In this document: piece after piece, positions 1-64,000 of the stretch
Layout: every line of letters starts with the position of its first letter
Numbering within the stretch: the first letter of the stretch is position 1
DNA from: an uncultured Bacteroidales bacterium
GTDB lineage: Bacteria > Bacteroidota > Bacteroidia > Bacteroidales > P3
Length of the DNA: 64,000 bases
NCBI GenBank assembly: GCA_900316055.1
Contig: ONBK01000003.1
Coordinates: forward strand, 90,078 to 154,077
Direction: 5' to 3'
Notes under the pieces: model-generated
Told to the model about the DNA's origin: nothing
Databases searched by the model: none
What the model saw: only the letters and a program-made list of their open reading frames with translations
Program-made: the position numbers and the translations under genes

Positions 1-1001
1 TAAAGGTTATCGACTTCGTTTTTCCGTTGATGACTTTCCATAAGTTAAATGATGACTATTTCAACGGTTCGTCACTCATAGAATATCATGGCGAGGCTAT
101 TAACATTACAGTTACTGGATTAAAAAGTATCGATATCACTCGCACTGCTCAGTTTGAGACAGTTCGCCACAATACCAAATTGAGTTATTTGCCTGCTGAG
201 CGTAACCTGCTCTCGGTTATTCCTGAACTCGATGCCAAGTATCGGTCATCAACGTTTGATGTGATGTTTAACTCGGTTATCGAGTTTAACGAGGCAAACG
301 AAATGTTTGGCGAAAAGAAACCGCTCAAGCTTTCCATACTTAAGGGTATGGAGTATTATCATGAAGGTCATGCCGATTATGTGCGCTTTGCTGAACATCA
401 TAAACCGATGAAACTGGAGTATATGTCAAGCGGCGTACAAGCTGCTGTGCCAGTATCCATTATGTCAAGATATCTATGTGAAATCACGGGTACCTTATCT
501 AAGCGTACGCCGTTGAATGCACAAGGTGGTTTCAGTCCCGATTTCAACTCCGATTTTGAGCATGACAGGCTTAGCTACTACAACTATCCGCAACTCTTTG
601 TTGAGGAGCCAGAGCAGCACCTCTTCCCTCAGTCCCAAGCAGAACTGATTGAAGAATTGCTCATCAATCAGCAGATGGCTTTCCAAAAAACGCAACAGAT
701 GGGTTACTTGTTTATTACCACCCACAGTCCATATATCTTGTCCGTGATTAATATATTCCTCTTGGCAGGTAAACTGAAGAAAATGGATTCTTTCAGCGAG
801 AAGGTTGAAAAAATAACCAACGTTGCCATTGCTCCCAGGGATATGTCTATTTATTCTATTGAAAACGGCAAGTTTGTGTCGCGTATGGATAGCGATACAG
901 GAATGATTGGCGGCAACTACCTTGATTCGGTTTCAGAGGTGATGTCCGACAGGTTTAACAAGCTCTATCGTTTGTATGTGAACGAGTTTGCAAAGAAATA
1001 G
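1..1001 (+). CDS. AAA-type ATPase (OLD/ABC-like), 5' end outside the window
   Basis: The reading frame is open to the left edge, so the N-terminus with the Walker A loop is outside the window; the TTG and ATG codons at 27 and 30 are internal. Visible parts are a YLPAER segment, an ABC-signature-like SSGVQ segment, a Walker B motif (LFVEEPEQHLFP) and the switch histidine motif (TTHSPYIL). This is the C-terminal half of an AAA_15/AAA_21-type ATPase. It lies 9 bp before a small nuclease-like gene and is paralogous to the ATPase at 4555, so the two probably belong to the same kind of ATPase/effector module. A role in phage defence is inferred from family and context. Confidence 0.85.
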   Translation, partial: KVIDFVFPLMTFHKLNDDYFNGSSLIEYHGEAINITVTGLKSIDITRTAQFETVRHNTKLSYLPAERNLLSVIPELDAKYRSSTFDVMFNSVIEFNEANEMFGEKKPLKLSILKGMEYYHEGHADYVRFAEHHKPMKLEYMSSGVQAAVPVSIMSRYLCEITGTLSKRTPLNAQGGFSPDFNSDFEHDRLSYYNYPQLFVEEPEQHLFPQSQAELIEELLINQQMAFQKTQQMGYLFITTHSPYILSVINIFLLAGKLKKMDSFSEKVEKITNVAIAPRDMSIYSIENGKFVSRMDSDTGMIGGNYLDSVSEVMSDRFNKLYRLYVNEFAKK

Positions 1002-1010
1002 GAGTGAAGT

Positions 1011-1538
1011 ATGGCAAATCGTAGTGACATAATAAACACGCTTCGCAAGGCTTATCCTGATGTCGATAATTGCCTGTTGCCTTCCACTGGCGACGCACAT
1101 GTAGTTGATGCGGGCATATCCCAATTCTCTGCCGATGCCAACATTCCAGGGTTCGATATCTCAAACCCTAACAATCGCCCGATGTTTCTGCTCCAAATTG
1201 ATGGCAAACTGTTGACTTCATCTATGAGAAAAGTAGGTCAATGTGATTGTGCCATTGTGAGCGACAATGAAATCAGCTTTGTAGAGCTTAAAACCGATGC
1301 TGTTGCTCCCAATGAGAAAAACTGCGATAAAGCCGAGTTGCAGATATTCACCACTATTATGCGGATCAATTGGGCGTTGAGTCGGGCAGGTGCCAGCCTC
1401 GTGCCTTTGGCCAACCTCGAAAGCTATGTGTGCTTCAAAAGTTATCCAGCCGTGAACGCAGAATTGCAGAGCCGTCAGCTAAGGTTCTTTAATAATACAG
1501 ATGTACCGCTTTGTTACAGTAATAAGAAAACTCTTTAA
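1011..1538 (+). CDS. Small PD-(D/E)XK-like nuclease partner of the ATPase
   Basis: A 175-aa protein starting at ATG 9 bp after the ATPase gene. The core shows an Asp (about D79, in CDCAIV), a short turn, then a beta strand with E92-x-K94 (FVELKT). This spacing is typical of a PD-(D/E)XK nuclease active site, followed by a helix (about residues 100-115). The Walker-containing upstream gene and this gene probably form one operon and one complex, with the ATPase controlling the nuclease. I do not recognise a named family. The gene at 5687 holds the same position after the paralogous ATPase and has a similar but less convincing motif. Confidence 0.6.
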   Translation: MANRSDIINTLRKAYPDVDNCLLPSTGDAHVVDAGISQFSADANIPGFDISNPNNRPMFLLQIDGKLLTSSMRKVGQCDCAIVSDNEISFVELKTDAVAPNEKNCDKAELQIFTTIMRINWALSRAGASLVPLANLESYVCFKSYPAVNAELQSRQLRFFNNTDVPLCYSNKKTL

Positions 1539-1549
1539 AAACGATACGA

Positions 1550-1666
1550 ATGTCTCTCACCGAAATACAATCCCTCTTGGACGCTCATTGTGATGAGATT
1601 ATTTCTGGTATCACCATTGGGAAATACTTAGGTAGAGCGGTATCTGTAGAAACAATGTGTAATTAG
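1550..1666 (+). CDS. Short ORF of 38 aa, probable gene remnant
   Basis: ATG at 1550, 11 bp after the previous stop; 38 codons then TAG. The first 25 residues read like a normal N-terminus with a helix (TEIQSLLDAH) and a short strand, but the ORF ends abruptly. It may be the 5' stump of a third gene of the ATPase/nuclease operon whose remainder was deleted. No family is recognised, and it may not be translated. Confidence 0.3.
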   Translation: MSLTEIQSLLDAHCDEIISGITIGKYLGRAVSVETMCN

Positions 1667-1679
1667 AAAATAAAAATAT

Positions 1680-1880
1680 ATGGCAAAATTTATTGAATTG
1701 ACAGATTTTGAAGGAGAGAAAGTCTTTGTAAACGTAGAGCATATTATTAAAGTACGCCCGGACAAGGATGGCTCGTACATCTATTTCGACCAAACAACCA
1801 ATAATGGCAGTTATTTGCATCCGATTCCGTTGCACATATCTGAAAGTTATGAGGAAATAAAATCTATGATGCAAAGTTGA
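1680..1880 (+). CDS. Small FlbD-like protein, 66 aa
   Basis: Starts with ATG at 1680. The protein has the pattern of FlbD-like small beta-rich proteins: an N-terminal FIELTDFEGEKVFVN strand pair, a central IIKV...YIYF pair and a C-terminal SESYEEI helix. The match is by eye to the general FlbD-like layout and not to flagellar function, since no flagellar genes are here. It sits 25 bp ahead of a Cas2-like gene and is likely co-transcribed with it. Confidence 0.5.
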   Translation: MAKFIELTDFEGEKVFVNVEHIIKVRPDKDGSYIYFDQTTNNGSYLHPIPLHISESYEEIKSMMQS

Positions 1881-1905
1881 GTGACCTTTAAAGAGAAGTG
1901 TTCTT

Positions 1906-2175
1906 ATGGTATATATAGTTTCATATGATTTAGTGGAGCCCGGTCGGCGTTATGAAGATTTGATTAATCGAATAAAACAAGAGAAGGTTTGGGCAAGGTT
2001 AGGTGGTTCTGCATATCTTGTGGAAAGTAGTTTGACGGCAGTGGAATTAAGAGACTGTTTTAAAGAGGTCTTAGATGGTAACGATAAATTGTATGTTGGA
2101 GTGGTTACCGCTCCAGCAGCATGGTACGGCTTGTCTGACCAAGTAAGTGCGTGGATAAAAGATAATTTGAAATAA
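1906..2175 (+). CDS. Cas2-like (SinR/VapD-type ferredoxin fold) small protein
   Basis: An 89-aa protein that begins with a beta strand ending in an Asp (MVYIVSYDL), followed by a helix, a LGGSAYLVES strand and a C-terminal helix. This is the order seen in Cas2-superfamily proteins such as the SinR-family and VapD toxins. Cas2-fold proteins of this kind occur outside CRISPR loci, and no CRISPR array or cas1 is present here. The stop (TAA, 2173-2175) overlaps the ATG of the next gene by one base, which indicates translational coupling to the membrane protein that follows. Whether it cleaves RNA is unknown. Confidence 0.55.
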   Translation: MVYIVSYDLVEPGRRYEDLINRIKQEKVWARLGGSAYLVESSLTAVELRDCFKEVLDGNDKLYVGVVTAPAAWYGLSDQVSAWIKDNLK

Positions 2176-2984
2176 TGGAAAGTTATGATAACGAGAGAAA
2201 GATTGTAAGGTTGCACCTGATTTATTGGGCTGTAATCTTCATTCTTTTAGCAATTTTTCTGTTATTGATAGCACCTGGCTGTGTTAATCAAAAAGCATTT
2301 GAGAATTTCTCATTTGCTTCTACTCTTATATCGATAGTCTTGGCTGTAGTATCCATAGTGTTCTCTTTTCGAACCAAATCGAATGCCAGTGAAAACATAG
2401 CAGGCATTAGAGAGATTGAACGAAATATCGAATCGAAACTTCAAAAGTTTGATTCTCTTAAGAATGAAATTGTGGATGAAGTTAAGGGAATTACTAGACC
2501 TATAGAGGATGATGTGAGTAGTATTCGTCAAGGTCAAATGGAAGCATCTACTCAGATGCAAAGAATGTTAGAGAAAATGGCCCAAAAAAGTGTGGGTTCA
2601 GGAGACTCGGATGGCAAATTGTTGAGTTCGGCCTCATTTTATGGTAATGTGATGATGTATGCTTTATGCAAGGCTAAACAAAGTGGCAAGGCAATAGATA
2701 TGCAGAAAATTGGACTTGACTTTAATGATAATTATGACTACTTTTGGGGGTTTTGGGTTGCACTGACTGCATTGAAAGGTCGTCCGTTTGAATATGTAGA
2801 AAGTGGACGCATAATTACCGTTACAAAATTCGATGAGACGCAATTGGGTGACATGGAATACTGGAAAGCCAAAATAAATATCTATAAGGATAAAGCGGAG
2901 GTCAAGAAGTACATGGATACTGTAGACGAGTATTTTTCAGAGGGTGGTACTAAGCCTAAAGGAGAGGAGACGTCTTCTTTATAA
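2175..2984 (+). CDS. Membrane-anchored coiled-coil protein, unknown function
   Basis: 269 aa. Two hydrophobic segments (about residues 16-35 and 47-65) form an N-terminal membrane hairpin. A Lys/Glu/Ile-rich heptad region follows (about 75-140, with EIERNIESKLQKFDSLKN and a second stretch), then a globular C-terminal part. Its start overlaps the stop of the Cas2-like gene, so the two are coupled. The architecture (membrane anchor, coiled coil, soluble domain, small nuclease-fold partner) is compatible with an effector/sensor pair. No domain is recognised and the function is unknown. Confidence 0.6.
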   Translation: MESYDNERKIVRLHLIYWAVIFILLAIFLLLIAPGCVNQKAFENFSFASTLISIVLAVVSIVFSFRTKSNASENIAGIREIERNIESKLQKFDSLKNEIVDEVKGITRPIEDDVSSIRQGQMEASTQMQRMLEKMAQKSVGSGDSDGKLLSSASFYGNVMMYALCKAKQSGKAIDMQKIGLDFNDNYDYFWGFWVALTALKGRPFEYVESGRIITVTKFDETQLGDMEYWKAKINIYKDKAEVKKYMDTVDEYFSEGGTKPKGEETSSL

Positions 2985-3239
2985 GCAAGGATTATTGATT
3001 ATCTATATCAACTTCTTGTAAAATATACGGGAAAAAAGTCAGTGCATTATTTTTATTGCGAGAGAAAAAAGCATTTATATAATTAAAAATCGAACTATCA
3101 AAACATCATACATCGCGGAACTCCGTTTTCGGCACCAGACCCGAGTCCTTCAAGATGTACCCTTTAGCAGTATAGATAAAATATCGAACTTTTACATTTA
3201 ACAAGATAATTCACACAAGCTATATTCCTGTTTTTTGTG

Positions 3240-3647
3240 ATGAATAAAAGAGAGACTTTTATACAAGGCGTGATCAACTACCTTAAGATGTCAACATCCG
3301 GGGCTTTGATGATTTCCGGAGCGTGGGGGTCGGGAAAGACTTATTTCATCGACCATACTCTTGTTGACCATCTGAAAGGTGATTACTGACCTGTGAAGAT
3401 TTCTCTCTTCGGATTAGAGAAAGTTGATAACCTGGAAAGACTGATAACTGAAAAATTCTTGGCTGATTATGGCGAAGAAAAAGATGCAGCTTTTTATTCG
3501 GCTGACATCTTACCTCTTCCATCTTACCTCTTACTTCAGCCCGGCTACTTTGCCATCTTCTTCCCGCAGGACGGCCACATGCCGCAACTGAGTGTTGATA
3601 AGCCAACAATGGTGAAGAAAATTGTGGTGAAAGTGGAAATGGGTTAA
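3240..3647 (+). pseudogene. Broken chimera: KAP-type P-loop NTPase start joined to a YhcH/YjgK C-terminus
   Basis: From ATG 3240 the frame gives a KAP-family NTPase N-terminus with a Walker A loop (GAWGSGKTYF), stops at TGA 3387-3389, then continues in the same frame with PVKISLFGLEK, the strand that normally follows in KAP proteins. Near 3500 similarity to KAP ends at a C/T-rich repeat (3503-3537). The rest (PGYFAIFFPQDGHMP ... VKKIVVKV) matches the C-terminus of the YhcH/YjgK/YiaL family. Two unrelated gene remnants have therefore been joined in frame at a simple repeat. Not expected to be functional. Confidence 0.65.
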
Positions 3648-3670
3648 GGTCAAGGTTAAAGTTAAGGTTG
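3643..3670. repeat. Degenerate simple repeat (GGTTAAAGTTAAGG type)
   Basis: Short tandem, imperfect 6-8-bp units of the form GGTTAA/GGTCAA, directly after the end of the YhcH remnant. It belongs to the same loose class as the repeats at 6919, 41881, 42145, 56745 and 60138. Confidence 0.5.
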
Positions 3671-3726
3671 ATTTCAGCAAGGACGCTGATAGGAGACAGT
3701 ATGGAGCAACCCCGATCTAATACACA

Positions 3727-4518
3727 ATGACAAACATAGAACCCGAAATGGAAATCCACGACGTATTTGGCATCAAACCCTACGGAGAGGTTGGCCTTAA
3801 GATTACAGAGGCAGCAATAAAGGGTGTCTCGGCATTCCTTGAGGCGGTGTGCAAACCCGGTGCAGAAGAACTAGGCTATATGATAAAAGACCAGGTTCGG
3901 CGTTGGCGTCTGAACAATATACTACGGATGCTCGAAAAAGCAAAGGGGAAGTTGAGTTTCGATGGTCAGGAGTTAAAAATCTGTGCCAATGCTCGTGTGG
4001 GTCTTTCCATTATGGAAGAAAGTTCAGAGGTCGATGATGATGAACTGCAGGATTTGTGGGCTGGGTTGTTTGTATCCTCCTGCACTCCCGACGGACGGGA
4101 CGACAGCAATATGAATTTTGTGGATTTGCTGCGTCGCATGAGTTCTGTTGAGGCCAGAATTCTCGATTATGCCTGTAATAATTGCAAAAAGGTTATTTAT
4201 CCTAATAGGTTGATTCTGGCAGACGAGTTTTGTATATCGTTTGAAGAACTGTCAAAGATTTCTGGTACTGATGATATCTATCGATTAGATAGCGAGTTGG
4301 ATCATATGCGTTCTCTTGAGTTATTGATGAGTGGCGATACATTGGTTCCTGGTGGCGGCTTTCAGGCAGGAGATGAAGAACTAATCGCTAATATAACACC
4401 AAGTTCTCTCGCATTAAGTTTGTTTTATAAAACCCATGCGATTGGAATCTCACCTGTCGAATTCTGGGGCGAAAAATTGGTTCATAGTAACGAGAAGGAG
4501 AATGTCATAATACAGTGA
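3727..4518 (+). CDS. Abi-alpha (DUF4393)-like protein
   Basis: 263 aa. The N-terminal part holds a helical segment that ends in a conserved-looking KPGAEELG stretch (about residues 44-51). It is followed by the helix pair and the SSEVDDDELQDLWAGLF segment (about 97-115) that I associate with the Abi-alpha/DUF4393 family, linked to abortive infection. The C-terminal half looks like a winged-helix or small alpha/beta region. It is followed 36 bp later by the ATPase gene at 4555 and the small gene at 5687, all in one direction, so the three may form one defence unit. The family call is by eye. Confidence 0.55.
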   Translation: MTNIEPEMEIHDVFGIKPYGEVGLKITEAAIKGVSAFLEAVCKPGAEELGYMIKDQVRRWRLNNILRMLEKAKGKLSFDGQELKICANARVGLSIMEESSEVDDDELQDLWAGLFVSSCTPDGRDDSNMNFVDLLRRMSSVEARILDYACNNCKKVIYPNRLILADEFCISFEELSKISGTDDIYRLDSELDHMRSLELLMSGDTLVPGGGFQAGDEELIANITPSSLALSLFYKTHAIGISPVEFWGEKLVHSNEKENVIIQ

Positions 4519-4554
4519 TTATTTTATTTATAAACTAATTAATTTTTATAAGGT

Positions 4555-5694
4555 ATGTCAGAATATTTGAGGATAGAGAATTTTGGACCTATTGTAGAGG
4601 TTGAGATAGATGATATTCGTCCTTTGTGTGTTTTGATTGGAGAGTCTGGTAGTGGCAAGAGTACTATTATGAAGGTTCTATCTTTATTCCGTTGGATATA
4701 TAAACGGGTTAATTTACGATCTTATTTGAAACATGCCCAAATAAAACGGACACAACTTGGATTCAAAATCAAGCCTTTAATGCGCACATCTGGCATCTAC
4801 GAGTATCTCCGCGCGGATTCAGTGATTGTTTATCGTAGAGATAATTATGAAATCAAGATGGAGAATCGTAGTGTCAATATTAGATTCACGATTGCTCCCG
4901 ATGATTTGTGCTTAGATAAAGTCTGCTTTATTAGTGACAAACGTTCTATGATTCCTGATTTTATTGACAATAAAATGGAACGTAGAATTGCTAATTATTA
5001 TTTACAGGACACAATGGATAACTTTGTGATGGCGTATAAGCAGTCACGCCAGTTGTCCATAGATTTCTTAGGCGTAGATTTTAAAGTGGAGAAGCCAAAG
5101 AATGGGCCGGAACGTCTTACCATTCAAGGCGCTGATGGTGACGAGTTCACGATCGATATGAAGAATGCCTCATCTGGTATTCAGACGGTCACTCCTTTAG
5201 CTATGATCGTCAATCATTACGCTACGCAATATGATGCAGAAGACTCAATGAACACCGCTCTGTTCCAGTATATGAAAGACACTGACATGTTGAAACAGTT
5301 CAGTGCTGTCAAGAACGTTGGTGAGATAACGCGTAGGACAGTTCATGTAATGGTTGAAGAACCGGAATTGAGCCTATATCCTGAAAGTCAGACTCAATTA
5401 ATTGATTTCTTAGTGGAACGCAGTTTTGCTCAGCCACAGCGAGACTATGATATGACACTGATGATGGCTACTCATAGCCCATATATTGTTAACTATTTGA
5501 ATTTGCTTATTAAGCGGGCTGACCGAGGTGTGGATACACCCTATAAAATGTCATTTGATGATATTTCTGCATACGAGGTCAACGGAGGTTTCATTACTTC
5601 TCTGAAGGTTGATGCAGAGCATAGACTGATAGATACACGCTCTTTGTCACAACCAATCTCAGACATCTACGAAGAGTTTAACCACAATGTCTGA
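4555..5694 (+). CDS. AAA-type ATPase (OLD/ABC-like), second copy
   Basis: 379 aa, complete. Walker A at residues 29-36 (GESGSGKS); an ABC-signature-like SSGIQTVTP segment; Walker B with EEPELSLYP; H-loop with ATHSPYIV. The order and the residues between these motifs line up with the truncated ATPase at the left edge, so the two are paralogues. ATPases of this AAA_15/AAA_21 type drive nuclease effectors in many defence systems (for example Septu, Gabija and PARIS), but this one does not match any of those by its partner. The stop overlaps the start of the next gene by 8 bp, indicating coupled translation. Confidence 0.85.
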   Translation: MSEYLRIENFGPIVEVEIDDIRPLCVLIGESGSGKSTIMKVLSLFRWIYKRVNLRSYLKHAQIKRTQLGFKIKPLMRTSGIYEYLRADSVIVYRRDNYEIKMENRSVNIRFTIAPDDLCLDKVCFISDKRSMIPDFIDNKMERRIANYYLQDTMDNFVMAYKQSRQLSIDFLGVDFKVEKPKNGPERLTIQGADGDEFTIDMKNASSGIQTVTPLAMIVNHYATQYDAEDSMNTALFQYMKDTDMLKQFSAVKNVGEITRRTVHVMVEEPELSLYPESQTQLIDFLVERSFAQPQRDYDMTLMMATHSPYIVNYLNLLIKRADRGVDTPYKMSFDDISAYEVNGGFITSLKVDAEHRLIDTRSLSQPISDIYEEFNHNV

Positions 5695-6364
5695 AGAAAC
5701 GATGCTGGAAGATTTGTTGAGAGGCGCAATGCTGGGCTATATTAACCAGCATAGATCAGGTAATCTGGAGGAGTGGTCAACGACACCTACTGTTGTTACA
5801 GAAGACATTCCTGACAAGGTGTTTGGTATCAGAGATGTAAAGGGTACTTCAAACAGCATAAAGTGTGCACCACATACAAGTGAGGCGACATATTATAATG
5901 GTGATGAAAAGCATCAGTATGTTTTGCGTTTTATCCGTTATGAGGAGTTTATTAATCAGTTTAGATCCTATAAAGAAAACGGACAGATAGATAAGGATTG
6001 GACGAAGAACTTGAGCCGCCCCGATTATATGGCCTATGACGTATCTGGACAGAAACATTGTATGATTATCCATGAGTTGTCGCAGGGCAATATCAGGAAC
6101 AAACATAAAGACGGGAAAAAACAACTTCTGAATACGGTTCTATTACTGAGTAAGATACCTGAATTTCAAAGTTTTCTAAACGAGTTTCAAGGGAATTGTT
6201 ATTGCTTTCTTTCTGCACAAGGTTGTGTAGATGTTACGCCAAACAATATGGCTGACAGCTTCATGGAAATTTATAAAAAGCTTCCAGATCCACTTCCAAT
6301 TGACAACTCTTCAATAACGAAACGAGGTTTTAAGGCTTTTGAGACCAAGGTGATAAGACTGTGA
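5687..6364 (+). CDS. Putative nuclease-like partner of the second ATPase
   Basis: 225 aa, starting inside the end of the ATPase gene (8-bp overlap). The central part has an Asp after a Pro (P112-D113, in SRPDYMAYD), then a hydrophobic strand ending in E130-L-S (MIIHELS), then a basic loop and a helix. This is the layout of a PD-(D/E)XK fold but with Ser where Lys is usual, so activity is uncertain. Position and layout parallel the gene at 1011. Likely acts together with the ATPase; function inferred from context only. Confidence 0.5.
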   Translation: MSEETMLEDLLRGAMLGYINQHRSGNLEEWSTTPTVVTEDIPDKVFGIRDVKGTSNSIKCAPHTSEATYYNGDEKHQYVLRFIRYEEFINQFRSYKENGQIDKDWTKNLSRPDYMAYDVSGQKHCMIIHELSQGNIRNKHKDGKKQLLNTVLLLSKIPEFQSFLNEFQGNCYCFLSAQGCVDVTPNNMADSFMEIYKKLPDPLPIDNSSITKRGFKAFETKVIRL

Positions 6365-6406
6365 TAAAGGGAAGGATTGTTTGTACATTATCATATCCTA
6401 TATTTA

Positions 6407-6919
6407 ATGCCATACGAAAAAAAAGCAACGTTTAAGAAGTGGAGTGGAAAGGGGAAAGGTTATAATCGTGAACCCTTAACCTTGAACAATGAACCAGTCC
6501 GTTATAAGCCTAAACATGGAGCGTTAGCTCCGTTGATGTCGGAAGAAGAAAAGAAAAAGGCCGGAATTCATGAGCTTTCATATGACTTTGGATGTCGTAT
6601 CACCCGTTTGTTCCAGTATCTCACGGAGGATGCAGAATATAAAGAATACGTACAGTCTAAGCAGATATATAGGAGTGGTACTTCAATAGGTGCGAATGTG
6701 AGGGAAAGTAAGCATGCTCAGAGCGATGCCGACTTCCTGAGTAAGATGAGCATAGCCTATAAAGAAGCTGATGAGTCAGACTATTGGCTCAACCTCCTTC
6801 ATGACAATGGCTATTTGGATGATGATCAATTTAACTCGCTGAACAAAGATATGACCAGGATTCTGAAAATCCTCACCTCTATAGTAAAAACACTGAATGA
6901 AAAAGTGAAGAAGAAATAA
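6407..6919 (+). CDS. Four-helix-bundle protein (S23 rRNA-intervening-sequence family)
   Basis: I chose the ATG at 6407 over the TTG at 6377. From about residue 50 to 165 the protein shows the family pattern: a helix ending in FGCRITRLFQYL, then QIYRSGTSIGANVRES, SDADFLSKMSIAYKEADESDYWL and a final long helix. Members are common in Bacteroidetes polysaccharide loci and are often of unknown role. The N-terminal 45 residues are low in conservation and contain REPLTLNNEP, encoded by a degenerate GAACC repeat (6468-6497), so this part looks like a later in-frame addition. Confidence 0.75.
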   Translation: MPYEKKATFKKWSGKGKGYNREPLTLNNEPVRYKPKHGALAPLMSEEEKKKAGIHELSYDFGCRITRLFQYLTEDAEYKEYVQSKQIYRSGTSIGANVRESKHAQSDADFLSKMSIAYKEADESDYWLNLLHDNGYLDDDQFNSLNKDMTRILKILTSIVKTLNEKVKKK

Positions 6920-6976
6920 CCTTGAACCATGAACCCAGAACCCTGAACCAAAAGTTTCCCTGAACCATAAGTTCCG
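6919..6976. repeat. Degenerate GAACC-type simple repeat
   Basis: Imperfect tandem units of 7-8 bp built around GAACC(C/A), starting at the stop codon of the four-helix-bundle gene. The same unit occurs inside that gene at 6468-6497. Confidence 0.6.
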
Positions 6977-7090
6977 CACAACCTTAAGCCCCAACCATAG
7001 GGTGGGGAACCTGCTGGGCTCTCAAAATGGTTCAATGACCATCAGGTCTATCTTATAAATAATATTAAAACATTCCAAAACAATATAATT

Positions 7091-7321
7091 ATGGCAAAAT
7101 TTAAAATTGGAGATGTAGTTACTCTTACATCTGGAGGAAATGAAATGACAATAATCGGAATCTATGAAAATGATCCTAACAATTATCATTCAAGTGTAGG
7201 CTATGAAGTTTATAGCCAAAAATTTGGAGGAGCGTCTTCTACTTATTATGGTTGTGCATGGTTTGAAAATGGTTTAAAAAAAGATGATGCCTTTCCTGAA
7301 GAGGCCTTAAAACTTATTTAA
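7091..7321 (+). CDS. YodC-like (DUF2158) small protein
   Basis: 76 aa. The protein starts with FKIGDVVTLTSGGNEMTI and ends with a Cys-Ala-Trp-Phe strand (YYGCAWFENGL), the pattern of the DUF2158/YodC family of small beta-barrel proteins. Function unknown in the family. It stands alone between the defence-like genes on the left and the polysaccharide genes on the right. Confidence 0.7.
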   Translation: MAKFKIGDVVTLTSGGNEMTIIGIYENDPNNYHSSVGYEVYSQKFGGASSTYYGCAWFENGLKKDDAFPEEALKLI

Positions 7322-7347
7322 TAAGATATATTATTTCTTAATTAGTT

Positions 7348-8103
7348 ATGATTAACGTTGGAATTATTGGATGTGGCTTCGTTGGTGGAGCCTTGAAAGA
7401 TTGGTTAGAACACAACAATCCGGAGTGTAAACTTTTCATCAGCGATCCTCCTAAGGGATATAATGATGATTTGAGTAACATCGATATTGCTTTCTTACAA
7501 ATCCATGTCCCTACAGAGGATGACGGAACGCAGGATTTACGTCTTATGACGGAACTGATCAAAAATTTGCCAAATGTGCCGGTGTTTGTTCGCACTACTA
7601 TTCTTCCAGGTACGAGTGACCGACTCTCCAAAGAAACTGGTCATCAGGTATGCTATATGCCAGAGTTCCTCACTGAGCGTACGCACATTGAGGACTTCAA
7701 AAAGCAAACAATGGTTTTCACTGGTGCTCACGAGTTGCTTACCAAGATTTTCGTGGGTAAAAAATTCACCGTTATGACTCCGCTTGAGGCAGAACTTACC
7801 AAGTATATGCACAACGTGTTTGGTGCTTATAAGGTTACTTATTTCAACGCGTGCCGTGAATACTGCGAGCAGATGGGTGCAGACTGGCGTAAGGTGCATA
7901 CTGGTGTGCTGCTGTCTGGTTATATCAACGATACACACACCTACGTACCTGGTCCAGATGGCAAGTTTGGCTATGGTGGTAAGTGCTTCCCGAAGGATGT
8001 TAATGCTTTTGCCAAGATGACGGAGGGTACTCCTTTAGGAACCCTTTTGGAGCACCTTCACGAGTTAAATGTCCACTTCCGTGGGGTGGAAGAGCATATC
8101 TAA
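7348..8103 (+). CDS. UDP-glucose/GDP-mannose dehydrogenase-like protein, short form
   Basis: 251 aa. Rossmann start (INVGIIGCGFVGG), VRTTILPG strand, MPEFLTERT segment, central helix with ELTKYMHNVFGAYKV, and the catalytic-Cys motif GYGGKCFPKD near residue 210. Family members normally run to 390-450 aa with a C-terminal UDP-binding domain, which is missing here, although the protein ends cleanly after the Cys motif. It may be a natural short homologue that oxidises a nucleotide sugar, or it may have lost the reaction. First gene of the polysaccharide cluster, 20 bp before rmlA. Confidence 0.75.
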   Translation: MINVGIIGCGFVGGALKDWLEHNNPECKLFISDPPKGYNDDLSNIDIAFLQIHVPTEDDGTQDLRLMTELIKNLPNVPVFVRTTILPGTSDRLSKETGHQVCYMPEFLTERTHIEDFKKQTMVFTGAHELLTKIFVGKKFTVMTPLEAELTKYMHNVFGAYKVTYFNACREYCEQMGADWRKVHTGVLLSGYINDTHTYVPGPDGKFGYGGKCFPKDVNAFAKMTEGTPLGTLLEHLHELNVHFRGVEEHI

Positions 8104-8123
8104 TAACTTGAAAGTAAAAAGGA

Positions 8124-9035
8124 ATGAAAGGAATAGTTCTCGCTGGAGGATCTGGCACAAGATTGTACCCAATCACCAAGGGTGTTAGCAAGCAATTGCT
8201 TCCGATTTATGATAAACCAATGGTTTATTATCCTATCAGCGCTTTGATGCTTGCTGGGATAAGAGATATCCTTATCATTTCAACGCCATACGACCTCCCG
8301 GGTTTTAAGCGTTTGCTGGGGGATGGCTCTGATTATGGTGTTCATTTTGAATATGCAGAACAGCCTTCACCTGACGGCCTTGCACAAGCATTTATCATAG
8401 GCGAGAAGTTCATTGGCAACGATTCTGCTTGTCTAGTCCTAGGAGATAATATTTTCCATGGTGCAGGTTTTACATACCTTTTGAAAAAGGCAGTTGATGA
8501 TGCTGAGAAGAATGCCAAAGCTACTGTGTTTGGATATTGGGTTAGCGATCCTGAACGGTATGGTGTGGCTGAGTTTGATAAGGATGGTAACTGTCTCAGT
8601 ATTGAGGAAAAACCCAAAGAGCCTAAGAGCAACTATGCAGTTGTAGGTCTCTATTTCTATCCCAATAAGGTGGTAGATGTAGCAAAGCACATCAAACCTT
8701 CTGCACGTGGGGAACTGGAAATCACTACTGTGAACCAAGAGTTCCTGAAAGATGGTGAGCTTAAGGTTCAAACCCTTGGTCGTGGCTTTGCATGGTTAGA
8801 TACAGGCACACATGACTCCCTTTCTGAAGCTTCTACTTTCGTTGAAGTGATAGAGAAAAGACAGGGTTTAAAAATTGCTTGTCTGGAAGGTATTGCTTAT
8901 CGCAACGGTTGGATTTCAGAAGAGAAGATGCGTGAACTGGCTAAACCCATGTTGAAGAATCAGTATGGCCAATACTTGCTTCGTGTGATTGATGAGAAAA
9001 AAGATGATGTAAACTCTGACACTTTCAGACGATAA
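8124..9035 (+). CDS. rmlA: Glucose-1-phosphate thymidylyltransferase
   Basis: 303 aa, the usual length of the large RmlA form. The N-terminus [18 protein letters not shown] with [17 protein letters not shown] is diagnostic. [27 protein letters not shown] and [15 protein letters not shown] are also present. It makes dTDP-glucose from dTTP and glucose-1-phosphate, the first step of dTDP-deoxysugar synthesis. It is followed 2 bp later by ketoisomerase genes, so the product is destined for a dTDP-3-amino-3,6-dideoxyhexose. The next enzyme, RmlB, is not in this window. Confidence 0.95.
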
Positions 9036-9037
9036 CT

Positions 9038-9457
9038 ATGGCAAAAGTTGATGATGTTAGAATTATAGAACTGCCAAAGTTCTTGGATGCAAGAGGGAAT
9101 CTTTCTTTTGTAGAACAGTATAACCACATTCCTTTTGAGATAAAAAGGACATATTGGATATATGATGTTCCGGGAGGTGAAGATAGAGGTGGCCATGCAT
9201 TTCAAGAGAATCAAGAGGTGCTGATAGCACTTTCTGGCGCTTTTGATGTGGTAGTTGATGATGGTGAGAATAACAAAACTTTTACGTTGAATCGCTCATA
9301 TTATGGATTATACATCCCACAGGGCTTATGGCGTACTATGGTTAATTTTTCCACAAATTCTTTTGCCCTTGAGTTCGGTTCAGTAAAGTATTCTGCGGAG
9401 GACTACATCCGTGATTACGATGAATTCTTAAAACTGAAGAAAGATGGCAAAATATAG
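9038..9457 (+). CDS. Sugar 3,4-ketoisomerase-like cupin (first copy)
   Basis: 139 aa cupin of the FdtA/QdtA/WxcM type. These enzymes convert dTDP-4-keto-6-deoxyglucose to the 3-keto sugar. Family signatures are RTYWIYDVPGGEDRGGHA, LSGAFDVVVDDG, GLYIPQGLW and DYIRDYDEFLK. The usual His-x-His pair is H53-A-F55 here, so one of the two histidines is replaced by Phe; activity may be altered. Its end overlaps the start of the second copy by 14 bp. Confidence 0.85.
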   Translation: MAKVDDVRIIELPKFLDARGNLSFVEQYNHIPFEIKRTYWIYDVPGGEDRGGHAFQENQEVLIALSGAFDVVVDDGENNKTFTLNRSYYGLYIPQGLWRTMVNFSTNSFALEFGSVKYSAEDYIRDYDEFLKLKKDGKI

Positions 9458-9866
9458 TGTGTTCGACTGCTCAATGGTGGAGTTGGATAAGCACCATAGT
9501 GACCGTAAGGGAAACCTGACGGTGGTGCAGAATGGCGAGACTTTGCCATTTGATGTAAAGCGGGTGTATTACCTCTATGATGTGCCTGGTGGAGAATCAC
9601 GTGGAGCTCATGCACATAAAGATTTGGAACAGTTGATTATTGCCGCATCTGGCTCATTTAGGGTAACTCTTGATGATGGCAAATGCAAGCGCTCATTCTT
9701 CTTGAACAGACCTTATCAAGGACTGTATGTTAAGCCCGGGATGTGGCGTGACCTAGAGGATTTCTCTTCTGGAGCGGTATGTATGGTATTAGCCAGTGAG
9801 GTGTACCAGAAAGAGGATTATATCCGGGATTATGAAGAATTCTTAAAATTCAGGAAGGAAATATGA
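9444..9866 (+). CDS. Sugar 3,4-ketoisomerase (second copy)
   Basis: 140 aa paralogue of the preceding gene. It keeps the full motif RGAHAHKDLEQ (H56 and H58), DVPGGESRG, LNRPYQGLYVKPGMW and DYIRDYEEFLK, so this copy is the likely active ketoisomerase making the dTDP-3-keto-6-deoxyhexose used by the aminotransferase at 10325. It overlaps the first copy by 14 bp and the acetyltransferase by 4 bp. Sequence alone cannot tell the galacto (FdtA) from the gluco (QdtA) product. Confidence 0.9.
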   Translation: MAKYSVFDCSMVELDKHHSDRKGNLTVVQNGETLPFDVKRVYYLYDVPGGESRGAHAHKDLEQLIIAASGSFRVTLDDGKCKRSFFLNRPYQGLYVKPGMWRDLEDFSSGAVCMVLASEVYQKEDYIRDYEEFLKFRKEI

Positions 9867-10321
9867 TTCATCCGTTAGCTGATTGTATGAACAAGAACGT
9901 GCCAGAAAGCACAAAGGTGTGGCAGTTCTGTGTAGTGTTCCCTAATTGTCAGATAGGGGAGAATTGCAATATATGCTCTCATTGCCTGATTGAGAATGAG
10001 GTGGTGATTGGCAATAATGTCACTATCAAATGCAATGTGCAGGTTTGGGATGGCATTACGCTGGAGGATAATGTAATGGTAGGGGCAAATGTAACCTTTA
10101 CCAATGATATGTATCCCCGATCAAAGAACAAGGATTGGACATTGTTGAAAACCAGGGTCTGTAAGGGCGCGACCATTGGAGCTGGAGCGGTGATACTGCC
10201 AGGTATCACCATAGGCGAGAATGCCTTTATTGCTGCTGGTAGTGTAGTTACTAAGGATGTGCCTGCTGGTGAATTATGGATGGGGAGTCCTGCAAAGTTT
10301 TACAAGAAAGTAGATTTTTAG
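9863..10321 (+). CDS. Left-handed beta-helix N-acetyltransferase (FdtC/QdtC-like)
   Basis: 152 aa with hexapeptide repeats through most of its length (VIGNNVTIKCNVQ, VMVGANVTFTND, TIGAGAVILPGITIGENAFIAAGSVVTKDVP). It ends with the typical LWMGSPAKFYKK. Between the ketoisomerase and aminotransferase genes, the likely role is N-acetylation of dTDP-3-amino-3,6-dideoxyhexose to give dTDP-Fuc3NAc or dTDP-Qui3NAc. The start overlaps the stop of the ketoisomerase (ATGA), so translation is coupled. Confidence 0.85.
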   Translation: MIHPLADCMNKNVPESTKVWQFCVVFPNCQIGENCNICSHCLIENEVVIGNNVTIKCNVQVWDGITLEDNVMVGANVTFTNDMYPRSKNKDWTLLKTRVCKGATIGAGAVILPGITIGENAFIAAGSVVTKDVPAGELWMGSPAKFYKKVDF

Positions 10322-10324
10322 AAT

Positions 10325-11446
10325 ATGATTCCATTTTTATCACTGAAAGACGTAACGGCTCTTCACGGAGCAGAGATTAATGAGGCTGTTAGCCGTGTGG
10401 TTAATGGAGGGTGGTATCTCCAAGGTAAGGAGAATGAGAAGTTTGAGGCAAATTATGCCAACTTTATCGGAACAAAGTACTGCATAGGATGTGCTAACGG
10501 TTTGGATGCACTCATCTGGATCTTCCGTGCATATATTGAGATGGGTGTAATGCAACTAGGCGATGAGGTGATAGTACCTGCAAACACCTATATTGCCACC
10601 ATTCTTGCAATAACAGAGAATGGCTTGAAGCCCGTTCTTGTGGAGCCTAAACTTAACACACTGGAGATAGATGACGACCTCATTGAGGCTGCCATCACTC
10701 CTAAGACTAAGGCTATTGCTATTGTTCACCTCTATGGCCGTAATGCTTATACAGATAAGATTGGTGCTCTTTGTAAGAAGTACAATTTGAAACTGGTTGA
10801 GGACAATGCTCAGGCTCATGGTTGTAAGCATACTGATGGTCGTGTAACCGGTAGCATTGGTGATGCTGCTGGTCATAGCTTCTATCCTGGAAAAAACCTT
10901 GGTGCGCTTGGTGATGGTGGTGCGGTTACCACTAATGATCCAGAACTAGCTGCTGCTATTCGTGCTTTAGCAAATTATGGTTCACAGAAGAAGTATGTGT
11001 TCAAATATACCGGTCGCAACAGTCGTCTGGATGAGATTCAGGCAGCTGTACTTGATGTGAAGTTGAAGTATCTGGTAGAGGATAACGCTCACCGTAAAGA
11101 GGTGGCTCATTACTATTATGAGCATATTAATAATCCGCTGATTACTATGCCGGACTTACTTCCTGATGAGCAGAATGCATACCACTTGTTCCCGATTCTG
11201 GTAGATGACGGAAAACGTGATGCTTTGCATGACTATTTGGACCAGAATGGTGTTGGTACAGTTTGTCATTATCCTATTGCTCCGCATAAACAGGAGTGCT
11301 ATGCTAAAGAGGGATGGAATGTGCCTCAGTTGAGCCTTCCTATAACAGAGAAGATTGCAGATGAGGAACTGAGCCTCCCTATTGGACCTTCAATTACTAT
11401 TGAGGAGGTAGGAACTGTTACTGATCTTATTAATAGTTTTAAATAA
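10325..11446 (+). CDS. DegT/DnrJ/EryC1 aminotransferase (FdtB/QdtB-like)
   Basis: 373 aa PLP-dependent sugar aminotransferase. Motifs are [10 protein letters not shown] (phosphate binding), VEDNAQAHG (Asp that contacts the pyridine nitrogen), [17 protein letters not shown] with the PLP lysine at about K190, and [10 protein letters not shown]. Following the ketoisomerases, it should convert the dTDP-3-keto-6-deoxyhexose to the 3-amino sugar with glutamate as donor. The stop overlaps the flippase ATG by one base. Confidence 0.9.
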
Positions 11447-12933
11447 TGTCTGAGCCTGTTACGGCAAACAATAATTACAAAGAAGGCCTTAAAGGGACAA
11501 CTCTTTTTGGCGGAGTGCAGATATACAAAATTTTGATATCTGTTATTCGCTCTAAGCTATTAGCTATATTCTTAGGGCCTTCCGGCGTTGGTGTTCTAGG
11601 CCTTTTGAGTTCTGCGACGGACTTCGTATATAGCTTATCAAACTTCGGTCTTGGCACAAGTGCTGTACGTGATATATCTGAAGCGAACAAAGAGGGAGAT
11701 ATTCATCGGTTATCGTATGTTAGTACGGTTTTTAAGAAACTTGTATGGGTTACGGGATTATTGGGGTTGTCTATTTGTCTGTTATTTGCACCTGTATTAA
11801 GTCAAGTATCTTTTGGGAGTCATGATTTTACATTTACTTTTGCAATCCTTTCAGTAATCCTTCTGTTCAGAATGTTGTCAGAAGGCCAAAATACCTTATT
11901 GCAGGGTACACACAATTTAAGGATGATGGCTAAGTCTAATGTATGGGGAAATACTTTCGGATTAATTGTAACAGCTCCTTTGTATTACTTTTTTGGGGTC
12001 CGAGGAATAGCGCCCGCATTAATACTAACATTTTTAATCAATTTGCTTGTTTCATGGTATTATTCTAGTAAGATCAAACTTGAGAAAGTTGAAGTTAGTT
12101 ACAAACAAGCTTTGGTTGCGGGTAAAAAAATGTTGAAACTAGGGGGCTATATAGCCCTTAGTGGATTAATTTCGACCATTGTTCCATATATCATACAAGT
12201 TTTTATAGAAAAAAAAGGCGGATTACAAGATGTGGGATTATATGTGGCTGGATTTGCTATAGTTAATACATATGTGGGTATGGTTTTTACTGCAATGGCA
12301 ACAGAGTATTTTCCTCGCCTTTCATCAATAGCAAAAGAATCTGGTGCATTTAATATAGCATTAAACCAGCAGATGCAGATTTGTATTTTGCTTATTGCTC
12401 CTTTAATATGTGCTTTTATTGTTTTTTCTAAAGTCGCAATTGTTGTTTTATATTCAAATGAATTTTTGAGCATAGAGCACATGATACTATTTGCCGTATT
12501 TGCAATATTGTTCAAAGCACCCAGTTGGTGTTGCTCATATGCAATATTAGCGAAAGGAGATGGTAAAATATTCTTCATAACGGAGATGCTCGTTTTGATA
12601 CTTCAGGTGGGTTTGTATATGTGTTTTTACCTCTGGTTGGGGTTGACAGGTATTGGTTTGGCGTTTATTGTAATGTATATATACTACCTCATTCAGGAAT
12701 GGTTTGTGTGTAGAAAAAGATACGGTTTTTCTATTTCTAGAGACGTTATAAAAACTTATTTGCCACATCTGTTTTTTTGTGTAGGTTGCCTAATAACAGT
12801 TATGTTTTTGGGACAAATTCCGAGGTATATCATCGGTAGTATTCTTATCGTGCTTGCAGGTTTATATTCATTTAAAAAACTGGACAAGCAAGTTGATATT
12901 CGTGGCTTTGTAAAATCCAAGATAAAGAAATAA
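11446..12933 (+). CDS. wzx: Wzx-type polysaccharide flippase
   Basis: 495 aa with about 12-14 hydrophobic segments across its length. The start (GTTLFGGVQIYKILISVIRSKLLAIFLG) is typical of the polysaccharide-specific MATE-like transporters (PST/Wzx). FGLGTSAVRDI and the conserved GPSGVGVLGLL loop are visible. It should flip the lipid-linked repeat unit across the inner membrane. It overlaps the aminotransferase stop by one base and abuts the following glycosyltransferase. Confidence 0.9.
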   Translation: MSEPVTANNNYKEGLKGTTLFGGVQIYKILISVIRSKLLAIFLGPSGVGVLGLLSSATDFVYSLSNFGLGTSAVRDISEANKEGDIHRLSYVSTVFKKLVWVTGLLGLSICLLFAPVLSQVSFGSHDFTFTFAILSVILLFRMLSEGQNTLLQGTHNLRMMAKSNVWGNTFGLIVTAPLYYFFGVRGIAPALILTFLINLLVSWYYSSKIKLEKVEVSYKQALVAGKKMLKLGGYIALSGLISTIVPYIIQVFIEKKGGLQDVGLYVAGFAIVNTYVGMVFTAMATEYFPRLSSIAKESGAFNIALNQQMQICILLIAPLICAFIVFSKVAIVVLYSNEFLSIEHMILFAVFAILFKAPSWCCSYAILAKGDGKIFFITEMLVLILQVGLYMCFYLWLGLTGIGLAFIVMYIYYLIQEWFVCRKRYGFSISRDVIKTYLPHLFFCVGCLITVMFLGQIPRYIIGSILIVLAGLYSFKKLDKQVDIRGFVKSKIKK

Positions 12934-13938
12934 ATGATTTACGAGGACAAAGAAAAAATTTGTAAGAATCCATTAGCATCAGCGTATATATTTACTTACA
13001 ACCAGCAAGAGTTGGTGAAAGAAACGGTGAATAGCTATTTGGCTCAAGAGTGTGATTTTGATTTTGAGATTGTAATATGCAACGATTGTAGTAAAGACAA
13101 TACATTGCAAACCTGTTTGGAATTTCAAAAGCAATATCCAGAAAAAATACGTGTGGTGGATAATGAGCAGAATATGGGAATCCGTGGCAACTACTTAACG
13201 AATGTAGGTAAGTATGCTCGCGGAAAATATGTCGCAACATGTGCTGGAGATGATTGGTGGAGTGACACTAGGAAATTGGCCAAGCAGGTAGGCTATATGG
13301 AAGCACATCCAGAATGCGACCTTGTTCACACAAAGGCAGCCATTTATGTGGATAAAGATAAGGCGTATAGTAAACGTCAACTGGGTTTAAACAGGAATAC
13401 ATTTGAAGAGAATGTTTTGCTTAATGGTGTCGCTGCGTTGACTATATGTTTTACAAAGTCTTCGTTCGATGAGTTTGTACAAGATGTAAATCCAATTTCA
13501 TTGCCATTTTCAGAGGATTACCCGATGGTGCTATGGTATTCTTACAAAAAGAAAATTCATTTTATAGATGAAGCCACCTGTACATATCGTTTGATGACAA
13601 ATAGTCTCTCGCACACACCCGACAAGAACAAGATCTACAAAGGTCCCCAGGATGCTTACGACTGCAAGATGATTTTCATCAATAAGTTTGGTATAACGGA
13701 TGAAGATCTGATTAAGAAAGTGACGTTGACTTATTATTTCGATAGAATGCGGTATGGGCATCTTCTGGGAGATAAGGAGAATATCAAAAAAGGAGAGTCT
13801 TATTTCAAGGAGAAACATTGTTATCATTACTATCTGCTATCTAAATTGTATGGATTAGCAGGGAAGAACGAAAAAGCGAACAAAGTGGTATTCTATTTTG
13901 GTATTCTTCTGCGGAAGGTGTACCCCATTTATAAGTAA
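12934..13938 (+). CDS. Family 2 glycosyltransferase
   Basis: 334 aa. GT-A nucleotide-binding start (ASAYIFTYNQQELVKETVNSYL) with the first acidic motif (IVICNDCSKDNT), a second GDDWW motif near residue 105 that should hold the metal and sugar nucleotide, and a later SEDYPMVLW. It adds one sugar of the repeat unit on the cytoplasmic side. Starts directly after the flippase stop. Donor and acceptor cannot be read from the sequence. Confidence 0.88.
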   Translation: MIYEDKEKICKNPLASAYIFTYNQQELVKETVNSYLAQECDFDFEIVICNDCSKDNTLQTCLEFQKQYPEKIRVVDNEQNMGIRGNYLTNVGKYARGKYVATCAGDDWWSDTRKLAKQVGYMEAHPECDLVHTKAAIYVDKDKAYSKRQLGLNRNTFEENVLLNGVAALTICFTKSSFDEFVQDVNPISLPFSEDYPMVLWYSYKKKIHFIDEATCTYRLMTNSLSHTPDKNKIYKGPQDAYDCKMIFINKFGITDEDLIKKVTLTYYFDRMRYGHLLGDKENIKKGESYFKEKHCYHYYLLSKLYGLAGKNEKANKVVFYFGILLRKVYPIYK

Positions 13939-13960
13939 AATTAAGAAATCATTAAATATT

Positions 13961-14995
13961 ATGAGCGTTTTTAAAGACAAAGTCCTGCTGATTACAGGCG
14001 GAACGGGTTCATTCGGCAATGCCGTTCTTCGTAGATTCCTTACGAGTGATATTAAAGAGATTCGTATTTTCTCGCGTGACGAGAAAAAGCAGGATGACAT
14101 GCGTCATCAGTTGAACAATCCAAAGGTTAATTTCATCATTGGTGATGTGCGTGACTTTGAAAGCATCAACAATGCTATGCAAAATGTTGACTATGTGTTT
14201 AGTGCTGCTGCATTGAAACAAGTGCCTTCATGCGAATTCTGGCCAATGCAAGCAGTGAAGACCAATGTCATTGGCTCAGAAAATGTGCTTGAGGCTGCTG
14301 TCCAGAATAAGGTAAAACGTGTAGTGGTACTTTCTACTGATAAGGCTGCTTATCCTGTTAACACGATGGGTATGACTAAGGCTTTGATGGAGAAGTTGGC
14401 CATATCAAAGTCTCGTGATCCAAGAGCAAAGGCAAATGGAACGGTTATTTGTGCTACTCGTTATGGCAATGTGATGTGCAGTCGCGGTTCTATCATTCCG
14501 CTCTTTATCGACCAAATTAAAGAAGGTAAACCAATGACAGTTACCGTGCCCGAGATGACTCGTTATATGATGTCACTTGATCAGGCGGTTGATTTGGTTC
14601 TTTTTGCTTTCACTAATGCCAACCCTGGCGATCTTTTTGTGCAGAAAGCACCTGCTGCTACCATTGAAACTTTGGCCAAGGCCGTCAAGGAACTTTTCCA
14701 TGCTGACAATGAAATCCAAATTATTGGTGCAAGACACGGCGAAAAGATGTACGAAACGCTCTGCACAAGCGAGGAAATGACCAAAGCAGAAGATTTGGGT
14801 GATTTTTATCGTGTGCCAGCCGATTTGCGTGACCTTAACTATAGTCGATATGTAGATACATTCGGCCATCGTTTCGATGTGCCCGACTATAACTCGGACA
14901 ATGCCCGTATGCTGAATGTGGAGCAGATGAAAGAGTTGCTGCTCACACTTGATTATGTGAAGGAACGCCTTTCTGAATTCGGAATAAAATATTGA
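13961..14995 (+). CDS. UDP-GlcNAc 4,6-dehydratase/5-epimerase-like (CapE/FnlA family)
   Basis: I chose ATG 13961, giving 344 aa and the family start MSVFKDKVLLITGGTGSFGN; an upstream TTG start at 13898 would lie inside the previous gene. NAD-binding GGTGSFG, IRIFSRDEKKQDDMRH, AAALKQVPSCEF and STDKAAYPVNTMG with the YxxxK tyrosine replaced by Met, as is usual in this family. It makes a UDP-4-keto-6-deoxy-HexNAc. The next gene is an aminotransferase, so the product is probably a 4-amino sugar rather than L-FucNAc. No CapF or CapG is present. Confidence 0.85.
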   Translation: MSVFKDKVLLITGGTGSFGNAVLRRFLTSDIKEIRIFSRDEKKQDDMRHQLNNPKVNFIIGDVRDFESINNAMQNVDYVFSAAALKQVPSCEFWPMQAVKTNVIGSENVLEAAVQNKVKRVVVLSTDKAAYPVNTMGMTKALMEKLAISKSRDPRAKANGTVICATRYGNVMCSRGSIIPLFIDQIKEGKPMTVTVPEMTRYMMSLDQAVDLVLFAFTNANPGDLFVQKAPAATIETLAKAVKELFHADNEIQIIGARHGEKMYETLCTSEEMTKAEDLGDFYRVPADLRDLNYSRYVDTFGHRFDVPDYNSDNARMLNVEQMKELLLTLDYVKERLSEFGIKY

Positions 14996-15000
14996 TCCTT

Positions 15001-16089
15001 ATGATACCTTTAGTTAAACCCTATTTCCCTCCACGCGAGGAGTTGATGCCTGCATTAGAGGAAATTCTTTACAGTGGTTACGTTGCCACTGGCCAGCCGG
15101 TATTTGACTTTGAAGACAAATTCAAAGCCTATATCGGAAATGATAATATTGTTTCTCTTCATTCAGGAACAGATGCTTTGCATTTAGCCTACATCCTTGC
15201 TGGTGTAAAGCCTGGTGATGAAATCATCAGTACTCCAATGACGGCTGAACCCACCAACACTTCCATCGCTATGGTGGGTGCCAAAGTGGTATGGGGCGAT
15301 GTTGACCCGAAGAACGGTTTGCTTGACCCAAAGAGTGTGCGTAGCATGATTACGCCCAAAACCAAGGCTATTGTTTTGGTTCATTATGCGGGTATGGTAT
15401 GTGATATGGATGAGTTTGTTAAGATTTCTCAAGAGTATAACATTCCTATTATTGAGGATGCTGCTCACGCTATGTGTAGCAAATATAATGGCAAAATGAC
15501 AGGTTGCAACTCGGCTTATACCATTTTTTCATTACAAGCCATCAAGCACATGACTACCGTTGACGGTGGTTTCCTCGCTATGCGTGATGGCAGTCAGATG
15601 GATAGGGCAAGAAAACTTCGTTGGTTTGGTCTTTCAAAAGACAAGAGCCGTTTGGACAACGACATAACCGAGGTAGGGTACAAGTACGCCATGAACAATG
15701 TGAACGCCACCATCGGCCTTTGCCAGATGAAACATCTTGATGAGGTGATTGGCACTTACATTGACAATGGTAAGTATTATGACGAAGCTTTGAAGAACAT
15801 TCCTGGCGTTGAAATGGTTCGTTACAATAAGAATACTGAGGCGTCCTATTGGCTTTACACAATGCGTGTTGAACGTCGTGATGATTTCTGCCGTATGGTG
15901 GCCGAGCACGACATCACTGCTTCACAACTCCATCACCGCAGCGATACTCACAGCATCTTCAAAGAATCGAAACGCGACCTGCCTGGTATGGAAGACTGGT
16001 ATGCTCACTTTGTACACATTCCTTGCGGATGGTGGGTGAGCAAAGAAGACAGAGAACAAATTGTCTCGACTATCAAAAATGGTTGGTAG
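15001..16089 (+). CDS. DegT/DnrJ/EryC1 aminotransferase
   Basis: 362 aa from the ATG at 15001 (an upstream TTG at 14992 would overlap the previous stop). SLHSGTDALHLAYI, EDAAHAMCS and SLQAIKHMTTVDGG with the PLP lysine at about K182. The closing PCGWWVSKEDRE is typical of the PseC/WecE-like branch. It follows the CapE-like dehydratase, so it likely aminates the 4-keto sugar at C4. Confidence 0.88.
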   Translation: MIPLVKPYFPPREELMPALEEILYSGYVATGQPVFDFEDKFKAYIGNDNIVSLHSGTDALHLAYILAGVKPGDEIISTPMTAEPTNTSIAMVGAKVVWGDVDPKNGLLDPKSVRSMITPKTKAIVLVHYAGMVCDMDEFVKISQEYNIPIIEDAAHAMCSKYNGKMTGCNSAYTIFSLQAIKHMTTVDGGFLAMRDGSQMDRARKLRWFGLSKDKSRLDNDITEVGYKYAMNNVNATIGLCQMKHLDEVIGTYIDNGKYYDEALKNIPGVEMVRYNKNTEASYWLYTMRVERRDDFCRMVAEHDITASQLHHRSDTHSIFKESKRDLPGMEDWYAHFVHIPCGWWVSKEDREQIVSTIKNGW

Positions 16090-16105
16090 TAGTAATTTCA
16101 TATAA

Positions 16106-17599
16106 ATGCGTATGAGTTTTAAAGATAAAATACTTACACCATTTCTTAATTCAGTTAAAGAATTTGGATCAAGAAACGCTTTTTGTATAAAAGGCGAGTT
16201 TTATAGCTATAATCAATTATACGATAGAGTATTAGCTGTCCGAAAAGCTTTAATAGGGGGGGGCAAGTTTAGTGATAGTCAAGCGGTTGGTTTGGTGATC
16301 AACGATGACATCGAAACCTATGCCTCAATATTTGCTATTTGGTTGGAAGGGAAACATTATGTACCTCTGCATCCTTCTTGGCCGATTGATCGTTGTAAGG
16401 ATATAATTGATCAGGTTGAAATACAATGTATTTTGGATTCGTCTGATGATTCTCGTTATGAAGGAAACGTGATAATGACATCAAATCTTACATCAACCAA
16501 TGAAATTCTTGATGAAATAACACCTTGTGGAGATGATCAAATAGCATATATTCTGTTTACATCTGGCAGTACTGGTAAACCAAAGGGCGTTCCGGTTAAA
16601 CGAGGAAACTTAGCTTCATTTGTAGAGGCATTCTGGAATATGGGCTTGGACATAACGGAGGAAGATAGATTTCTGCAAAGTTTTGAATTGACATTTGATC
16701 TTTCTGTGTTCTCATATTTAATACCGCTATTAAAAGGTGCTTGTGTTTATACGGTACCGAGCAATGTTATTAAATATGGCTATATTTCTGAATTGTTAGA
16801 AGATTATGATTTAACAGTTGCATTAATGGCTCCCTCAACTATTAACTACTTGCGTCCTTATTTTGATGAGGTTGAGGCCAAGGGCCTTAGATATAGTCTG
16901 TTCTGCGGTGAAGCCCTACATGAAGATGTTACAGCCGAATGGGCACAGTGTGCATCAAATGCTAGGATCTTCAATGTTTATGGACCAACGGAAGACACAA
17001 TATTCTGTACATACTATGAATTCCAACGTAATAAGCCTAACAAGAGCCATAATGGGATTTTGTCAATAGGAAAGACTATGACAAGTGGTGGCGTTGCTAT
17101 TCTTGATGATGAAGGTAAAGAAGTAAAGAAGGGAGAACTGGGTGAATTGGTGTTGTTTGGAAAGCAACTGTTTGATGGCTATTGGAAGAATGAAGAGAAG
17201 ACAAAAGAAGTGTTTATTGACGCACCCGATGGTACAAGATATTACAAGTCTGGAGATTTGTGTTATTATGATGAAGATAGTGATATAATGTATTCTGGTC
17301 GTAAGGACTTTCAAGCTAAGATACAAGGTTTCAGGGTTGAGCTTGGTGAGATTGAATTCCATGCTCGTGAGATTCTTGATAATACAAATGTTGTATGTGT
17401 TGTATATGAGAATCAACAACAATTAACTGAAATTGCAATGTTTGTGGAATCCCAGGAGTTTGACACAAAAGATATGCTTTCGAAAATGAGAGAGAAGATG
17501 CCTCCATATATGATTCCAACAAAAGTTCTTTTCGAGCCCAAGTTCCCATTGAACATAAATGGTAAGATAGATAGAAAGGCGTTAAAAGCAAAATTATAA
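16106..17599 (+). CDS. Adenylation enzyme (DltA-like amino acid activating)
   Basis: 497 aa. ANL-superfamily core motifs in order: FTSGSTGKPKGVP (A3), SFELTFDLSVFSYL (A4, with the Asp that binds an alpha-amino group in DltA and PheA-type domains), NVYGPTEDT (A5), KSGDLCYY (A7), GRKDFQAKIQGFRVELGEIE (A8), NGKIDRKAL (A10). It is a stand-alone adenylation enzyme expected to load an amino acid onto the carrier protein at 18450. A run of eight G lies within the coding sequence at 16256-16263 (residues Gly-Gly-Gly), a possible slippage site. Part of a five-gene Dlt-like cassette. Confidence 0.88.
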   Translation: MRMSFKDKILTPFLNSVKEFGSRNAFCIKGEFYSYNQLYDRVLAVRKALIGGGKFSDSQAVGLVINDDIETYASIFAIWLEGKHYVPLHPSWPIDRCKDIIDQVEIQCILDSSDDSRYEGNVIMTSNLTSTNEILDEITPCGDDQIAYILFTSGSTGKPKGVPVKRGNLASFVEAFWNMGLDITEEDRFLQSFELTFDLSVFSYLIPLLKGACVYTVPSNVIKYGYISELLEDYDLTVALMAPSTINYLRPYFDEVEAKGLRYSLFCGEALHEDVTAEWAQCASNARIFNVYGPTEDTIFCTYYEFQRNKPNKSHNGILSIGKTMTSGGVAILDDEGKEVKKGELGELVLFGKQLFDGYWKNEEKTKEVFIDAPDGTRYYKSGDLCYYDEDSDIMYSGRKDFQAKIQGFRVELGEIEFHAREILDNTNVVCVVYENQQQLTEIAMFVESQEFDTKDMLSKMREKMPPYMIPTKVLFEPKFPLNINGKIDRKALKAKL

Positions 17600-17604
17600 A
17601 CTAC

Positions 17605-18417
17605 ATGGAAAAATCATTAAATATAGTTTTCTTTGGAATAGATGCTTTTAGTAATGTGGTATTAAACTCACTTGTTGAGTCGGAACACAAGGTCCAAAAG
17701 GTGATAACCCACCCATATGATGAAAAGGCATTCAATATGCTGAAATCAACTTGTGAAAAGAATGGGATACCAATTATTCAAGCCAACAAGATTAACTCCA
17801 AAGAAATAATTGAAGCAGTTGATGATTGCAACCCAGATATATGCATAATAGCTCATTTTGAACGTATCATTAAACCTGAATTACTAAGAATACCACGTCT
17901 TGGATTTATCAATCTCCATCCTTCGTTGTTGCCATACTACCGTGGCTTGGCTCCCCAGCACTATCCAATCATCAATGGTGAAAGGGAAGTTGGCATAACG
18001 GTGCATTATGTTGACGAAGGAACAGATACAGGAGATATAGTTCTTCAAAAACGATATTCATTGGAGGATGATACATATGTGGCAGAATTACATGCTCTCT
18101 GGATGCGTGAATATAAGACGATAATGGTTGAGGCTCTAGACTTGATAGTTAATCATGCACCTGTCATAAAACAGCCAGAAGGAGAAGGAAGTTTTTATCC
18201 AAAAATGGAATCAAAACCTTATCCTCTTGATAAGAATTGGCCGGTACAAAAAGCTTACAATTGGGTTAGGGCTATGTCATTGCCTTATGACGGAGTGTTA
18301 TATGATGATATGCTCATCTTAAAGGCACACATTCTTGAAAAAGGAGAAACACCAGACGAGGACGAACCGATTTTGCAGTTTAGCGATGGTTCATTAGTAG
18401 CAGAATGGTATGAATAA
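17605..18417 (+). CDS. Formyltransferase (Fmt/ArnA-type)
   Basis: 270 aa, a stand-alone formyltransferase using 10-formyl-THF. The N-H-D catalytic set is visible as GFINLHPSLLPYYRG (Asn and His) and DEGTDTGDIV (Asp). A short C-terminal part follows (about residues 195-270). The gene lies 5 bp after the adenylation gene and 32 bp before the carrier protein, so it may formylate the carrier-bound amino acid, as the F-A-PCP module of linear gramicidin synthetase does. The alternative is formylation of an amino sugar. No experimental basis in the sequence separates these two. Confidence 0.85.
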   Translation: MEKSLNIVFFGIDAFSNVVLNSLVESEHKVQKVITHPYDEKAFNMLKSTCEKNGIPIIQANKINSKEIIEAVDDCNPDICIIAHFERIIKPELLRIPRLGFINLHPSLLPYYRGLAPQHYPIINGEREVGITVHYVDEGTDTGDIVLQKRYSLEDDTYVAELHALWMREYKTIMVEALDLIVNHAPVIKQPEGEGSFYPKMESKPYPLDKNWPVQKAYNWVRAMSLPYDGVLYDDMLILKAHILEKGETPDEDEPILQFSDGSLVAEWYE

Positions 18418-18449
18418 TTATTAACAAATTAATAGAAGGAAACATTATT

Positions 18450-18692
18450 ATGGAAAGAAATGAAATTACAGAAAAACTAAATGCGATTTTTCGCGAAGTG
18501 TTTAACGACCAAAACATTGTTGTCAACGATGAAATGACAGCTGAAGATGTTGAGACATGGGATTCATTAACAAACATGTTAATGATTTCAAATGTTGAGA
18601 AAACTTTTGGTATTAAAATCAAATTGCGTGAAATTAACAAATTGAATAAAGTTGGAGATCTCATTGATCTAATCGCTTCAAAGACTGTATAA
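18450..18692 (+). CDS. Acyl/peptidyl carrier protein (DltC-like)
   Basis: 80 aa, the usual carrier-protein size. The phosphopantetheine-accepting serine lies in WDSLTNMLMI (about residue 38), with helix IV and an EINKLNKVGDLIDLI C-terminus. It is placed between the formyltransferase and the MBOAT genes, with 1 bp to the MBOAT start, so it should carry the activated group from the adenylation enzyme to the membrane acyltransferase. Confidence 0.93.
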   Translation: MERNEITEKLNAIFREVFNDQNIVVNDEMTAEDVETWDSLTNMLMISNVEKTFGIKIKLREINKLNKVGDLIDLIASKTV

Positions 18693-18693
18693 A

Positions 18694-20154
18694 ATGGTTG
18701 TCAATTCCTTTTCTTTTCTGTTGTTCTTTGTAGTAGTTTTTATTTTCTACTACTTGCCGGTATTTAGAAAAACACCGAAGTATCAGAATTGTATTTTGTT
18801 GCTTTCAAGCTATTTTTTCTATGCTTATGCTGATTGGAAAATGGTGCCACTTTTGTTGGCAGCAACAGTTGTGTTTTATTTTCTAGGCCTTTGGTTAAAA
18901 AAGAAGATTGATGAAGAGAAATGGAATTCTGTGACCTGGATAAAAGTTTTGGGAATAGTACTTGGAGTTGGCGTTTTAGGCTATTTCAAGTACTTTAATT
19001 TCTTTGCAGGTTCTATAGCTCATCTGTTATCGCTTTGTGGATTAAATGTTTCGTGGACTGCTTTGAATATTATTATTCCAGTTGGTGTTAGTTTCTTTAC
19101 TTTTAGGCTATTAAGCTATATCTTGGAAGTCAGTAATGAGGCTATAGAACCGACGAAGAATTTTGTGGACTTTGCAGTATACATATCGTTCTTCCCCACA
19201 ATACTATCTGGACCTATTGATAGGGCGAAAAAGTTTATTCCTCAATTAGAAGTAACAAGAAGGCTAGATTATTCAACTGCTATTGATGGATGTCGACAGA
19301 TTTTGTGGGGTATATTCATTAAAATGTGCATTGCAGATAATCTTGCTACAATTACTGACTCTGTTTGGGCAAATTATCAAAATGAAAGTGGTTCTACACT
19401 TTTGGTAGCAGCGCTGCTATATGTAATACAACTGTACACAGACTTCGATGGCTATTCCCACATGGCAATAGGTGTTGGAAAGATTCTAAATATCAAGATT
19501 GCTAGAAATTTCAACCACCCCTTACTTTCAAGAAATGTGGCCGATTTTTGGCGTAGATGGCACATGTCTCTGTCAACATGGATTACTGACTATGTTTATA
19601 CACCATTAAGTTATTCATTTAGAAGTTGGGGGTCATTGGGTGTTATATTAGCCGTTATGGTTAATTTGTTTGTCATCGGTTTGTGGCATGGAGCGAATTG
19701 GACATATATAGTTTTTGGCTTGTACCATGGCATATTGTTTATTCCACTTGTTTTATCGGGAGCTTTTTCAAAAGGCTCAAAATTAACAGCCGGCCGTTTG
19801 GAATTGCCGCACATTAAAGATTTCCTTTTGATGGCATTAACATATATTATAATTGCTGTTGGTATGGTTATCTTTAGGGCTCCGAGTGTCGCTGATGCTA
19901 TCAATTTTTCAAGAGGATTAGTTAGTTTAACACTATTCTCCAATCCATCAATTAACTTAAGAATAACACTAGTATTTAGTATTCTTTTATTATTACTTTT
20001 GGAATGGAAGCAAAGAGATAAAGAACATCCCCTTCAATGTTCACCTAATAGAACAACAAAATTGATAAGGTATGCAATAGATGTAGTTGTTCTTATTGCT
20101 ATTGCATATTTTGGAAATGTAGAAAGCAACCAGTTTATTTATTTTCAGTTTTAA
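18694..20154 (+). CDS. MBOAT O-acyltransferase (DltB/AlgI-like), first copy
   Basis: 486 aa with 10-12 membrane segments. The catalytic His of MBOAT enzymes lies in GLWHGANWTYIVFGLYHG. The conserved SGPIDRAKKFIPQLE, DFDGYSHMAIGVGKILN and FWRRWHMSLSTWITDYVYTP segments are present. It takes the acyl group from the carrier protein and passes it across the membrane to a polysaccharide or partner. Next to the DltD-like gene. A second MBOAT at 61955 is clearly related but not identical. Confidence 0.93.
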   Translation: MVVNSFSFLLFFVVVFIFYYLPVFRKTPKYQNCILLLSSYFFYAYADWKMVPLLLAATVVFYFLGLWLKKKIDEEKWNSVTWIKVLGIVLGVGVLGYFKYFNFFAGSIAHLLSLCGLNVSWTALNIIIPVGVSFFTFRLLSYILEVSNEAIEPTKNFVDFAVYISFFPTILSGPIDRAKKFIPQLEVTRRLDYSTAIDGCRQILWGIFIKMCIADNLATITDSVWANYQNESGSTLLVAALLYVIQLYTDFDGYSHMAIGVGKILNIKIARNFNHPLLSRNVADFWRRWHMSLSTWITDYVYTPLSYSFRSWGSLGVILAVMVNLFVIGLWHGANWTYIVFGLYHGILFIPLVLSGAFSKGSKLTAGRLELPHIKDFLLMALTYIIIAVGMVIFRAPSVADAINFSRGLVSLTLFSNPSINLRITLVFSILLLLLLEWKQRDKEHPLQCSPNRTTKLIRYAIDVVVLIAIAYFGNVESNQFIYFQF

Positions 20155-20159
20155 TATAG

Positions 20160-21200
20160 ATGAAAAAATTTCTTATATATATTCTACTAGTTGTTGCTCC
20201 AGTATTATTATTAATCGCTGGCGTTAATTATTGGATAGATCCTGCAAATGTTCTTCATAGTAGTTATGTTGAAAAAATAATAGAAGGGCATAAAATGAGT
20301 AAGAACGTAACAATTACAGGGTCAAATATGGATGAAAGATCATATAAGAGAAGGCTAGCAGAAATAAATAAATCCTCTCATTTTGAATATATTGTCCTTG
20401 GAAGTAGTCCTACAATGACTTTATCGGAAGATATATTTACTCCTTCTAAACTGTTAAATTTAAGCGTCTCTAGTTGTAAACTGGAAGATATTATGGCTCT
20501 TCTTCAAATATGCAATGATAATGATTTGACATGCGATACTCTGATTATAGGTATTGTACCTACTTATTTTAATGAAAATGATAAAGGAAAAAATTGGGAA
20601 ATATATTCTAAATACTATAATGAATTTAATGGAGAGAATGGAGATTTATTCGAGTATTCGTATTTTTCTAACTTATTTTCTATTTCATATTTTCAAGAAT
20701 CTGCGGCCTCAATCCCTAATAAATTAAGAAACAAAACTGTTGAAATGAACTATGTTACAACAGTGATTAATGATAACTACACTAAGCGTTATGACGGATC
20801 TATCTACTATCCAAAATCATTTCGCGAAAGGGAACAATCTGTTGTTGATCAAGAATGCGAGAAATGGACATTTGATGCATATAATAATTTTTCAGAAATC
20901 TCTCAGAATCGTGTAGTGATGTTTGAAAAAGCGATTAATAGAGCTTTGAAGAATAGTAAATTGGTGATTTTCTATATGTGTCCTATGCATCCAATATTTT
21001 ATGATAGACTAAAGAATGAAATATGGATGAAGCAATGTGAAGACTATATAAAAGCTTTTGCCAATAATAATAATATTAAAATAATAGGTCATTTTAATCC
21101 GGCTTGTGATGGGCTGAAAAATACTGATTTTTATGATGCTAGTCATGCGAGAAAGGAAACTGTTGACACAATATTTTTCAGATATTTAAAGGCAAATTAG
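20160..21200 (+). CDS. DltD/AlgX-like periplasmic SGNH-type protein, first copy
   Basis: 346 aa. A signal or anchor segment (about residues 3-25, LIYILLVVAPVLLLIAGV) is followed by YWIDPANV and a GSSPTM motif near residue 82, matching the Ser block of SGNH-type acyltransferases. A DASHARK segment sits near the C-terminus, in the position of the Asp-x-x-His pair. The gene is 5 bp after the MBOAT and completes the Dlt-like cassette as the likely extracytoplasmic transferase partner. Confidence 0.7.
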   Translation: MKKFLIYILLVVAPVLLLIAGVNYWIDPANVLHSSYVEKIIEGHKMSKNVTITGSNMDERSYKRRLAEINKSSHFEYIVLGSSPTMTLSEDIFTPSKLLNLSVSSCKLEDIMALLQICNDNDLTCDTLIIGIVPTYFNENDKGKNWEIYSKYYNEFNGENGDLFEYSYFSNLFSISYFQESAASIPNKLRNKTVEMNYVTTVINDNYTKRYDGSIYYPKSFREREQSVVDQECEKWTFDAYNNFSEISQNRVVMFEKAINRALKNSKLVIFYMCPMHPIFYDRLKNEIWMKQCEDYIKAFANNNNIKIIGHFNPACDGLKNTDFYDASHARKETVDTIFFRYLKAN

Positions 21201-21201
21201 T

Positions 21202-21699
21202 ATGGGTTTGCAATTGATTATTCATAAAGACATCTTGTTTCGCGATCTTCTTCGAGGTATTGCGATAAAGAATGTTGCTTGGCCTCATTCAATAGAGAGC
21301 CAGGTGAAATGGATTATTGACAATATGTCTCCTGATGATAATCATGTGTTTTTAACAGAAGAAGGTTGTGACAAGGCTTATATGACACTTTCACCTGTGG
21401 AAGGTATTTTGAATGGTAGTAAAACACGGTTTATGGGGGTGGGGTGTGTTTGTGCTAAAGAACGAAATAAAGGAGATGGAGGAAAGTTGGTGTCTAGTGT
21501 AAATGATTATCTTTTTTCAAATGGATTATATGGACTATTGTTTTGTAAAACAAATCTTATAAGTTTTTATAAGAAAAACGGCTGGCAATTACTACCTGAT
21601 GAAATAGTTACACTACAACCACAACACGAAGGCGTTTTTGTGATGGTGTATAATTGCCCTGAAGTGAGAAGTTTTAAATACAGTAGTCGTTTATTTTAA
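21202..21699 (+). CDS. GNAT-family acetyltransferase-like protein
   Basis: 165 aa, 1 bp after the DltD-like gene. The GNAT acetyl-CoA pyrophosphate loop is seen around KERNKGDGGKLVSSVNDYL, followed by the GLYGLLFCKTNLISFYKKNGW strand and helix. This is the fold of N-acetyltransferases. It might acetylate an amino sugar or the amino acid of the cassette; the substrate is unknown. Confidence 0.6.
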   Translation: MGLQLIIHKDILFRDLLRGIAIKNVAWPHSIESQVKWIIDNMSPDDNHVFLTEEGCDKAYMTLSPVEGILNGSKTRFMGVGCVCAKERNKGDGGKLVSSVNDYLFSNGLYGLLFCKTNLISFYKKNGWQLLPDEIVTLQPQHEGVFVMVYNCPEVRSFKYSSRLF

Positions 21700-21710
21700 T
21701 TAACTTTAAA

Positions 21711-22760
21711 ATGATACCATTATTCAAACCATACATGCCGCAAGAATTGCCTGAAGTAGACTCCATTCTACATTCTGGAGCCTTGGCTTATGGCAAGTGG
21801 GGACGCGAGTTTGAAAAGCGTTTGGGTGAATATGTTGGCAACAACCAAATACTTGCCACCAACAGCTTCAATGCAGCCTATCAAGTGGCCATCACAACCC
21901 TTGGTCTCCAGCCAGATGACGAGGTGATAGGTTCGCCCATGACTTGTTTAGCCTCCAACCAACCCTTTGCTACCCAACATGTGAAAGTGATTTGGGCTGA
22001 CATTGAGCCTACTTCGGGTATGCTGGATGTGGAGGATGTCCGCAAGAAGATTACACCTTGCACCAAGGCCATCCTTATTAACCATTTCTGCGGCTATGTG
22101 GGTTATGTAGATGAAATACTTGCCTTGGCAAAAGAAAAAGGCTTATATGTGATAGAGGATGCCATTGAAGGGTTTGGTTCGGAATATAAGGGAAAGAAAG
22201 TTGGCAACCTTGGTGCTGATGTAACGGTCTATTCCTTCCAGACGGTTCGATTGCCTAATACTATCGACGGTGGTGCTGTGTCATTCAAGGATGCAAATCT
22301 TTACGAGAAAGCTGTTTTGGTACGTGATTATGGAATTGACCGCCCCAAGTTTCGTGATGACATGAACGAAATCAGTCTTCTTTGCGACATTGCCCTTCCT
22401 GGCTATGGTGCAACACCATCTGAAATCAATTCTTATGTGGGCTGCTTGCAGATGGAGGTGATTGACGAACTGCTTGAAAAGCAGCAACAGCAAGCTCGCA
22501 AATGGGATGCAACGTTTCAGCAGGATCGTGTAAAGCCAGTTTCTATTGTTGCCAATACGAAGCCCAATTATTGGGTTTATGGAATTTTGGCTGACAACAA
22601 ACGTGAGTTTATGCAAGAATGGCGCGATAAAGGCTATTATGCCTCTGGCGTTCACCTTCCAAATACATATTATTCAGTTTTTGGCAGTCAGCCAGAACTG
22701 AAGGGTGTTAAGGAGTTTTATAGCAAATATGTAGCACTGCCTTGCGGGTGGTGGATGTAG
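21711..22760 (+). CDS. DegT/DnrJ/EryC1 family protein without the PLP lysine
   Basis: 349 aa, related in length and order to the aminotransferase at 15001. It shares IPLFKPYMP at the start, IEDAIEGFGS (pyridine-binding Asp) and the PCGWWM end. At the position of the Schiff-base lysine (SFQTVRLPNTIDGG) it has Arg (R180, codon CGA) where its relative at 15001 has Lys. The phosphate-binding loop is also unusual (NSFNAAYQVA). It is therefore unlikely to be a normal aminotransferase. It could be a non-catalytic homologue or have another reaction. Confidence 0.8.
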   Translation: MIPLFKPYMPQELPEVDSILHSGALAYGKWGREFEKRLGEYVGNNQILATNSFNAAYQVAITTLGLQPDDEVIGSPMTCLASNQPFATQHVKVIWADIEPTSGMLDVEDVRKKITPCTKAILINHFCGYVGYVDEILALAKEKGLYVIEDAIEGFGSEYKGKKVGNLGADVTVYSFQTVRLPNTIDGGAVSFKDANLYEKAVLVRDYGIDRPKFRDDMNEISLLCDIALPGYGATPSEINSYVGCLQMEVIDELLEKQQQQARKWDATFQQDRVKPVSIVANTKPNYWVYGILADNKREFMQEWRDKGYYASGVHLPNTYYSVFGSQPELKGVKEFYSKYVALPCGWWM

Positions 22761-22770
22761 ATTTAATAAA

Positions 22771-23347
22771 ATGAGATTAAAAAATATAGTAAGACAGATT
22801 TTGAATCTGTTATTTAGAGACAATAATTTGATTGTTTGTAAAATAAAAAATGGGGGGGTAATTATTGATCCCTCAACCAGCCTTTTTAATTGTCGTTTTT
22901 CTGTTGCAAAAGGTGCGCGTTTAGAGGTTGGAAAAAATGTACTTTGAAAGGTGTTAGTATTTGTGTGGAATCAGGGGGAAAGGTTGTCATAGGAAACAAT
23001 GTTGTTATTAATGCAACTAGTAAATCTCGGACAATATTAAATGCATTTGGAGGAGAAAATATAATTATTGGAGACGATTGTCTCTTGTCAGATAGTATAC
23101 AAATTCACAATACAGATTATCATTCTTTAATAAGTAACGGTAAAAGATACAATTATCCCAAAAGTATTATCATTGGTTCACATTGTTGGATTGGTTTAAA
23201 TGCAATTATTCTAAAAGGAGTTGAATTATCTAATGACACTGTTGTTGGCGCATGCTCAGTTGTAAGTAAAACGGTACATGTTTAGCAGGTAATCCTACAC
23301 GAGTAGTAAAAACAGATATCCAATGGGATATTAAAAATATTATTTAG
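22771..23347 (+). pseudogene. Left-handed beta-helix acetyltransferase with two frameshifts
   Basis: From ATG 22771 the frame gives an N-terminus with hexapeptide repeats (ARLEVGKN) and stops at about 22945, after a run of six A. The rest continues in the -1 frame (LKGVSICVESGGKVVIGNN ... IIIGSHCWIGLNAIILKGVELSND), and a second shift near 23273 is needed to reach the usual LAGNPTRVVK ending and stop at 23345-23347. Both shifts fit single-base deletions. A G7 run is also present at 22852-22858. It may be a decayed gene, phase-variable, or a sequencing error. Confidence 0.75.
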
Positions 23348-23349
23348 TT

Positions 23350-24468
23350 ATGAAGTTATTGTCTATAGTAATACCCACTAGGGGAAGGGAGTTCTATTGT
23401 ATTGAAGCAATTAAGGACATTCTCTCATATAAAAGAGATGACTTTGAATTAGTGATATGCGATAATTCAGATACCGACCAAATAGATGAGTATTTACAAG
23501 CTAATCCCGATGAAAGAGTGGTATACCAACATATCCGTGGTCGCATTAATTCTGTAATCAATATGGATACTGCCATGCGGATGGCAACTGGGGAGTATGT
23601 ATGCATGATCGGTGACGATGATACTATATTGCCGACAATATTTGATGCTGTCTTACTGGCTAAGAATAATGATTATAATATAGTCTCACCTCGTGATGTG
23701 GTGGTTTATTTTTGGCCAAAAGCACTTAAAGAAGAGGGCGTCTTATCCTGGGCTTTGCGAGTTAATGAAGGTGGGGCAACAGAAATGGATAGTGAGTCGC
23801 AGTTAAAGGCTTTTGTTAAAAATGGATGTTTGACTTATTCCGATGTACTTCCAAGAATATACCACGGAATAGTAAAAAGAAATATTCTCGAAAAAATTTT
23901 AAATGAAACCGGACATATAATTGGGGGGCTTTCACCAGATATATACCTGTCTATCTCTACAACGTGTAACAGTAAGAAATTTACTGTTATCAAATTCCCT
24001 ATAACAATTGCTGGCGCTTGTCCAAGAAGTACAACATCAGAAAGCAACACTGGAGGGCATAGAGGTAGAATAGAGGATGCTCCTCACCTGTTCAATCGAG
24101 GGCCTTACGTATGGGATGAAAGAATACCTCGCATATATACTGTTCAAACGATATGGGCGGAGACAGCAATGAAAGCCTTTGAAGAGATGGGAAGGACGGA
24201 GTTGATCAAACAGATCAATCAGGGATACTTGTATGCTGAAATGATTAGGAAAAATAGAACTATGATAAAGGATTTGATACCGGCGATTAAGTATGCTAGA
24301 CCTATTAGTGGTAATGTGCTTAATATGCTTAATTTCTCAAGATATTTTTTATTAAAGCCTATACAGCGTTTAGGAAGGGGAGAAATAAAGTCAAGGAGCA
24401 TAGAAGATGTAAAGAGCATTTCTATTGCTTCAAAGATGTACATGGAAATTATTAATGAACACGTATGA
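23350..24468 (+). CDS. Family 2 glycosyltransferase
   Basis: 372 aa. GT-A start (LSIVIPTRGREFYCIEAI), LVICDNSDTDQID, then MIGDDDTILP with the metal-binding Asp cluster near residue 97. The C-terminal third (about 270-372) is helical and basic. Probably adds one sugar of the repeat unit. The stop overlaps the start of the polymerase-like gene by 4 bp (ATGA), so translation is coupled. Confidence 0.88.
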   Translation: MKLLSIVIPTRGREFYCIEAIKDILSYKRDDFELVICDNSDTDQIDEYLQANPDERVVYQHIRGRINSVINMDTAMRMATGEYVCMIGDDDTILPTIFDAVLLAKNNDYNIVSPRDVVVYFWPKALKEEGVLSWALRVNEGGATEMDSESQLKAFVKNGCLTYSDVLPRIYHGIVKRNILEKILNETGHIIGGLSPDIYLSISTTCNSKKFTVIKFPITIAGACPRSTTSESNTGGHRGRIEDAPHLFNRGPYVWDERIPRIYTVQTIWAETAMKAFEEMGRTELIKQINQGYLYAEMIRKNRTMIKDLIPAIKYARPISGNVLNMLNFSRYFLLKPIQRLGRGEIKSRSIEDVKSISIASKMYMEIINEHV

Positions 24469-25700
24469 AGAAGGCTTCTTTTTATATATTCTATATCTTT
24501 TTACTTGTAATATACTTGTATAGTATTGTTTTTGATTTTTTCCCTCTGAGTACTAAAATTATTTTAGAGATAGTCGGATTATTTTCATGTGCTAAGTATT
24601 TTGCAAATGGAAACTATAGATTAAAAAAAGAATATAGAACAATAATAACATTAATACTTTTTATTGTTGTCTGGGATATTATTACTAGTTCCTTAAATGG
24701 TAAAAGTGATTTCCATTTGATTAAAGATATTGTTCCTATACTTGGAAGTATTTTTGGTGCTCAGTATCTATATTCCTTATCAAAGCCTTATTTTAATTCT
24801 CCCAACAAATTCCTTATAGTAGTAACCGTTACAATCTTTGGTGAAAGTGTTTTGGCTCTTTTAATGAAGGCTTCACCTGCACTATATGAATTAGTTGATT
24901 CTTTTTTAGTGTTTGACTTTGGTAGTGACACGATTGATGATATATTCGACTTAACAAGAGTGTTCGGAATCGGAAATGCCCACTATTTCGGTGTTTTAGC
25001 GACATGTATATTAGGAACAATGACTGCAGCTTATCTTTTAACCCTTTCTAAAGGTATGGTTGAAAGAGTACTACTTATAGTAATGTGGATTGTTATATCC
25101 TTCACTTCATTCCTAACAGCTAGGTGGGCGGTATTTATTATAGGTCTTTCTGGGTTATTGTTCGTGTTAAGTTTAAGGCATAACAAACTTAGTACTCAGA
25201 TTGTGACTGCGTTCTCTTTTCTTTTTATAGGCTCTATTGTTTTAATTTTTGCAACGCAGAATGTCGATACAGAAGTACAGCAATGGGCATTCGGTTATTT
25301 TGTAGACAAAGATTCTAGCGATCACTCTGCTGATATTGTTATTGGATGGTGGGAAAATACAAGATTTGATATTAAAACCTTTATAATTGGAGATGCTCAG
25401 TATGGTGACCCAAGGGGCGGTTATTATATGAACGTAGACATTGGTTATTTCCGAGAAATTTTCTATGGTGGATTAATAGGTTTATCAATAATTATTTATT
25501 CGCATGTAAAAATACTGCGATACATTTATCACTATTTTAGAAACAGAATGTTTAAATTGTATTTATATTTTTTGATGTTAGGCTTCTTGGCTGCAATGGC
25601 CAAAGGAAACTTAAATATGATGACATTCTTCATTCTTATACTTACCTATTATTCAGAAGGCATATTTGAAAAAGTTAAACAGCCTGCATATGTGGGGTAA
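24465..25700 (+). CDS. wzy: Wzy-like O-antigen/capsule polymerase
   Basis: 411 aa with about 10-11 hydrophobic segments across its length, and a longer periplasmic loop around residues 275-325 (VDKDSSDHSADIVIGWW). This is the general Wzy/WaaL topology. Wzy proteins share little sequence, so the call rests on topology, length and place beside glycosyltransferase genes in a locus with a Wzx flippase. It should join repeat units in the periplasm. Confidence 0.72.
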   Translation: MKKASFYIFYIFLLVIYLYSIVFDFFPLSTKIILEIVGLFSCAKYFANGNYRLKKEYRTIITLILFIVVWDIITSSLNGKSDFHLIKDIVPILGSIFGAQYLYSLSKPYFNSPNKFLIVVTVTIFGESVLALLMKASPALYELVDSFLVFDFGSDTIDDIFDLTRVFGIGNAHYFGVLATCILGTMTAAYLLTLSKGMVERVLLIVMWIVISFTSFLTARWAVFIIGLSGLLFVLSLRHNKLSTQIVTAFSFLFIGSIVLIFATQNVDTEVQQWAFGYFVDKDSSDHSADIVIGWWENTRFDIKTFIIGDAQYGDPRGGYYMNVDIGYFREIFYGGLIGLSIIIYSHVKILRYIYHYFRNRMFKLYLYFLMLGFLAAMAKGNLNMMTFFILILTYYSEGIFEKVKQPAYVG

Positions 25701-25714
25701 ACAAGACTTGTTAT

Positions 25715-26635
25715 ATGGTACAACCTATAGACTTTTATTGTTCGATTTACGAAAAACTGCAATATCGGGATGGTGAAATTTCATTTCTCATGCGACCTTT
25801 ACGTCGCTTGATAAGGAAGGTTGCAACCTGGCATATCACATATTGCTGGCATAATAGAATATTTAATATTAAACGTGAGAGGCATGATTTGATTGTTTCC
25901 CTAACGACATTTCCCTCACGGATTAATATTGTTCATCTGGTGGTGCTTTCAATGTTACATCAGACATTTCTGCCTAAAAAGATCATTTTATGGCTATCGA
26001 AGGAGCAGTTTGATAAAAAAGATTTGCCAGACTCTTTACTATCATTGGAGAATGAGGTTTTTGAAATCCGTATGGTTGATGGGGATATACGATCTTATAA
26101 AAAGTCATATTATGTATTAAAAGAGTATCCAGAGGATAATGTTTTATTAATAGATGACGATCTTTTCTATCCGACAGATACCATTGAAGTATTGCTACAA
26201 GCACTAAAGATGCATCCTAATACGGTTATATGTAGATATGGTAGTATTATGAAATATGATTCAGGAAAACCAATGCCATATAATAGTTGGTGGAAAGAAA
26301 TAGTAGAACCATCTGAAGACAAGAACCTATTTTTTGGAACTGGTGGAGGAACACTTTTATCAAGACACTTATTATACGATGATGTGGATAATATTGAACT
26401 TGCACTTTCACTAGCTCCCTTGGCAGATGACGTGTGGATGAACGCAATGGTTAACATGAAGAATACACCAAAATATAAAATAAGATATGGATTAATTCTT
26501 CCAATCTATCATAATTCGAGCAATACATTGACAAGTAAAAATGTAGGCCAGAGCCAGAATGACCTCCAGATTTTAAATGTTCGAGAGAGTTATTTGTCAA
26601 ATTTGAATATTGATCCTTTCTCTGAAAGGAAATAA
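25715..26635 (+). CDS. Glycosyltransferase (GT-A-like, DDD motif)
   Basis: 306 aa. RHDLIVSLTTFPSRIN starts the catalytic core at about residue 53, LIDDDLFYP (about residues 145-153) is the likely metal-binding motif, and LADDVWMNA is a later acidic motif. This layout is seen in polysaccharide-locus glycosyltransferases related to GT2/GT32. Function within the repeat unit cannot be assigned. Confidence 0.75.
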   Translation: MVQPIDFYCSIYEKLQYRDGEISFLMRPLRRLIRKVATWHITYCWHNRIFNIKRERHDLIVSLTTFPSRINIVHLVVLSMLHQTFLPKKIILWLSKEQFDKKDLPDSLLSLENEVFEIRMVDGDIRSYKKSYYVLKEYPEDNVLLIDDDLFYPTDTIEVLLQALKMHPNTVICRYGSIMKYDSGKPMPYNSWWKEIVEPSEDKNLFFGTGGGTLLSRHLLYDDVDNIELALSLAPLADDVWMNAMVNMKNTPKYKIRYGLILPIYHNSSNTLTSKNVGQSQNDLQILNVRESYLSNLNIDPFSERK

Positions 26636-26641
26636 CATTGT

Positions 26642-27149
26642 ATGAAAGAAGTAATTAGTGAATTTTATCATTTTGTTGTTAAAATATTAATGTGGATACC
26701 ACTTCACATTTTGAGGAAATGTGTATGCAAATTTGTTTTTAAAAAATATTCTTTCTCCACTTCTATAAGAAGAAATATAGACTTGCGTACTCCATATCGA
26801 ATAAGCATCGGAAAGTATTGCAATATAAACAAAAACTGTGTTTTAGACGGAAAGGGGGGTAATAATTGGAAATAATGTTGACATTATATGGACAGAACAG
26901 CATGATTATAACTCGCCCGATTTCATTTCCATTGAAAAATCTGTAGTTATTGAAGACTACGCTTGGATTGCTTCCCGGGCTACTATTTTGCCAGGAGTGA
27001 CAATTGGCAGAGGGGCTGTTGTTGCATGTGGGGCAGTTGTAACCAAGGACGTGCCACCTCTTTGCATAGTAGCAGGTGTCCCTGCAAAACTAATTGGAAT
27101 TCGAAAAGACGTATTTAATTATAAATTAGGAACATCATCTATTTTATAA
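26642..27149 (+). pseudogene. Left-handed beta-helix acetyltransferase with a frameshift at a G6 run
   Basis: ATG 26642 gives a membrane-near N-terminus and the first hexapeptide repeats ([20 protein letters not shown]), then the frame is lost at GGGGGG (26854-26859) and stops at 26875. One more base restores a full acetyltransferase C-terminus ([61 protein letters not shown]), ending at TAA 27147-27149. It is either a phase-variable or decayed gene or a homopolymer error. Confidence 0.8.
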
Positions 27150-27158
27150 AATATTAGA

Positions 27159-28310
27159 ATGAAATATTTTATTTGTGATATTACTGGACGTACTATTAAT
27201 TATGATGAGGCGCTTTGCGAAGCTTTAGGAGAGGTTGTGCATCAAGAGTGCAGCGTGGAGTTCTGGTCGCAAGGCGGACATAGGAGTTTGTATTATACAT
27301 ACAGACCTTTTTATAGCGTGGTGCCGTCTAGGTACAAAAACAGCAGAAGTATATTTGTGCTTTTTTTGAAAGCATTAGATACTATATTTGCTTTTTTTAT
27401 TGTTTTTTTTCGATTACTGAAGAATAAACCAGACGTTTTCCATTTACAATGGCTGCCTTTTCTGTCCTTAGGTAATAGAGGCGCAAACATAGATTTTTTC
27501 TTTTTGGAGTTAATGAGAAAAATCAGTGCTAGGACGAAGTTCGTTTTTACAATTCATAATATGTGCCCCCATGGGATGAAAGAAGATGGCAGGATGGCTT
27601 ACAATACACTTTTTGCAAAAGCAATGGAGTATTTTGATTGTTATGTTGTACACACTCATAAAACAAAGGACGAAGTATGCCAAACGTTTGGTTTAGCAGA
27701 AAATAAGGTTGTAGTTATTCATCATGGCGTTTTTATACCAAAAGATATTGTGTTTGAAAGAAAACAATGGGATCAAGCTGATGTACACATAATAATGTAT
27801 GGGAGTCAGAATTGGTATAAAGGTACAGATGTTTTGGTTAAAGCATTACAACTTATACCTAATGAGTATAAGGAAAGAATTCATGTAAGAATTTGTGGTG
27901 TTGTTGATGGCGAAATGCAAAAAGAGTGCTCTGATGTAGCAGTTAATGTTGATTTGAGTTGGGACAATTATTATCTAACAGATGAACAGCTGTACAAAAG
28001 AATAAATGAATCGGACATAATCGTTTTACCGTATAGGAGGATATCTCAAAGCGGAGTGTTACTTCTCGCGCTGGCCACCAATAGGATAATTATTACTTCT
28101 GATTTGCCAACGTTTAAAGAAACTCTTTGTAATTATGACGAAAACTTATTTTTTGAAAGTGAGAATCCTTCCTCTTTAGCAGATCTTATCGTAAGATATA
28201 TAAATGAGGGAATTGATCGAGAGGAAGTGCTAGAAAAATTAAGTGAATTAAAAGGTTTATATTCTTGGTCATCTGCAGCAAATAAAACATTACAATTGTA
28301 TAATAGATAA
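27159..28310 (+). CDS. Family 4-type glycosyltransferase
   Basis: 383 aa with a GT-B layout. An N-terminal Rossmann half contains a hydrophobic segment (about residues 66-88) that may dock on the membrane. FVFTIHNMCPHG precedes the linker, and the C-terminal domain has IIMYGSQNWYKGTD (nucleotide-sugar binding strand) and an E-x7-E-like region (SDIIVLPYRRISQSGVLLLALA). Likely a retaining transferase of the repeat unit. Confidence 0.85.
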   Translation: MKYFICDITGRTINYDEALCEALGEVVHQECSVEFWSQGGHRSLYYTYRPFYSVVPSRYKNSRSIFVLFLKALDTIFAFFIVFFRLLKNKPDVFHLQWLPFLSLGNRGANIDFFFLELMRKISARTKFVFTIHNMCPHGMKEDGRMAYNTLFAKAMEYFDCYVVHTHKTKDEVCQTFGLAENKVVVIHHGVFIPKDIVFERKQWDQADVHIIMYGSQNWYKGTDVLVKALQLIPNEYKERIHVRICGVVDGEMQKECSDVAVNVDLSWDNYYLTDEQLYKRINESDIIVLPYRRISQSGVLLLALATNRIIITSDLPTFKETLCNYDENLFFESENPSSLADLIVRYINEGIDREEVLEKLSELKGLYSWSSAANKTLQLYNR

Positions 28311-28315
28311 TAGAA

Positions 28316-29335
28316 ATGTTACAATTCGTTGGAGATATAAACCTTACAGACTGGGACTTTAGCTTTGGTTTTGGCATTGGAAGCAGAATAGAAAATGGTT
28401 TTAATCCGTTTTCTGGTGTCGAACGGAATGCGAAGGACTTATGGATTGGTAATTTTGAAGGCGTTGCTTCTGATGTTACCAATAAAACTGGTATGGCTGC
28501 TCAGGTTTTCAGAGTTGCACCCGAAGCATTGAAAAGTTTGCCCCATTTTAATATCTATGGTTTTGCTAATAATCATGCTATGCAGCATGGAAAAGAGGGA
28601 TACAAACAAACTGTAGATGTATTAATGAACTTTGGATGTCAATTGTTTGGCTCAAATGATAGGAAGACTATAATAACCGAACATCAAGGAAAGACAGTTT
28701 CTTTAACGGGATGCTGCTTTAGGATTGATGAATTTACGGAAACGCCTTCTTACTGGTATAATCCAGAATATGCAGAAATAAAAAAGGAGGTAGCGGCCAT
28801 CCCCTCTGAGACATTTAAAGTTTTCTTTGTCCATTGGGGGAACGAGTACATAAATAGACCGTCTTCACAGCAGAAGAAGTTTGCACATTGGTTGATTGAT
28901 GTAGGTTTTGATCTGATTATTGGAATGCATCCTCATGTACTACAAGGATATGAAAATTATAAAGGAAAGCGAATCTACTATTCATTAGGTAATTTTGTGT
29001 TTGATATGGTTTGGGAACCATGCCGGTATGGTGCAATTGTTGGAGTGGATTTGTCTGGAAAAGAGCCTTTATATATAAATAAATATATTTATATAGATGA
29101 TTCTTGCGCTCCTCGTGTGGTACCAGAAGAAAGTTTACCTCATAAATACCGATTTAATTATTTGAACCAGCGCCTTCTGCTTGATGATAACTCAGAGCAG
29201 TATCATAAGGAAATCAACAAGTTGTACTGTGAATATTCCAAGGCAAACAGAAAAAATGTAATGAAGAATATTTTGCGTCATCCGAGTTTTGGCGTAAACG
29301 TTATTAGAGATTTTCTAAATAGAAGACTAAGATAG
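28316..29335 (+). CDS. CapA-like (PGA_cap) metallophosphatase-fold protein
   Basis: 339 aa. FVGDINLTDW, WIGNFEGV, YGFANNHAMQHG, FVHWGNEY, IGMHPHVLQGYENYKGKRIYYSLGNFVFD: these are the metal-ligand and fold motifs of the CapA/PgsA calcineurin-like family. No signal peptide is visible, so it may act in the cytoplasm. The next gene is an ATP-grasp enzyme, a pairing that suggests attachment or removal of an amino-acid-like group. In poly-gamma-glutamate loci, CapA works with a ligase. Confidence 0.85.
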   Translation: MLQFVGDINLTDWDFSFGFGIGSRIENGFNPFSGVERNAKDLWIGNFEGVASDVTNKTGMAAQVFRVAPEALKSLPHFNIYGFANNHAMQHGKEGYKQTVDVLMNFGCQLFGSNDRKTIITEHQGKTVSLTGCCFRIDEFTETPSYWYNPEYAEIKKEVAAIPSETFKVFFVHWGNEYINRPSSQQKKFAHWLIDVGFDLIIGMHPHVLQGYENYKGKRIYYSLGNFVFDMVWEPCRYGAIVGVDLSGKEPLYINKYIYIDDSCAPRVVPEESLPHKYRFNYLNQRLLLDDNSEQYHKEINKLYCEYSKANRKNVMKNILRHPSFGVNVIRDFLNRRLR

Positions 29336-29351
29336 ATTAATATTAAATATT

Positions 29352-30278
29352 ATGTTTCATCCTACAATGAGTAAATCGGGTAGATTTATTTTTTACCCTT
29401 TGATTAAGTTTTGTGAGTGGATGGGGGAGAACCATCCTGCCCCGTTAGTGAAAATGCGTTATTATGCTTATTTTCATAGATTCCCGAATCTGAAAGATCC
29501 GAAGGATATGAACGAGAAGTTGCTGTACATGAAGTTATATACAGATACTACCCGTTGGACGGAATTGGCTGATAAATATAAAGTTCGTAACTATGTAGAA
29601 AAATGCGGTCTTGGTGAGTACCTTATCCCTTTGGTGGGCGCATGGTATGATGTTAACGACATTGACTTTGACAAACTGCCACAGTCGTTTATCTTTAAGG
29701 CCAATAATGGTGTAGGTAAGAGCGAACTGCTGATGGTCAAAGACAAAAGTAAGTTGAATATCGAAGAGACAAAGAAGTTCCTAGACGGTTTATTGAAGCG
29801 CAAGCACGTTGGTGTTCTTTCAGGTGAGCCCCACTATAGGTCAATGAAACCTTGTATCATCGCTGAGGAATTGTTGCCCTCTGAGGAAGGAGAAAAATCA
29901 CCAGCGGATTACAAAATATATTGTGCTAATGGAAAGGCTCGATATATTTGGATGTGCAGTGGACGAGACAGTACGGGTACAGATGTGATGACATATGATT
30001 GCAAATGGAATCCACGTCCGGATTTGTGTATTTTTGATTCACGATACAGGGAAGGTAAAGTTCGTCCAAAGCCTCAGAATCTAGAAGAGATGATCAGAGT
30101 AGCGGAGACTCTGGTAAAGCCCTTCCCGTTTGTTAGATTAGACCTGTATAACATCAACGGAAAAATATATTTTGGAGAGATGACATTTACTCCGCTTGGA
30201 GGTATGGTGAACTTTCATCCCCAGAGTTTCCTTGACGAGTTAGGAAGTGAGATTGATTTAAATTATCCAAATAATTAA
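29352..30278 (+). CDS. TupA-like ATP-grasp enzyme
   Basis: 308 aa. TRWTELADKYKVRNYVEKCG, FIFKANNGVGKSELL, CIIAEELLPSEEG, DYKIYCANGKARYIWM and PFVRLDLYNINGKIYFGEMTFTP are the ATP-grasp segments (ATP-binding Lys, Glu pair and metal-binding end) of the TupA-like family, found in polysaccharide loci. It is predicted to ligate a carboxyl group using ATP. The substrate is unknown. It follows the CapA-like gene by 16 bp. Confidence 0.85.
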   Translation: MFHPTMSKSGRFIFYPLIKFCEWMGENHPAPLVKMRYYAYFHRFPNLKDPKDMNEKLLYMKLYTDTTRWTELADKYKVRNYVEKCGLGEYLIPLVGAWYDVNDIDFDKLPQSFIFKANNGVGKSELLMVKDKSKLNIEETKKFLDGLLKRKHVGVLSGEPHYRSMKPCIIAEELLPSEEGEKSPADYKIYCANGKARYIWMCSGRDSTGTDVMTYDCKWNPRPDLCIFDSRYREGKVRPKPQNLEEMIRVAETLVKPFPFVRLDLYNINGKIYFGEMTFTPLGGMVNFHPQSFLDELGSEIDLNYPNN

Positions 30279-30287
30279 ATCCAATTT

Positions 30288-31277
30288 ATGCTATCTGTTA
30301 TTTGTCCGATATATAACGAGGAGAAATATATTGCACAGTTTCTTGATTCACTATTACTGCAGGATTATCCAAAGAATGATTTGGAAATATTGCTGGTAGA
30401 TGGTATGAGTAAAGACAAAACAAGGGATATTGTAGCAGGATATATTGCCAAATATCCTTTTATTAGGTTAATTGACAACCCTGATAAGATTGTGCCTTAT
30501 GCGATGAATCGAGGAATTGATGCGGCTCAAGGTGATATAATTATGCGTTTGGATGCGCATGCGTCATATCAGCCTGATTATTTCTCAGTACTTGTAAATG
30601 GACTTTGTAGGCTCAATGCAGATAATGTGGGTACTGTGTGCAAGACTGATGTTCTTCATAAGACGCCCAAGACATTAGCCATTCGCGAGGTACTTGGAAA
30701 TAAGTTTGGAGTAGGGAATTCAACATTCCGAACTGGTATTGATCATGAACAGGAGGTGGAAACTGTACCATTCGGTTGCTGGAGAAAAGAGGTGTTTGAA
30801 AAGTACGGGAAGTATGATGTTAGGCTGGTGCGTAACCAGGATATAGAACTGAATAAGCGCATTATTCGTGGAGGCGGAAAAATATATATATTACCTGAAA
30901 CATACTGTACTTATTTGGCTCGTGAAACATGGCACGCTTTGGCGAAGAACAATTATGGGAACGGGAAGTGGAATATTTTGACGGTCTATTACACTAGGTT
31001 GTTCTCCTCATTATCGGTAAGACATTTTATTCCGTTATTATTTGTTCTTTCTTTGATTATTCCTTTGCTTTTGGCATTGATTTGGTGGCCCTTTGCATTG
31101 GTTTCAGCAGTATCGTTATTAGCATATACTGTTCTTTTGTCAACGGTCAGTCTTAAACTGGCTGTTCAGAAGCATCTGAATTTCTTTTATTTATTGACTA
31201 CATTCTACGTGCTTCACTTGTCGTATGGGTGGGGTAGCCTAGTTGGTATTCTTAAACTGCCATTTACTAAGCGGTAA
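30288..31277 (+). CDS. Family 2 glycosyltransferase with C-terminal membrane segments (ExoA-like)
   Basis: 329 aa. LSVICPIYNEEKYI with LLVDGMSKDKT, MRLDAHASYQPDYF (metal-binding Asp region) and VRNQDIELNKRIIRGGGK near residue 190 are GT2 motifs. About three hydrophobic segments occupy residues 245-315. The layout is like ExoA-type enzymes that work on lipid-linked intermediates at the membrane. Confidence 0.88.
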   Translation: MLSVICPIYNEEKYIAQFLDSLLLQDYPKNDLEILLVDGMSKDKTRDIVAGYIAKYPFIRLIDNPDKIVPYAMNRGIDAAQGDIIMRLDAHASYQPDYFSVLVNGLCRLNADNVGTVCKTDVLHKTPKTLAIREVLGNKFGVGNSTFRTGIDHEQEVETVPFGCWRKEVFEKYGKYDVRLVRNQDIELNKRIIRGGGKIYILPETYCTYLARETWHALAKNNYGNGKWNILTVYYTRLFSSLSVRHFIPLLFVLSLIIPLLLALIWWPFALVSAVSLLAYTVLLSTVSLKLAVQKHLNFFYLLTTFYVLHLSYGWGSLVGILKLPFTKR

Positions 31278-31282
31278 ACCAA

Positions 31283-32401
31283 ATGCGTGAAAGCAATATA
31301 AAGGCTTTTTTCGCCTTGACCTCAGCTGGCTTATGGGAGAGAGAGGTCAATTTGGCAGAATATGGAGTAATTGATTACTCAGAGGTTTATAAGTTGGCTT
31401 CCGAGCAATCTATAACAGGACTCGTTGCTGCAGGGTTAGAGCATGTAGAAGATGTCAAAGTCCCTAAAGAGGAACTCTTGACCTTTATTGGGGATGCACT
31501 CCTATTAGAGCATCGCAACAAGTCGATGAATGTGTTCGTCGCGGAGCTCATTGAAAAGTTGAGAAAAGCGGGGATTTACACATTGCTTGTAAAAGGACAA
31601 GGTATTGCTCAGTGTTATGAAAGGCCCTTATGGAGAGCATGTGGAGATATTGATCTCTTCTTAAGTGATGAGAACTATACGAAAGCTGCAGTTTATTTGA
31701 AACCTTTAGCTTTTACAATAAATGAAGAGCGCCCGCGAGAAAAACATTTGGCGATGACCATAGACGGATGGGAGGTGGAACTGCACGGGAGACTTTACGG
31801 AGGGTTTTCTAAAAGGGTGGAAAAAGAATTGGATAGCGTTTATGATAAGGCTTTCTGCGGAGGTGATGTGCGCTCTTGGATAAATGGTGACACACAGGTG
31901 TTTTTATTGTCTGCGGGAATTGATGTGTTTTATGTTTTTACTCATATTCTGCAGCATTTCTACAAGGAGGGTGTTGGACTGAGACAAATTTGTGACTGGT
32001 GTCGGTTGCTCTGGACTTATCGAGATACAATGGATGTTCTGATGCTAGAATCTCGAATTAAGAAGGCTGGCTTGATGACTGCATGGCTGGCTTTTGGAGC
32101 GTATGCTGTAGATTATTTAGGAATGCCTGTTGAGGCTATGCCGCTATATTCAGATGATAAACGTTGGAAAAGGAAGGCAAAGCGCATAAATATTTTCATT
32201 TTGAGTGTTGGGAATATGGGCCACAATAGGGATGCTAGTTATTTCAGCAAGTATCCATATCTTGTTAGGAAAGTTATATCCATGTTTAGGCGAATTGGTG
32301 ATTTAATTGATCATTCAAAGATTTTTCCGATAGACTCGTGGAGGTTCTTTCCTTATATTATATTTAATGGACTAAAGAGTGCAGTGAGAGGGGAAGGGTG
32401 A
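31283..32401 (+). CDS. Nucleotidyltransferase-fold protein (NTP_transf_5 family)
   Basis: 372 aa. TLLVKGQGIAQCYERPLWRACGDIDLFL (about residues 97-124) is the GS-like and DxD motif region of the PF14907 family. LHGRLYGGF and a long helical C-terminus follow. Members are common in bacterial polysaccharide loci and have no established substrate. Overlaps no neighbour; the kinase gene starts 37 bp downstream. Confidence 0.75.
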   Translation: MRESNIKAFFALTSAGLWEREVNLAEYGVIDYSEVYKLASEQSITGLVAAGLEHVEDVKVPKEELLTFIGDALLLEHRNKSMNVFVAELIEKLRKAGIYTLLVKGQGIAQCYERPLWRACGDIDLFLSDENYTKAAVYLKPLAFTINEERPREKHLAMTIDGWEVELHGRLYGGFSKRVEKELDSVYDKAFCGGDVRSWINGDTQVFLLSAGIDVFYVFTHILQHFYKEGVGLRQICDWCRLLWTYRDTMDVLMLESRIKKAGLMTAWLAFGAYAVDYLGMPVEAMPLYSDDKRWKRKAKRINIFILSVGNMGHNRDASYFSKYPYLVRKVISMFRRIGDLIDHSKIFPIDSWRFFPYIIFNGLKSAVRGEG

Positions 32402-32437
32402 GTTTTTGTTGGTAACGTAATAGCGTCCTAATGTATT

Positions 32438-33343
32438 ATGATAATTAATCAAGATTCTGTGTTTATATCAGTGTTTCAGAGTGTAAAGTCTAATTCTGAT
32501 TCGTGGTATAGAGTTCTTAAGTTTCTAGGGAAAGGGGGAAATGGTACTGCCTATTTGGTTTCGTGTACGGATGGTAAGTATAAAGGGTCTTTCTTTACAT
32601 TGAAAGTGTTCCATATGATTTCTTCTGAGGTACGCAAACAACGTTTTTTAGGGGAAATCGAGTTAATGAAGTCCTATCACCATCCAAACATTCTACAACA
32701 ATATGATGAAGGATCCTGGAATGGTTATCCATTTGTCATAATGGATTACATGCCATATTCTATGACCGTCGAAATAGCGCATGAAACGATTACAATTGAA
32801 GATGCTTTAAGGTATTCATTGCAATTGTTGTCAGCCTTAAAGGCGCTCCATTCATTAGGATATATACATAGGGATATCAAACCAGGAAATATATATGTAA
32901 AATCACATAATGCAGTATTAGGTGATTTGGGGCTAATAAAAAAAGTGGCATTAAACAATGATGAGGCTGAAGAAGATATAGAAGGATATATTGCAATGCC
33001 CAAATATTATAGAACACCTGATTTGGTTGAATATGCTAAGAACGGAACAGTGTTAACCGAAAGTTCAGATGTATTTCAACTTGGTTTAGTCTTGTGTGAA
33101 ATATTCGTTGGAGTAAATCCATTAAAACCGACAGACAACCTATTAGATGACATTAAACTGAAACCAGTACCTGTACCTAAGGGGAAGTATGGAGGCAGAA
33201 TTCACTATATATTATTAAAAATGATAGCCAGGGACAAGGAAAAAAGGATTACAGTTGAAAGGGCTTTGGATTTATTCAACAAAATACATGAGGATTATTT
33301 AAAAGATATTATCAATATACAAGGAGATATTCTATATGCGTAA
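32438..33343 (+). CDS. Eukaryotic-type Ser/Thr protein kinase
   Basis: 301 aa single kinase domain with no membrane segment. Gly-rich loop LGKGGNGTAYL (residues 30-40), ATP-binding K56 (LKVF), catalytic HRDIKPGN (H144, R145, D146) and D163-L-G in place of DFG. It ends at about residue 301 with no sensor domain. It overlaps the following aminotransferase by 8 bp, so it is co-translated with a polysaccharide gene. It may control polysaccharide assembly or belong to a defence cassette; target unknown. Confidence 0.9.
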   Translation: MIINQDSVFISVFQSVKSNSDSWYRVLKFLGKGGNGTAYLVSCTDGKYKGSFFTLKVFHMISSEVRKQRFLGEIELMKSYHHPNILQQYDEGSWNGYPFVIMDYMPYSMTVEIAHETITIEDALRYSLQLLSALKALHSLGYIHRDIKPGNIYVKSHNAVLGDLGLIKKVALNNDEAEEDIEGYIAMPKYYRTPDLVEYAKNGTVLTESSDVFQLGLVLCEIFVGVNPLKPTDNLLDDIKLKPVPVPKGKYGGRIHYILLKMIARDKEKRITVERALDLFNKIHEDYLKDIINIQGDILYA

Positions 33344-34586
33344 AAGAATCTATTTGTGCCTTGCGCACATGTCAGAAACAGGACTTGAACAGAAATACAT
33401 CAAAGAGGCTTTTGATACAAACTGGGTAGTGCCCCTTGGCCCGAACGTAAATGGCTTTGAGAAAGATCTGGAGGAGTTCGTAGGTCAGGACAAGAGAGTG
33501 GTAGCCCTTTCTGCTGGTACTGCTGCAGTGCATCTTGCTTTGATTGCTTGTGGCGTAGGCCCTGGTGATGAAGTGTGCGTGCAGAGCTTTACTTTCTGTG
33601 CAAGTTCGCATCCTATCACATACCTTGGCGCAACACCTGTGTTCATTGATTCAGAGAAAGATACTTGGAATATGGACCCCGAATTGCTGGAGAAAGCTAT
33701 TCTTGACCGGAAGGCAAAGACGGGTCGTTATCCCAAGGCTATTGTTCCAGTGGCTCTTTATGGTATGCCGTATAAGGCTGACCGCATTATGGAGATTGCG
33801 GACAAGTATGGTATCCCCGTAGTTGAGGATGCAGCTGAAGGCTTTGGCTCAAAATTCAATGGTCAGGTGTTGGGCACCTTCGGTAAGTATGGTGTACTTT
33901 CGTTCAATGGCAATAAGATGATTACTACATCTGGTGGAGGGGCCTTGATTACTGCTAATGAAGATGACTGGCGAGAAATTATGATGTATGCCACCCAGTA
34001 TCGCGAGAGCTATCCATACTACCAGCACGAGAAGATTGGTTACAACTATCGCATGAGTAATATTTGTGCTGGAATTGGCCGTGGTCAGATGACAGTAGTT
34101 AACGACCATATAGCTCACCATAAGCATGTTCAGAAGCTGTATGAAGAGCTGCTGAAAGATGTTTCTGGTGTTCATGTACATGCTCAGCCTGCAACGGGCG
34201 AGTATGATTCTAACTATTGGCTCTGCACCATCACCATTGATGAGAACGTAAAGATAAAGGGACAGGAGAACGCCTACAAGACCATCGTTCAGGGTGCTGT
34301 AGGTGGAGCAGCCGGTGTGATTCATGTGGCAGACAGTGCAACCACGGATTGTCAGCCCAATGACAATGTGGAAGCTCTTCGTGTATATATGGATGCCGCT
34401 GGCATCGAGGCTCGCCCCGTGTGGAAACCGATGCACAAGCAACCGGTTTATAAGAACTGCCCTGCCTACACAAACGGCGTTTCGGAGGCTATTTTCAAAG
34501 TAGGCATGTGTCTGCCTGCTGGTCCTTATGTCACAGATGAGGACGTGAAGTACATCGTGGAAACGATCAGGAGCGCAATCGAATAA
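33336..34586 (+). CDS. DegT/DnrJ/EryC1 aminotransferase (PglE/WcfR-like)
   Basis: 416 aa. The start KRIYLCLAHMSETGLEQKYIKEAF with NWVVPLGPNVNGFE is typical of the Bacteroides WcfR/PglE group that makes UDP-2-acetamido-4-amino-2,4,6-trideoxyhexose. SAGTAAVHLALIAC, VEDAAEGFGS and SFNGNKMITTSGGG (PLP lysine about K194) are present. With the sugar-phosphate transferase at 40190 it may supply the first sugar of the repeat. Substrate choice is an inference from family resemblance. Confidence 0.88.
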   Translation: MRKRIYLCLAHMSETGLEQKYIKEAFDTNWVVPLGPNVNGFEKDLEEFVGQDKRVVALSAGTAAVHLALIACGVGPGDEVCVQSFTFCASSHPITYLGATPVFIDSEKDTWNMDPELLEKAILDRKAKTGRYPKAIVPVALYGMPYKADRIMEIADKYGIPVVEDAAEGFGSKFNGQVLGTFGKYGVLSFNGNKMITTSGGGALITANEDDWREIMMYATQYRESYPYYQHEKIGYNYRMSNICAGIGRGQMTVVNDHIAHHKHVQKLYEELLKDVSGVHVHAQPATGEYDSNYWLCTITIDENVKIKGQENAYKTIVQGAVGGAAGVIHVADSATTDCQPNDNVEALRVYMDAAGIEARPVWKPMHKQPVYKNCPAYTNGVSEAIFKVGMCLPAGPYVTDEDVKYIVETIRSAIE

Positions 34587-34672
34587 TGAAAGCATTCTTA
34601 AAAGGGGTATGGCAGTTCTGCTCATACCTCTTTTGGCCTCAAAGAAGACCAAAGGATTACTACAATCTTTGA
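34586..34672 (+). CDS. Micro-ORF, 28 aa, paralogue of the micro-ORF at 42748
   Basis: ATG overlaps the aminotransferase stop (TAATG). The peptide has LKGVWQFC, then a Tyr-Leu-Phe stretch and PQRRPKDYYNL. The pattern L-K-G-x-W-x-F-C-x-Y-x-F-x-P-Q-R-R-x-K-x-Y is shared with the micro-ORF at 42748, although the neighbouring genes differ. Conservation of two copies and the tight overlap support real translation. An amphipathic, membrane-associated peptide is possible. Function unknown. Confidence 0.5.
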   Translation: MKAFLKGVWQFCSYLFWPQRRPKDYYNL

Positions 34673-34675
34673 TCT

Positions 34676-34909
34676 ATGACCCAAGATGAACGTTGGTTGT
34701 CCAAATACAATGAGGTAAAAGCGTTTATAGAGACGAATAAGCGAAACCCCTCTAAATACGATGCTACAGAAAGAGGAAAGTATTGCAACTGGCTCCGGCA
34801 TAACAAGAAACTCTACAATACCGGTGAGTTGAAAGAGGAGAGGGTGGGAATGTTTAAGGTGCTTTTTGATGTGATGGAGGTAAATATAAGGGTGAACCAA
34901 TGGAAATGA
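34676..34909 (+). CDS. Small helicase-associated (HA) domain ORF
   Basis: 77 aa, one copy of the helicase-associated-domain pattern: RWLSKYNEVKAFIE ... NWLRHNKKLYNTGEL ... RVGMFKVL. Such a domain normally sits at the end of large helicases as DNA-binding repeats. Here it is alone, as are the related ORFs at 56515 and 56786. It starts 3 bp after the micro-ORF stop and precedes the primase gene by 14 bp. Confidence 0.6.
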   Translation: MTQDERWLSKYNEVKAFIETNKRNPSKYDATERGKYCNWLRHNKKLYNTGELKEERVGMFKVLFDVMEVNIRVNQWK

Positions 34910-34923
34910 TGTAGTGATTAACA

Positions 34924-35973
34924 ATGAAGATTCCTGAAGACATAGTCATCCGCTTAAACGAACTTTCCATTGAGTCCGTAGCAGAAAAGTTGGGGATAGA
35001 AGTGAAGCGGCATAAGGCACACTGCTTTATGCACGACGATCATACTCCCAGCTTAAAGTTTAGCACTACAAAGAATATGTTTTTCTGCTTTGTGTGTAAC
35101 AAAGGCGGAGGTCCTATCCAATTGGTGATGGAACATGAGGGATGGAACTTCCAGGATGCATGCATGTGGCTGGCAAAGGAGTTTAATGTTATTATTCCTG
35201 AGAATCAAGGCCATGCGAAACCCGTAAAGAAGACCGTCCGCAAAACCTACTTGACAAAGAAAGAGGATCAAGTTTATGCTCTTGATGAGGAGATACTTTT
35301 GTGGCTGATTGATAATGCGAGATTGTCGGGAATTGCACAGAAGTTCTTGTTTGATGAGCGCTGTTTCAGGAAAGATGTTATCCAGGGCCTCAACATCAAA
35401 TCGGTAACGGACTCAAAGAAGGCAAAAACTTCACTTATATTAAAATTTGGAGAAGATAGATGTGTGAAGTCAGGGATTGTCAGACGAGGAGAATATGGGA
35501 CTTACTTCTATTTCTACACACCTTGCCTGCTTTTCCCCTATTATGAACAGGACGGAAAAATAGCTGGAATTCAATCGAGATATTTAGGAGAAAAGAAGGA
35601 TGCTCCAAGATTCCAGTTTTTGGCTGCACAGAAAACCAGATTGTTTAATCTCCCTATTTTGAACACCCTAAATAGAAGTGATAAACTTTATATTAGTGAA
35701 GGAATAACGGATTGTCTGGCAATGATGTCTTCTGGTTTAAAGGCAGTGGCAATACCTAGTGCCACCATTCAACCTTTAGAAGACTTGTTACTGTTGAAGA
35801 ATTATGATTTGCACATGTATCCAGACCAGGATGAAGCAGGTCAGAAGGCTTTCATGGAACTGAGGCGTTTCTTTGTTAATAACTATTCCATGGTGAAAGC
35901 AGAGAAGTTGCCCGACGGCATGAAAGATTATTGCGATTATTTTATCTCAACACAGGTTGCTGATGGCAAATAA
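34924..35973 (+). CDS. DnaG-like primase (CHC2 zinc finger + TOPRIM)
   Basis: 349 aa. Zinc finger C34, H37, C55, C58 (HCFMHDDHTPSLKF ... FFCFVC), then KGGGPIQLVM as in DnaG and phage primases. The TOPRIM part has the Glu of ISEGITD (E259) and the Asp pair in YPDQDEAG (D301, D303). It is much shorter than housekeeping DnaG and lacks the helicase-binding C-terminus. First gene of a three-gene unit; the 227-aa gene starts inside its 3' end. Likely makes or processes a primer or nucleic acid for the reverse transcriptase. Function inferred. Confidence 0.85.
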   Translation: MKIPEDIVIRLNELSIESVAEKLGIEVKRHKAHCFMHDDHTPSLKFSTTKNMFFCFVCNKGGGPIQLVMEHEGWNFQDACMWLAKEFNVIIPENQGHAKPVKKTVRKTYLTKKEDQVYALDEEILLWLIDNARLSGIAQKFLFDERCFRKDVIQGLNIKSVTDSKKAKTSLILKFGEDRCVKSGIVRRGEYGTYFYFYTPCLLFPYYEQDGKIAGIQSRYLGEKKDAPRFQFLAAQKTRLFNLPILNTLNRSDKLYISEGITDCLAMMSSGLKAVAIPSATIQPLEDLLLLKNYDLHMYPDQDEAGQKAFMELRRFFVNNYSMVKAEKLPDGMKDYCDYFISTQVADGK

Positions 35974-36640
35974 TGAAAAGACACTGGCGGTAGCGCCTAA
36001 TGAAGTATATACTTTCCAGATGCTGCTGGATGATATACAGGAAAGTGTTATCATAAATGATGAAGACGCACAGACTGATGATAAGGCATCACGAGAACAG
36101 CAATCCAAGCTGATTGTCTTGCAAATGTTGATAGACAGAGCCAATGAGTATAACGATGAAAGCCATCGTGATGACGAGAAGTTGAGGAATGCCATAGATG
36201 TCAAAGTGAATAATGACGTTCATTTGGCTGGATTCATCTTCTATATCTCCCAGAATCCACAATTTGACTATTCGTGGAATTATTTGAGAAAGCGAGAAAG
36301 CAGCTACAAAGAGTTTCTTATAGAGGGTATCCGTTTTCTGGATAATGTTCTTTCAGATATTAATATGCTCGCGAGAAAGACAGGAACAACGAAAGATGTT
36401 CATGTGGTAATGAACGACATTATTGATGTCTCTTTGACAGGGGAAAAGCCTTTTGTGAAAGCGAGTGTTCTATGGGAAAACTTTCATCGGATAGCTACAG
36501 TGAAGAGGGATTATAACTTTACGGTGAAATCCAAAGAGTGTATTTTGGTGGCAGGAAGACGGAAAAAAACATCTGATGCTGAGAAGATTATTGATGCAGC
36601 TCTTGCTATGCTCAATAAAAAAGAGGGGAGTACAGAATGA
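35963..36640 (+). CDS. Uncharacterised 225-aa protein between primase and RT genes
   Basis: ATG 35963 (TTG 35957 is an alternative giving 227 aa); overlaps the primase stop. Acidic and mostly helical, with QEVS-free stretches such as DDIQESVIINDEDAQ and a later FTVKSKECILVAGRRKKTSDAEKIIDAAL, and no domain I recognise. It overlaps the RT start by 4 bp (ATGA). Its fixed place suggests an adaptor or accessory subunit of the primase/RT complex. Confidence 0.75.
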   Translation: MANNEKTLAVAPNEVYTFQMLLDDIQESVIINDEDAQTDDKASREQQSKLIVLQMLIDRANEYNDESHRDDEKLRNAIDVKVNNDVHLAGFIFYISQNPQFDYSWNYLRKRESSYKEFLIEGIRFLDNVLSDINMLARKTGTTKDVHVVMNDIIDVSLTGEKPFVKASVLWENFHRIATVKRDYNFTVKSKECILVAGRRKKTSDAEKIIDAALAMLNKKEGSTE

Positions 36641-39600
36641 ACGGGAAACTAAAGTTGATAGATAAAATACTGGATGAACGGAATATCTTCAACTCGATAT
36701 TCTGTATGGAATCATATGTGTTCGACAAGGGGTTGTTGGATACAGAGAGGCCTGTTGTCTCGTTTGATGATGATGGCGTTGCCAGTGAACCTATAGCGGC
36801 CAATGACCTTGAACTATACTTTGCCCTTGCCGACAAGCACAATGTTGAACTGATAGAGAAGGTTATTGGTTTATGCCAGCAAAAGTTGAAGTGGGTGTTA
36901 GCGGAAAAGGAACATCTCTTTGACGCAACGGTCTATTTCAAACTCAAGAATTATGATGATGGAAAACTGAAGTTCCGCCCGATGCATACGGCAAGGCTGA
37001 TTGACTTGATATGTATGGTAAGCATCATGAATTGTCTGATGTTTGATGATGATTTTGAAACTGGTGAAAGGAAACTTTCTGACCTGTCAAAACTGCTACC
37101 TCATAACTTTTATGGTAATATTCCTAGTACAAACGTTCAATTCCTTTTCCACAAGTGGCAGACAAAATATAAGGAGTATACAGAAGAGGTAATTGAACAT
37201 TGTCGAACTTATCAGCAGAACCACAGTTATCTGACGGAAGTGAGTCTAGACATTAAGAATTTCTTTCCGTCAATATCGCCAAAGATGCTGTATGACTATA
37301 TCATCAGCAAAATGTCAAAGACATATGAGCATGATAAGGAGGATTTGAGCAAAGCGGTAGCGAAGCTCTTGTATTTCAAGATTGATAAGGAGAATATTGA
37401 GCCTTGGATAGAGCATTACTATCCGGAGGAGGCTGACTTGACTGGAGCTGAATTCTATATGAACTACGGGATTCCGCAAGGTTTGCCTCAGTCGTATTTC
37501 TTTGGCAATCTCTGTATGATAGAGGTGAAGCGGCTACTGATGAAGAAAGAATACTTTGAGGGTGATGCTTATTTCTATGTTGATGACTCGGTTATATACA
37601 TCCAAACAAAGTTGGATGATGATACTTTTAAAAACAAGATTAACCAGTTAAATACGAGTCTTGCTAATTGGTGTAAAGAGGCAGAAAACAATCCGAGTAC
37701 AATAAGCAAATATGTAGGGGCTGACTGTCTGGACTTCCAAAAAAAGCTAAGTTATAAGATACGGTTCCACGAAGATGGTAAAAGCGTATTTACTCATATT
37801 GATGAGGCAGATAACCAGTATGGACCGATATCTAACATTACTAGGGAGACCTCGATGCATTCAAAGTTAGCTTACAATTTGGACGAGGTGGATGATCATG
37901 TATCATTGAAAAAGTTGCAAGCTCTTGATGAAGTCATTTCGCGAGAAATTGATGAACTTACTCAGAAACAAAAGAACGCTACAGGCAACAGTACGAATGG
38001 GGATGCGTTGGCATCAAGGCTTAAACTCTTAAGAAGGTTCAAGAAATTCTTCCTTTATCGTAACCGATTGCTGAAAATCAGGGAAGAAGGTGGTCCAAGC
38101 GAGGATATGTTGAATGACTTTAGAAAGCGATTTCTGGAGAAAGCGACTAAGGCGGAAGAATTCTTTGAACAATTTGATGAAGATATATTCCAATCTGAGT
38201 ATAGATTGCTTATTCAGAAGTTGCCAAAGAAAGATGCAGAAAGTTTCGTGAAAGAGATTGAAAACTTTGAGAAGCAGATGTTGGGATCTTGTGGGGTTGA
38301 AACAAAAGGACGCTTGCCATTCTTGTTTTACACAAAAGATGTATGGGCTGCTCTCAAGATGAAATCTTTGACACAGGATATCTATGCTTCACTGGTTCGC
38401 TGGGCAAAAGAAAACTTCAGTGGTTTGAAAAGCATGGACCCAGACAAGCAAATGTTGAAGTTTAGGAACTTTTTGGAGCCTGTGAAGGATAAGAACAACC
38501 CGAACCTCCACAGTATTTTTGGTATGCAAAAGGGAGGGTTCGAGGGTAAGAGTTTTACACTGTTTGTGATAAATGCTTCAGCTGAATACCAGCGGAGAAT
38601 CCTAAATGTGTTCTTCTCAGAGATAATGGATGTGGTTCCGTCAGATACACTTGCCTTTACAAAGATGAATGCCAGACGACTCAGGTATTCTGAACTGAGG
38701 ATTCTGGCTTATCTGAGGAACCAAAGTTTTTATCTAGAAGACTTTGAGGAGTTTATTGAGCATATTAAAGATAAAGACATTTCCAATCAGATGGGAATTG
38801 ATATGGGTGTTCTGGAAGTGCTCAACATCTTTATCAGGAATGTGAGGAAACCCGAATGGGTGGACTCGCTGATAGTTACCCATAGACTGACAAAAGGGTT
38901 ATGGTACAACGGTTCGAAGTTCCTTAATTCATATACCCTACACAATGAGGAACATGCGGTTACGCTCATCACCAAGTCATTGGAACTAACAAACCGTATT
39001 GATTATTTTGTACTGAAAGATATTGACTTCTATATCCTGTTCTTAGCTTGCTACCTCCATGACATCAGTATGGTTATACACCCAGATATGGGCAGACTGA
39101 GTTCAGAGAACGGGAAAAATCTGGTGTTAATTTCCGACTTAATGACTCAGATGCAGGATGAGGTAAAGAAGTTTAGGAAGATAGACTTTAACGACAAGAA
39201 GAATTCAAGATATAAGAATGCGGGGAAGTTCCTTGTTGATGTTTTCAGTCAGGTGTATGGTTACTTCGAAGCGTTAGTCAGGGATAGCCATGCAAAGGAC
39301 AGTGCCAAATTTATTCGTGATCGCTCCAATTCTCTTTTGAACTATTTGGAGCCAACACTGCTTTCATTTGTTGCCAAGGTGTCTGAAAGTCACGGCTACG
39401 ATGTGTTGGATGTGTATGGCTTAAAATCGAGAGCCAAGGATGATACTATCAGTCTGAAATACCTAATGATACTCATCAGGATGGCAGACCTGCTGGATGT
39501 GGCTAACGACCGAGTGAACTACCATCTGTTAAGGCAGAATCTAAAGAATCTGTCGTTAACATCGAAATTCCATTGGATTTCACATTTGGTAACGGACAAA

Positions 39601-40017
39601 ATAGAACTTGATACGGATTACGTTACAGATGAAAAAGCCAAAATGGGCGAGAAACCGATAACGGAAATCATCAACCTTAAACTCTATTTGAACTTCAAGC
39701 AAATGACGGTTGCAGGAAAAAAACGGAAGTGTCAAGGCTGTCAGATGGAAAAGGGCGATGATTGTTTGATTATTAGAGTTAATGATGGAAGTGACCGTAC
39801 TCGTGTTTGTGGAGAAGATCAGTGTATGGTACTATGCAGTTGGATGATGCATAAGCATGATTGGCTGGTGAAAGAATTGGGTGCGTTGAATGACTATCTG
39901 TTTTCCGTGAATAATTCGTTATTCAAGACTCAAATCAATTTCATCATCTACTATCGCGACGAAGTGAGGCTGGATGCTGATATGTTTGACAGTGTACAAG
40001 ATTATTTGGATGCTTAA
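36637..40017 (+). CDS. Reverse transcriptase fused to an HD domain
   Basis: 1126 aa. RT palm motifs: SLDIKNFFPS with catalytic D205, IPQGLPQSYF (Q281) and YVDDS (D316, D317). After a long helical region (about 440-700) an HD-type domain follows: HNEEH (H769, H773), LHDIS (H808, D809) and D951 in MADLLDV, resembling the HD-CE domains of conflict systems. Near the C-terminus is a Cys-rich, zinc-like part (C1032, C1035 and later Cys). No maturase or group II intron features are seen. It is likely a UG/Abi-type defence RT, but I cannot assign a named subgroup. Confidence 0.85.
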   Translation: MNGKLKLIDKILDERNIFNSIFCMESYVFDKGLLDTERPVVSFDDDGVASEPIAANDLELYFALADKHNVELIEKVIGLCQQKLKWVLAEKEHLFDATVYFKLKNYDDGKLKFRPMHTARLIDLICMVSIMNCLMFDDDFETGERKLSDLSKLLPHNFYGNIPSTNVQFLFHKWQTKYKEYTEEVIEHCRTYQQNHSYLTEVSLDIKNFFPSISPKMLYDYIISKMSKTYEHDKEDLSKAVAKLLYFKIDKENIEPWIEHYYPEEADLTGAEFYMNYGIPQGLPQSYFFGNLCMIEVKRLLMKKEYFEGDAYFYVDDSVIYIQTKLDDDTFKNKINQLNTSLANWCKEAENNPSTISKYVGADCLDFQKKLSYKIRFHEDGKSVFTHIDEADNQYGPISNITRETSMHSKLAYNLDEVDDHVSLKKLQALDEVISREIDELTQKQKNATGNSTNGDALASRLKLLRRFKKFFLYRNRLLKIREEGGPSEDMLNDFRKRFLEKATKAEEFFEQFDEDIFQSEYRLLIQKLPKKDAESFVKEIENFEKQMLGSCGVETKGRLPFLFYTKDVWAALKMKSLTQDIYASLVRWAKENFSGLKSMDPDKQMLKFRNFLEPVKDKNNPNLHSIFGMQKGGFEGKSFTLFVINASAEYQRRILNVFFSEIMDVVPSDTLAFTKMNARRLRYSELRILAYLRNQSFYLEDFEEFIEHIKDKDISNQMGIDMGVLEVLNIFIRNVRKPEWVDSLIVTHRLTKGLWYNGSKFLNSYTLHNEEHAVTLITKSLELTNRIDYFVLKDIDFYILFLACYLHDISMVIHPDMGRLSSENGKNLVLISDLMTQMQDEVKKFRKIDFNDKKNSRYKNAGKFLVDVFSQVYGYFEALVRDSHAKDSAKFIRDRSNSLLNYLEPTLLSFVAKVSESHGYDVLDVYGLKSRAKDDTISLKYLMILIRMADLLDVANDRVNYHLLRQNLKNLSLTSKFHWISHLVTDKIELDTDYVTDEKAKMGEKPITEIINLKLYLNFKQMTVAGKKRKCQGCQMEKGDDCLIIRVNDGSDRTRVCGEDQCMVLCSWMMHKHDWLVKELGALNDYLFSVNNSLFKTQINFIIYYRDEVRLDADMFDSVQDYLDA

Positions 40018-40189
40018 TATAGCAACTAACAGAACTGCTTCCCCTTTGTGAGGGCAGGAAAAACAGAGTGGGCGCACGCCCTGGCGGGCGGCCTCTCTGT
40101 GCGGGGAGCGGAAGGCTCTTTTGCGGGCTTGACCGCAAATGTGCCTGAAGCGGTGGTGATGTTTAACAATAAAGAAAACAAAAAAAAAT

Positions 40190-40843
40190 ATGTGGTTGAA
40201 ATGGATATTTGACAGGGTGGTTGCCCTGATAGGATTGCTGGTGCTGTGGCCGGTGCTGCTGATTGTGGCGGTGCTGGTGAAGGTGAAGATGCCGGGCGGC
40301 CCTGCGTTCTTTGTGCAGAAACGTGTGGGCAAGGGCGGCAAGCTGTTCAGCTGCCATAAGTTCCGCACCATGACGGTGAAGCACAACGGCAGCACGGTGA
40401 GCGTGGCGGGGGATAGCCGCATCACGCCACTGGGCGCAAAACTGCGCCACTGGAAGTTGGACGAGCTGCCCGGGCTGTGGGATGTGCTCGTGGGCAACAT
40501 GAGTTTTGTGGGGCCAAGGCCTGACGTGCCTGGGTATGCGGACAAGCTGCAGGGTGATGACCGCGACGTGCTGAAGTTGCGTCCCGGTATCACGGGGCCG
40601 GCAACGCTGAAGTATCGACTTGAAGATGAGATGATATCGGAGTACGTGGCGCAGAAGCAGGCGGCGGGCGACACGCGCCCGATGCAGGAAATAGCCGTGG
40701 AATACAACGACACTGTGATTTATCCTGATAAAGTTCGACTCAACTGCTATTACTACCGACATTATTCTTTCATAAAGGATATTCAGATGATCTTCTGCAC
40801 TGTGCTTGGAAAGAATATGGAGTATGCGGGGGAGAGAATATAA
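40190..40843 (+). CDS. Initiating sugar-phosphate transferase (WcaJ/PglC-type)
   Basis: 217 aa. One N-terminal membrane segment (about 8-31), then FFVQKRVGKGGKLFSCHKFRTM, GDSRITPLGAKLRHWKLDELPGLW, MSFVGPRPDVPGY and KLRPGITGPATLKYR: the bacterial sugar transferase family with the DE pair of the polyprenol-phosphate HexNAc transferases. It should start the repeat unit on undecaprenyl phosphate. Its GC content is visibly higher than its neighbours up to about 40700. The preceding 172 bp (40018-40189) is also GC-rich and holds short inverted repeats. Confidence 0.93.
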   Translation: MWLKWIFDRVVALIGLLVLWPVLLIVAVLVKVKMPGGPAFFVQKRVGKGGKLFSCHKFRTMTVKHNGSTVSVAGDSRITPLGAKLRHWKLDELPGLWDVLVGNMSFVGPRPDVPGYADKLQGDDRDVLKLRPGITGPATLKYRLEDEMISEYVAQKQAAGDTRPMQEIAVEYNDTVIYPDKVRLNCYYYRHYSFIKDIQMIFCTVLGKNMEYAGERI

Positions 40844-40912
40844 TAGACCAGATGTGTCAGAATATTAATAAGATTATTGACTACCGGGAATTAATGTAAG
40901 ATAATTTAGGAG

Positions 40913-40940
40913 TTTGATTGTCGAAAATTTTATATCTTTG
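40913..40940 (+). promoter_or_regulatory. Candidate Bacteroidetes promoter (TTTG ... TAnnTTTG)
   Basis: TTTG at 40913-40916 and TATCTTTG at 40933-40940 match the -33 and -7 consensus of Bacteroides sigma-ABfr promoters, with a 16-bp gap (a little shorter than usual). It lies 33 bp upstream of the ATG at 40974. Confidence 0.45.
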
Positions 40941-40973
40941 TGACGAAAAAAAACATCGAATTATGCAGTCAAT

Positions 40974-41750
40974 ATGAATGTAACTTCTAAAATAGAGTTA
41001 AATGAAGACGGCTTTGGCACTTTTAATCCAGAAGTGATTGCTATGCTCCTCAATTCCATCAGAGACTTCTTTGCCAGTGTTGGAGTTGAATCCATGAAGC
41101 CAATTGTTATAGTTCATGACCCTACAGGACCCGAATGTTGTGCGATCCCCAATGAGGAAAAACATCTTATAAAGCTTTCTACAGGAGGAGATTTTTGGTG
41201 TCAATGGGTTTATCAATTTGCTCACGAGTATTGCCATCACCTGATTGACGGTGGGCTTGTCCGACAAACGGCCGGACTGAGATGGCTGGAGGAGTCAATA
41301 TGTCATGTGGCATCCTATGTGTGTCTTGACAATTTTGCAAGAATATGTGCACAAAGAGTGGATTTGTGCGGGAATGTGAAACAGATTGTTGACTATTTAG
41401 AAGGCATGATGTGTGAAAGTGGGAAAATTTTGTACGAACCTTATATACATAATATACAAAAATTAAACCCAATTGTTCCCATACCTAATGAGTGCTACAT
41501 TTCATTGCATACCTATATTCAAGAGAAGAGAAACAAACTGGAATCAGAGTATTTCGTGTGTGGTTATATATATATATCACGTGCACTTTTCCCGCATTTT
41601 TATAACAACAAGAATCTTTGGAAAATTCTGCCAGAGTTAAAAGACACAAGACAGTGGGGATCTGTTGAAGAACTTTACGAGCATCTAGAACATCATGTCA
41701 AAGACGATTATAGGCAATCTCTTAATGATATGATAGGCTGCTTGATATAG
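40974..41750 (+). CDS. HExxH metallopeptidase-like protein, 258 aa
   Basis: A zinc-peptidase motif HEYCHHLIDGG occurs at about residue 84, followed after 20-odd residues by WLEESICHVAS, which could supply the third ligand Glu. No signal peptide. The C-terminal half shows nothing recognisable. It has its own promoter-like site and is followed immediately by a C10 tract. Isolated between the sugar transferase and the repeat-bracketed island. Confidence 0.6.
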   Translation: MNVTSKIELNEDGFGTFNPEVIAMLLNSIRDFFASVGVESMKPIVIVHDPTGPECCAIPNEEKHLIKLSTGGDFWCQWVYQFAHEYCHHLIDGGLVRQTAGLRWLEESICHVASYVCLDNFARICAQRVDLCGNVKQIVDYLEGMMCESGKILYEPYIHNIQKLNPIVPIPNECYISLHTYIQEKRNKLESEYFVCGYIYISRALFPHFYNNKNLWKILPELKDTRQWGSVEELYEHLEHHVKDDYRQSLNDMIGCLI

Positions 41751-42463
41751 CCCCCCCCCCATCAACCACTATATCAAGTTCCCGAAGGGGACGTAGGAGC
41801 GGGGACGGGGGATAGGTACTGATTCTTAAAACCATTATAAATAAAAACGGAGTATCACCTATGCAGACGAAACTCCGTTCTTTGAGTTCCAAGTTCCAAG
41901 AATCAAGATTTAAGTAGATACAAGATACAGGATTGATAGATTCAAGTTCCAAGATTCAAGTTCCAAGAATCAAGATTCTGATAAACGCTACGCGCTGTTT
42001 CAGGTTACAAATTTCAGGATTCAATTCTCCTTGACACAGGATGCCGATGGAGCAGTGTTTGAGGGCATGCGCGGATCGCTGATCCAAGTTGCAGGATTCA
42101 AAATCCATATTGCTCATTACTCTACGAATTGAACGAATGTAACTAATTAAAAAGTTTAAAGATTAAAATTAGGTAACGTTTAACGTTTAAAGTTTAACGG
42201 TTAAAGATTCTGTAAAGGTTATTGGTTATAAAATTTTTTTGTAACGGTTTGCTCCACTACGGTCGCAGGCCGTGACCGGAGGTCAGGAAGAAAGGTTTCG
42301 TAACGTTTAGATTTTTTATTGAGAACGAAGCCCGCTCGTACTCTATTGGTTTTGGATGCATAACTCCATAATATGTTTACAGAATGTGGGGTGGAAGCGC
42401 TTCTCTCGAAGAAATCGAGAGAACGATGTCTGATGTAAGACGGATGATGTAAGAAGACACAAT
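41751..42463. other. 713-bp region without a gene: C10 tract, hairpin, degenerate repeats, left copy of the direct repeat
   Basis: A run of ten C follows the previous stop (41751-41760). A hairpin with an 8-bp stem (41846-41853 with 41872-41879, 18-base loop) has a T-rich tail on the minus strand. Degenerate repeats of the GTTCCAAG/ATTCAAG type occupy 41881-41976, and TTAAAG/TTAACG-type units occupy about 42145-42205. The left direct repeat starts at 42312. I see no coding frame supported by family resemblance. Confidence 0.7.
41846..41879 (-). terminator. Hairpin with minus-strand T tract
   Basis: Stem AACGGAGT/ACTCCGTT with an 18-base loop; on the minus strand it is followed by TTTTTATTTA, which would make it an intrinsic terminator for leftward transcription. 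No leftward gene remains here, so it may be a relic. A similar AACGGAAC hairpin stands at 51920. Confidence 0.4.
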
Positions 42464-42536
42464 ATGAAAATCATCAATGAATCTTTACTGAATGGGGTTT
42501 CTGCTCAAGCCAAGGCTTCGCCTCGCTTGCGGATGA
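42312..42536 (+). repeat. Left copy of a 225-bp direct repeat
   Basis: Matches 52685-52909 over 225 bases with about five mismatches and no gaps, by eye. It covers the upstream region and first 24 codons of the WbuC-like genes. The two starts are 10,373 bp apart. Confidence 0.9.
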
Positions 42537-42736
42537 ATAACGACGACGGAAGCGTTATAGAGAGTGTTGTCCTTAGCCAAGAAGACGGAGTGTATGGAGT
42601 TGACATCCTTAAAGGAGTATGGCACAAACTTGAGTCGCTTGAGCCTAATAGTGTTATATTTGAGTGTAAAGAGGGACCGTTTGTGCCTCACGAGGAGGAT
42701 GGCATACTTGAACTGCCGGAATCACGGAACCAATGA
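42464..42736 (+). pseudogene. WbuC-like cupin with internal deletion (metal site lost)
   Basis: 90 aa. The first 24 residues (LLNGVSAQAKASPRLRM) match the start of the WbuC-like copies at 52837 and, more loosely, 52270, but the protein then jumps to NNDDGSVIESVVLSQEDG. It lacks the segment with the HRH metal ligands found in the other two copies. The C-terminal half matches the copy at 52837. It is an in-frame deletion product and probably not a working cupin. Confidence 0.8.
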
Positions 42737-42747
42737 ACCACTGTGCT

Positions 42748-42843
42748 ATGGAAACGGTCAAGAAAATGCTGAAAGGGATTTGGGAGTTTTGTAGGTATGT
42801 GTTTGTGCCGCAAAGGAGGGCAAAGGGATACAAGAATAAGTAG
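42748..42843 (+). CDS. Micro-ORF, 31 aa, paralogue of the one at 34586
   Basis: ATG 42748, stop TAG 42841-42843. The peptide contains MLKGIWEFCRY followed by VFVPQRRAKGY. It matches the 34586 micro-ORF at L-K-G, W, F-C, Y, P-Q-R-R, K and Y. It starts 11 bp after the broken WbuC and is followed 8 bp later by the 602-aa gene at the left end of the defence island. Confidence 0.5.
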   Translation: METVKKMLKGIWEFCRYVFVPQRRAKGYKNK

Positions 42844-42851
42844 TTGTTGAT

Positions 42852-44660
42852 ATGGAAATAACCGACTTCTCTTTCAATGAAAATGCTCTGTTCTTGAAAA
42901 TAATCGAAGGAACAGATATGAGTGCTGTAATGCACAACGTTATATCCGAAGCACAGCATGAAAGAGAAGGGAATTGCTTTGTTAAATTTGAACGGACAGT
43001 TATCCCTGCCGCTCATCATGATATGCTTTGCTCTTTTGTGGCATTTAAAAGAAAAATGCGCCCTTCATGTTTTCCCGCAGGGGTTGTGGTAGAGGAACTT
43101 TGGAAAGAAAGACGGTTGGCATATCTTCTTGTTATAGAATATAGGGGTTACGTTGTAATCTTGAAAAGAAATATTAGTACCATCAAGAAGCTAAGAGAAG
43201 TAGTTGAGAACATCGATTATAATGTGCTTTGCAAGGTGTTTGTTGACGACCATACACAGTATAAACGTTTTGGCATGAACAATCTTGACCTTGCTGATTA
43301 TGCAATGCGCAGTAAGTCATTTGTGGCTGAAAACCTTGAAGCTGTTTTCTCTACGCTAGGGGCAAATAATTACGCTTTAAGCAGCTTCCAATTAAAAAAC
43401 AATGATGGAATCTATTCTTTATCCCTAGACACTTCCAAAATCAACCAACCCGGTCAAAAGGCAGATATAAACACATTATTGTCGTGGTCAAAGGCGGTCA
43501 TAGATAAGATTGCCGCCTGTAATGATGAGGCCGTCTCGAATTATCTGTCAGTATTTGCTACTCCAGTTGATTATTTAACGGAATTCAATAGGGGAAACCT
43601 CGATGCAAAAGCAATTCTTTTCTCGCTATATAAATTACGAACCGAAGATTGGATTGAGAGCATAACAAAAGAGGACGAAGAGGAACCGTTAGAATTGAAT
43701 GGGATCTGTGATATATTTAAAAACTCTCTCGACCTTATAGCAGTGCCGGATCATGAGCATAACTACTATGTGGATTGGGGAGAGGAAAGGAAAATCAATG
43801 TCATTGTAAGCGAAAGAGGCGTTTCATTTACCAGCGAATGGCTAAACAGTATTAAACTTAATCCGGCTGAAGATGATGAGGAGCATGATGAAGAATCATT
43901 GGCATCGTACATAAGAAACACGGGCGCTTATACTGTTATGTTTGATTCGCCCACTTTAAAGTATTCAAACAGAAAGCTTTTTAAGGACGCGGGGCTAACG
44001 GGAAACGTTGAGGTGTTCCTGAACTTGTTTGAAGATGATGCGGACTTGGTAAATACCACGAGTGAGAAAGGTGATGTGGCGGCGGAATCAACGGTTTTTG
44101 AAGAGGGCTCATTATTCCGTTTTACGGAAGACAAGTATTCTGCAAATGGAAAGATAATGGTTTGTGATGATCTGGGAACGGAATGGGCGGATCATATTCT
44201 GATGGGCGAAGACTCTGTAGCCCTTTTTGCTGCAAAGCATAAAGATTTATGTTTCTCTGCCAGTGCATTTCAAGAGGTCGTGGGTCAGGCTCAAAAGAAT
44301 TTAGGAGTATTCTTCCCGCTTGATGGTATGTGGGATTCAAAGATTAGGAAATGGCAAGAGCAATATAGATTAAATCATGTGCAGTCTCAGATTAATAGGG
44401 TTAGGACAGAAGGGAAGACATCTAATGATGCTGTTGACATGTGGAAACGCGCAGAGAAACAGGTGAATTATCAAAAGGATTTATATTTGGTCATAGACTT
44501 TATGTCAAAGGCAAGGCTGACGACCGCGTTGAGGAACCTGCGTGACGGTGTGGACTTTGCTGAAAAGAAGGAAGCTATACCGATACTTTGGCTGATTTCC
44601 TCCCTCTGGTCTTCTTGCCAGGATATGCACATAAGGTTACACATTACTTGCCGGCCTTAA
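42852..44660 (+). CDS. Large protein of unknown function at the left end of the defence island
   Basis: 602 aa as read. No domain recognised. Acidic linker around residues 335-355 (AEDDEEHDEES). A region reading HILMGEDSVALFAAKHKD then SASAFQEVVGQAQ near 455-480 resembles substrate-handling parts of conflict proteins but is not diagnostic. The last 25 residues in this frame look unnatural; a one-base addition in the A-run near 44573 would give a hydrophobic ending (FLPLVFLPGYAHKVTHYLP) and a stop at 44684-44686. It may be a further component of the island. Confidence 0.6.
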   Translation: MEITDFSFNENALFLKIIEGTDMSAVMHNVISEAQHEREGNCFVKFERTVIPAAHHDMLCSFVAFKRKMRPSCFPAGVVVEELWKERRLAYLLVIEYRGYVVILKRNISTIKKLREVVENIDYNVLCKVFVDDHTQYKRFGMNNLDLADYAMRSKSFVAENLEAVFSTLGANNYALSSFQLKNNDGIYSLSLDTSKINQPGQKADINTLLSWSKAVIDKIAACNDEAVSNYLSVFATPVDYLTEFNRGNLDAKAILFSLYKLRTEDWIESITKEDEEEPLELNGICDIFKNSLDLIAVPDHEHNYYVDWGEERKINVIVSERGVSFTSEWLNSIKLNPAEDDEEHDEESLASYIRNTGAYTVMFDSPTLKYSNRKLFKDAGLTGNVEVFLNLFEDDADLVNTTSEKGDVAAESTVFEEGSLFRFTEDKYSANGKIMVCDDLGTEWADHILMGEDSVALFAAKHKDLCFSASAFQEVVGQAQKNLGVFFPLDGMWDSKIRKWQEQYRLNHVQSQINRVRTEGKTSNDAVDMWKRAEKQVNYQKDLYLVIDFMSKARLTTALRNLRDGVDFAEKKEAIPILWLISSLWSSCQDMHIRLHITCRP

Positions 44661-44735
44661 TGTTTTGGATATGGCGCACGATGTAGTTAGGAATAATTGT
44701 GCTATAAGGCTTAAGGTTATTAATGATTGATTAAT

Positions 44736-44984
44736 ATGGGAGAACAATACTTCAAAGGCGTGCTGGCCGGATATCTTGGGGCAAACTATATGTGTGGCCC
44801 TATCACCGAATGGCAGATAGATATCATCAAAGAAAACATTTTGCATTATTGTGAAGCGATGATAGACCATTCCCTGCTCTCATATCAAGAGAAAGAAGAC
44901 CAAAAGCGCCAAATGAAACAAAGCCTGGAAGTGTATATCCAAGGTGTGAAGGATGAGATGAGGGGGATGGGGAGGATGAGATAG
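44736..44984 (+). CDS. Small helical protein, 82 aa, unknown
   Basis: ATG 44736 (an upstream TTG at 44727 adds three residues). Mostly helical: FKGVLAGYLGANYMCGPI, then IKENILHYCEAMIDHSLL and a charged helix. It lies between the 602-aa gene and qatA. No family recognised. Confidence 0.5.
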   Translation: MGEQYFKGVLAGYLGANYMCGPITEWQIDIIKENILHYCEAMIDHSLLSYQEKEDQKRQMKQSLEVYIQGVKDEMRGMGRMR

Positions 44985-45083
44985 TGTTAAGGGCTCAGAA
45001 AGCATTTGGCGTTTTTGAGGGAACACTTTGGATGGTTGATTGATAAGAGTCGTGAGATATAAAGATAATCTAAAACAATCAGT

Positions 45084-46904
45084 ATGTGGTCAGATAATAT
45101 CGCAGAGAGAGACTACTTGGGGTTTGACGTTCATGCGAACCTGATAAAAGGGCTTATAGATGAACCAGGGATGCTTCCTATTACCATCGGTGTGTTTGGT
45201 GACTGGGGCAGTGGTAAGTCCAGCATCATGGAGTCGCTGAAAAGGGCCTATGATGATGAAAATGACAAGACCACCGTATGCCTTCAGTTCAACGGATGGG
45301 TGTTGGAAGGGTACGATGATGCCAAGGCGGCGCTGATTGAATCTATCCTGAAAAGTTTTGAGGAAAACAAGTCGCTTCCAAGAAAAGCAAAGAACAAGAT
45401 AAAGAAACTCGCCAAATCTGTAAACTGGATGAGGGCGATTGGCTTTGGCGTAAAGAACGTTGCAGTTCCTATCGTTGCTGCTTCCTTGACAGGTGGATTG
45501 AGTCTTGGACCACAGATTTTTGAATGGATTAAGTCGCTCTCTTCAGACCCTCAGCAGATAACAGATGCAATAAAAGATCTTGACTACGATATGTTCAAGA
45601 AAAAATATCTGAAGGAAGCTGACGGAGTGAAACTGGAAGAGCAGTACCAGATGGTACGCAAATTCAGAGATGACTTCAAAGAAATGCTTGACGAGGCCAA
45701 TATCAAGAGACTCATCGTCCTGATTGATGATTTGGACCGATGTTTGCCTGACAGGATTATTGACAATCTTGAAGCAATCAAGTTGTTCCTGAATGTTAAC
45801 AATACCGCATTTGTTATTGGTGCTGATCAGCGCATTGTAAGAGATGCTATCCGTCACCGATATAAAGAGTTGATTGATAGAGATGAGGCGGAAGAGAATA
45901 AACGTGTTGTGGTTGATTATCTGGAAAAACTCATTCAAATTCCCTATAACCTGCCTAAACTTTCAGAGTCAGAAGTGGAAACGTACATTACGCTTCTTTT
46001 CTGTGAGGATGAATTTGGAAAGGACGGAATGGGCGTTGTTATAAATGCATTCAAAGAGTACAGAAAAACTGATCGATACAGTGTGTTTGGGATAGAGCAA
46101 GTAAAGGCCATTGTTACAGACAATGCAGTTAGAAAAAGACTGGAAGAAAAGGTGACTCTAATTTCCAAACTATCACCACTGATTGCAGGAAACCTTGACG
46201 GTAACCCAAGACAGATAAAACGTTTTTTGAATACGTTTGTACTTCGCAAGAAACTGGCAGATGTTGCTAAACTTACTGACTTCCGTGTAGATATACTTGC
46301 CAAACTGATGATTTTGGAATATGCAGAACAGAGTATGTTTACGGAGTTGTACAAATGGCAGTCCCAGAATAAGGGATATGCAATACCTTTGAAGGAACTG
46401 GAGAAGAAGAATGAAGATGGAGAACACGAGATCAGTGATAAGTATAAGGCATGGAAGAATCCGAAAATCATAACATGGCTCGATTCAGACCCGAAACTGG
46501 CAGATGTTGATTTACGCGACTATTTCTGGATTTCTCGTGATAGACTGGAATCCATGTCAGATACGATGACGCCGCCAATAGTTACATCTACTATTAATTC
46601 ACTTATGGTGAAGGGACAGGCGGAAGCGCTTATTCACCAAAAGATAAAAAGAGATATCTTGGGCTTGCAGGATAATTTGCAACACGAATTGTATGCGCAA
46701 CTTGCGAAGCGGGCGGCATCCAACGGTGCAGAAAGAAAGCAGATATTCAACTTGTTTGAGTATATGATTGAGGATAGTTGTCCGTGCAGCAATGAATTCC
46801 ATACTTTGTGTTCGACTGTGAGTTACAAGAGAGTCCCGGCACTTAAGGAAATTGTGACGAGAATAGCTGATAGTCACGATGAGTTTAAAGATTTGAAAGA
46901 ATAG
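45084..46904 (+). CDS. qatA: QatA: KAP-family P-loop NTPase
   Basis: 606 aa. Walker A GDWGSGKS at residues 39-46; Walker B LIVLIDDLDRCLPDR with D215/D216/D218; SLTGG-containing hydrophobic insertion near residues 115-145 as in KAP NTPases; GNPRQIKRFLN sensor region. It is the first gene of a four-gene unit whose order (KAP ATPase, QatB, QueC-like, TatD-like) is exactly that of the QatABCD anti-phage system. The ATPase is thought to power or sense in that system. qatB starts 2 bp after its stop. Confidence 0.93.
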   Translation: MWSDNIAERDYLGFDVHANLIKGLIDEPGMLPITIGVFGDWGSGKSSIMESLKRAYDDENDKTTVCLQFNGWVLEGYDDAKAALIESILKSFEENKSLPRKAKNKIKKLAKSVNWMRAIGFGVKNVAVPIVAASLTGGLSLGPQIFEWIKSLSSDPQQITDAIKDLDYDMFKKKYLKEADGVKLEEQYQMVRKFRDDFKEMLDEANIKRLIVLIDDLDRCLPDRIIDNLEAIKLFLNVNNTAFVIGADQRIVRDAIRHRYKELIDRDEAEENKRVVVDYLEKLIQIPYNLPKLSESEVETYITLLFCEDEFGKDGMGVVINAFKEYRKTDRYSVFGIEQVKAIVTDNAVRKRLEEKVTLISKLSPLIAGNLDGNPRQIKRFLNTFVLRKKLADVAKLTDFRVDILAKLMILEYAEQSMFTELYKWQSQNKGYAIPLKELEKKNEDGEHEISDKYKAWKNPKIITWLDSDPKLADVDLRDYFWISRDRLESMSDTMTPPIVTSTINSLMVKGQAEALIHQKIKRDILGLQDNLQHELYAQLAKRAASNGAERKQIFNLFEYMIEDSCPCSNEFHTLCSTVSYKRVPALKEIVTRIADSHDEFKDLKE

Positions 46905-46906
46905 AT

Positions 46907-47644
46907 ATGGGAACATCGAAAGCATACGGAGGCTTGAAGGGTAATCCTACATGGGGTCCCCTTAGTAGTACAGTGACTCGGGCGGTAAATGGCGGACATC
47001 CTACTAAGAGTTCTCTTGGTAGCGTAATGTCTCATACCGTTGCTCACTTAGGCGGTTCACATGGTGCATCATCTGGTGGTTCGAGTACTGGAGGACGTGC
47101 TGGCGTAAGAGCGGCGCGGCAATTGGGTTCTTTTATTGGGAACGTCCAGAACTACGGATTTATACAGGCTTTGGATCTAATAGCCGGAGGTGTTGAAATA
47201 GAGGATGCTAATCAGGCTATAAATGTCATACTAGAACACTGTGCTGAGCAAGCTGGGATCTTGGATGAGATAGCAGCAAAGGCGGCGATACGCGACCTCT
47301 TGGAAGAGATTGGTGCCGGTGCGGAAACGATAGAAGAACTTGGAGACGGGTTTGATGCCGCCATCAAGGACTTCGGGGCAGAAGAACTGTTGGTGAAATA
47401 CTTCGGATACTATCTTTATGAACATCTTTGTACAGACTTTTATGAAAAGCTTATCAAAGAAAAGGGAATAAGGGAGACAGAGGGTTTCTATAGAGATCTT
47501 AAGGACTATATAGCTGAGAAGACCAAAACCACATCAAAACACCGTGACTTAAAAAAGATAGACTGGCAATCTGACTACGGGAAAGAACTGATGCAAGAGA
47601 TTTTCCGTGACACACTGAAAGAGTTTGAGAACTATGAAGGTTAA
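46907..47644 (+). CDS. qatB: QatB
   Basis: 245 aa. The start MGTSKAYGGLKGNPTWGPLS followed by a Gly/Ser-rich, low-complexity stretch (about 20-75) is characteristic of QatB. Two helical regions follow (about 80-150 and 170-235). Function within the system is unknown. It overlaps qatC by 11 bp. Confidence 0.9.
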   Translation: MGTSKAYGGLKGNPTWGPLSSTVTRAVNGGHPTKSSLGSVMSHTVAHLGGSHGASSGGSSTGGRAGVRAARQLGSFIGNVQNYGFIQALDLIAGGVEIEDANQAINVILEHCAEQAGILDEIAAKAAIRDLLEEIGAGAETIEELGDGFDAAIKDFGAEELLVKYFGYYLYEHLCTDFYEKLIKEKGIRETEGFYRDLKDYIAEKTKTTSKHRDLKKIDWQSDYGKELMQEIFRDTLKEFENYEG

Positions 47645-48992
47645 CGTCTCGATAATTCGACCACGAAATCCGTATGATTTTGCGGGTATAGTGCTGAACT
47701 ATGGCTCTCCTGAAGTAACGGAAGTGTCACTCCATATAGATTATCGAAACCTCTTCGAGTTTACTAGAAGGCAAGAGGGAACTGCTTTTGACCTATTTGT
47801 TGTTGCTAGCATCGTTTATGGTATCGACATCCTGCTTCCACGTGAGATAATAGGTTTTGACGGGTGGAGCAGAGAGATTGATATTTGCTTCCCAGTTGAA
47901 CAAATCGACGTGTTTAATAGCGGTAAAGAAGTTCTGGAGAAAACATTGAGCTTTTTGACCGGCGATTTGTGGACTGTTTCATTTGAAAACAGGACGATAA
48001 GACGGCTTTATAAGTTTGGGAGTAGGCAGAAGGCATACAGCGAATCATTCAGAAAGAGGCATAAAGTGGTGAATCTTTTCTCTGGTGGTATGGATTCGTT
48101 GATAGGGGCCATCAACCAACTTCATAAATCAAATGATGAAGTGTGTTTGGTCTCCCATACTGATTCTATGTTCAAGGGGGCAAAGACTGACCAAGAAGAG
48201 ATACTAAAAGAGTTTAAGAAGAAATATCACCACTACCACCATATCCCAACCAGGGTGGATATGGGGAAACACGATATTCATGGCAATGAGTACGATAAGG
48301 AGACAACATTGCGTTCACGCTCTTTCTTATTCCTCAGTATGGCGGTACTTGTGGCTGACTCTATCGATGAAACCATGCCCGTGCACATTCCTGAAAATGG
48401 CACCATTTCACTAAATTATCCTTTGACGCCTTCTCGAAGAAGCAGTTGCAGCACGCGTACGACACACCCACATTATGTAGAATTGATGGAAGAGTTCCTG
48501 AGAGCAATAGGGCTGAAGCATTCGATTATTAATGACTACCAAACTTATACTAAAGGAGAGATGGTAGAAGAATGCACAGACCATGACCTGTTGCTGAGGA
48601 CTTATCCTTTTTCTTGCTCTTGTGGTAAACGTGGAACAAGAAAAGATATTCGCGATGATGCCCACGCTTCACATTGCGGTGTGTGTATGCCTTGCGTTTA
48701 TAGAAGGGCTGCATTGCATAAGATAGGGGAGTCGGAAACGGTAGGGACGGATATATTTAATTCGCATAAACGCAGGGTTATGGAGATTCCAGACATGCCT
48801 GCACTTGCCTGCTACCTTAGAAAGGCTTTGACCCTTCAAGAAATAGAACGAGGGCTTCTTGTCAATGGGCCACTTCCGTTAGACAAGTTGGAAGAATACG
48901 CAAAGGTTGTGATGAGAACACGCGATGAGATAAAGCAATGGATAAGAGATGAGGCTTCTGATGAAGTGAAGCGTCTGTTTGGAATACGATGA
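47634..48992 (+). CDS. qatC: QatC: QueC-like PP-loop enzyme
   Basis: Start set at ATG 47634 (452 aa; a TTG at 47625 is possible). PP-loop motif FSGGMDSLIG at about residues 149-158. The C-terminal zinc site is CSCGKRGTR with HCGVCMPC. This is the QueC (7-cyano-7-deazaguanine synthase) fold, which activates and amidates a carboxyl group. In QatABCD it probably modifies a protein or nucleotide target. It overlaps qatD by 4 bp (ATGA). Confidence 0.92.
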   Translation: MKVNVSIIRPRNPYDFAGIVLNYGSPEVTEVSLHIDYRNLFEFTRRQEGTAFDLFVVASIVYGIDILLPREIIGFDGWSREIDICFPVEQIDVFNSGKEVLEKTLSFLTGDLWTVSFENRTIRRLYKFGSRQKAYSESFRKRHKVVNLFSGGMDSLIGAINQLHKSNDEVCLVSHTDSMFKGAKTDQEEILKEFKKKYHHYHHIPTRVDMGKHDIHGNEYDKETTLRSRSFLFLSMAVLVADSIDETMPVHIPENGTISLNYPLTPSRRSSCSTRTTHPHYVELMEEFLRAIGLKHSIINDYQTYTKGEMVEECTDHDLLLRTYPFSCSCGKRGTRKDIRDDAHASHCGVCMPCVYRRAALHKIGESETVGTDIFNSHKRRVMEIPDMPALACYLRKALTLQEIERGLLVNGPLPLDKLEEYAKVVMRTRDEIKQWIRDEASDEVKRLFGIR

Positions 48993-49675
48993 TAGATACG
49001 CACTGCCATTTTGATATGATGCCCAAGCCAGAAGCCTATATCAGGCAAAGGGAGCTGGTGGGTGACATTGTGATTGGCATGACTAACCTGCCAAGTCACT
49101 TCCAGATGGGGCAGCCACATTTAAAAGGGTATAAGCATATCAGATTAGCGTTGGGGATGCATCCGTTGTTGGCTACTGAACGTAAGATAGAGGTTCCGCT
49201 TTTTAAAAGGCTGGTTGATCAGACATCATATATTGGAGAGATTGGGCTGGATTTTTCGAAAGAGGGTTATGCTACTAAAGATGATCAGATTGAAGTGCTA
49301 CATGAGTTGCTATCAGCAATTCGTGGCAAAAAGAAGATAGTTAGTGTTCATTCTCGCAAGGCAGAGAAAGAATTGCTGGCTTTGCTTTGTGAGTATGAGA
49401 TAGAGAATGTGGTTTTTCACTGGTATAGTGGGCCTGTTGACCTTATACCTGACATTCTGGCGCAAGGATACTATTTCTCTGTGAACGAAGCCATGTGCCT
49501 GTCGAAGAACGGTAGAGCCATTATTGAGAAGATTCCACGGGAAAGGTTGCTGACAGAAACGGATGCGCCATATAATGAGAGAACTAATATTCGTGCTGCT
49601 CTGGATTATATGAAGATGTCAGAAACAGATGTCTTTCAGAATTTCAGAAGTCTATTGAATAGGATTAAGGCGTGA
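48989..49675 (+). CDS. qatD: QatD: TatD-like DNase
   Basis: 228 aa. Metal-binding TatD motifs: DTHCHFDM at the start (H4, H6), GEIGLDF, VSVHSRKAEKE, VFHWYSG and TETDAPY. It is shorter than housekeeping TatD (about 260 aa) but has all ligand motifs. Final gene of the Qat operon; expected to act as the nuclease effector. Confidence 0.92.
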   Translation: MIDTHCHFDMMPKPEAYIRQRELVGDIVIGMTNLPSHFQMGQPHLKGYKHIRLALGMHPLLATERKIEVPLFKRLVDQTSYIGEIGLDFSKEGYATKDDQIEVLHELLSAIRGKKKIVSVHSRKAEKELLALLCEYEIENVVFHWYSGPVDLIPDILAQGYYFSVNEAMCLSKNGRAIIEKIPRERLLTETDAPYNERTNIRAALDYMKMSETDVFQNFRSLLNRIKA

Positions 49676-49750
49676 TGTGTGACAGCACAGGAGGCTCTTA
49701 AAAAAGAATAAATGTTGCTAACAAATGCAATTCGATTGTGGATAAATCGT

Positions 49751-49758
49751 TAATTTTG
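49751..49758 (+). promoter_or_regulatory. Candidate -7 element before ptuA
   Basis: TAATTTTG fits the Bacteroidetes -7 consensus TAnnTTTG. It lies 23 bp before the ptuA ATG in the 106-bp gap after qatD. A clear TTTG -33 element is not seen, so it is a weak prediction that ptuAB is transcribed on its own. Confidence 0.35.
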
Positions 49759-49781
49759 TGGAATAATATATAGTTACGATT

Positions 49782-51077
49782 ATGATATTAAGAACAATTT
49801 CTCTAACAAACTATAGAAATTTTAAGGAATATTCTATAGCGCTCGGGAAGAAGACAACCATGCTGATAGGGCGTAACGGCATGGGTAAGACAAATCTTAT
49901 CAATAGTATGGTGCAGGCGATTAGCTTTATCTTCTCTAAGCAACGTAATATGCCTCAAACTGAGTTTATACGCAGTTCAGACCAAGGTGTGAAACGTTTT
50001 GCGGCGACGGACGCAAGATTCACTGCTGATTACCAATATCCCATTTACGTAAGGGCTGAGGCGGAAATCAATGGTGGTACGATACTGAACTGGGGATTAG
50101 AACAAGAAAGTCGGAAAAGCGGGCTAAAAGACTCAAAGTTCAGAGAAGCCTATTTACGCTTTTGGGATTTTTATAATCATGTTGGAGAGAAACCTTTATT
50201 GGCTTTCTTCTCAGATGGCTTCCCTCACAAGAATACGCGTCTAAGCAGGGCTATGAAAGACCGGCTTAAGTCTGGCAAGGCGTTACCCGCGAACACTGGT
50301 TATTATCAGTGGGACCAGGATCAGAGTTGTGTGGAAATATGGAAGCGCTACTATTGCCAGCAATGGCTCAATAATCGTCTGAATCCAGATAAGGCAAAGG
50401 AGGATTATGTTGAAGCGATAAAGGAGGTGCTCTGTGGTTTCTCTCAGCCATTGAATAAAGAGCTCGAGAATGGAGAGATGGTCGTTGAGGATTTGTTTGC
50501 TGAAATACGAGATGATAAGAGCATATTAATGATTAAGTTGGCAGGGAAGGAACAGCCGGAGCCTTTTGACAGCCTGCCCCAGGGATATAATAGGATATTC
50601 TCTATGGTATTTGACCTGGCCAGTCGAAGTTATCTGTTGAATGGTAACTGCAATCCCGAAGGTATTGTATTCATAGATGAAATCGAACTTCATTTACACC
50701 CTTCAGTTGCTATTACTATTCTTCAAAGATTACGCAGATCGTTTGAAAGGCTACAATTCATAGTTTCTACTCATTCACCACTAGTAATCACAAACTTTAA
50801 CCAACAGGGAGGAGTTAATGATTATCGTCTGTATCAATTGACCTGTGAGGATGGAGTGTATGATAAAAAAAGGATAGGTGACGTGTTTGGATTGAACTAT
50901 AACGAGGGCCTGACCTCTGTGATGCAGACAGAAGACCGCGACAGGAGCATGAAGGAAATGAGAGATCTGTATCTTTTTTGGAAGAACCGTGATGAACGTA
51001 AAGCCAGATTGGTCGCGGAGAGAATTAGAAACGAGTATGCTCATAATATGGCATTTATTAGGGATTTAGGTCTATAA
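49782..51077 (+). CDS. ptuA: PtuA: Septu ATPase
   Basis: 431 aa. Start MILRTISLTNYRNFKEY; Walker A GRNGMGKT (residues 30-37); DSLPQGYNRIFSMV signature region; Walker B IVFIDEIELHLHPS; STHSPLVI H-loop. This is the SMC/ABC-like PtuA of Septu. It is followed 6 bp later by an HNH protein, which completes the type I Septu pair. PtuA and PtuB form a complex in which the ATPase restrains the nuclease. Confidence 0.93.
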   Translation: MILRTISLTNYRNFKEYSIALGKKTTMLIGRNGMGKTNLINSMVQAISFIFSKQRNMPQTEFIRSSDQGVKRFAATDARFTADYQYPIYVRAEAEINGGTILNWGLEQESRKSGLKDSKFREAYLRFWDFYNHVGEKPLLAFFSDGFPHKNTRLSRAMKDRLKSGKALPANTGYYQWDQDQSCVEIWKRYYCQQWLNNRLNPDKAKEDYVEAIKEVLCGFSQPLNKELENGEMVVEDLFAEIRDDKSILMIKLAGKEQPEPFDSLPQGYNRIFSMVFDLASRSYLLNGNCNPEGIVFIDEIELHLHPSVAITILQRLRRSFERLQFIVSTHSPLVITNFNQQGGVNDYRLYQLTCEDGVYDKKRIGDVFGLNYNEGLTSVMQTEDRDRSMKEMRDLYLFWKNRDERKARLVAERIRNEYAHNMAFIRDLGL

Positions 51078-51083
51078 CTGGCG

Positions 51084-51902
51084 ATGGAGACGATACTAAA
51101 GAACAATGATGCCGCAGCAAATGCTCTCATTGACCCATATTTGACTTGGGCAAAGGGTCAATGGTGGTATGGTGAAAACTGTGGTTCAGATCTATACAAC
51201 AAGCTGCGTCTTCGGGATGCTAATGGCGACAATACCCGCCAACGTCTCATTGACGAGGTGCTTTTGCCTGAGCAGAATCATCGTTGTTGTTACTGTATGC
51301 GTCATATAGATGACCGTATGGATGATGCTTCTATTGAGCATATTGTGCCTCAGCACACGACAATAAATGCGGAGATGAACCATTACTTCACAGCAAGGAG
51401 TGGTGGTTTGAATAGCGGCAATGTATGTCTTACTCCAGATTATGTAAGAAGGGGAGATGTTGGTGCACCGTATCCTCATCATGTGGCCTATCACAACTTC
51501 TCTGTAGCTTGTCGGGACTGTAATAGCAGTCGCGGTCATTATGAGATTGAACCTATTTTTCTGTTTGCAGGTATTCATGGTGAAGTAGTCTATAATGACA
51601 GAACTGGTGAAGCTGAATGGACTCTTGATCCAGCCTATGTGAATCCTGTTCCTGAATTGCCAACGATAGAAAAAGTTGGTGTAAATCGACCATTGCTTAA
51701 AGCCATCAGATCTGTTTGGTTCTATGCAAAGAGAAATGGGTTACTTCCCGCAACTGCTGGTCGTGAAGAACTGATTTATGGTGCAGTTGGTGATAGCCTA
51801 GATGCGGATCCCGAAATGAGAGACGACGATTTTGACGCTTATTTGAGTCTTAATACTGATGAGATGTGGAATAAGTTGTTGAAATTCGACTATTTTGGTT
51901 AA
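51084..51902 (+). CDS. ptuB: PtuB: Septu HNH nuclease
   Basis: 272 aa. HNH/McrA motif: CCYCMRH, then ASIEHIVPQ (H86 in the HNH position) and CRDCNSSRGHYEI, which gives four zinc cysteines and the Asn. The C-terminal 110 residues are specific to PtuB. Together with ptuA it forms a complete Septu defence system directly after QatABCD. Confidence 0.92.
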   Translation: METILKNNDAAANALIDPYLTWAKGQWWYGENCGSDLYNKLRLRDANGDNTRQRLIDEVLLPEQNHRCCYCMRHIDDRMDDASIEHIVPQHTTINAEMNHYFTARSGGLNSGNVCLTPDYVRRGDVGAPYPHHVAYHNFSVACRDCNSSRGHYEIEPIFLFAGIHGEVVYNDRTGEAEWTLDPAYVNPVPELPTIEKVGVNRPLLKAIRSVWFYAKRNGLLPATAGREELIYGAVGDSLDADPEMRDDDFDAYLSLNTDEMWNKLLKFDYFG

Positions 51903-51919
51903 CTGAATGTGTATAAAAA

Positions 51920-51951
51920 AACGGAACCCCATCTATTGATGGAGTTCCGTT
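51920..51951 (-). terminator. Intrinsic terminator for leftward transcription
   Basis: A 13-bp stem (AACGGAACCCCAT with ATGGAGTTCCGTT, one mismatch) and a 6-base loop. On the minus strand it is followed by TTTTTTTATAC. It stands just after the end of a minus-strand open frame (51984-52208) and just after ptuB on the other strand. It could also serve ptuB, but the T tract is on the minus side. Confidence 0.65.
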
Positions 51952-51983
51952 CAAGGTCCAGAGTAGTGAATCTGTTCCATAAC

Positions 51984-52208
51984 TCACGGCTGGCCGCTAA
52001 GTGTCCTACGAATCTGGTTCATGGCATCGTTGGGACAAAGTCGTCCGCTAGATACGATTCGCCCATCCCGGACTTCAAGTCCCAACTCGGATATGCCCAG
52101 GATCTTGGCAGAGGGCCACTGCTTACGGGCCAGTAGGAGCACACTGATAAGCTCGGGGCGAGAGAGGCCTGCGGCACTGATGATGTGGCTGTGTCGGAAG
52201 TCAGACAC
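51984..52208 (-). pseudogene. Possible 5'-truncated gene on the minus strand
   Basis: The minus-strand frame is open from 51984 well past 52208, with no good start codon upstream, and runs into the WbuC gene on the other strand. The C-terminal 75 residues read naturally (ISAAGLSRPELISVLLLARK ... LGISELGLEVRDGR). A strong terminator follows on the same strand at 51920-51951. I infer a gene that lost its start when the WbuC region was joined. No family recognised; a shadow of a non-coding region remains possible. Confidence 0.35.
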
Positions 52209-52269
52209 ACGGCTGTTACGAATAGCAAGAACAGCGTCTTGAGCGGTAGAATTGAGAGCGTACTGAGTA

Positions 52270-52668
52270 TTGAAGATTACACAAGCAATATTAGACCGGT
52301 TGACAGAAGAGGCTAAAGCATCACCTCGTCTGAGGATGAATCTGGATCTGCGGAATTCGGATCAGGACGGGAGTCAGCGGATGCTGAATGCCATTGAGCC
52401 GGGGTCGGTTGTGCCTATCCATCGCCATCGGAATACATCGGAAACGGTAGTGTGTCTCCGGGGAAAGTTGGTGGAGGAGTATTATGATGACTTGGAACGG
52501 ATGTGTACGGAGTCTATCGTGTTGACACCCAACGGGCAGACCGTGGCGCTGAATATTCCGGCAGGGCAGTTGCATGCAGTGAAGGCGTTGGAGAGTGGAA
52601 CTGTGATTCTGGAGGTGAAGGACGGGAAGTATGAGCCGCTGAGTGATGAGGATGTGCTGACTTTATAA
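52270..52668 (+). CDS. wbuC: WbuC-like cupin, full-length copy
   Basis: 132 aa, with TTG start. WbuC pattern: AKASPRLRMN at the start, then SVVPIHRHRNTSETVVCLRGKLVEEYYDD with the metal-binding histidines, IPAGQLHAVKALE and VILEVKDGKYEPL. These small cupins are common in O-antigen loci and are of unknown reaction. The ATG expected by comparison with its relatives is TTG here, so expression may be reduced. Confidence 0.85.
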   Translation: MKITQAILDRLTEEAKASPRLRMNLDLRNSDQDGSQRMLNAIEPGSVVPIHRHRNTSETVVCLRGKLVEEYYDDLERMCTESIVLTPNGQTVALNIPAGQLHAVKALESGTVILEVKDGKYEPLSDEDVLTL

Positions 52669-52684
52669 AGTTTAACGGTTAAAG

Positions 52685-52909
52685 TTTTTTATGGAGAACG
52701 AAGCCCGCTCGTACTCTATGGGTTTTGGATGCATAACTCCATAATATGTTTACAGAATGTGGGGTGGAAGCGCTTCTCTCGAAGAAATCGAGAGGGCGAT
52801 GTCTGATGTTAGACGGATGATGTAAGAAGACACAATATGAAAATCATCAATGAATCTTTACTGAATGGGGTTTCTGCTCAAGCCAAGGCTTCGCCTCGCT
52901 TGCGGATGA
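52685..52909 (+). repeat. Right copy of the 225-bp direct repeat
   Basis: Partner of 42312-42536. It covers the upstream region and first 24 codons of the WbuC-like gene at 52837. The same TTAACGGTTAAAG-type units precede both copies. Confidence 0.9.
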
Positions 52910-53178
52910 CAGATATTCCGATTCATCGGCATCCTACAAAAGACGAATCGTTTGTTGTGTTAAGGGGAAAGGTGCGTTCAACGACATATAACGATGATGG
53001 CTCTGTAATAGAGAGCGTAGTGCTCAGTCAAGAAGATGGCTTGTACGGTGTGGATATTCCCAAGAATGTCTGGCATACATTACAATCACTCGAATCAAAC
53101 AGCGTAATCTTTGAAGTAAAAGAAGGCCCATTTGTGGAGCATGAAGTTGAGGGAATCCTCAACAGAGATAAGAGTTAA
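52837..53178 (+). CDS. WbuC-like cupin with a shorter internal deletion
   Basis: 113 aa. Identical to the 42464 copy for the first 24 residues, then continues with TDIPIHRHPTKDESFVVLRGKV, so the metal-binding region is kept. Compared with the full copy at 52270 it lacks about 25 residues right after RLRM. It may still fold as a cupin. It ends 42 bp before the next gene. Confidence 0.75.
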   Translation: MKIINESLLNGVSAQAKASPRLRMTDIPIHRHPTKDESFVVLRGKVRSTTYNDDGSVIESVVLSQEDGLYGVDIPKNVWHTLQSLESNSVIFEVKEGPFVEHEVEGILNRDKS

Positions 53179-53220
53179 TAGATAATGGTTCAATAAAAGT
53201 AACATTAAATAAAGTAGCTT

Positions 53221-53996
53221 ATGACAAAGAATACAGAAATGAACACCATCAGATATAAAAACACATTTGTGGAAATCGTTACCATCTTAGTGATAGGGTT
53301 GGTATATGTAATATTGCTGCCTGCGCACATTATTGAATACATCAACAATGCTTTTGATAACATAACGTTGCCTGCACTGGTCGGGGTAAAGGATGTGTTA
53401 GGATATGCTGTACTAATTGTTATCTCCTTTGTATTTGGGGTGATGAATTATGTGATTGTTTGGCTCGCCAATGGTAAAATAAATAGGAGTCAAGCATTAT
53501 TGTTATTAGGTAAACCTCAATCTGAAGACAATAAGCAATCGAGAAACAGTCTTATCGCAAACTATATCAAAGATGCTTTAACGCATATATGTTTGCTGCT
53601 GGTTGTAGCATGGGTTGTTGCAACACTGCTGGAACCCTCACGATTATTTAATGCTGGCTATTTGGTTCTTATCCTCGTTGCTTTGCTTGTGGTTTTATAT
53701 AGATATTTAAGCGGAGAGGATGCTGGTGGCGAAAGCAAAGTAATTGAGGAATATGAGGAAGCTTATAAAAAATGTTTGCTGAGGGTGTATTTCAGAAGCG
53801 AGTAACGACACTTGAAGGATTTGCACTGTTTACGAGCAATATTCTTCTTCCGCTACTTGTGCTGATGTTTAGTAACAGCATTATAACCGATGTAGCAAAT
53901 AGCGCTGTATTGTGGGTTATTGCTGTAGCGCTTTATGGTATTGAGGTTCTTTTCCAAATACTCATTATCCGTTATGTCTGGAAATGGTCAAAATAA
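53221..53996 (+). CDS. Membrane protein of unknown function, read through a frameshift
   Basis: The first frame (53221-53805, 194 aa) has four hydrophobic segments and ends in EEYEEAYKKCLLRVYF. The -1 frame starting at the AAAAAA of codons Lys-Lys (about 53767-53772) continues naturally as MFAEGVFQKRVTTLEGF ... and adds two further membrane segments, ending at 53996. One protein of about 258 aa with six membrane segments is likely. It needs either a missing base or slippage at A6. A separate 74-aa gene from ATG 53772 is the alternative. Function unknown. Confidence 0.6.
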
Positions 53997-54020
53997 TTTA
54001 CATATTAACAAGAAGTAAAA

Positions 54021-56471
54021 ATGGATTGGATTTGGGAATATATTAATCCATCCAGTGATTATTTGGGAGCTATCATTGGCATGATTATGTCTATAATAGC
54101 TCTGGCTCTGCCTATTTCTCAGAGCACCATATCAAGCCGCCTTGCATCTTATCACAACAAGCATATCCTTGAAATGTTCAAAAGCGAACGAACATACAAG
54201 GCTATGCTTTTTTCTATATTGCTGCTGATATCTACTCTGGTGTTGTCTATTCTTTTCAAAGAGGATGCAACATGGGGCAAATTGGTGGGTCTACTTTGTT
54301 TGTTTGCAGGCATTGCTTCGGTGATTATATTTTGGCAGTATTTCAGAAAAACAAATCAATATACAATCAACACTGATAACGTCGTATTTGATTATTGTAA
54401 GAAAAAATTGGCTGCATTACCAAATAACAGAGAAAACCATAAAGAGAGATGGGAACTGCTGGAAATGGCAGCCTGTGTGATAGATCATAAAGAAAAGAGT
54501 GGAGATTATGCAGATATAGAAGAGATAGTGAGCTTTTTAGAGGATAATTTCATTGCGATTCTCAAAGATAAGAGTTTTGTGAAAGATGACAGAAATAAGA
54601 ATGTATGGGACTACTCATTGAAATATTACAGTCTCTATCTCGACCTTTGGAAAAACTGTTACCGGAAGTCACCAAGCACAGCTGCAATGATGATGGGTGC
54701 TTATGATCGGGTGGTTAAGTATGCAATTTCGCATGAAGAGAAGGGTTATCTCGGATTTCAATCATATATACCACTCTTTTATCTGTATCAGCAAATTGCA
54801 GCCTCATTGGAACCTGAGGATAAAAAGACACCACGTACTGCAGAATATTGTTGGAAATGGTATTTTGATGTAATGCTGTCGGATGATTTCCCAGAAGAAA
54901 AAGTTTTCACGGCTAATGTATACTTGCTGACAGTGATGAAGAACATTGTAGACTATGACATACTTTTTGTGTTCAAGGCTTATGTTGGACATATTATTGA
55001 CTCAATGATAATCCTAAAATATGAGGACTATGTTTTTACAGGTGATGGGAATATTGACCAGAAATTAAGTGACCTCCAGCGGAAAAACCACAGGATAGTA
55101 CGGTTTAATGAATATAAGTGTTTGTCGGAAGATCTTAAGACAATTGATGTAAAAGATGCTTATAAGGATGAATTGAAAAAGCGGATAAAGCGTCGCTTTG
55201 TATACAACAATATTCAGTTCGTTACTCTTTTGATTGGATCATACGGTATGTTCCTGAAGAAGTATGACTTTGTAAAAGCTCTTGTATACTATAATCAGCC
55301 GTTTGATTCGGAAGCCTTGTTTGCAAACAAGGATATTGTACCAGAGTCGTTTGATGAACTGGTGGATATGTATATGAAAGTTCACCTAACAACGATGAAT
55401 TATATCACGATATGGCCAGGACATCATGATGTTGCGCACTGTTATAAGCAGTTCTTGTATTTTCTGACATTTGTGCAGGCGAATCGGGTGAATGCAAATT
55501 TAGGGCTTGATGTATCCAAATATGGCGATAATTCGCAGCAATTGTTCTATTTACAGCATGTGATTGAACAGTTTGAGGATGCGATTAAAAACTTCAGTGA
55601 TGAAGAACTAAAGAAATTGGATATTCAAAATGTTGACAATAGTAAGAATAAAATTAAGGAGGCACTGGATAAAATCCAGAAGAATATTAAAATTACAGAT
55701 GCCAACCTGAAGCAATGGCAAGAACTTGACGAGGAGAAGGTTGAAACTTTTAAACAAGATGTCATAGACCAAACAAGGGAAAGCTCATTATGGGTGCGGG
55801 CTTTCAAAGAAAATGATTTAGAAGGTGGCACAAACTGTGATTATATAATTGGGCTGAAAACATTTATTGATAAATCTTTCCTCGCTGTGAATGACGAAGG
55901 AATGTATGTGGGTTTTTCGCAAAGTTTTTCTAAAGAGCTTGTTAGGCAGATAGATTTCTATGTTGAAAGGAAGTTAAAGGCTCAACACAATCAGCATCCT
56001 TTTTCAGGCTTTCGTATTTCAGAGAATGATTACAAGCGTAAAGTGTTGGATTTTGACAAAGACTATTCTGCGGCTTTTATTAATGTATACGATTATCATG
56101 AGGCTCTTTATGATGCACCTGGTTTTCAATGGATTTGGGAAGGTGATAAAGCTGGTATAACTGCCAATGGGTGTAGCGTTTATTATTTTGGAGACCCTGA
56201 TATTCCCAAAAAACGGTTGGTGGCATTTAATAAACATTGTTTCTCGAAGATAGAAGTAACAATACCTGAATGTGGGTTCAAGGTGCTTGACCTGAACACG
56301 AGTGAAGATGACAGAAAGAAGCTGTATGGCTCATCATTACTGAGAGACTTGGCAACTGATGCTGAGAAAGATGACGAATTGAAGAAGTGTGTCCTCGTTG
56401 AAATAAAAGGGGAAGTCCATTTCTATATGAAGGACGATGCTGAGATTGCTTATGTAGTGGAAGATAATTAA
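54021..56471 (+). CDS. Large membrane-anchored protein, unknown function
   Basis: 816 aa. Three hydrophobic segments lie at the N-terminus (about residues 14-34, 62-80 and 88-108), and the remaining 700 residues are soluble, helical and highly charged, with a coiled-coil-like stretch around 535-590 (NKIKEALDKIQKNIKITD). The last 200 residues look more like an alpha/beta domain. The previous membrane gene ends 24 bp upstream, so the two may act together. No family recognised. Confidence 0.75.
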   Translation: MDWIWEYINPSSDYLGAIIGMIMSIIALALPISQSTISSRLASYHNKHILEMFKSERTYKAMLFSILLLISTLVLSILFKEDATWGKLVGLLCLFAGIASVIIFWQYFRKTNQYTINTDNVVFDYCKKKLAALPNNRENHKERWELLEMAACVIDHKEKSGDYADIEEIVSFLEDNFIAILKDKSFVKDDRNKNVWDYSLKYYSLYLDLWKNCYRKSPSTAAMMMGAYDRVVKYAISHEEKGYLGFQSYIPLFYLYQQIAASLEPEDKKTPRTAEYCWKWYFDVMLSDDFPEEKVFTANVYLLTVMKNIVDYDILFVFKAYVGHIIDSMIILKYEDYVFTGDGNIDQKLSDLQRKNHRIVRFNEYKCLSEDLKTIDVKDAYKDELKKRIKRRFVYNNIQFVTLLIGSYGMFLKKYDFVKALVYYNQPFDSEALFANKDIVPESFDELVDMYMKVHLTTMNYITIWPGHHDVAHCYKQFLYFLTFVQANRVNANLGLDVSKYGDNSQQLFYLQHVIEQFEDAIKNFSDEELKKLDIQNVDNSKNKIKEALDKIQKNIKITDANLKQWQELDEEKVETFKQDVIDQTRESSLWVRAFKENDLEGGTNCDYIIGLKTFIDKSFLAVNDEGMYVGFSQSFSKELVRQIDFYVERKLKAQHNQHPFSGFRISENDYKRKVLDFDKDYSAAFINVYDYHEALYDAPGFQWIWEGDKAGITANGCSVYYFGDPDIPKKRLVAFNKHCFSKIEVTIPECGFKVLDLNTSEDDRKKLYGSSLLRDLATDAEKDDELKKCVLVEIKGEVHFYMKDDAEIAYVVEDN

Positions 56472-56514
56472 TGTGAAATGTTTGGATTAGCCATCCCTAA
56501 TTTTCTAGAATGAT

Positions 56515-56745
56515 ATGACGCAAGACGAGCTGTGGCATTCGAAGTACAAAGAAGTGATGACTTTTATTGAAACAAATCATCGGAATCCATCTAAACATCG
56601 AGTTGAAGAACATCAGATGTTGAACTTCATCAAGCACAATAGGAAGTTGATGAATAAAGGTGAGTTGAAAGAAGGTAGGGTGGAGATGTTTGAGAAGTTG
56701 TTGGAGATGGGGGAGAGGTGTAGGAGGGTGAATCAGTATGTCTGA
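56515..56745 (+). CDS. Small helicase-associated (HA) domain ORF, second copy
   Basis: 76 aa. Starts TQDELWHSKYKEVMTFIE and has MLNFIKHNRKLMNKGELKEGRVEMFEKL, as in the ORF at 34676. It lies directly after the 816-aa gene. Confidence 0.55.
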   Translation: MTQDELWHSKYKEVMTFIETNHRNPSKHRVEEHQMLNFIKHNRKLMNKGELKEGRVEMFEKLLEMGERCRRVNQYV

Positions 56746-56783
56746 GAAGTAAGATGTAAGAGGGAAGAAGTAAGATGTGGAGG
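56745..56783. repeat. Degenerate GTAAGATG-type repeat
   Basis: GAAGTAAGATGTAAGAGGG-type units between two HA-domain ORFs. The reverse complement of the segment at 3503-3537 is closely similar, and the GATGTAAGA units at 42425-42462 and 52799-52835 are of the same type. Confidence 0.55.
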
Positions 56784-56785
56784 TT

Positions 56786-56908
56786 ATGACCCAAAACGAA
56801 CGCTGGATGGCGAAACATAAAGAGGTGTTGAAGGAGGATAGGGTGAAGTTGTTTCAGAAGCTATTGGAGTTGGGAAAGAGGTTTAAAAAAGTGAATCAAT
56901 ACACTTAG
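56786..56908 (+). pseudogene. Helicase-associated ORF, third copy, internally deleted
   Basis: 40 aa from ATG 56786, with a good GGAGG Shine-Dalgarno-like site just upstream. It starts TQNERWMAKHKEVLK and jumps to EDRVKLFQKLLELGKR, losing the middle of the domain seen in the copy at 56515. Confidence 0.5.
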
Positions 56909-56920
56909 TCTGTTTATACA

Positions 56921-58306
56921 ATGGATAATGACATTAATTTAGTTCCATATTATAGAGATTTGTTGATAAAAGCTGTTCCGGAATCCACTTTCTCTATGAG
57001 TAAGTGCATACTAAGGGGGTGGCTTTTGCGTTTGGGAAGATCATTGGAGTTAGACAGTATGCGTCTGTATCTGTATGATGACAGGAGCAATGGAATTATA
57101 ATAAGACAGATATATGGTGACAAGGAGTATTGGAAAGTTGTTGATGTTACCAAACTCCGAAAGGAAAACGCAAAGTATAAGAATCTGTTTTTTGTGAAAA
57201 TACGACACATTAGAGAAAATGGCCAGTTTTTGGTGTTAGGATATCTTGCTTTTCATACGGAACGATACGTAACCAAAGATTTGATAGCTTCATTGGATGT
57301 GTTGTGCATGTTGTATGGGAACTATATTGTAAAAAGACTTGTGACGTGCCAGACTACTCATCTGAATCAGGTTTTGTTGAAAACTTATTCAATAGCAGCG
57401 AGTGAGGAACTCCCTGGTACTAAAATTAAAAAACTGTTAGAATGTTTCTATAGCCTGACTTGTTTTAATTATGGGCTCTATTGCACTGTTCATAATACTT
57501 CCATAGTGGCCGAGTATCTTGTTACCAGCAAGGGTAGCTTCGTGCTAAGACGCCATAAGCCATGGACGGTCGCCAAAGCTTTTATAAATGATCTTGCAAA
57601 TGGTAATCCCAGCTATTCATGCCCATTGTCTGATTTACCACAAGAGATTATAAATTTTGTTCTATTTAGGGATCAAAGACAACCCGAGGCATTTATCGTG
57701 AATGCTATTCCGATAAAAATAGATAACGAAATGGTGGGGCTTTGGATGATTTTCAACTCAAAAAATAATCCTTATGCGAGTTTTGGTATAGAGGGTGTTA
57801 TTGATGGTACGCAACCCCTACTAAGTAATAGTTACAGATTTTTATTCCAAAGAAGATTTAACAACATGATAGTAAATCCAATTTTTCAGAATCGCGATAC
57901 ACGCGTTGACAACAGTTCGGTGTTTACAATTATGCCATTTACAGAAAGTTGGTCTAATGATGTTTGGGAACAGGTGATAAAACCTGCAGTGCAGGAAATG
58001 GGAATGGTACCTGTTCGGGCTGATGATTTGTATGGACAAAACATAATGGAAGATGTATGGCAGAGTATTCTTAAAGCGGCCATTATTATTTGCGATACCA
58101 CAGGTCGAAATCCAAACGTGTTTTACGAGTTGGGGATTGCCCATACATTGGGAAAGAAGGTTTTGCTTTTGACACAAAATATTGATGATATACCTTTTGA
58201 TTTGCAAGCCTATCGTCACATTGAGTATAACGTTACATTGTCGGGCGGTAGCCAGCTGAAAGATACTCTCAAAAAGTATATCAAAGAAACATTAGCGAGT
58301 AAGTAA
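56921..58306 (+). CDS. Tandem GAF-like protein with deoxyribosyltransferase-like C-terminal domain
   Basis: 461 aa. Two GAF-like regions (about 30-140 and 155-310) precede a C-terminal domain (about 335-455): VFTIMPFTESWSNDVWEQVIKPAV, RADDLYGQNIMEDVWQSI, AAIIICDTTGRNPNVFYELGIAHTLGKKVLLLTQ. The last block is the pattern of nucleoside 2-deoxyribosyltransferase/TIR-like domains (Asp and Glu in CDTTGRNPNVFYE). Such domains in defence proteins cleave nucleotides such as NAD+. The GAF-like part could sense a ligand. Function inferred. Confidence 0.75.
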   Translation: MDNDINLVPYYRDLLIKAVPESTFSMSKCILRGWLLRLGRSLELDSMRLYLYDDRSNGIIIRQIYGDKEYWKVVDVTKLRKENAKYKNLFFVKIRHIRENGQFLVLGYLAFHTERYVTKDLIASLDVLCMLYGNYIVKRLVTCQTTHLNQVLLKTYSIAASEELPGTKIKKLLECFYSLTCFNYGLYCTVHNTSIVAEYLVTSKGSFVLRRHKPWTVAKAFINDLANGNPSYSCPLSDLPQEIINFVLFRDQRQPEAFIVNAIPIKIDNEMVGLWMIFNSKNNPYASFGIEGVIDGTQPLLSNSYRFLFQRRFNNMIVNPIFQNRDTRVDNSSVFTIMPFTESWSNDVWEQVIKPAVQEMGMVPVRADDLYGQNIMEDVWQSILKAAIIICDTTGRNPNVFYELGIAHTLGKKVLLLTQNIDDIPFDLQAYRHIEYNVTLSGGSQLKDTLKKYIKETLASK

Positions 58307-58319
58307 TGATGAAGACAGA

Positions 58320-58511
58320 ATGACCATGTACGAACTAATACCAATATGTGAAATTATTAATCGAAGAATAGAGAACGAGTGGCCTCTGAAGCAGAAGAGG
58401 TTGATGATGTTAGGAAGAGAGGTTAGAGAACGAGCCAAGGCCATCGAGAATGCGGCGACAGAGTGGGAAAAGGTGATTGCTGATGAAAAAAATATAAATG
58501 AAAATGGCTGA
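58320..58511 (+). CDS. Small helical ORF, 63 aa
   Basis: ATG 58320, 13 bp after the GAF gene and 17 bp before the nuclease. Charged helix (INRRIENEWPLKQKRLMMLG ... AKAIENAATEWEKVI). No family; it may be a small partner of either neighbour. Confidence 0.4.
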   Translation: MTMYELIPICEIINRRIENEWPLKQKRLMMLGREVRERAKAIENAATEWEKVIADEKNINENG

Positions 58512-58528
58512 AATTAAGAGGTAATCAA

Positions 58529-59908
58529 ATGAAAGTTTTTGTTTACGGAAAAAATTCGGACGATAAAGGCACTCAATTGGAAGTTTTGACTTCTGTCATA
58601 TTGAAAAATATGGGGTATACTATAAGCCGAAATGAGATAAGTTCCGGAGGAAATGAACTGGATGTTGTTGCAACAAAGAAAGAACCTTATGGAGGAGAGA
58701 CACGTTTGATTTGCGAGTGTAAGGCATACAATTCCCTCATTTCAATGAATGAGTGGTTGAAATTCATCGGCAAACTGCATCTGGAACAAAGAAAAAACCA
58801 GATGACTCATGGATTGATGATTGCTTTATCTGGTGCAAACGGTTATGTGCTGGGGTCTTACAATGATATAAAAAATGACAATTATATAACACTTATAACA
58901 AACAAGGATATATATGACTATATATCGGCAACACATGTTCTGTTGCCCGAAAAGGAAGTGTCTGAAATAATAGGAAACTACACGAGAAAGAATATAGTAG
59001 ATGTTAATCTTATATTTTACTGCAATTCTTTCTATTGGCATATCTGTTTTCCTAATGGTGAGTATACCATATTGAATAATGATTTGTCAAATATTGATGA
59101 TGAATTCCTTGCTGCTTTTAAGGAGATGATAGAATCCCAAACAGATTCTCGCCTATATATTGACATCAGAAAGGAGCAGGAGGCTGTTCAAAGGCGCTCT
59201 TACATACGTTCTTTGGTCTTAAGCTATACAATGGATGAAGACCATACAATACAAGAAATTGTTGACTGGATAAACAAGGTTAAAGATGGTTTAAATGTGA
59301 CGAGGGTTGAGGTTGAGGAGTGTATAAATGCGATACCATACCTAAAAATTGCAGATAACGCCAAAGTCTCGCTGATAGATAAGAAAGAGATTGATTATAT
59401 TGAGTTTTACCGATTTTTATTGCAGGATGTGGTTTCTGTTAGAGTAATGGTGACAAAATTCTATAAAAGTCATATTAATAAGACGTTGCTTAAGAAGATA
59501 AAGCAAATACAATGTGATATTCAGATACCTGAAAAGAATGTTGAAGAATGCTTGTTCTTGTTAAAGCATTCGCCATCTGCGCTGACTTATGCAATTAACG
59601 AAGATAAAGCTATAACAAGATACCGAAGTAAGGGCAAGGCTATTTCCCCCAGTGTTGAAAAAGCACATACGGAGTGGTTTTTGGATAATGTGATGAGAAG
59701 TTTTATTGCAGATTACAACAACAGTAGTCTTACAGAGTATTATCTTGACATGGAGAAAATCCCATCAATTGAAATGCATACCAATTTAAGGATTTTTAAG
59801 GAAGGGGAAGATCCGATAGAGATACATCATTTCAAAGCAGAATTAATTGGCCATTTGGGAGAAGAATATAACAATAAGGCCATATTAATGGTGAAAATAC
59901 CAGAATGA
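58529..59908 (+). CDS. Mrr-like PD-(D/E)XK nuclease
   Basis: 459 aa. The N-terminal 90 residues are a classic restriction-endonuclease-like fold: KGTQLEVLTSVILKNMGY, SGGNELDVVA with D45, and RLICECKAYN with E63-x-K65. The C-terminal 350 residues are not recognised and could bind DNA or a partner. The stop overlaps the ATG at 59905 by 4 bp. Likely a defence nuclease, the last of the island before the polysaccharide genes resume. Confidence 0.8.
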   Translation: MKVFVYGKNSDDKGTQLEVLTSVILKNMGYTISRNEISSGGNELDVVATKKEPYGGETRLICECKAYNSLISMNEWLKFIGKLHLEQRKNQMTHGLMIALSGANGYVLGSYNDIKNDNYITLITNKDIYDYISATHVLLPEKEVSEIIGNYTRKNIVDVNLIFYCNSFYWHICFPNGEYTILNNDLSNIDDEFLAAFKEMIESQTDSRLYIDIRKEQEAVQRRSYIRSLVLSYTMDEDHTIQEIVDWINKVKDGLNVTRVEVEECINAIPYLKIADNAKVSLIDKKEIDYIEFYRFLLQDVVSVRVMVTKFYKSHINKTLLKKIKQIQCDIQIPEKNVEECLFLLKHSPSALTYAINEDKAITRYRSKGKAISPSVEKAHTEWFLDNVMRSFIADYNNSSLTEYYLDMEKIPSIEMHTNLRIFKEGEDPIEIHHFKAELIGHLGEEYNNKAILMVKIPE

Positions 59909-59964
59909 GCAGAGTGAAGACTCTGACAAATAATATACAAAGAATACAAATAGACAATACTAAT

Positions 59965-61050
59965 ATGCAGAAAATTGACCTAAACGGCAAGACCATTCTG
60001 GTGACGGGTCATGCCGGTTTCATTGGCAGCAACCTGGTGAGTCGTTTGTTCAAGGAAATGAACGGCGGAACAGTTGTGGGTATTGATAACCTTAATAACT
60101 ACTACGACACAACGCTCAAGGACTATCGTCTGGGGCAGTTAAAAGTTAAAAGTGAAAAGTGTAAAGTTAAGTATGTAAGTGTTGTAGGATCAATTGCTGA
60201 TAAAAACCTAATTGAAAAGCTTTTTGCTGAATACAAATTTGATATAGTGGTGAATCTTGCCGCACAAGCTGGTGTAAGATACTCCATTGAAAACCCTGAT
60301 GTGTATATTGAAAGCAATATCATCGGATTTTACAACCTGTTAGAGGCATGCCGTCACAATCCTGTTGAACATCTGGTGTATGCTTCTTCAAGTTCAGTTT
60401 ATGGTGGCAACAAAAAAGTGCCGTTCAGCACGGACGACAGGGTGGATAACCCGGTAAGCCTTTATGCGGCCACCAAGAAGAGCAACGAACTGTTTGCTCA
60501 CTGTTACTCGAAACTATATAACATTCCAACTACGGGATTAAGATTCTTCACCGTCTATGGTCCTGCTGGCAGACCCGATATGGCGTACTTCGGTTTCACC
60601 AACAAGCTATTGAAAGGTGAAACTATCCAAATTTACAACTACGGCAATTGTCGCAGGGATTTCACCTATGTGGACGACATCGTGGAGGGTGTTATTCGTG
60701 TGATGCAGGGGGCACCAGAGAAGAAGGTGGGAGAGGATGGGCTTCCCGTTCCTCCTTATGCTGTTTACAATATCGGTGGCGGCCAGCCGGAGAATTTGCT
60801 CGATTTCGTTCAGATTTTGCAAGAAGAGTTGGTAAGAGCTGGAGTTCTGCCCCAAGACTACGATTTCGAAGCCCACAAGAAACTGGTTCCAATGCAACCA
60901 GGAGACGTTCCTACAACGTATGCAGATGCTGAGGCCCTTGAACGCGATTATGGATTCACGCCAAAAATTACATTAAGAGAAGGTTTGAGAAAGTTTGCAG
61001 AATGGTATAAAGAGTATTACTTTTCACAAATGTCATGCAGTGAAAAATAG
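59965..61050 (+). CDS. UDP-glucuronate 4-epimerase-like enzyme
   Basis: 361 aa from ATG 59965; an upstream ATG at 59905 overlaps the previous stop and would add 20 unusual residues. SDR motifs: ILVTGHAGFIGSN, IDNLNNYYD, NLAAQAGVRYSIENP, YASSSSVYGGNKK, YAATKKSNE, RFFTVYGPAGRPDMA. This is the CapI/LpsL branch that converts UDP-GlcA to UDP-GalA. An in-frame insertion LKVKSEKCKVKY (60138-60172) is encoded by a degenerate AAAGTTAAAAGT-type repeat near residue 64 and is absent from most family members by my recollection. Confidence 0.9.
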   Translation: MQKIDLNGKTILVTGHAGFIGSNLVSRLFKEMNGGTVVGIDNLNNYYDTTLKDYRLGQLKVKSEKCKVKYVSVVGSIADKNLIEKLFAEYKFDIVVNLAAQAGVRYSIENPDVYIESNIIGFYNLLEACRHNPVEHLVYASSSSVYGGNKKVPFSTDDRVDNPVSLYAATKKSNELFAHCYSKLYNIPTTGLRFFTVYGPAGRPDMAYFGFTNKLLKGETIQIYNYGNCRRDFTYVDDIVEGVIRVMQGAPEKKVGEDGLPVPPYAVYNIGGGQPENLLDFVQILQEELVRAGVLPQDYDFEAHKKLVPMQPGDVPTTYADAEALERDYGFTPKITLREGLRKFAEWYKEYYFSQMSCSEK

Positions 61051-61075
61051 CGAAGAACAGGAACAACACTGGACC

Positions 61076-61903
61076 ATGAAGATCCGCCCGCACGAAAAGC
61101 TGTGGCACATCGATCTGGGCGAGATCTGGCGCTATCGCGACCTGATAGAATTATTCGTCAGGCGCAATATCGTGGTGCAGTATAAGCAGACCATCCTGGG
61201 TCCGCTTTGGTATCTGATACAGCCCGTATTGACCGTCATCATGAATATGGTGGTGTTTGGAGGCATTGCCAAGATGAGTACCGACGGGATGCCCCAGGCA
61301 CTTTTCTATATGGCTGGCAATATCTGTTGGTTCTATTTCTCTGACTGCCTGAACCAGTCGTCAAACACATTCACAGCCAATCAGAACATGTTTGGCAAGG
61401 TCTATTTCCCTCGTCTGGTGGTGCCCATCGCTGTGGTGATATCCAATTTGTTGCGATTTGTCATACAGGTAGGACTCTTTGTCATACTCTATCTCTATTT
61501 CTTTATGGCAGGTGCTCCTATAGCCCCCAATTGGGCTATTCTGCTTACGCCCCTATTGGTCATGATGTTAGCAGGACTGGGTCTTGGCTTTGGCATTCTG
61601 ATCTCCTCGCTCACCACGAAGTATCGTGACTTTATGATTCTCTTCACTTTTGTTGTCCAGCTCTGGATGTATGCTACGCCTATTGTCTATCCACTCAGTA
61701 TGGTGGAAGAAGGTACGCTTCGCACACTGATTATGACTAACCCGATGACCTCTATCATCGAGGCTTTCAAGTATGCCACTTTGGGACAGGGCTATTTCTC
61801 TTGGCTCGCCTTAGGCTATAGCTTCCTGTTTATGAGTGTACTGCTGCTATTTAGCGTTGCTATATTTAATAAGGTACAACGTAATTTCATGGATACCGTC
61901 TAG
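61076..61903 (+). CDS. ABC-2 type polysaccharide export permease (Wzm/KpsM-like)
   Basis: Start set at ATG 61076 (275 aa); a longer frame from 60995 would lie inside the epimerase. DLIELFVRRNIVVQYKQTILGPLWYLIQP at the start is a signature of TagG/Wzm-type permeases, followed by about six membrane segments. LTTKYRDFMILF and ATPIVYPLSMV are also typical. No partner ATPase gene (Wzt) is seen in the window; the next gene is an MBOAT. Confidence 0.9.
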   Translation: MKIRPHEKLWHIDLGEIWRYRDLIELFVRRNIVVQYKQTILGPLWYLIQPVLTVIMNMVVFGGIAKMSTDGMPQALFYMAGNICWFYFSDCLNQSSNTFTANQNMFGKVYFPRLVVPIAVVISNLLRFVIQVGLFVILYLYFFMAGAPIAPNWAILLTPLLVMMLAGLGLGFGILISSLTTKYRDFMILFTFVVQLWMYATPIVYPLSMVEEGTLRTLIMTNPMTSIIEAFKYATLGQGYFSWLALGYSFLFMSVLLLFSVAIFNKVQRNFMDTV

Positions 61904-61954
61904 AACCTTATGGAATTAAAAGATCAAAGCTTTGCAAATAATAATTGACGAATT

Positions 61955-63397
61955 ATGCTTTTCAATTCTTTTGAGTTCTTGGCATTCCTGCCGATAGTGT
62001 TCCTGCTCTATTGGTTCGTGTTTCGCGGGCGACAATGGCAAAACGTGTTGATTGTCGTCGCGAGTTACATATTCTATGGTTGGTGGGATTGGCGATTCTT
62101 ATTCTTAATAGCCCTGACATCGCTTTGTAGTTATGGTAGTGGCCTGCTTCTGGAACACTACGAGGGGCAGCGACGAAAGCAGAAGTGTGTAAGTGCAGCT
62201 AACATTGTGCTGAACCTCAGCATCCTTGGGGTATTCAAATATTGTAATTTTTTTGTAGAAAACCTTGATGCGTTGTTGGGGGCATTTGGTTGGCATTTGG
62301 ACTGGGTGACAATGAACATTGTATTGCCCGTCGGCATCAGTTTCTATACGTTCCAGGCACTCAGCTATACGATTGACGTTTATCAAAAGAAACTACCAGC
62401 TACTCATGACCCTGTAGAGTTCTTTGCCTACATCAGCTTCTTCCCTCAATTGGTGGCCGGCCCTATCGAGCGGGCCACCAACCTTCTACCCCAGTTCCAG
62501 CAACAAAGGCATTTCGACTATGCCAAGGCGGTTGACGGAATGAGGCAGATGCTATGGGGTTTTTTTAAGAAACTCGTTATTGCAGACAATTGTGCAACTG
62601 TTATTGACAACAATTGGGGGAACTATGCTGAACTACCTGGTTTGACCCTTTCCCTTCTTTGTGTCCTCATTGCGTTCCATATATACTGCGACTTTTCCGG
62701 CTATTCAGACATCGCCATCGGTTGTGCTCGATTGTTTGGCTTCAATCTGATGCGAAACTTCAACTACCCGTATTTCTCACGTAGTATTCCTGAGTTCTGG
62801 CGTCGTTGGCATATCTCCTTTACTACGTGGTTTCGCGACTACTTATATTTCCCCCTAGGAGGAAGTCGATGCGATAAATGGAAAATCGTTCGCAACGTAT
62901 ATATCGTATGGGGCATTAGCGGTTTATGGCATGGAGCAGATTGGACATTTGTTTGCTGGGGCCTGTACCATGCGACTCTGCTGGTCATTTACAATCTTTT
63001 GGGTATTAACACGAAATATCAGAATGTGGTAGCATACGGACATCTTTTGCCAAACATAAAAGAGACATTCCAGATAGCATTGACTTTCTTCCTTTTCGTT
63101 ATCAGTTTGATATTTGTGCGTGCCGAGAGTATGACGCAGGTCTTTGGGTATCTGTCGGCAATGGTCACGAACAAATTCTTTGGTTCCATTCCCCAGAACG
63201 GAATAACCTATCTTTGTTTTGGCCTTGCTCTTCTTGCTGTTGAATGGCTACAAAGAGACAAGCAGCATGCACTACAGTTCCCTAATAACAGGTTGTTTAG
63301 TAAAAAAGTCACAAGGTGGGCGTTGTATATCATAATCTATCTGTTGATTCTGTTTAATATAGGAAAAAGCCAGACATTTTTTTATTTCCAATTCTGA
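61955..63397 (+). CDS. MBOAT O-acyltransferase (AlgI-like), second copy
   Basis: 480 aa, 10-12 membrane segments. AGPIERATNLLPQF, CDFSGYSDIAIGCARLFGF, FWRRWHISFTTWFRDYLYFPLGG and the catalytic His in SGLWHGADWTFVCWGLYHA. It resembles the MBOAT at 18694 but is closer to AlgI in its FRDYLYFPLGG motif. Together with the DltD-like gene it likely acetylates or acylates polysaccharide at the membrane. Confidence 0.93.
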   Translation: MLFNSFEFLAFLPIVFLLYWFVFRGRQWQNVLIVVASYIFYGWWDWRFLFLIALTSLCSYGSGLLLEHYEGQRRKQKCVSAANIVLNLSILGVFKYCNFFVENLDALLGAFGWHLDWVTMNIVLPVGISFYTFQALSYTIDVYQKKLPATHDPVEFFAYISFFPQLVAGPIERATNLLPQFQQQRHFDYAKAVDGMRQMLWGFFKKLVIADNCATVIDNNWGNYAELPGLTLSLLCVLIAFHIYCDFSGYSDIAIGCARLFGFNLMRNFNYPYFSRSIPEFWRRWHISFTTWFRDYLYFPLGGSRCDKWKIVRNVYIVWGISGLWHGADWTFVCWGLYHATLLVIYNLLGINTKYQNVVAYGHLLPNIKETFQIALTFFLFVISLIFVRAESMTQVFGYLSAMVTNKFFGSIPQNGITYLCFGLALLAVEWLQRDKQHALQFPNNRLFSKKVTRWALYIIIYLLILFNIGKSQTFFYFQF

Positions 63398-63403
63398 TAA
63401 TCT

Positions 63404-64000
63404 ATGAAAAGGTTTATACATAATATCACCATTTTGGGCATAATTTTATTGCTTATCAATATAGCGATAGAATTTCTGTTATTTTTACGACCTAATGAAT
63501 ATTCATATAAAAGAGCATATGTTGAAGAACATATTAACGATATAAGATGTTTGCTTTTGGGCAATTCGCACATAGCGTATGCATTAAAACCAAATCTTTT
63601 GGGTAATGATGTTTTCAACATGGCAACTTTAGGAAGAAATATAGTTTATGACATAGATTTAGCAAAAAGGTATGTACCCCAAATGAAACGATTGGAATTT
63701 TTAATCATCCCTTTGGAATATAATCAATTCTATTTTGATAGGCAGAAAGACAACCCTAATGAGATGAAGAAACCATTAGGGCGTGAAGGTACATATAAGT
63801 GTATGTATTATAAATATATGGGCATCCGAGTTGATGGCTTTTGGTATTGGTCTGAAATCTTGAATTCAAAACTAGACTACATGAAAAGGTTCCTAAAAAA
63901 AGACGTAGATGCCAGAGAGTGTGATTCTTTGGGATATGTTAAGCGGAGTTTGTCAAAGAGAAATGCTAATTGGAAGGATAGGTCTCTGCCAAAGATTATT
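63404..64000 (+). CDS. DltD/AlgX-like SGNH-type protein, cut by the right edge
   Basis: ATG 63404 and an open frame of 199 codons to the window end. An N-terminal membrane segment (about residues 7-29) is followed by LLLGNSHIAYAL near residue 54, matching the Ser block of SGNH enzymes (Gly-Asn-Ser-His). It starts 6 bp after the MBOAT stop, as in other MBOAT/SGNH pairs. Confidence 0.7.
   Translation, partial: MKRFIHNITILGIILLLINIAIEFLLFLRPNEYSYKRAYVEEHINDIRCLLLGNSHIAYALKPNLLGNDVFNMATLGRNIVYDIDLAKRYVPQMKRLEFLIIPLEYNQFYFDRQKDNPNEMKKPLGREGTYKCMYYKYMGIRVDGFWYWSEILNSKLDYMKRFLKKDVDARECDSLGYVKRSLSKRNANWKDRSLPKII

Follow-up and report, generated by a model that had tools for sequence, protein, structure and literature searches.

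A mobile UG24 reverse transcriptase unit with a DnaG-like primase and a fused HD-CE phosphohydrolase domain, putatively of class 3, in an uncultured Bacteroidales bacterium

What kind of system is formed by a DnaG-like primase, a protein that fits no known family and a reverse transcriptase (RT) fused to an HD domain, when the three genes overlap on one strand? This question is raised by a 64,000-nt stretch of contig ONBK01000003.1 (GCA_900316055.1), hereafter the window, in which all coordinates are given (Table 1). A first-pass annotation had described an overlapping three-gene unit at 34924-40017, and the listing of open reading frames (ORFs) agrees, with + strand ORFs for the primase, the middle protein and the RT-HD protein (34924-35973, 35957/35963-36640 and 36637-40017). 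The primase and middle genes share 11 nt (from the ATG at 35963 to the stop at 35973), and the middle and RT genes share 4 nt (ATGA, 36637-36640). As a small correction to the listing, which starts the middle gene at a TTG at 35957, we prefer the ATG at 35963 (225 aa) because it is aligned with the ATG of a related locus, L002.

Table 1. Features of the three-gene unit, in window coordinates
Feature	Position	Strand	Basis
Gene 1: primase core of DnaG type (zinc, RNA-polymerase and TOPRIM domains), 349 aa	34924..35973	+	Pfam, PADLOC
CHC2 zinc ligands C34, H37, C55, C58 of gene 1	35023..35097	+	Pfam, residue check
TOPRIM domain of gene 1, residues 256-339	35689..35940	+	Pfam, primase alignment
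Gene 2: 225-aa middle protein, no known family	35963..36640	+	found in 5/5 loci
Gene 3: UG24 RT fused to HD-CE phosphohydrolase, 1126 aa	36637..40017	+	PADLOC RT_UG24
RT core, RVT_1 residues 171-347, with D205, Q281, YVDD 314-317	37147..37677	+	Pfam
HD-CE domain, residues 765-993, with H769, H773, H808, D809, H885, H919, D951	38929..39615	+	Pfam, alignment
Cys/His-rich C-terminal stretch of gene 3	39730..39858	+	invariant residues in five UG24 proteins
Inserted segment: 77-aa gene and three-gene unit	34587..40189 (ends approximate)		comparison with L076

The RT, which the first-pass annotation could not tie to a named class, is a UG24 RT as judged by profile match and phylogeny. Gene 3 is covered from end to end by the PADLOC model RT_UG24 (1229 bits; residues 6-1125, model positions 3-1035 of 1036), and the next-best PADLOC RT model, Drt1a, reaches 41.8 bits. 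Two distant relatives, L066 and L067, score 1270.9 and 1215.8 bits with RT_UG24. The five UG24 RTs, i.e., the window copy and relatives found in this analysis, form one clade with support of 100/99 in a 24-row RT-core tree that does not settle the place of UG24 among other RTs. A retron was considered and rejected (NCBIfam retron_St85_RT, 25 bits against a cut-off of 235; no Rfam match at the gathering threshold).

Pfam recognizes both RVT_1 (36.7 bits, cut-off 29.6) and HD-CE (88.7 bits, cut-off 27) in gene 3. The RT residues pointed out earlier (D205, Q281 and Y314-V-D-D317) are all present, as are H769, H773, H808, D809 and D951 of the HD domain, where the full set is larger; together with H885 and H919, these do not vary among the 10 HD-CE proteins aligned. 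All five UG24 RT-HD proteins retain the catalytic residues of both the RT and the HD domain. C1032, C1063, C1067 and H1074 are likewise invariant in the five, and this C-terminal stretch may be a zinc site. A likeness of residues 617-694 to cytochrome c was discarded (best PDB E 0.00094 with the single sequence; none at 0.01 with a five-row profile). The AF2 model of the RT-HD protein, built from a three-sequence alignment, was unusable (mean pLDDT 35.0).

The CHC2 ligands and TOPRIM acidic residues ascribed to the primase were also confirmed (C34-x2-H37, C55-x2-C58, E259...D263 and D301-x-D303). Zn_ribbon_DnaG (55.7 bits) and Toprim_2 (29.9 bits) both exceed their Pfam cut-offs, and E259, D263, D301 and D303 are invariant in seven of seven aligned primases. 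The match to PADLOC RTasDnaG-like is specific, at 355.9 bits compared with 132.3 bits for the other DnaG of the genome. A housekeeping DnaG is ruled out by the score against NCBIfam TIGR01391 dnaG (108.2 bits, below the cut-off of 283.6) and by the end of the chain directly after TOPRIM, too early for the DnaG helicase-binding domain to fit. RTasDnaG-like primases occur at all five UG24 loci; that of L067 is truncated, without the N-terminal zinc domain and hence without the CHC2 ligands.

The remaining gene of the unit, encoding the middle protein, is conserved at the UG24 loci (5/5), yet it has no PADLOC match and is matched in none of four libraries. No match up to E 1 was found in Pfam, PADLOC or NCBIfam, and the best in PHROGs was E 0.28. 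Chance-level matches only were obtained against the PDB by sequence (best E 0.26) and, for the five members, against Pfam (best E 0.085, in one). The three middle proteins scanned with PADLOC, those of the window, L066 and L067, matched none of its models, and a search of plasmids found no middle protein. The protein evolves fast, with 19 and 22% identity to the two distant relatives, and the middle genes are homologous across the divide between close and distant loci (hhalign score 45.5 versus a maximum of 23.8 in 50 shuffles). Its AF2 model was also unusable (mean pLDDT 38.2; three-sequence alignment).

The same gene order recurs in four loci besides the window, and, together with the PADLOC matches, supports the operon-like unit, DnaG-like primase and RT-HD fusion proposed in the first-pass annotation. 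RT identity to the window copy is 90 and 88% in two close copies (L001 and L002) and 40% in both L066 and L067. Among the three close copies, eight of the nine whole-gene comparisons give a dN/dS of 0.03-0.10; the ninth, the middle gene of the window and L001, has a dN/dS of 0.32 at a dS of only 0.03, with very few changes. Within gene 3, the HD region is the most conserved part in two of the three close-copy pairs (95-96% amino acid identity; 82-95% for the C-terminus, 86-93% for the RT and 86-91% for the middle region). Given the recurrence in five loci and the low dN/dS, the unit is more than a chance arrangement. The RT, TOPRIM-primase and HD active sites are intact and under purifying selection. 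A protein search of the phylum found a UG24 RT only in the window's own genome, among 395, and plasmids and phages held no full-length UG24 RT, with one HD-only match on a plasmid. Viral contigs searched with the whole RT and with queries A1, A2 and A3 yielded no further relatives, and searches with query A4 and the L066 RT returned only the same two contigs again.

Comparison of the flanks indicates that the three genes move as one sharp block. When the window copy is aligned with either of the two close copies, the matching DNA begins at the primase ATG (or at the preceding base) and runs to 2 bases beyond the RT stop. The inserted segment is bordered by genes for a DegT aminotransferase and a sugar transferase, which are adjacent in L076, from the same genus, and there represent the empty site. 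The defence-like neighbours in the window (PDC-S71, QatA/B/C and PtuA) place the unit in a defence island. L066 is flanked by tyrosine recombinases. A CBS-domain gene was rejected as a fourth component, as it is complete only in L001 and reduced to a 31-residue stretch in L002; a relative in the window's genome is unlinked (44%), and the gene is at most an optional neighbour. No conserved flanking ncRNA was found, identity to the two close copies stopping at the ends of the unit. Rfam gave no match at the gathering threshold over the whole window, and a permissive search of 34500-40400 gave four chance-level matches, far below gathering. The conserved ncRNA adjoining the RT that characterizes class 2 DRTs thus appears absent from the flanks, and an RNA may lie inside the genes.

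DRT1, which we take to be UG1, resembles the window protein in having an RT region homologous to the window RT (hhalign E 1e-9 over residues 84-325) and a C-terminally fused effector domain. It differs in that its effector is a nitrilase rather than HD-CE, and in being one gene rather than three. Membership of DRT1 itself is rejected, as no nitrilase model matches gene 3 (Pfam, RVT_1 and HD-CE; PADLOC, UG24). Class 3 of the UG/Abi RTs (DRTs) comprises, in the accessible text of PMC13275509 and PMC12489045, RTs with a nitrilase or phosphohydrolase domain. With its HD-CE match and complete metal site, the UG24 unit agrees with this description; we place it in class 3 by domain definition, and the literature found does not list UG24 there. 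Class 3 is called the least characterized (PMC13275509). The accessible part of the same source reports that DRT1 works as a single gene, requires both RT and effector active sites and acts by abortive infection, with its DNA synthesis controlling the effector; that DNA adducts keep it in a dormant filament; that RT-inactive DRT1 is not toxic; and that DNA synthesis by the class 3 DRTs examined so far needs no supplied template and is primed on protein (PMC13275509). A shared priming serine was rejected, as the profile alignment (84-325) ends before Ser402 of DRT1, and S402 is not conserved in other class 3 DRTs according to that text (PMC13275509). UG24 RTs have an invariant S406, whose correspondence to Ser402 lies outside the aligned residues. 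DRT1 is also described, in the available part of PMC12596737, as 'associated or fused with C-N hydrolase or phosphohydrolase domains', and the boundary between DRT1 and UG24 may be less sharp in the literature.

Other systems share parts of the unit. At L060, a 349-aa RTasDnaG-like primase directly precedes an RT and overlaps its start; however, this RT is UG6 (841 bits, against 37.5 for UG24), no gene separates the two, and there is no HD domain by Pfam on a contig that ends soon after the RT. The primase-RT partnership therefore appears recurrent (UG24 and UG6), and DnaG-like primases are also matched by the UG29 RT model, in its N-terminal part. DRT7/UG10 also joins an RT and a primase, but the primase is of the PrimS family and the accessible text mentions no HD domain (PMC12596737). 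The HD-CE proteins L014, L015 and L038 have the metal-site residues of UG24, but lack an RT and have Hsp90-like ATPase regions (motifs read by eye). No characterized system with the same gene content was found, and the literature searched, with subscription papers mostly outside reach, yielded no functional study of UG24. UG24 is thus already catalogued and apparently uncharacterized, and the window unit is a further member rather than a new kind of system.

The first-pass annotation had suggested a defence system that yields a nucleic-acid product and possibly a nucleotide signal. A defence role is likely, given the PADLOC models and the defence neighbours, but the signal finds no support because no cyclase-like domain turned up when the three proteins were scanned against the family libraries, and HD domains hydrolyse. 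We suspect instead, with an even chance of being right, that this is a mobile class 3 UG24 DRT cassette in which phage-triggered, primase-assisted DNA synthesis gates the HD effector, and the infected cell stops. Family, block, active sites and island are read from the sequence; the mechanism we infer. In this scenario, the three proteins would sit together in one complex, inactive in healthy cells, and the primase, a compact form without the usual helicase-binding tail, would probably depend on the middle protein for its placement. During phage replication, the primase would start short chains on exposed single-stranded DNA or feed chains to the RT, which would lengthen these or, like other class 3 DRTs, chains that it had started on itself. 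The nucleic-acid product, retained by the RT and its long middle region, would then switch on the fused HD-CE phosphohydrolase, which may destroy nucleotides or a similar essential phosphate compound, stopping the cell before phage release (abortive infection). This explanation is favoured by the UG24 and RTasDnaG-like matches, the conserved order and catalytic residues, the mobility of the block, the empty site, the defence neighbours, the class 3 definition, the DRT1 precedent and the primase beside UG6. The L067 primase counts against it, given that the zinc domain it lacks is the part of DnaG that reads the template, as does the middle-gene dN/dS between the window and L001, though few changes underlie it. 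Given that the class 3 DRTs studied are described as template-free and protein-primed, the primase may be unneeded for priming and have another role.

A possible but doubtful reading is that the system reads a template: the middle protein would carry the primase to phage single-stranded DNA, the RT would extend the primers made there, and replication would be sensed through this priming, with the synthesis coupled to an HD nucleotide hydrolase in the same chain. If true, this would be a primase-primed, templated class 3 DRT, unlike the template-free, protein-primed ones reported. It is unlikely, we think, that the unit builds duplex DNA with two polymerases, the RT starting DNA on itself without a template and the second strand being made by the primase, either unaided or with the RT taking over again, after which the HD domain would trim the product or be switched on by it. 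Against this reading, the products of DnaG-type primases are short RNAs rather than long DNA; for it, DnaG-like primases stand beside UG6 and are matched by the N-terminal part of the UG29 model. Also in its favour is double-stranded DNA, which the accessible accounts report for DRT3 (two RTs) and, in a preprint, propose for DRT7 (a second, primase-polymerase domain) (PMC13174585, PMC13213688).

We are similarly sceptical of a guarded toxin, in which attached RT-made DNA would lock the HD domain until phage factors, or lost contact with the primase and middle protein acting as sensors or antitoxins, release it. The conservation of the HD region and the DRT1 filament held by DNA adducts are consistent with such a lock; however, simple locking departs from the DRT1 precedent, in which the RT-inactive protein is not toxic (PMC13275509). 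Far less probable is a module by which a mobile element replicates or maintains itself, with the primase and RT copying the element and the HD domain as an accessory. A related stand-alone primase (33% identity) follows a mobile-element gene (read by eye) in an unannotated gut contig, L056, and recombinases flank L066, but the shared block is exactly three genes without a helicase, Rep or integrase gene, and both the defence island and the PADLOC families point to defence.

DRTs are reported to make quite different DNA products (PMC13213688, accessible part). Within this variety, UG24 would combine possible trigger, writer and killer activities in one small transferable three-gene block. As a catalogued family of suspected anti-virus systems that is apparently untested, it is a good experimental target, and the middle gene belongs in any functional test, since without it UG24 could wrongly appear inactive. 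If the primase truly primes the RT, the unit would link the sensing of replication to DNA synthesis in an immune system.

The three open reading frames that the first-pass annotation had read as one unit are present in the ORF listing where it had placed them, and the catalytic and ligand residues that it named are found in the sequence. The middle gene likely starts at an ATG that lines up with one in the relative L002, and it thus overlaps the primase gene by 11 nt and the RT gene by 4 nt. Pfam domains above cut-off were Zn_ribbon_DnaG and Toprim_2 in the primase and RVT_1 and HD-CE in the third gene product; a Pfam search gave no match for the middle protein.

Coordinates of the three-gene unit, its surroundings and features at other loci
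Feature	Locus	Coordinates	Strand	Remark
DnaG-like primase (gene 1)	window	34924-35973	+	
Middle gene (gene 2)	window	35963-36640	+	likely ATG start at 35963
RT-HD (gene 3)	window	36637-40017	+	
Serine/threonine kinase gene	window	32438-33343		best PADLOC match mad6 (148.6 bits), then PD-T4-6 kinases
PDC-S71	window	42852-44660		PADLOC; downstream of unit
QatA, weak QatB, QatC	window	45084-48992		downstream of unit
TatD DNase gene	window	48989-49675		downstream of unit; presumably QatD
PtuA-like ATPase	window	49782-51077		downstream of unit
461-aa protein	window	56921-58306		weak PADLOC TIR 'Effector' match (39.3 bits, residues 347-441)
Small proteins (77 aa)	window	34676-34909; 56515-56739		beside the island
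Small proteins	L001	902-1135; 10947-11141		flank the unit
CBS-domain gene	L001	3305-4273		directly before primase; HEPN-like RNDVMH motif by eye
C-terminal remnant of distant UG24 type	L013	8532-8996		34% identity
Primase and UG6 RT	L060 (G342)	5129-9435		
UG6 RT gene, then 300-aa nitrilase-like gene	L016	5042-9022		nitrilase read by eye
Second weak UG24-model match	G1294 (record of L066, IMG/VR contig)	C1:14558-15079		28.4 bits, RT part, 476-aa frame

The first-pass annotation could tie the RT to no named class, and here it has to be revised. The PADLOC-DB model RT_UG24 matches gene 3 with 1229 bits over residues 6-1125 (model positions 3-1035 of 1036), against 41.8 bits for the second-best model, Drt1a. 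The match extends to the model's end, so the UG24 architecture includes the HD part. The RTasDnaG-like model matches gene 1 with 355.9 bits in PADLOC-DB; it also picks up ordinary DnaG (with matches in 110 of the 120 genomes of the genus and in 9 of 14 controls, at an E limit of 1e-30), and among the matches listed the window's unit scored 356.6 bits, that of G1202 (the genome of relative L001) 354.2 bits and every other at most 156.9 bits. In the accessible parts of PMC13275509 and PMC12489045, class 3 UG/Abi RTs are defined by an RT together with a nitrilase or phosphohydrolase domain, and from this definition, rather than from a published UG24 listing, we would assign UG24 to class 3. The part of PMC8934634 that is available uses 'UG24' as a class label.

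A pattern scan yielded two loci on genome contigs, L001 (uncultured Bacteroidetes RUG12171, of the window's genus) and L002 (Bacteroidales RGIG3218, genome G503, of the same order and another family), and a viral-contig scan with RT residues 195-330 yielded four, L066 to L069. L066 and L067 carry full UG24 systems; the RTs of L068 and L069 are short and of a different kind. Identities to the window in L001, L002, L066 and L067 are, respectively, 90, 88, 40 and 40% for the RT, 95, 81, 39 and 39% for the primase, and 98, 82, 19 and 22% for the middle protein. The order primase-middle-RT is conserved in five of five loci, the window's among them. Comparison of the close and distant middle proteins by hhalign (E 4.2e-6; score 45.5 versus at most 23.8 over 50 column shuffles) indicates that they are homologous. 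The L067 primase aligns without a zinc domain, and tblastn of that locus for the missing zinc part gave no match.

The active sites are intact. D205, Q281, the YFYVDDS stretch at 312-318 and seven HD residues are invariant in the five aligned RT-HDs, as are C1032, C1063, C1067 and H1074 at the C-terminus. Nor do the seven HD residues vary in the eight non-UG24 HD-CE proteins of a 10-row alignment (two rows being UG24). Primase residues E259, D263, D301 and D303 are invariant in 7/7 aligned sequences (five UG24, the UG6 partner of L060 and the primase of L056). Among the three close copies, Nei-Gojobori dN/dS lies at 0.08-0.10 in the primase and 0.03-0.05 in RT-HD, and the middle gene gave 0.09, 0.09 and 0.32, this highest value coming from a pair whose dS is only 0.03; subregions of gene 3 gave 0.02-0.11 where dS was computable, dS being saturated in four subregion pairs.

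The UG24 model gave full-length matches in 2 of 393 genomes for the order, 1 of 395 for the class, 2 of 190 for the family and 1 of 395 for the phylum. These samples overlap and each count includes the window's genome; full-length UG24 thus occurs in three different genomes (G000, the window's own, G503 and G1202). As the scans relied on a few exact peptide patterns and on sampled genomes, the counts do not estimate prevalence. Partial matches to the RT or HD part numbered 2 in the class sample and 3 in the family sample, and occurred in 26 genomes of the phylum sample; among them is a 154-aa C-terminal remnant in G1239 (131.3 bits). For the remnant in L013, from another genus of the same family, neither primase nor middle gene had a match within 11.9 kb, and the remnant is probably a decayed UG24 copy. 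The RTs of the window and of L066, used as tblastn queries against plasmid and phage collections, found no full-length UG24.

Several observations bear on mobility. Identity to the window starts one base before the primase ATG in L001 and at that ATG in L002, and ends two bases past the RT stop in both; given these sharp edges, no conserved flanking RNA is seen in these copies, a result that covers the sequence outside the genes. L001 and L002 share an extra short upstream stretch, the tail of the CBS-domain gene, of which L002 retains only the last 31 residues; an unlinked relative (44%) occurs in the window's genome. Window and L001 share 98.7% nucleotide identity in the middle gene, while DNA identity in the RT gene (36637-38916) changes sharply from 92% in codons 1-400 to 77% in codons 401-760. 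This mosaic suggests a recombinant cassette. In L076, a locus of the same genus (G1212), the two genes found on either side of the window's insertion, for a DegT aminotransferase and a sugar transferase, adjoin, with 11 bases between matched stretches. The search for such loci hit 20 of 59 genomes and produced 12 loci, including that of the window; among the 11 others, which were examined, L076 is the one with a full match, L077 has a partial one, and the remaining nine gave none within 1.5 kb on each side. L066 has tyrosine recombinases on its flanks. The small proteins, of which the window's genome encodes four (two within the window and two on contig C12), match Pfam Helicase-associated below threshold (24.9 of 28.4 bits) and possibly mark recombination or a hotspot.

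The stretch at 42852-51077 is a defence island. The kinase gene lies just upstream of the glycan gene preceding the insertion.

The DnaG-like primase partnership is wider than UG24. In L060 a 349-aa RTasDnaG-like primase (293 bits) overlaps the start of a UG6 RT (841 bits), which makes UG6 another RT family that has this partner; the UG29 RT model, in its N-terminal part, likewise matches these primases. On a gut contig, L056, a primase that falls in this PADLOC family (218 bits) follows a mobile-element replication gene read by eye. Given these pairings and this setting, mobile-element primases may be the source from which those that partner RTs were recruited. In an RT-core tree of 24 rows (two labelled DGR by guess), UG24 RTs form one clade (support 100/99), with long branches and no settled placement relative to DRT1, UG5, UG6, DRT2 or other RTs; hhalign aligns UG24 with DRT1 over residues 84-325 (E 1e-9).

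A mechanism may be drawn from precedent. As described in the accessible part of PMC13275509, DRT1 requires both its RT and nitrilase sites, and its synthesis is protein-primed and template-free, with the DNA product controlling the effector. By analogy, the HD-CE domain would be the UG24 effector and RT synthesis would be its switch. The UG24 primase is the component that stands out: it keeps its TOPRIM site and has a zinc domain in four of five loci, yet lacks the C-terminal helicase-binding region; it must therefore reach its template another way, and the middle protein would be the obvious candidate for bringing it there.

Among the papers listed by literature searches mostly without subscription papers and preprints, with the best-ranked entries covered where lists were long, none is a functional study on UG24 or on a unit of the DnaG-RT-HD type. 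The three-gene unit is a real, conserved and mobile system that belongs to a catalogued, apparently uncharacterised family of defence-associated reverse transcriptases, to which this analysis adds a third conserved gene, a complete HD site and distant relatives.
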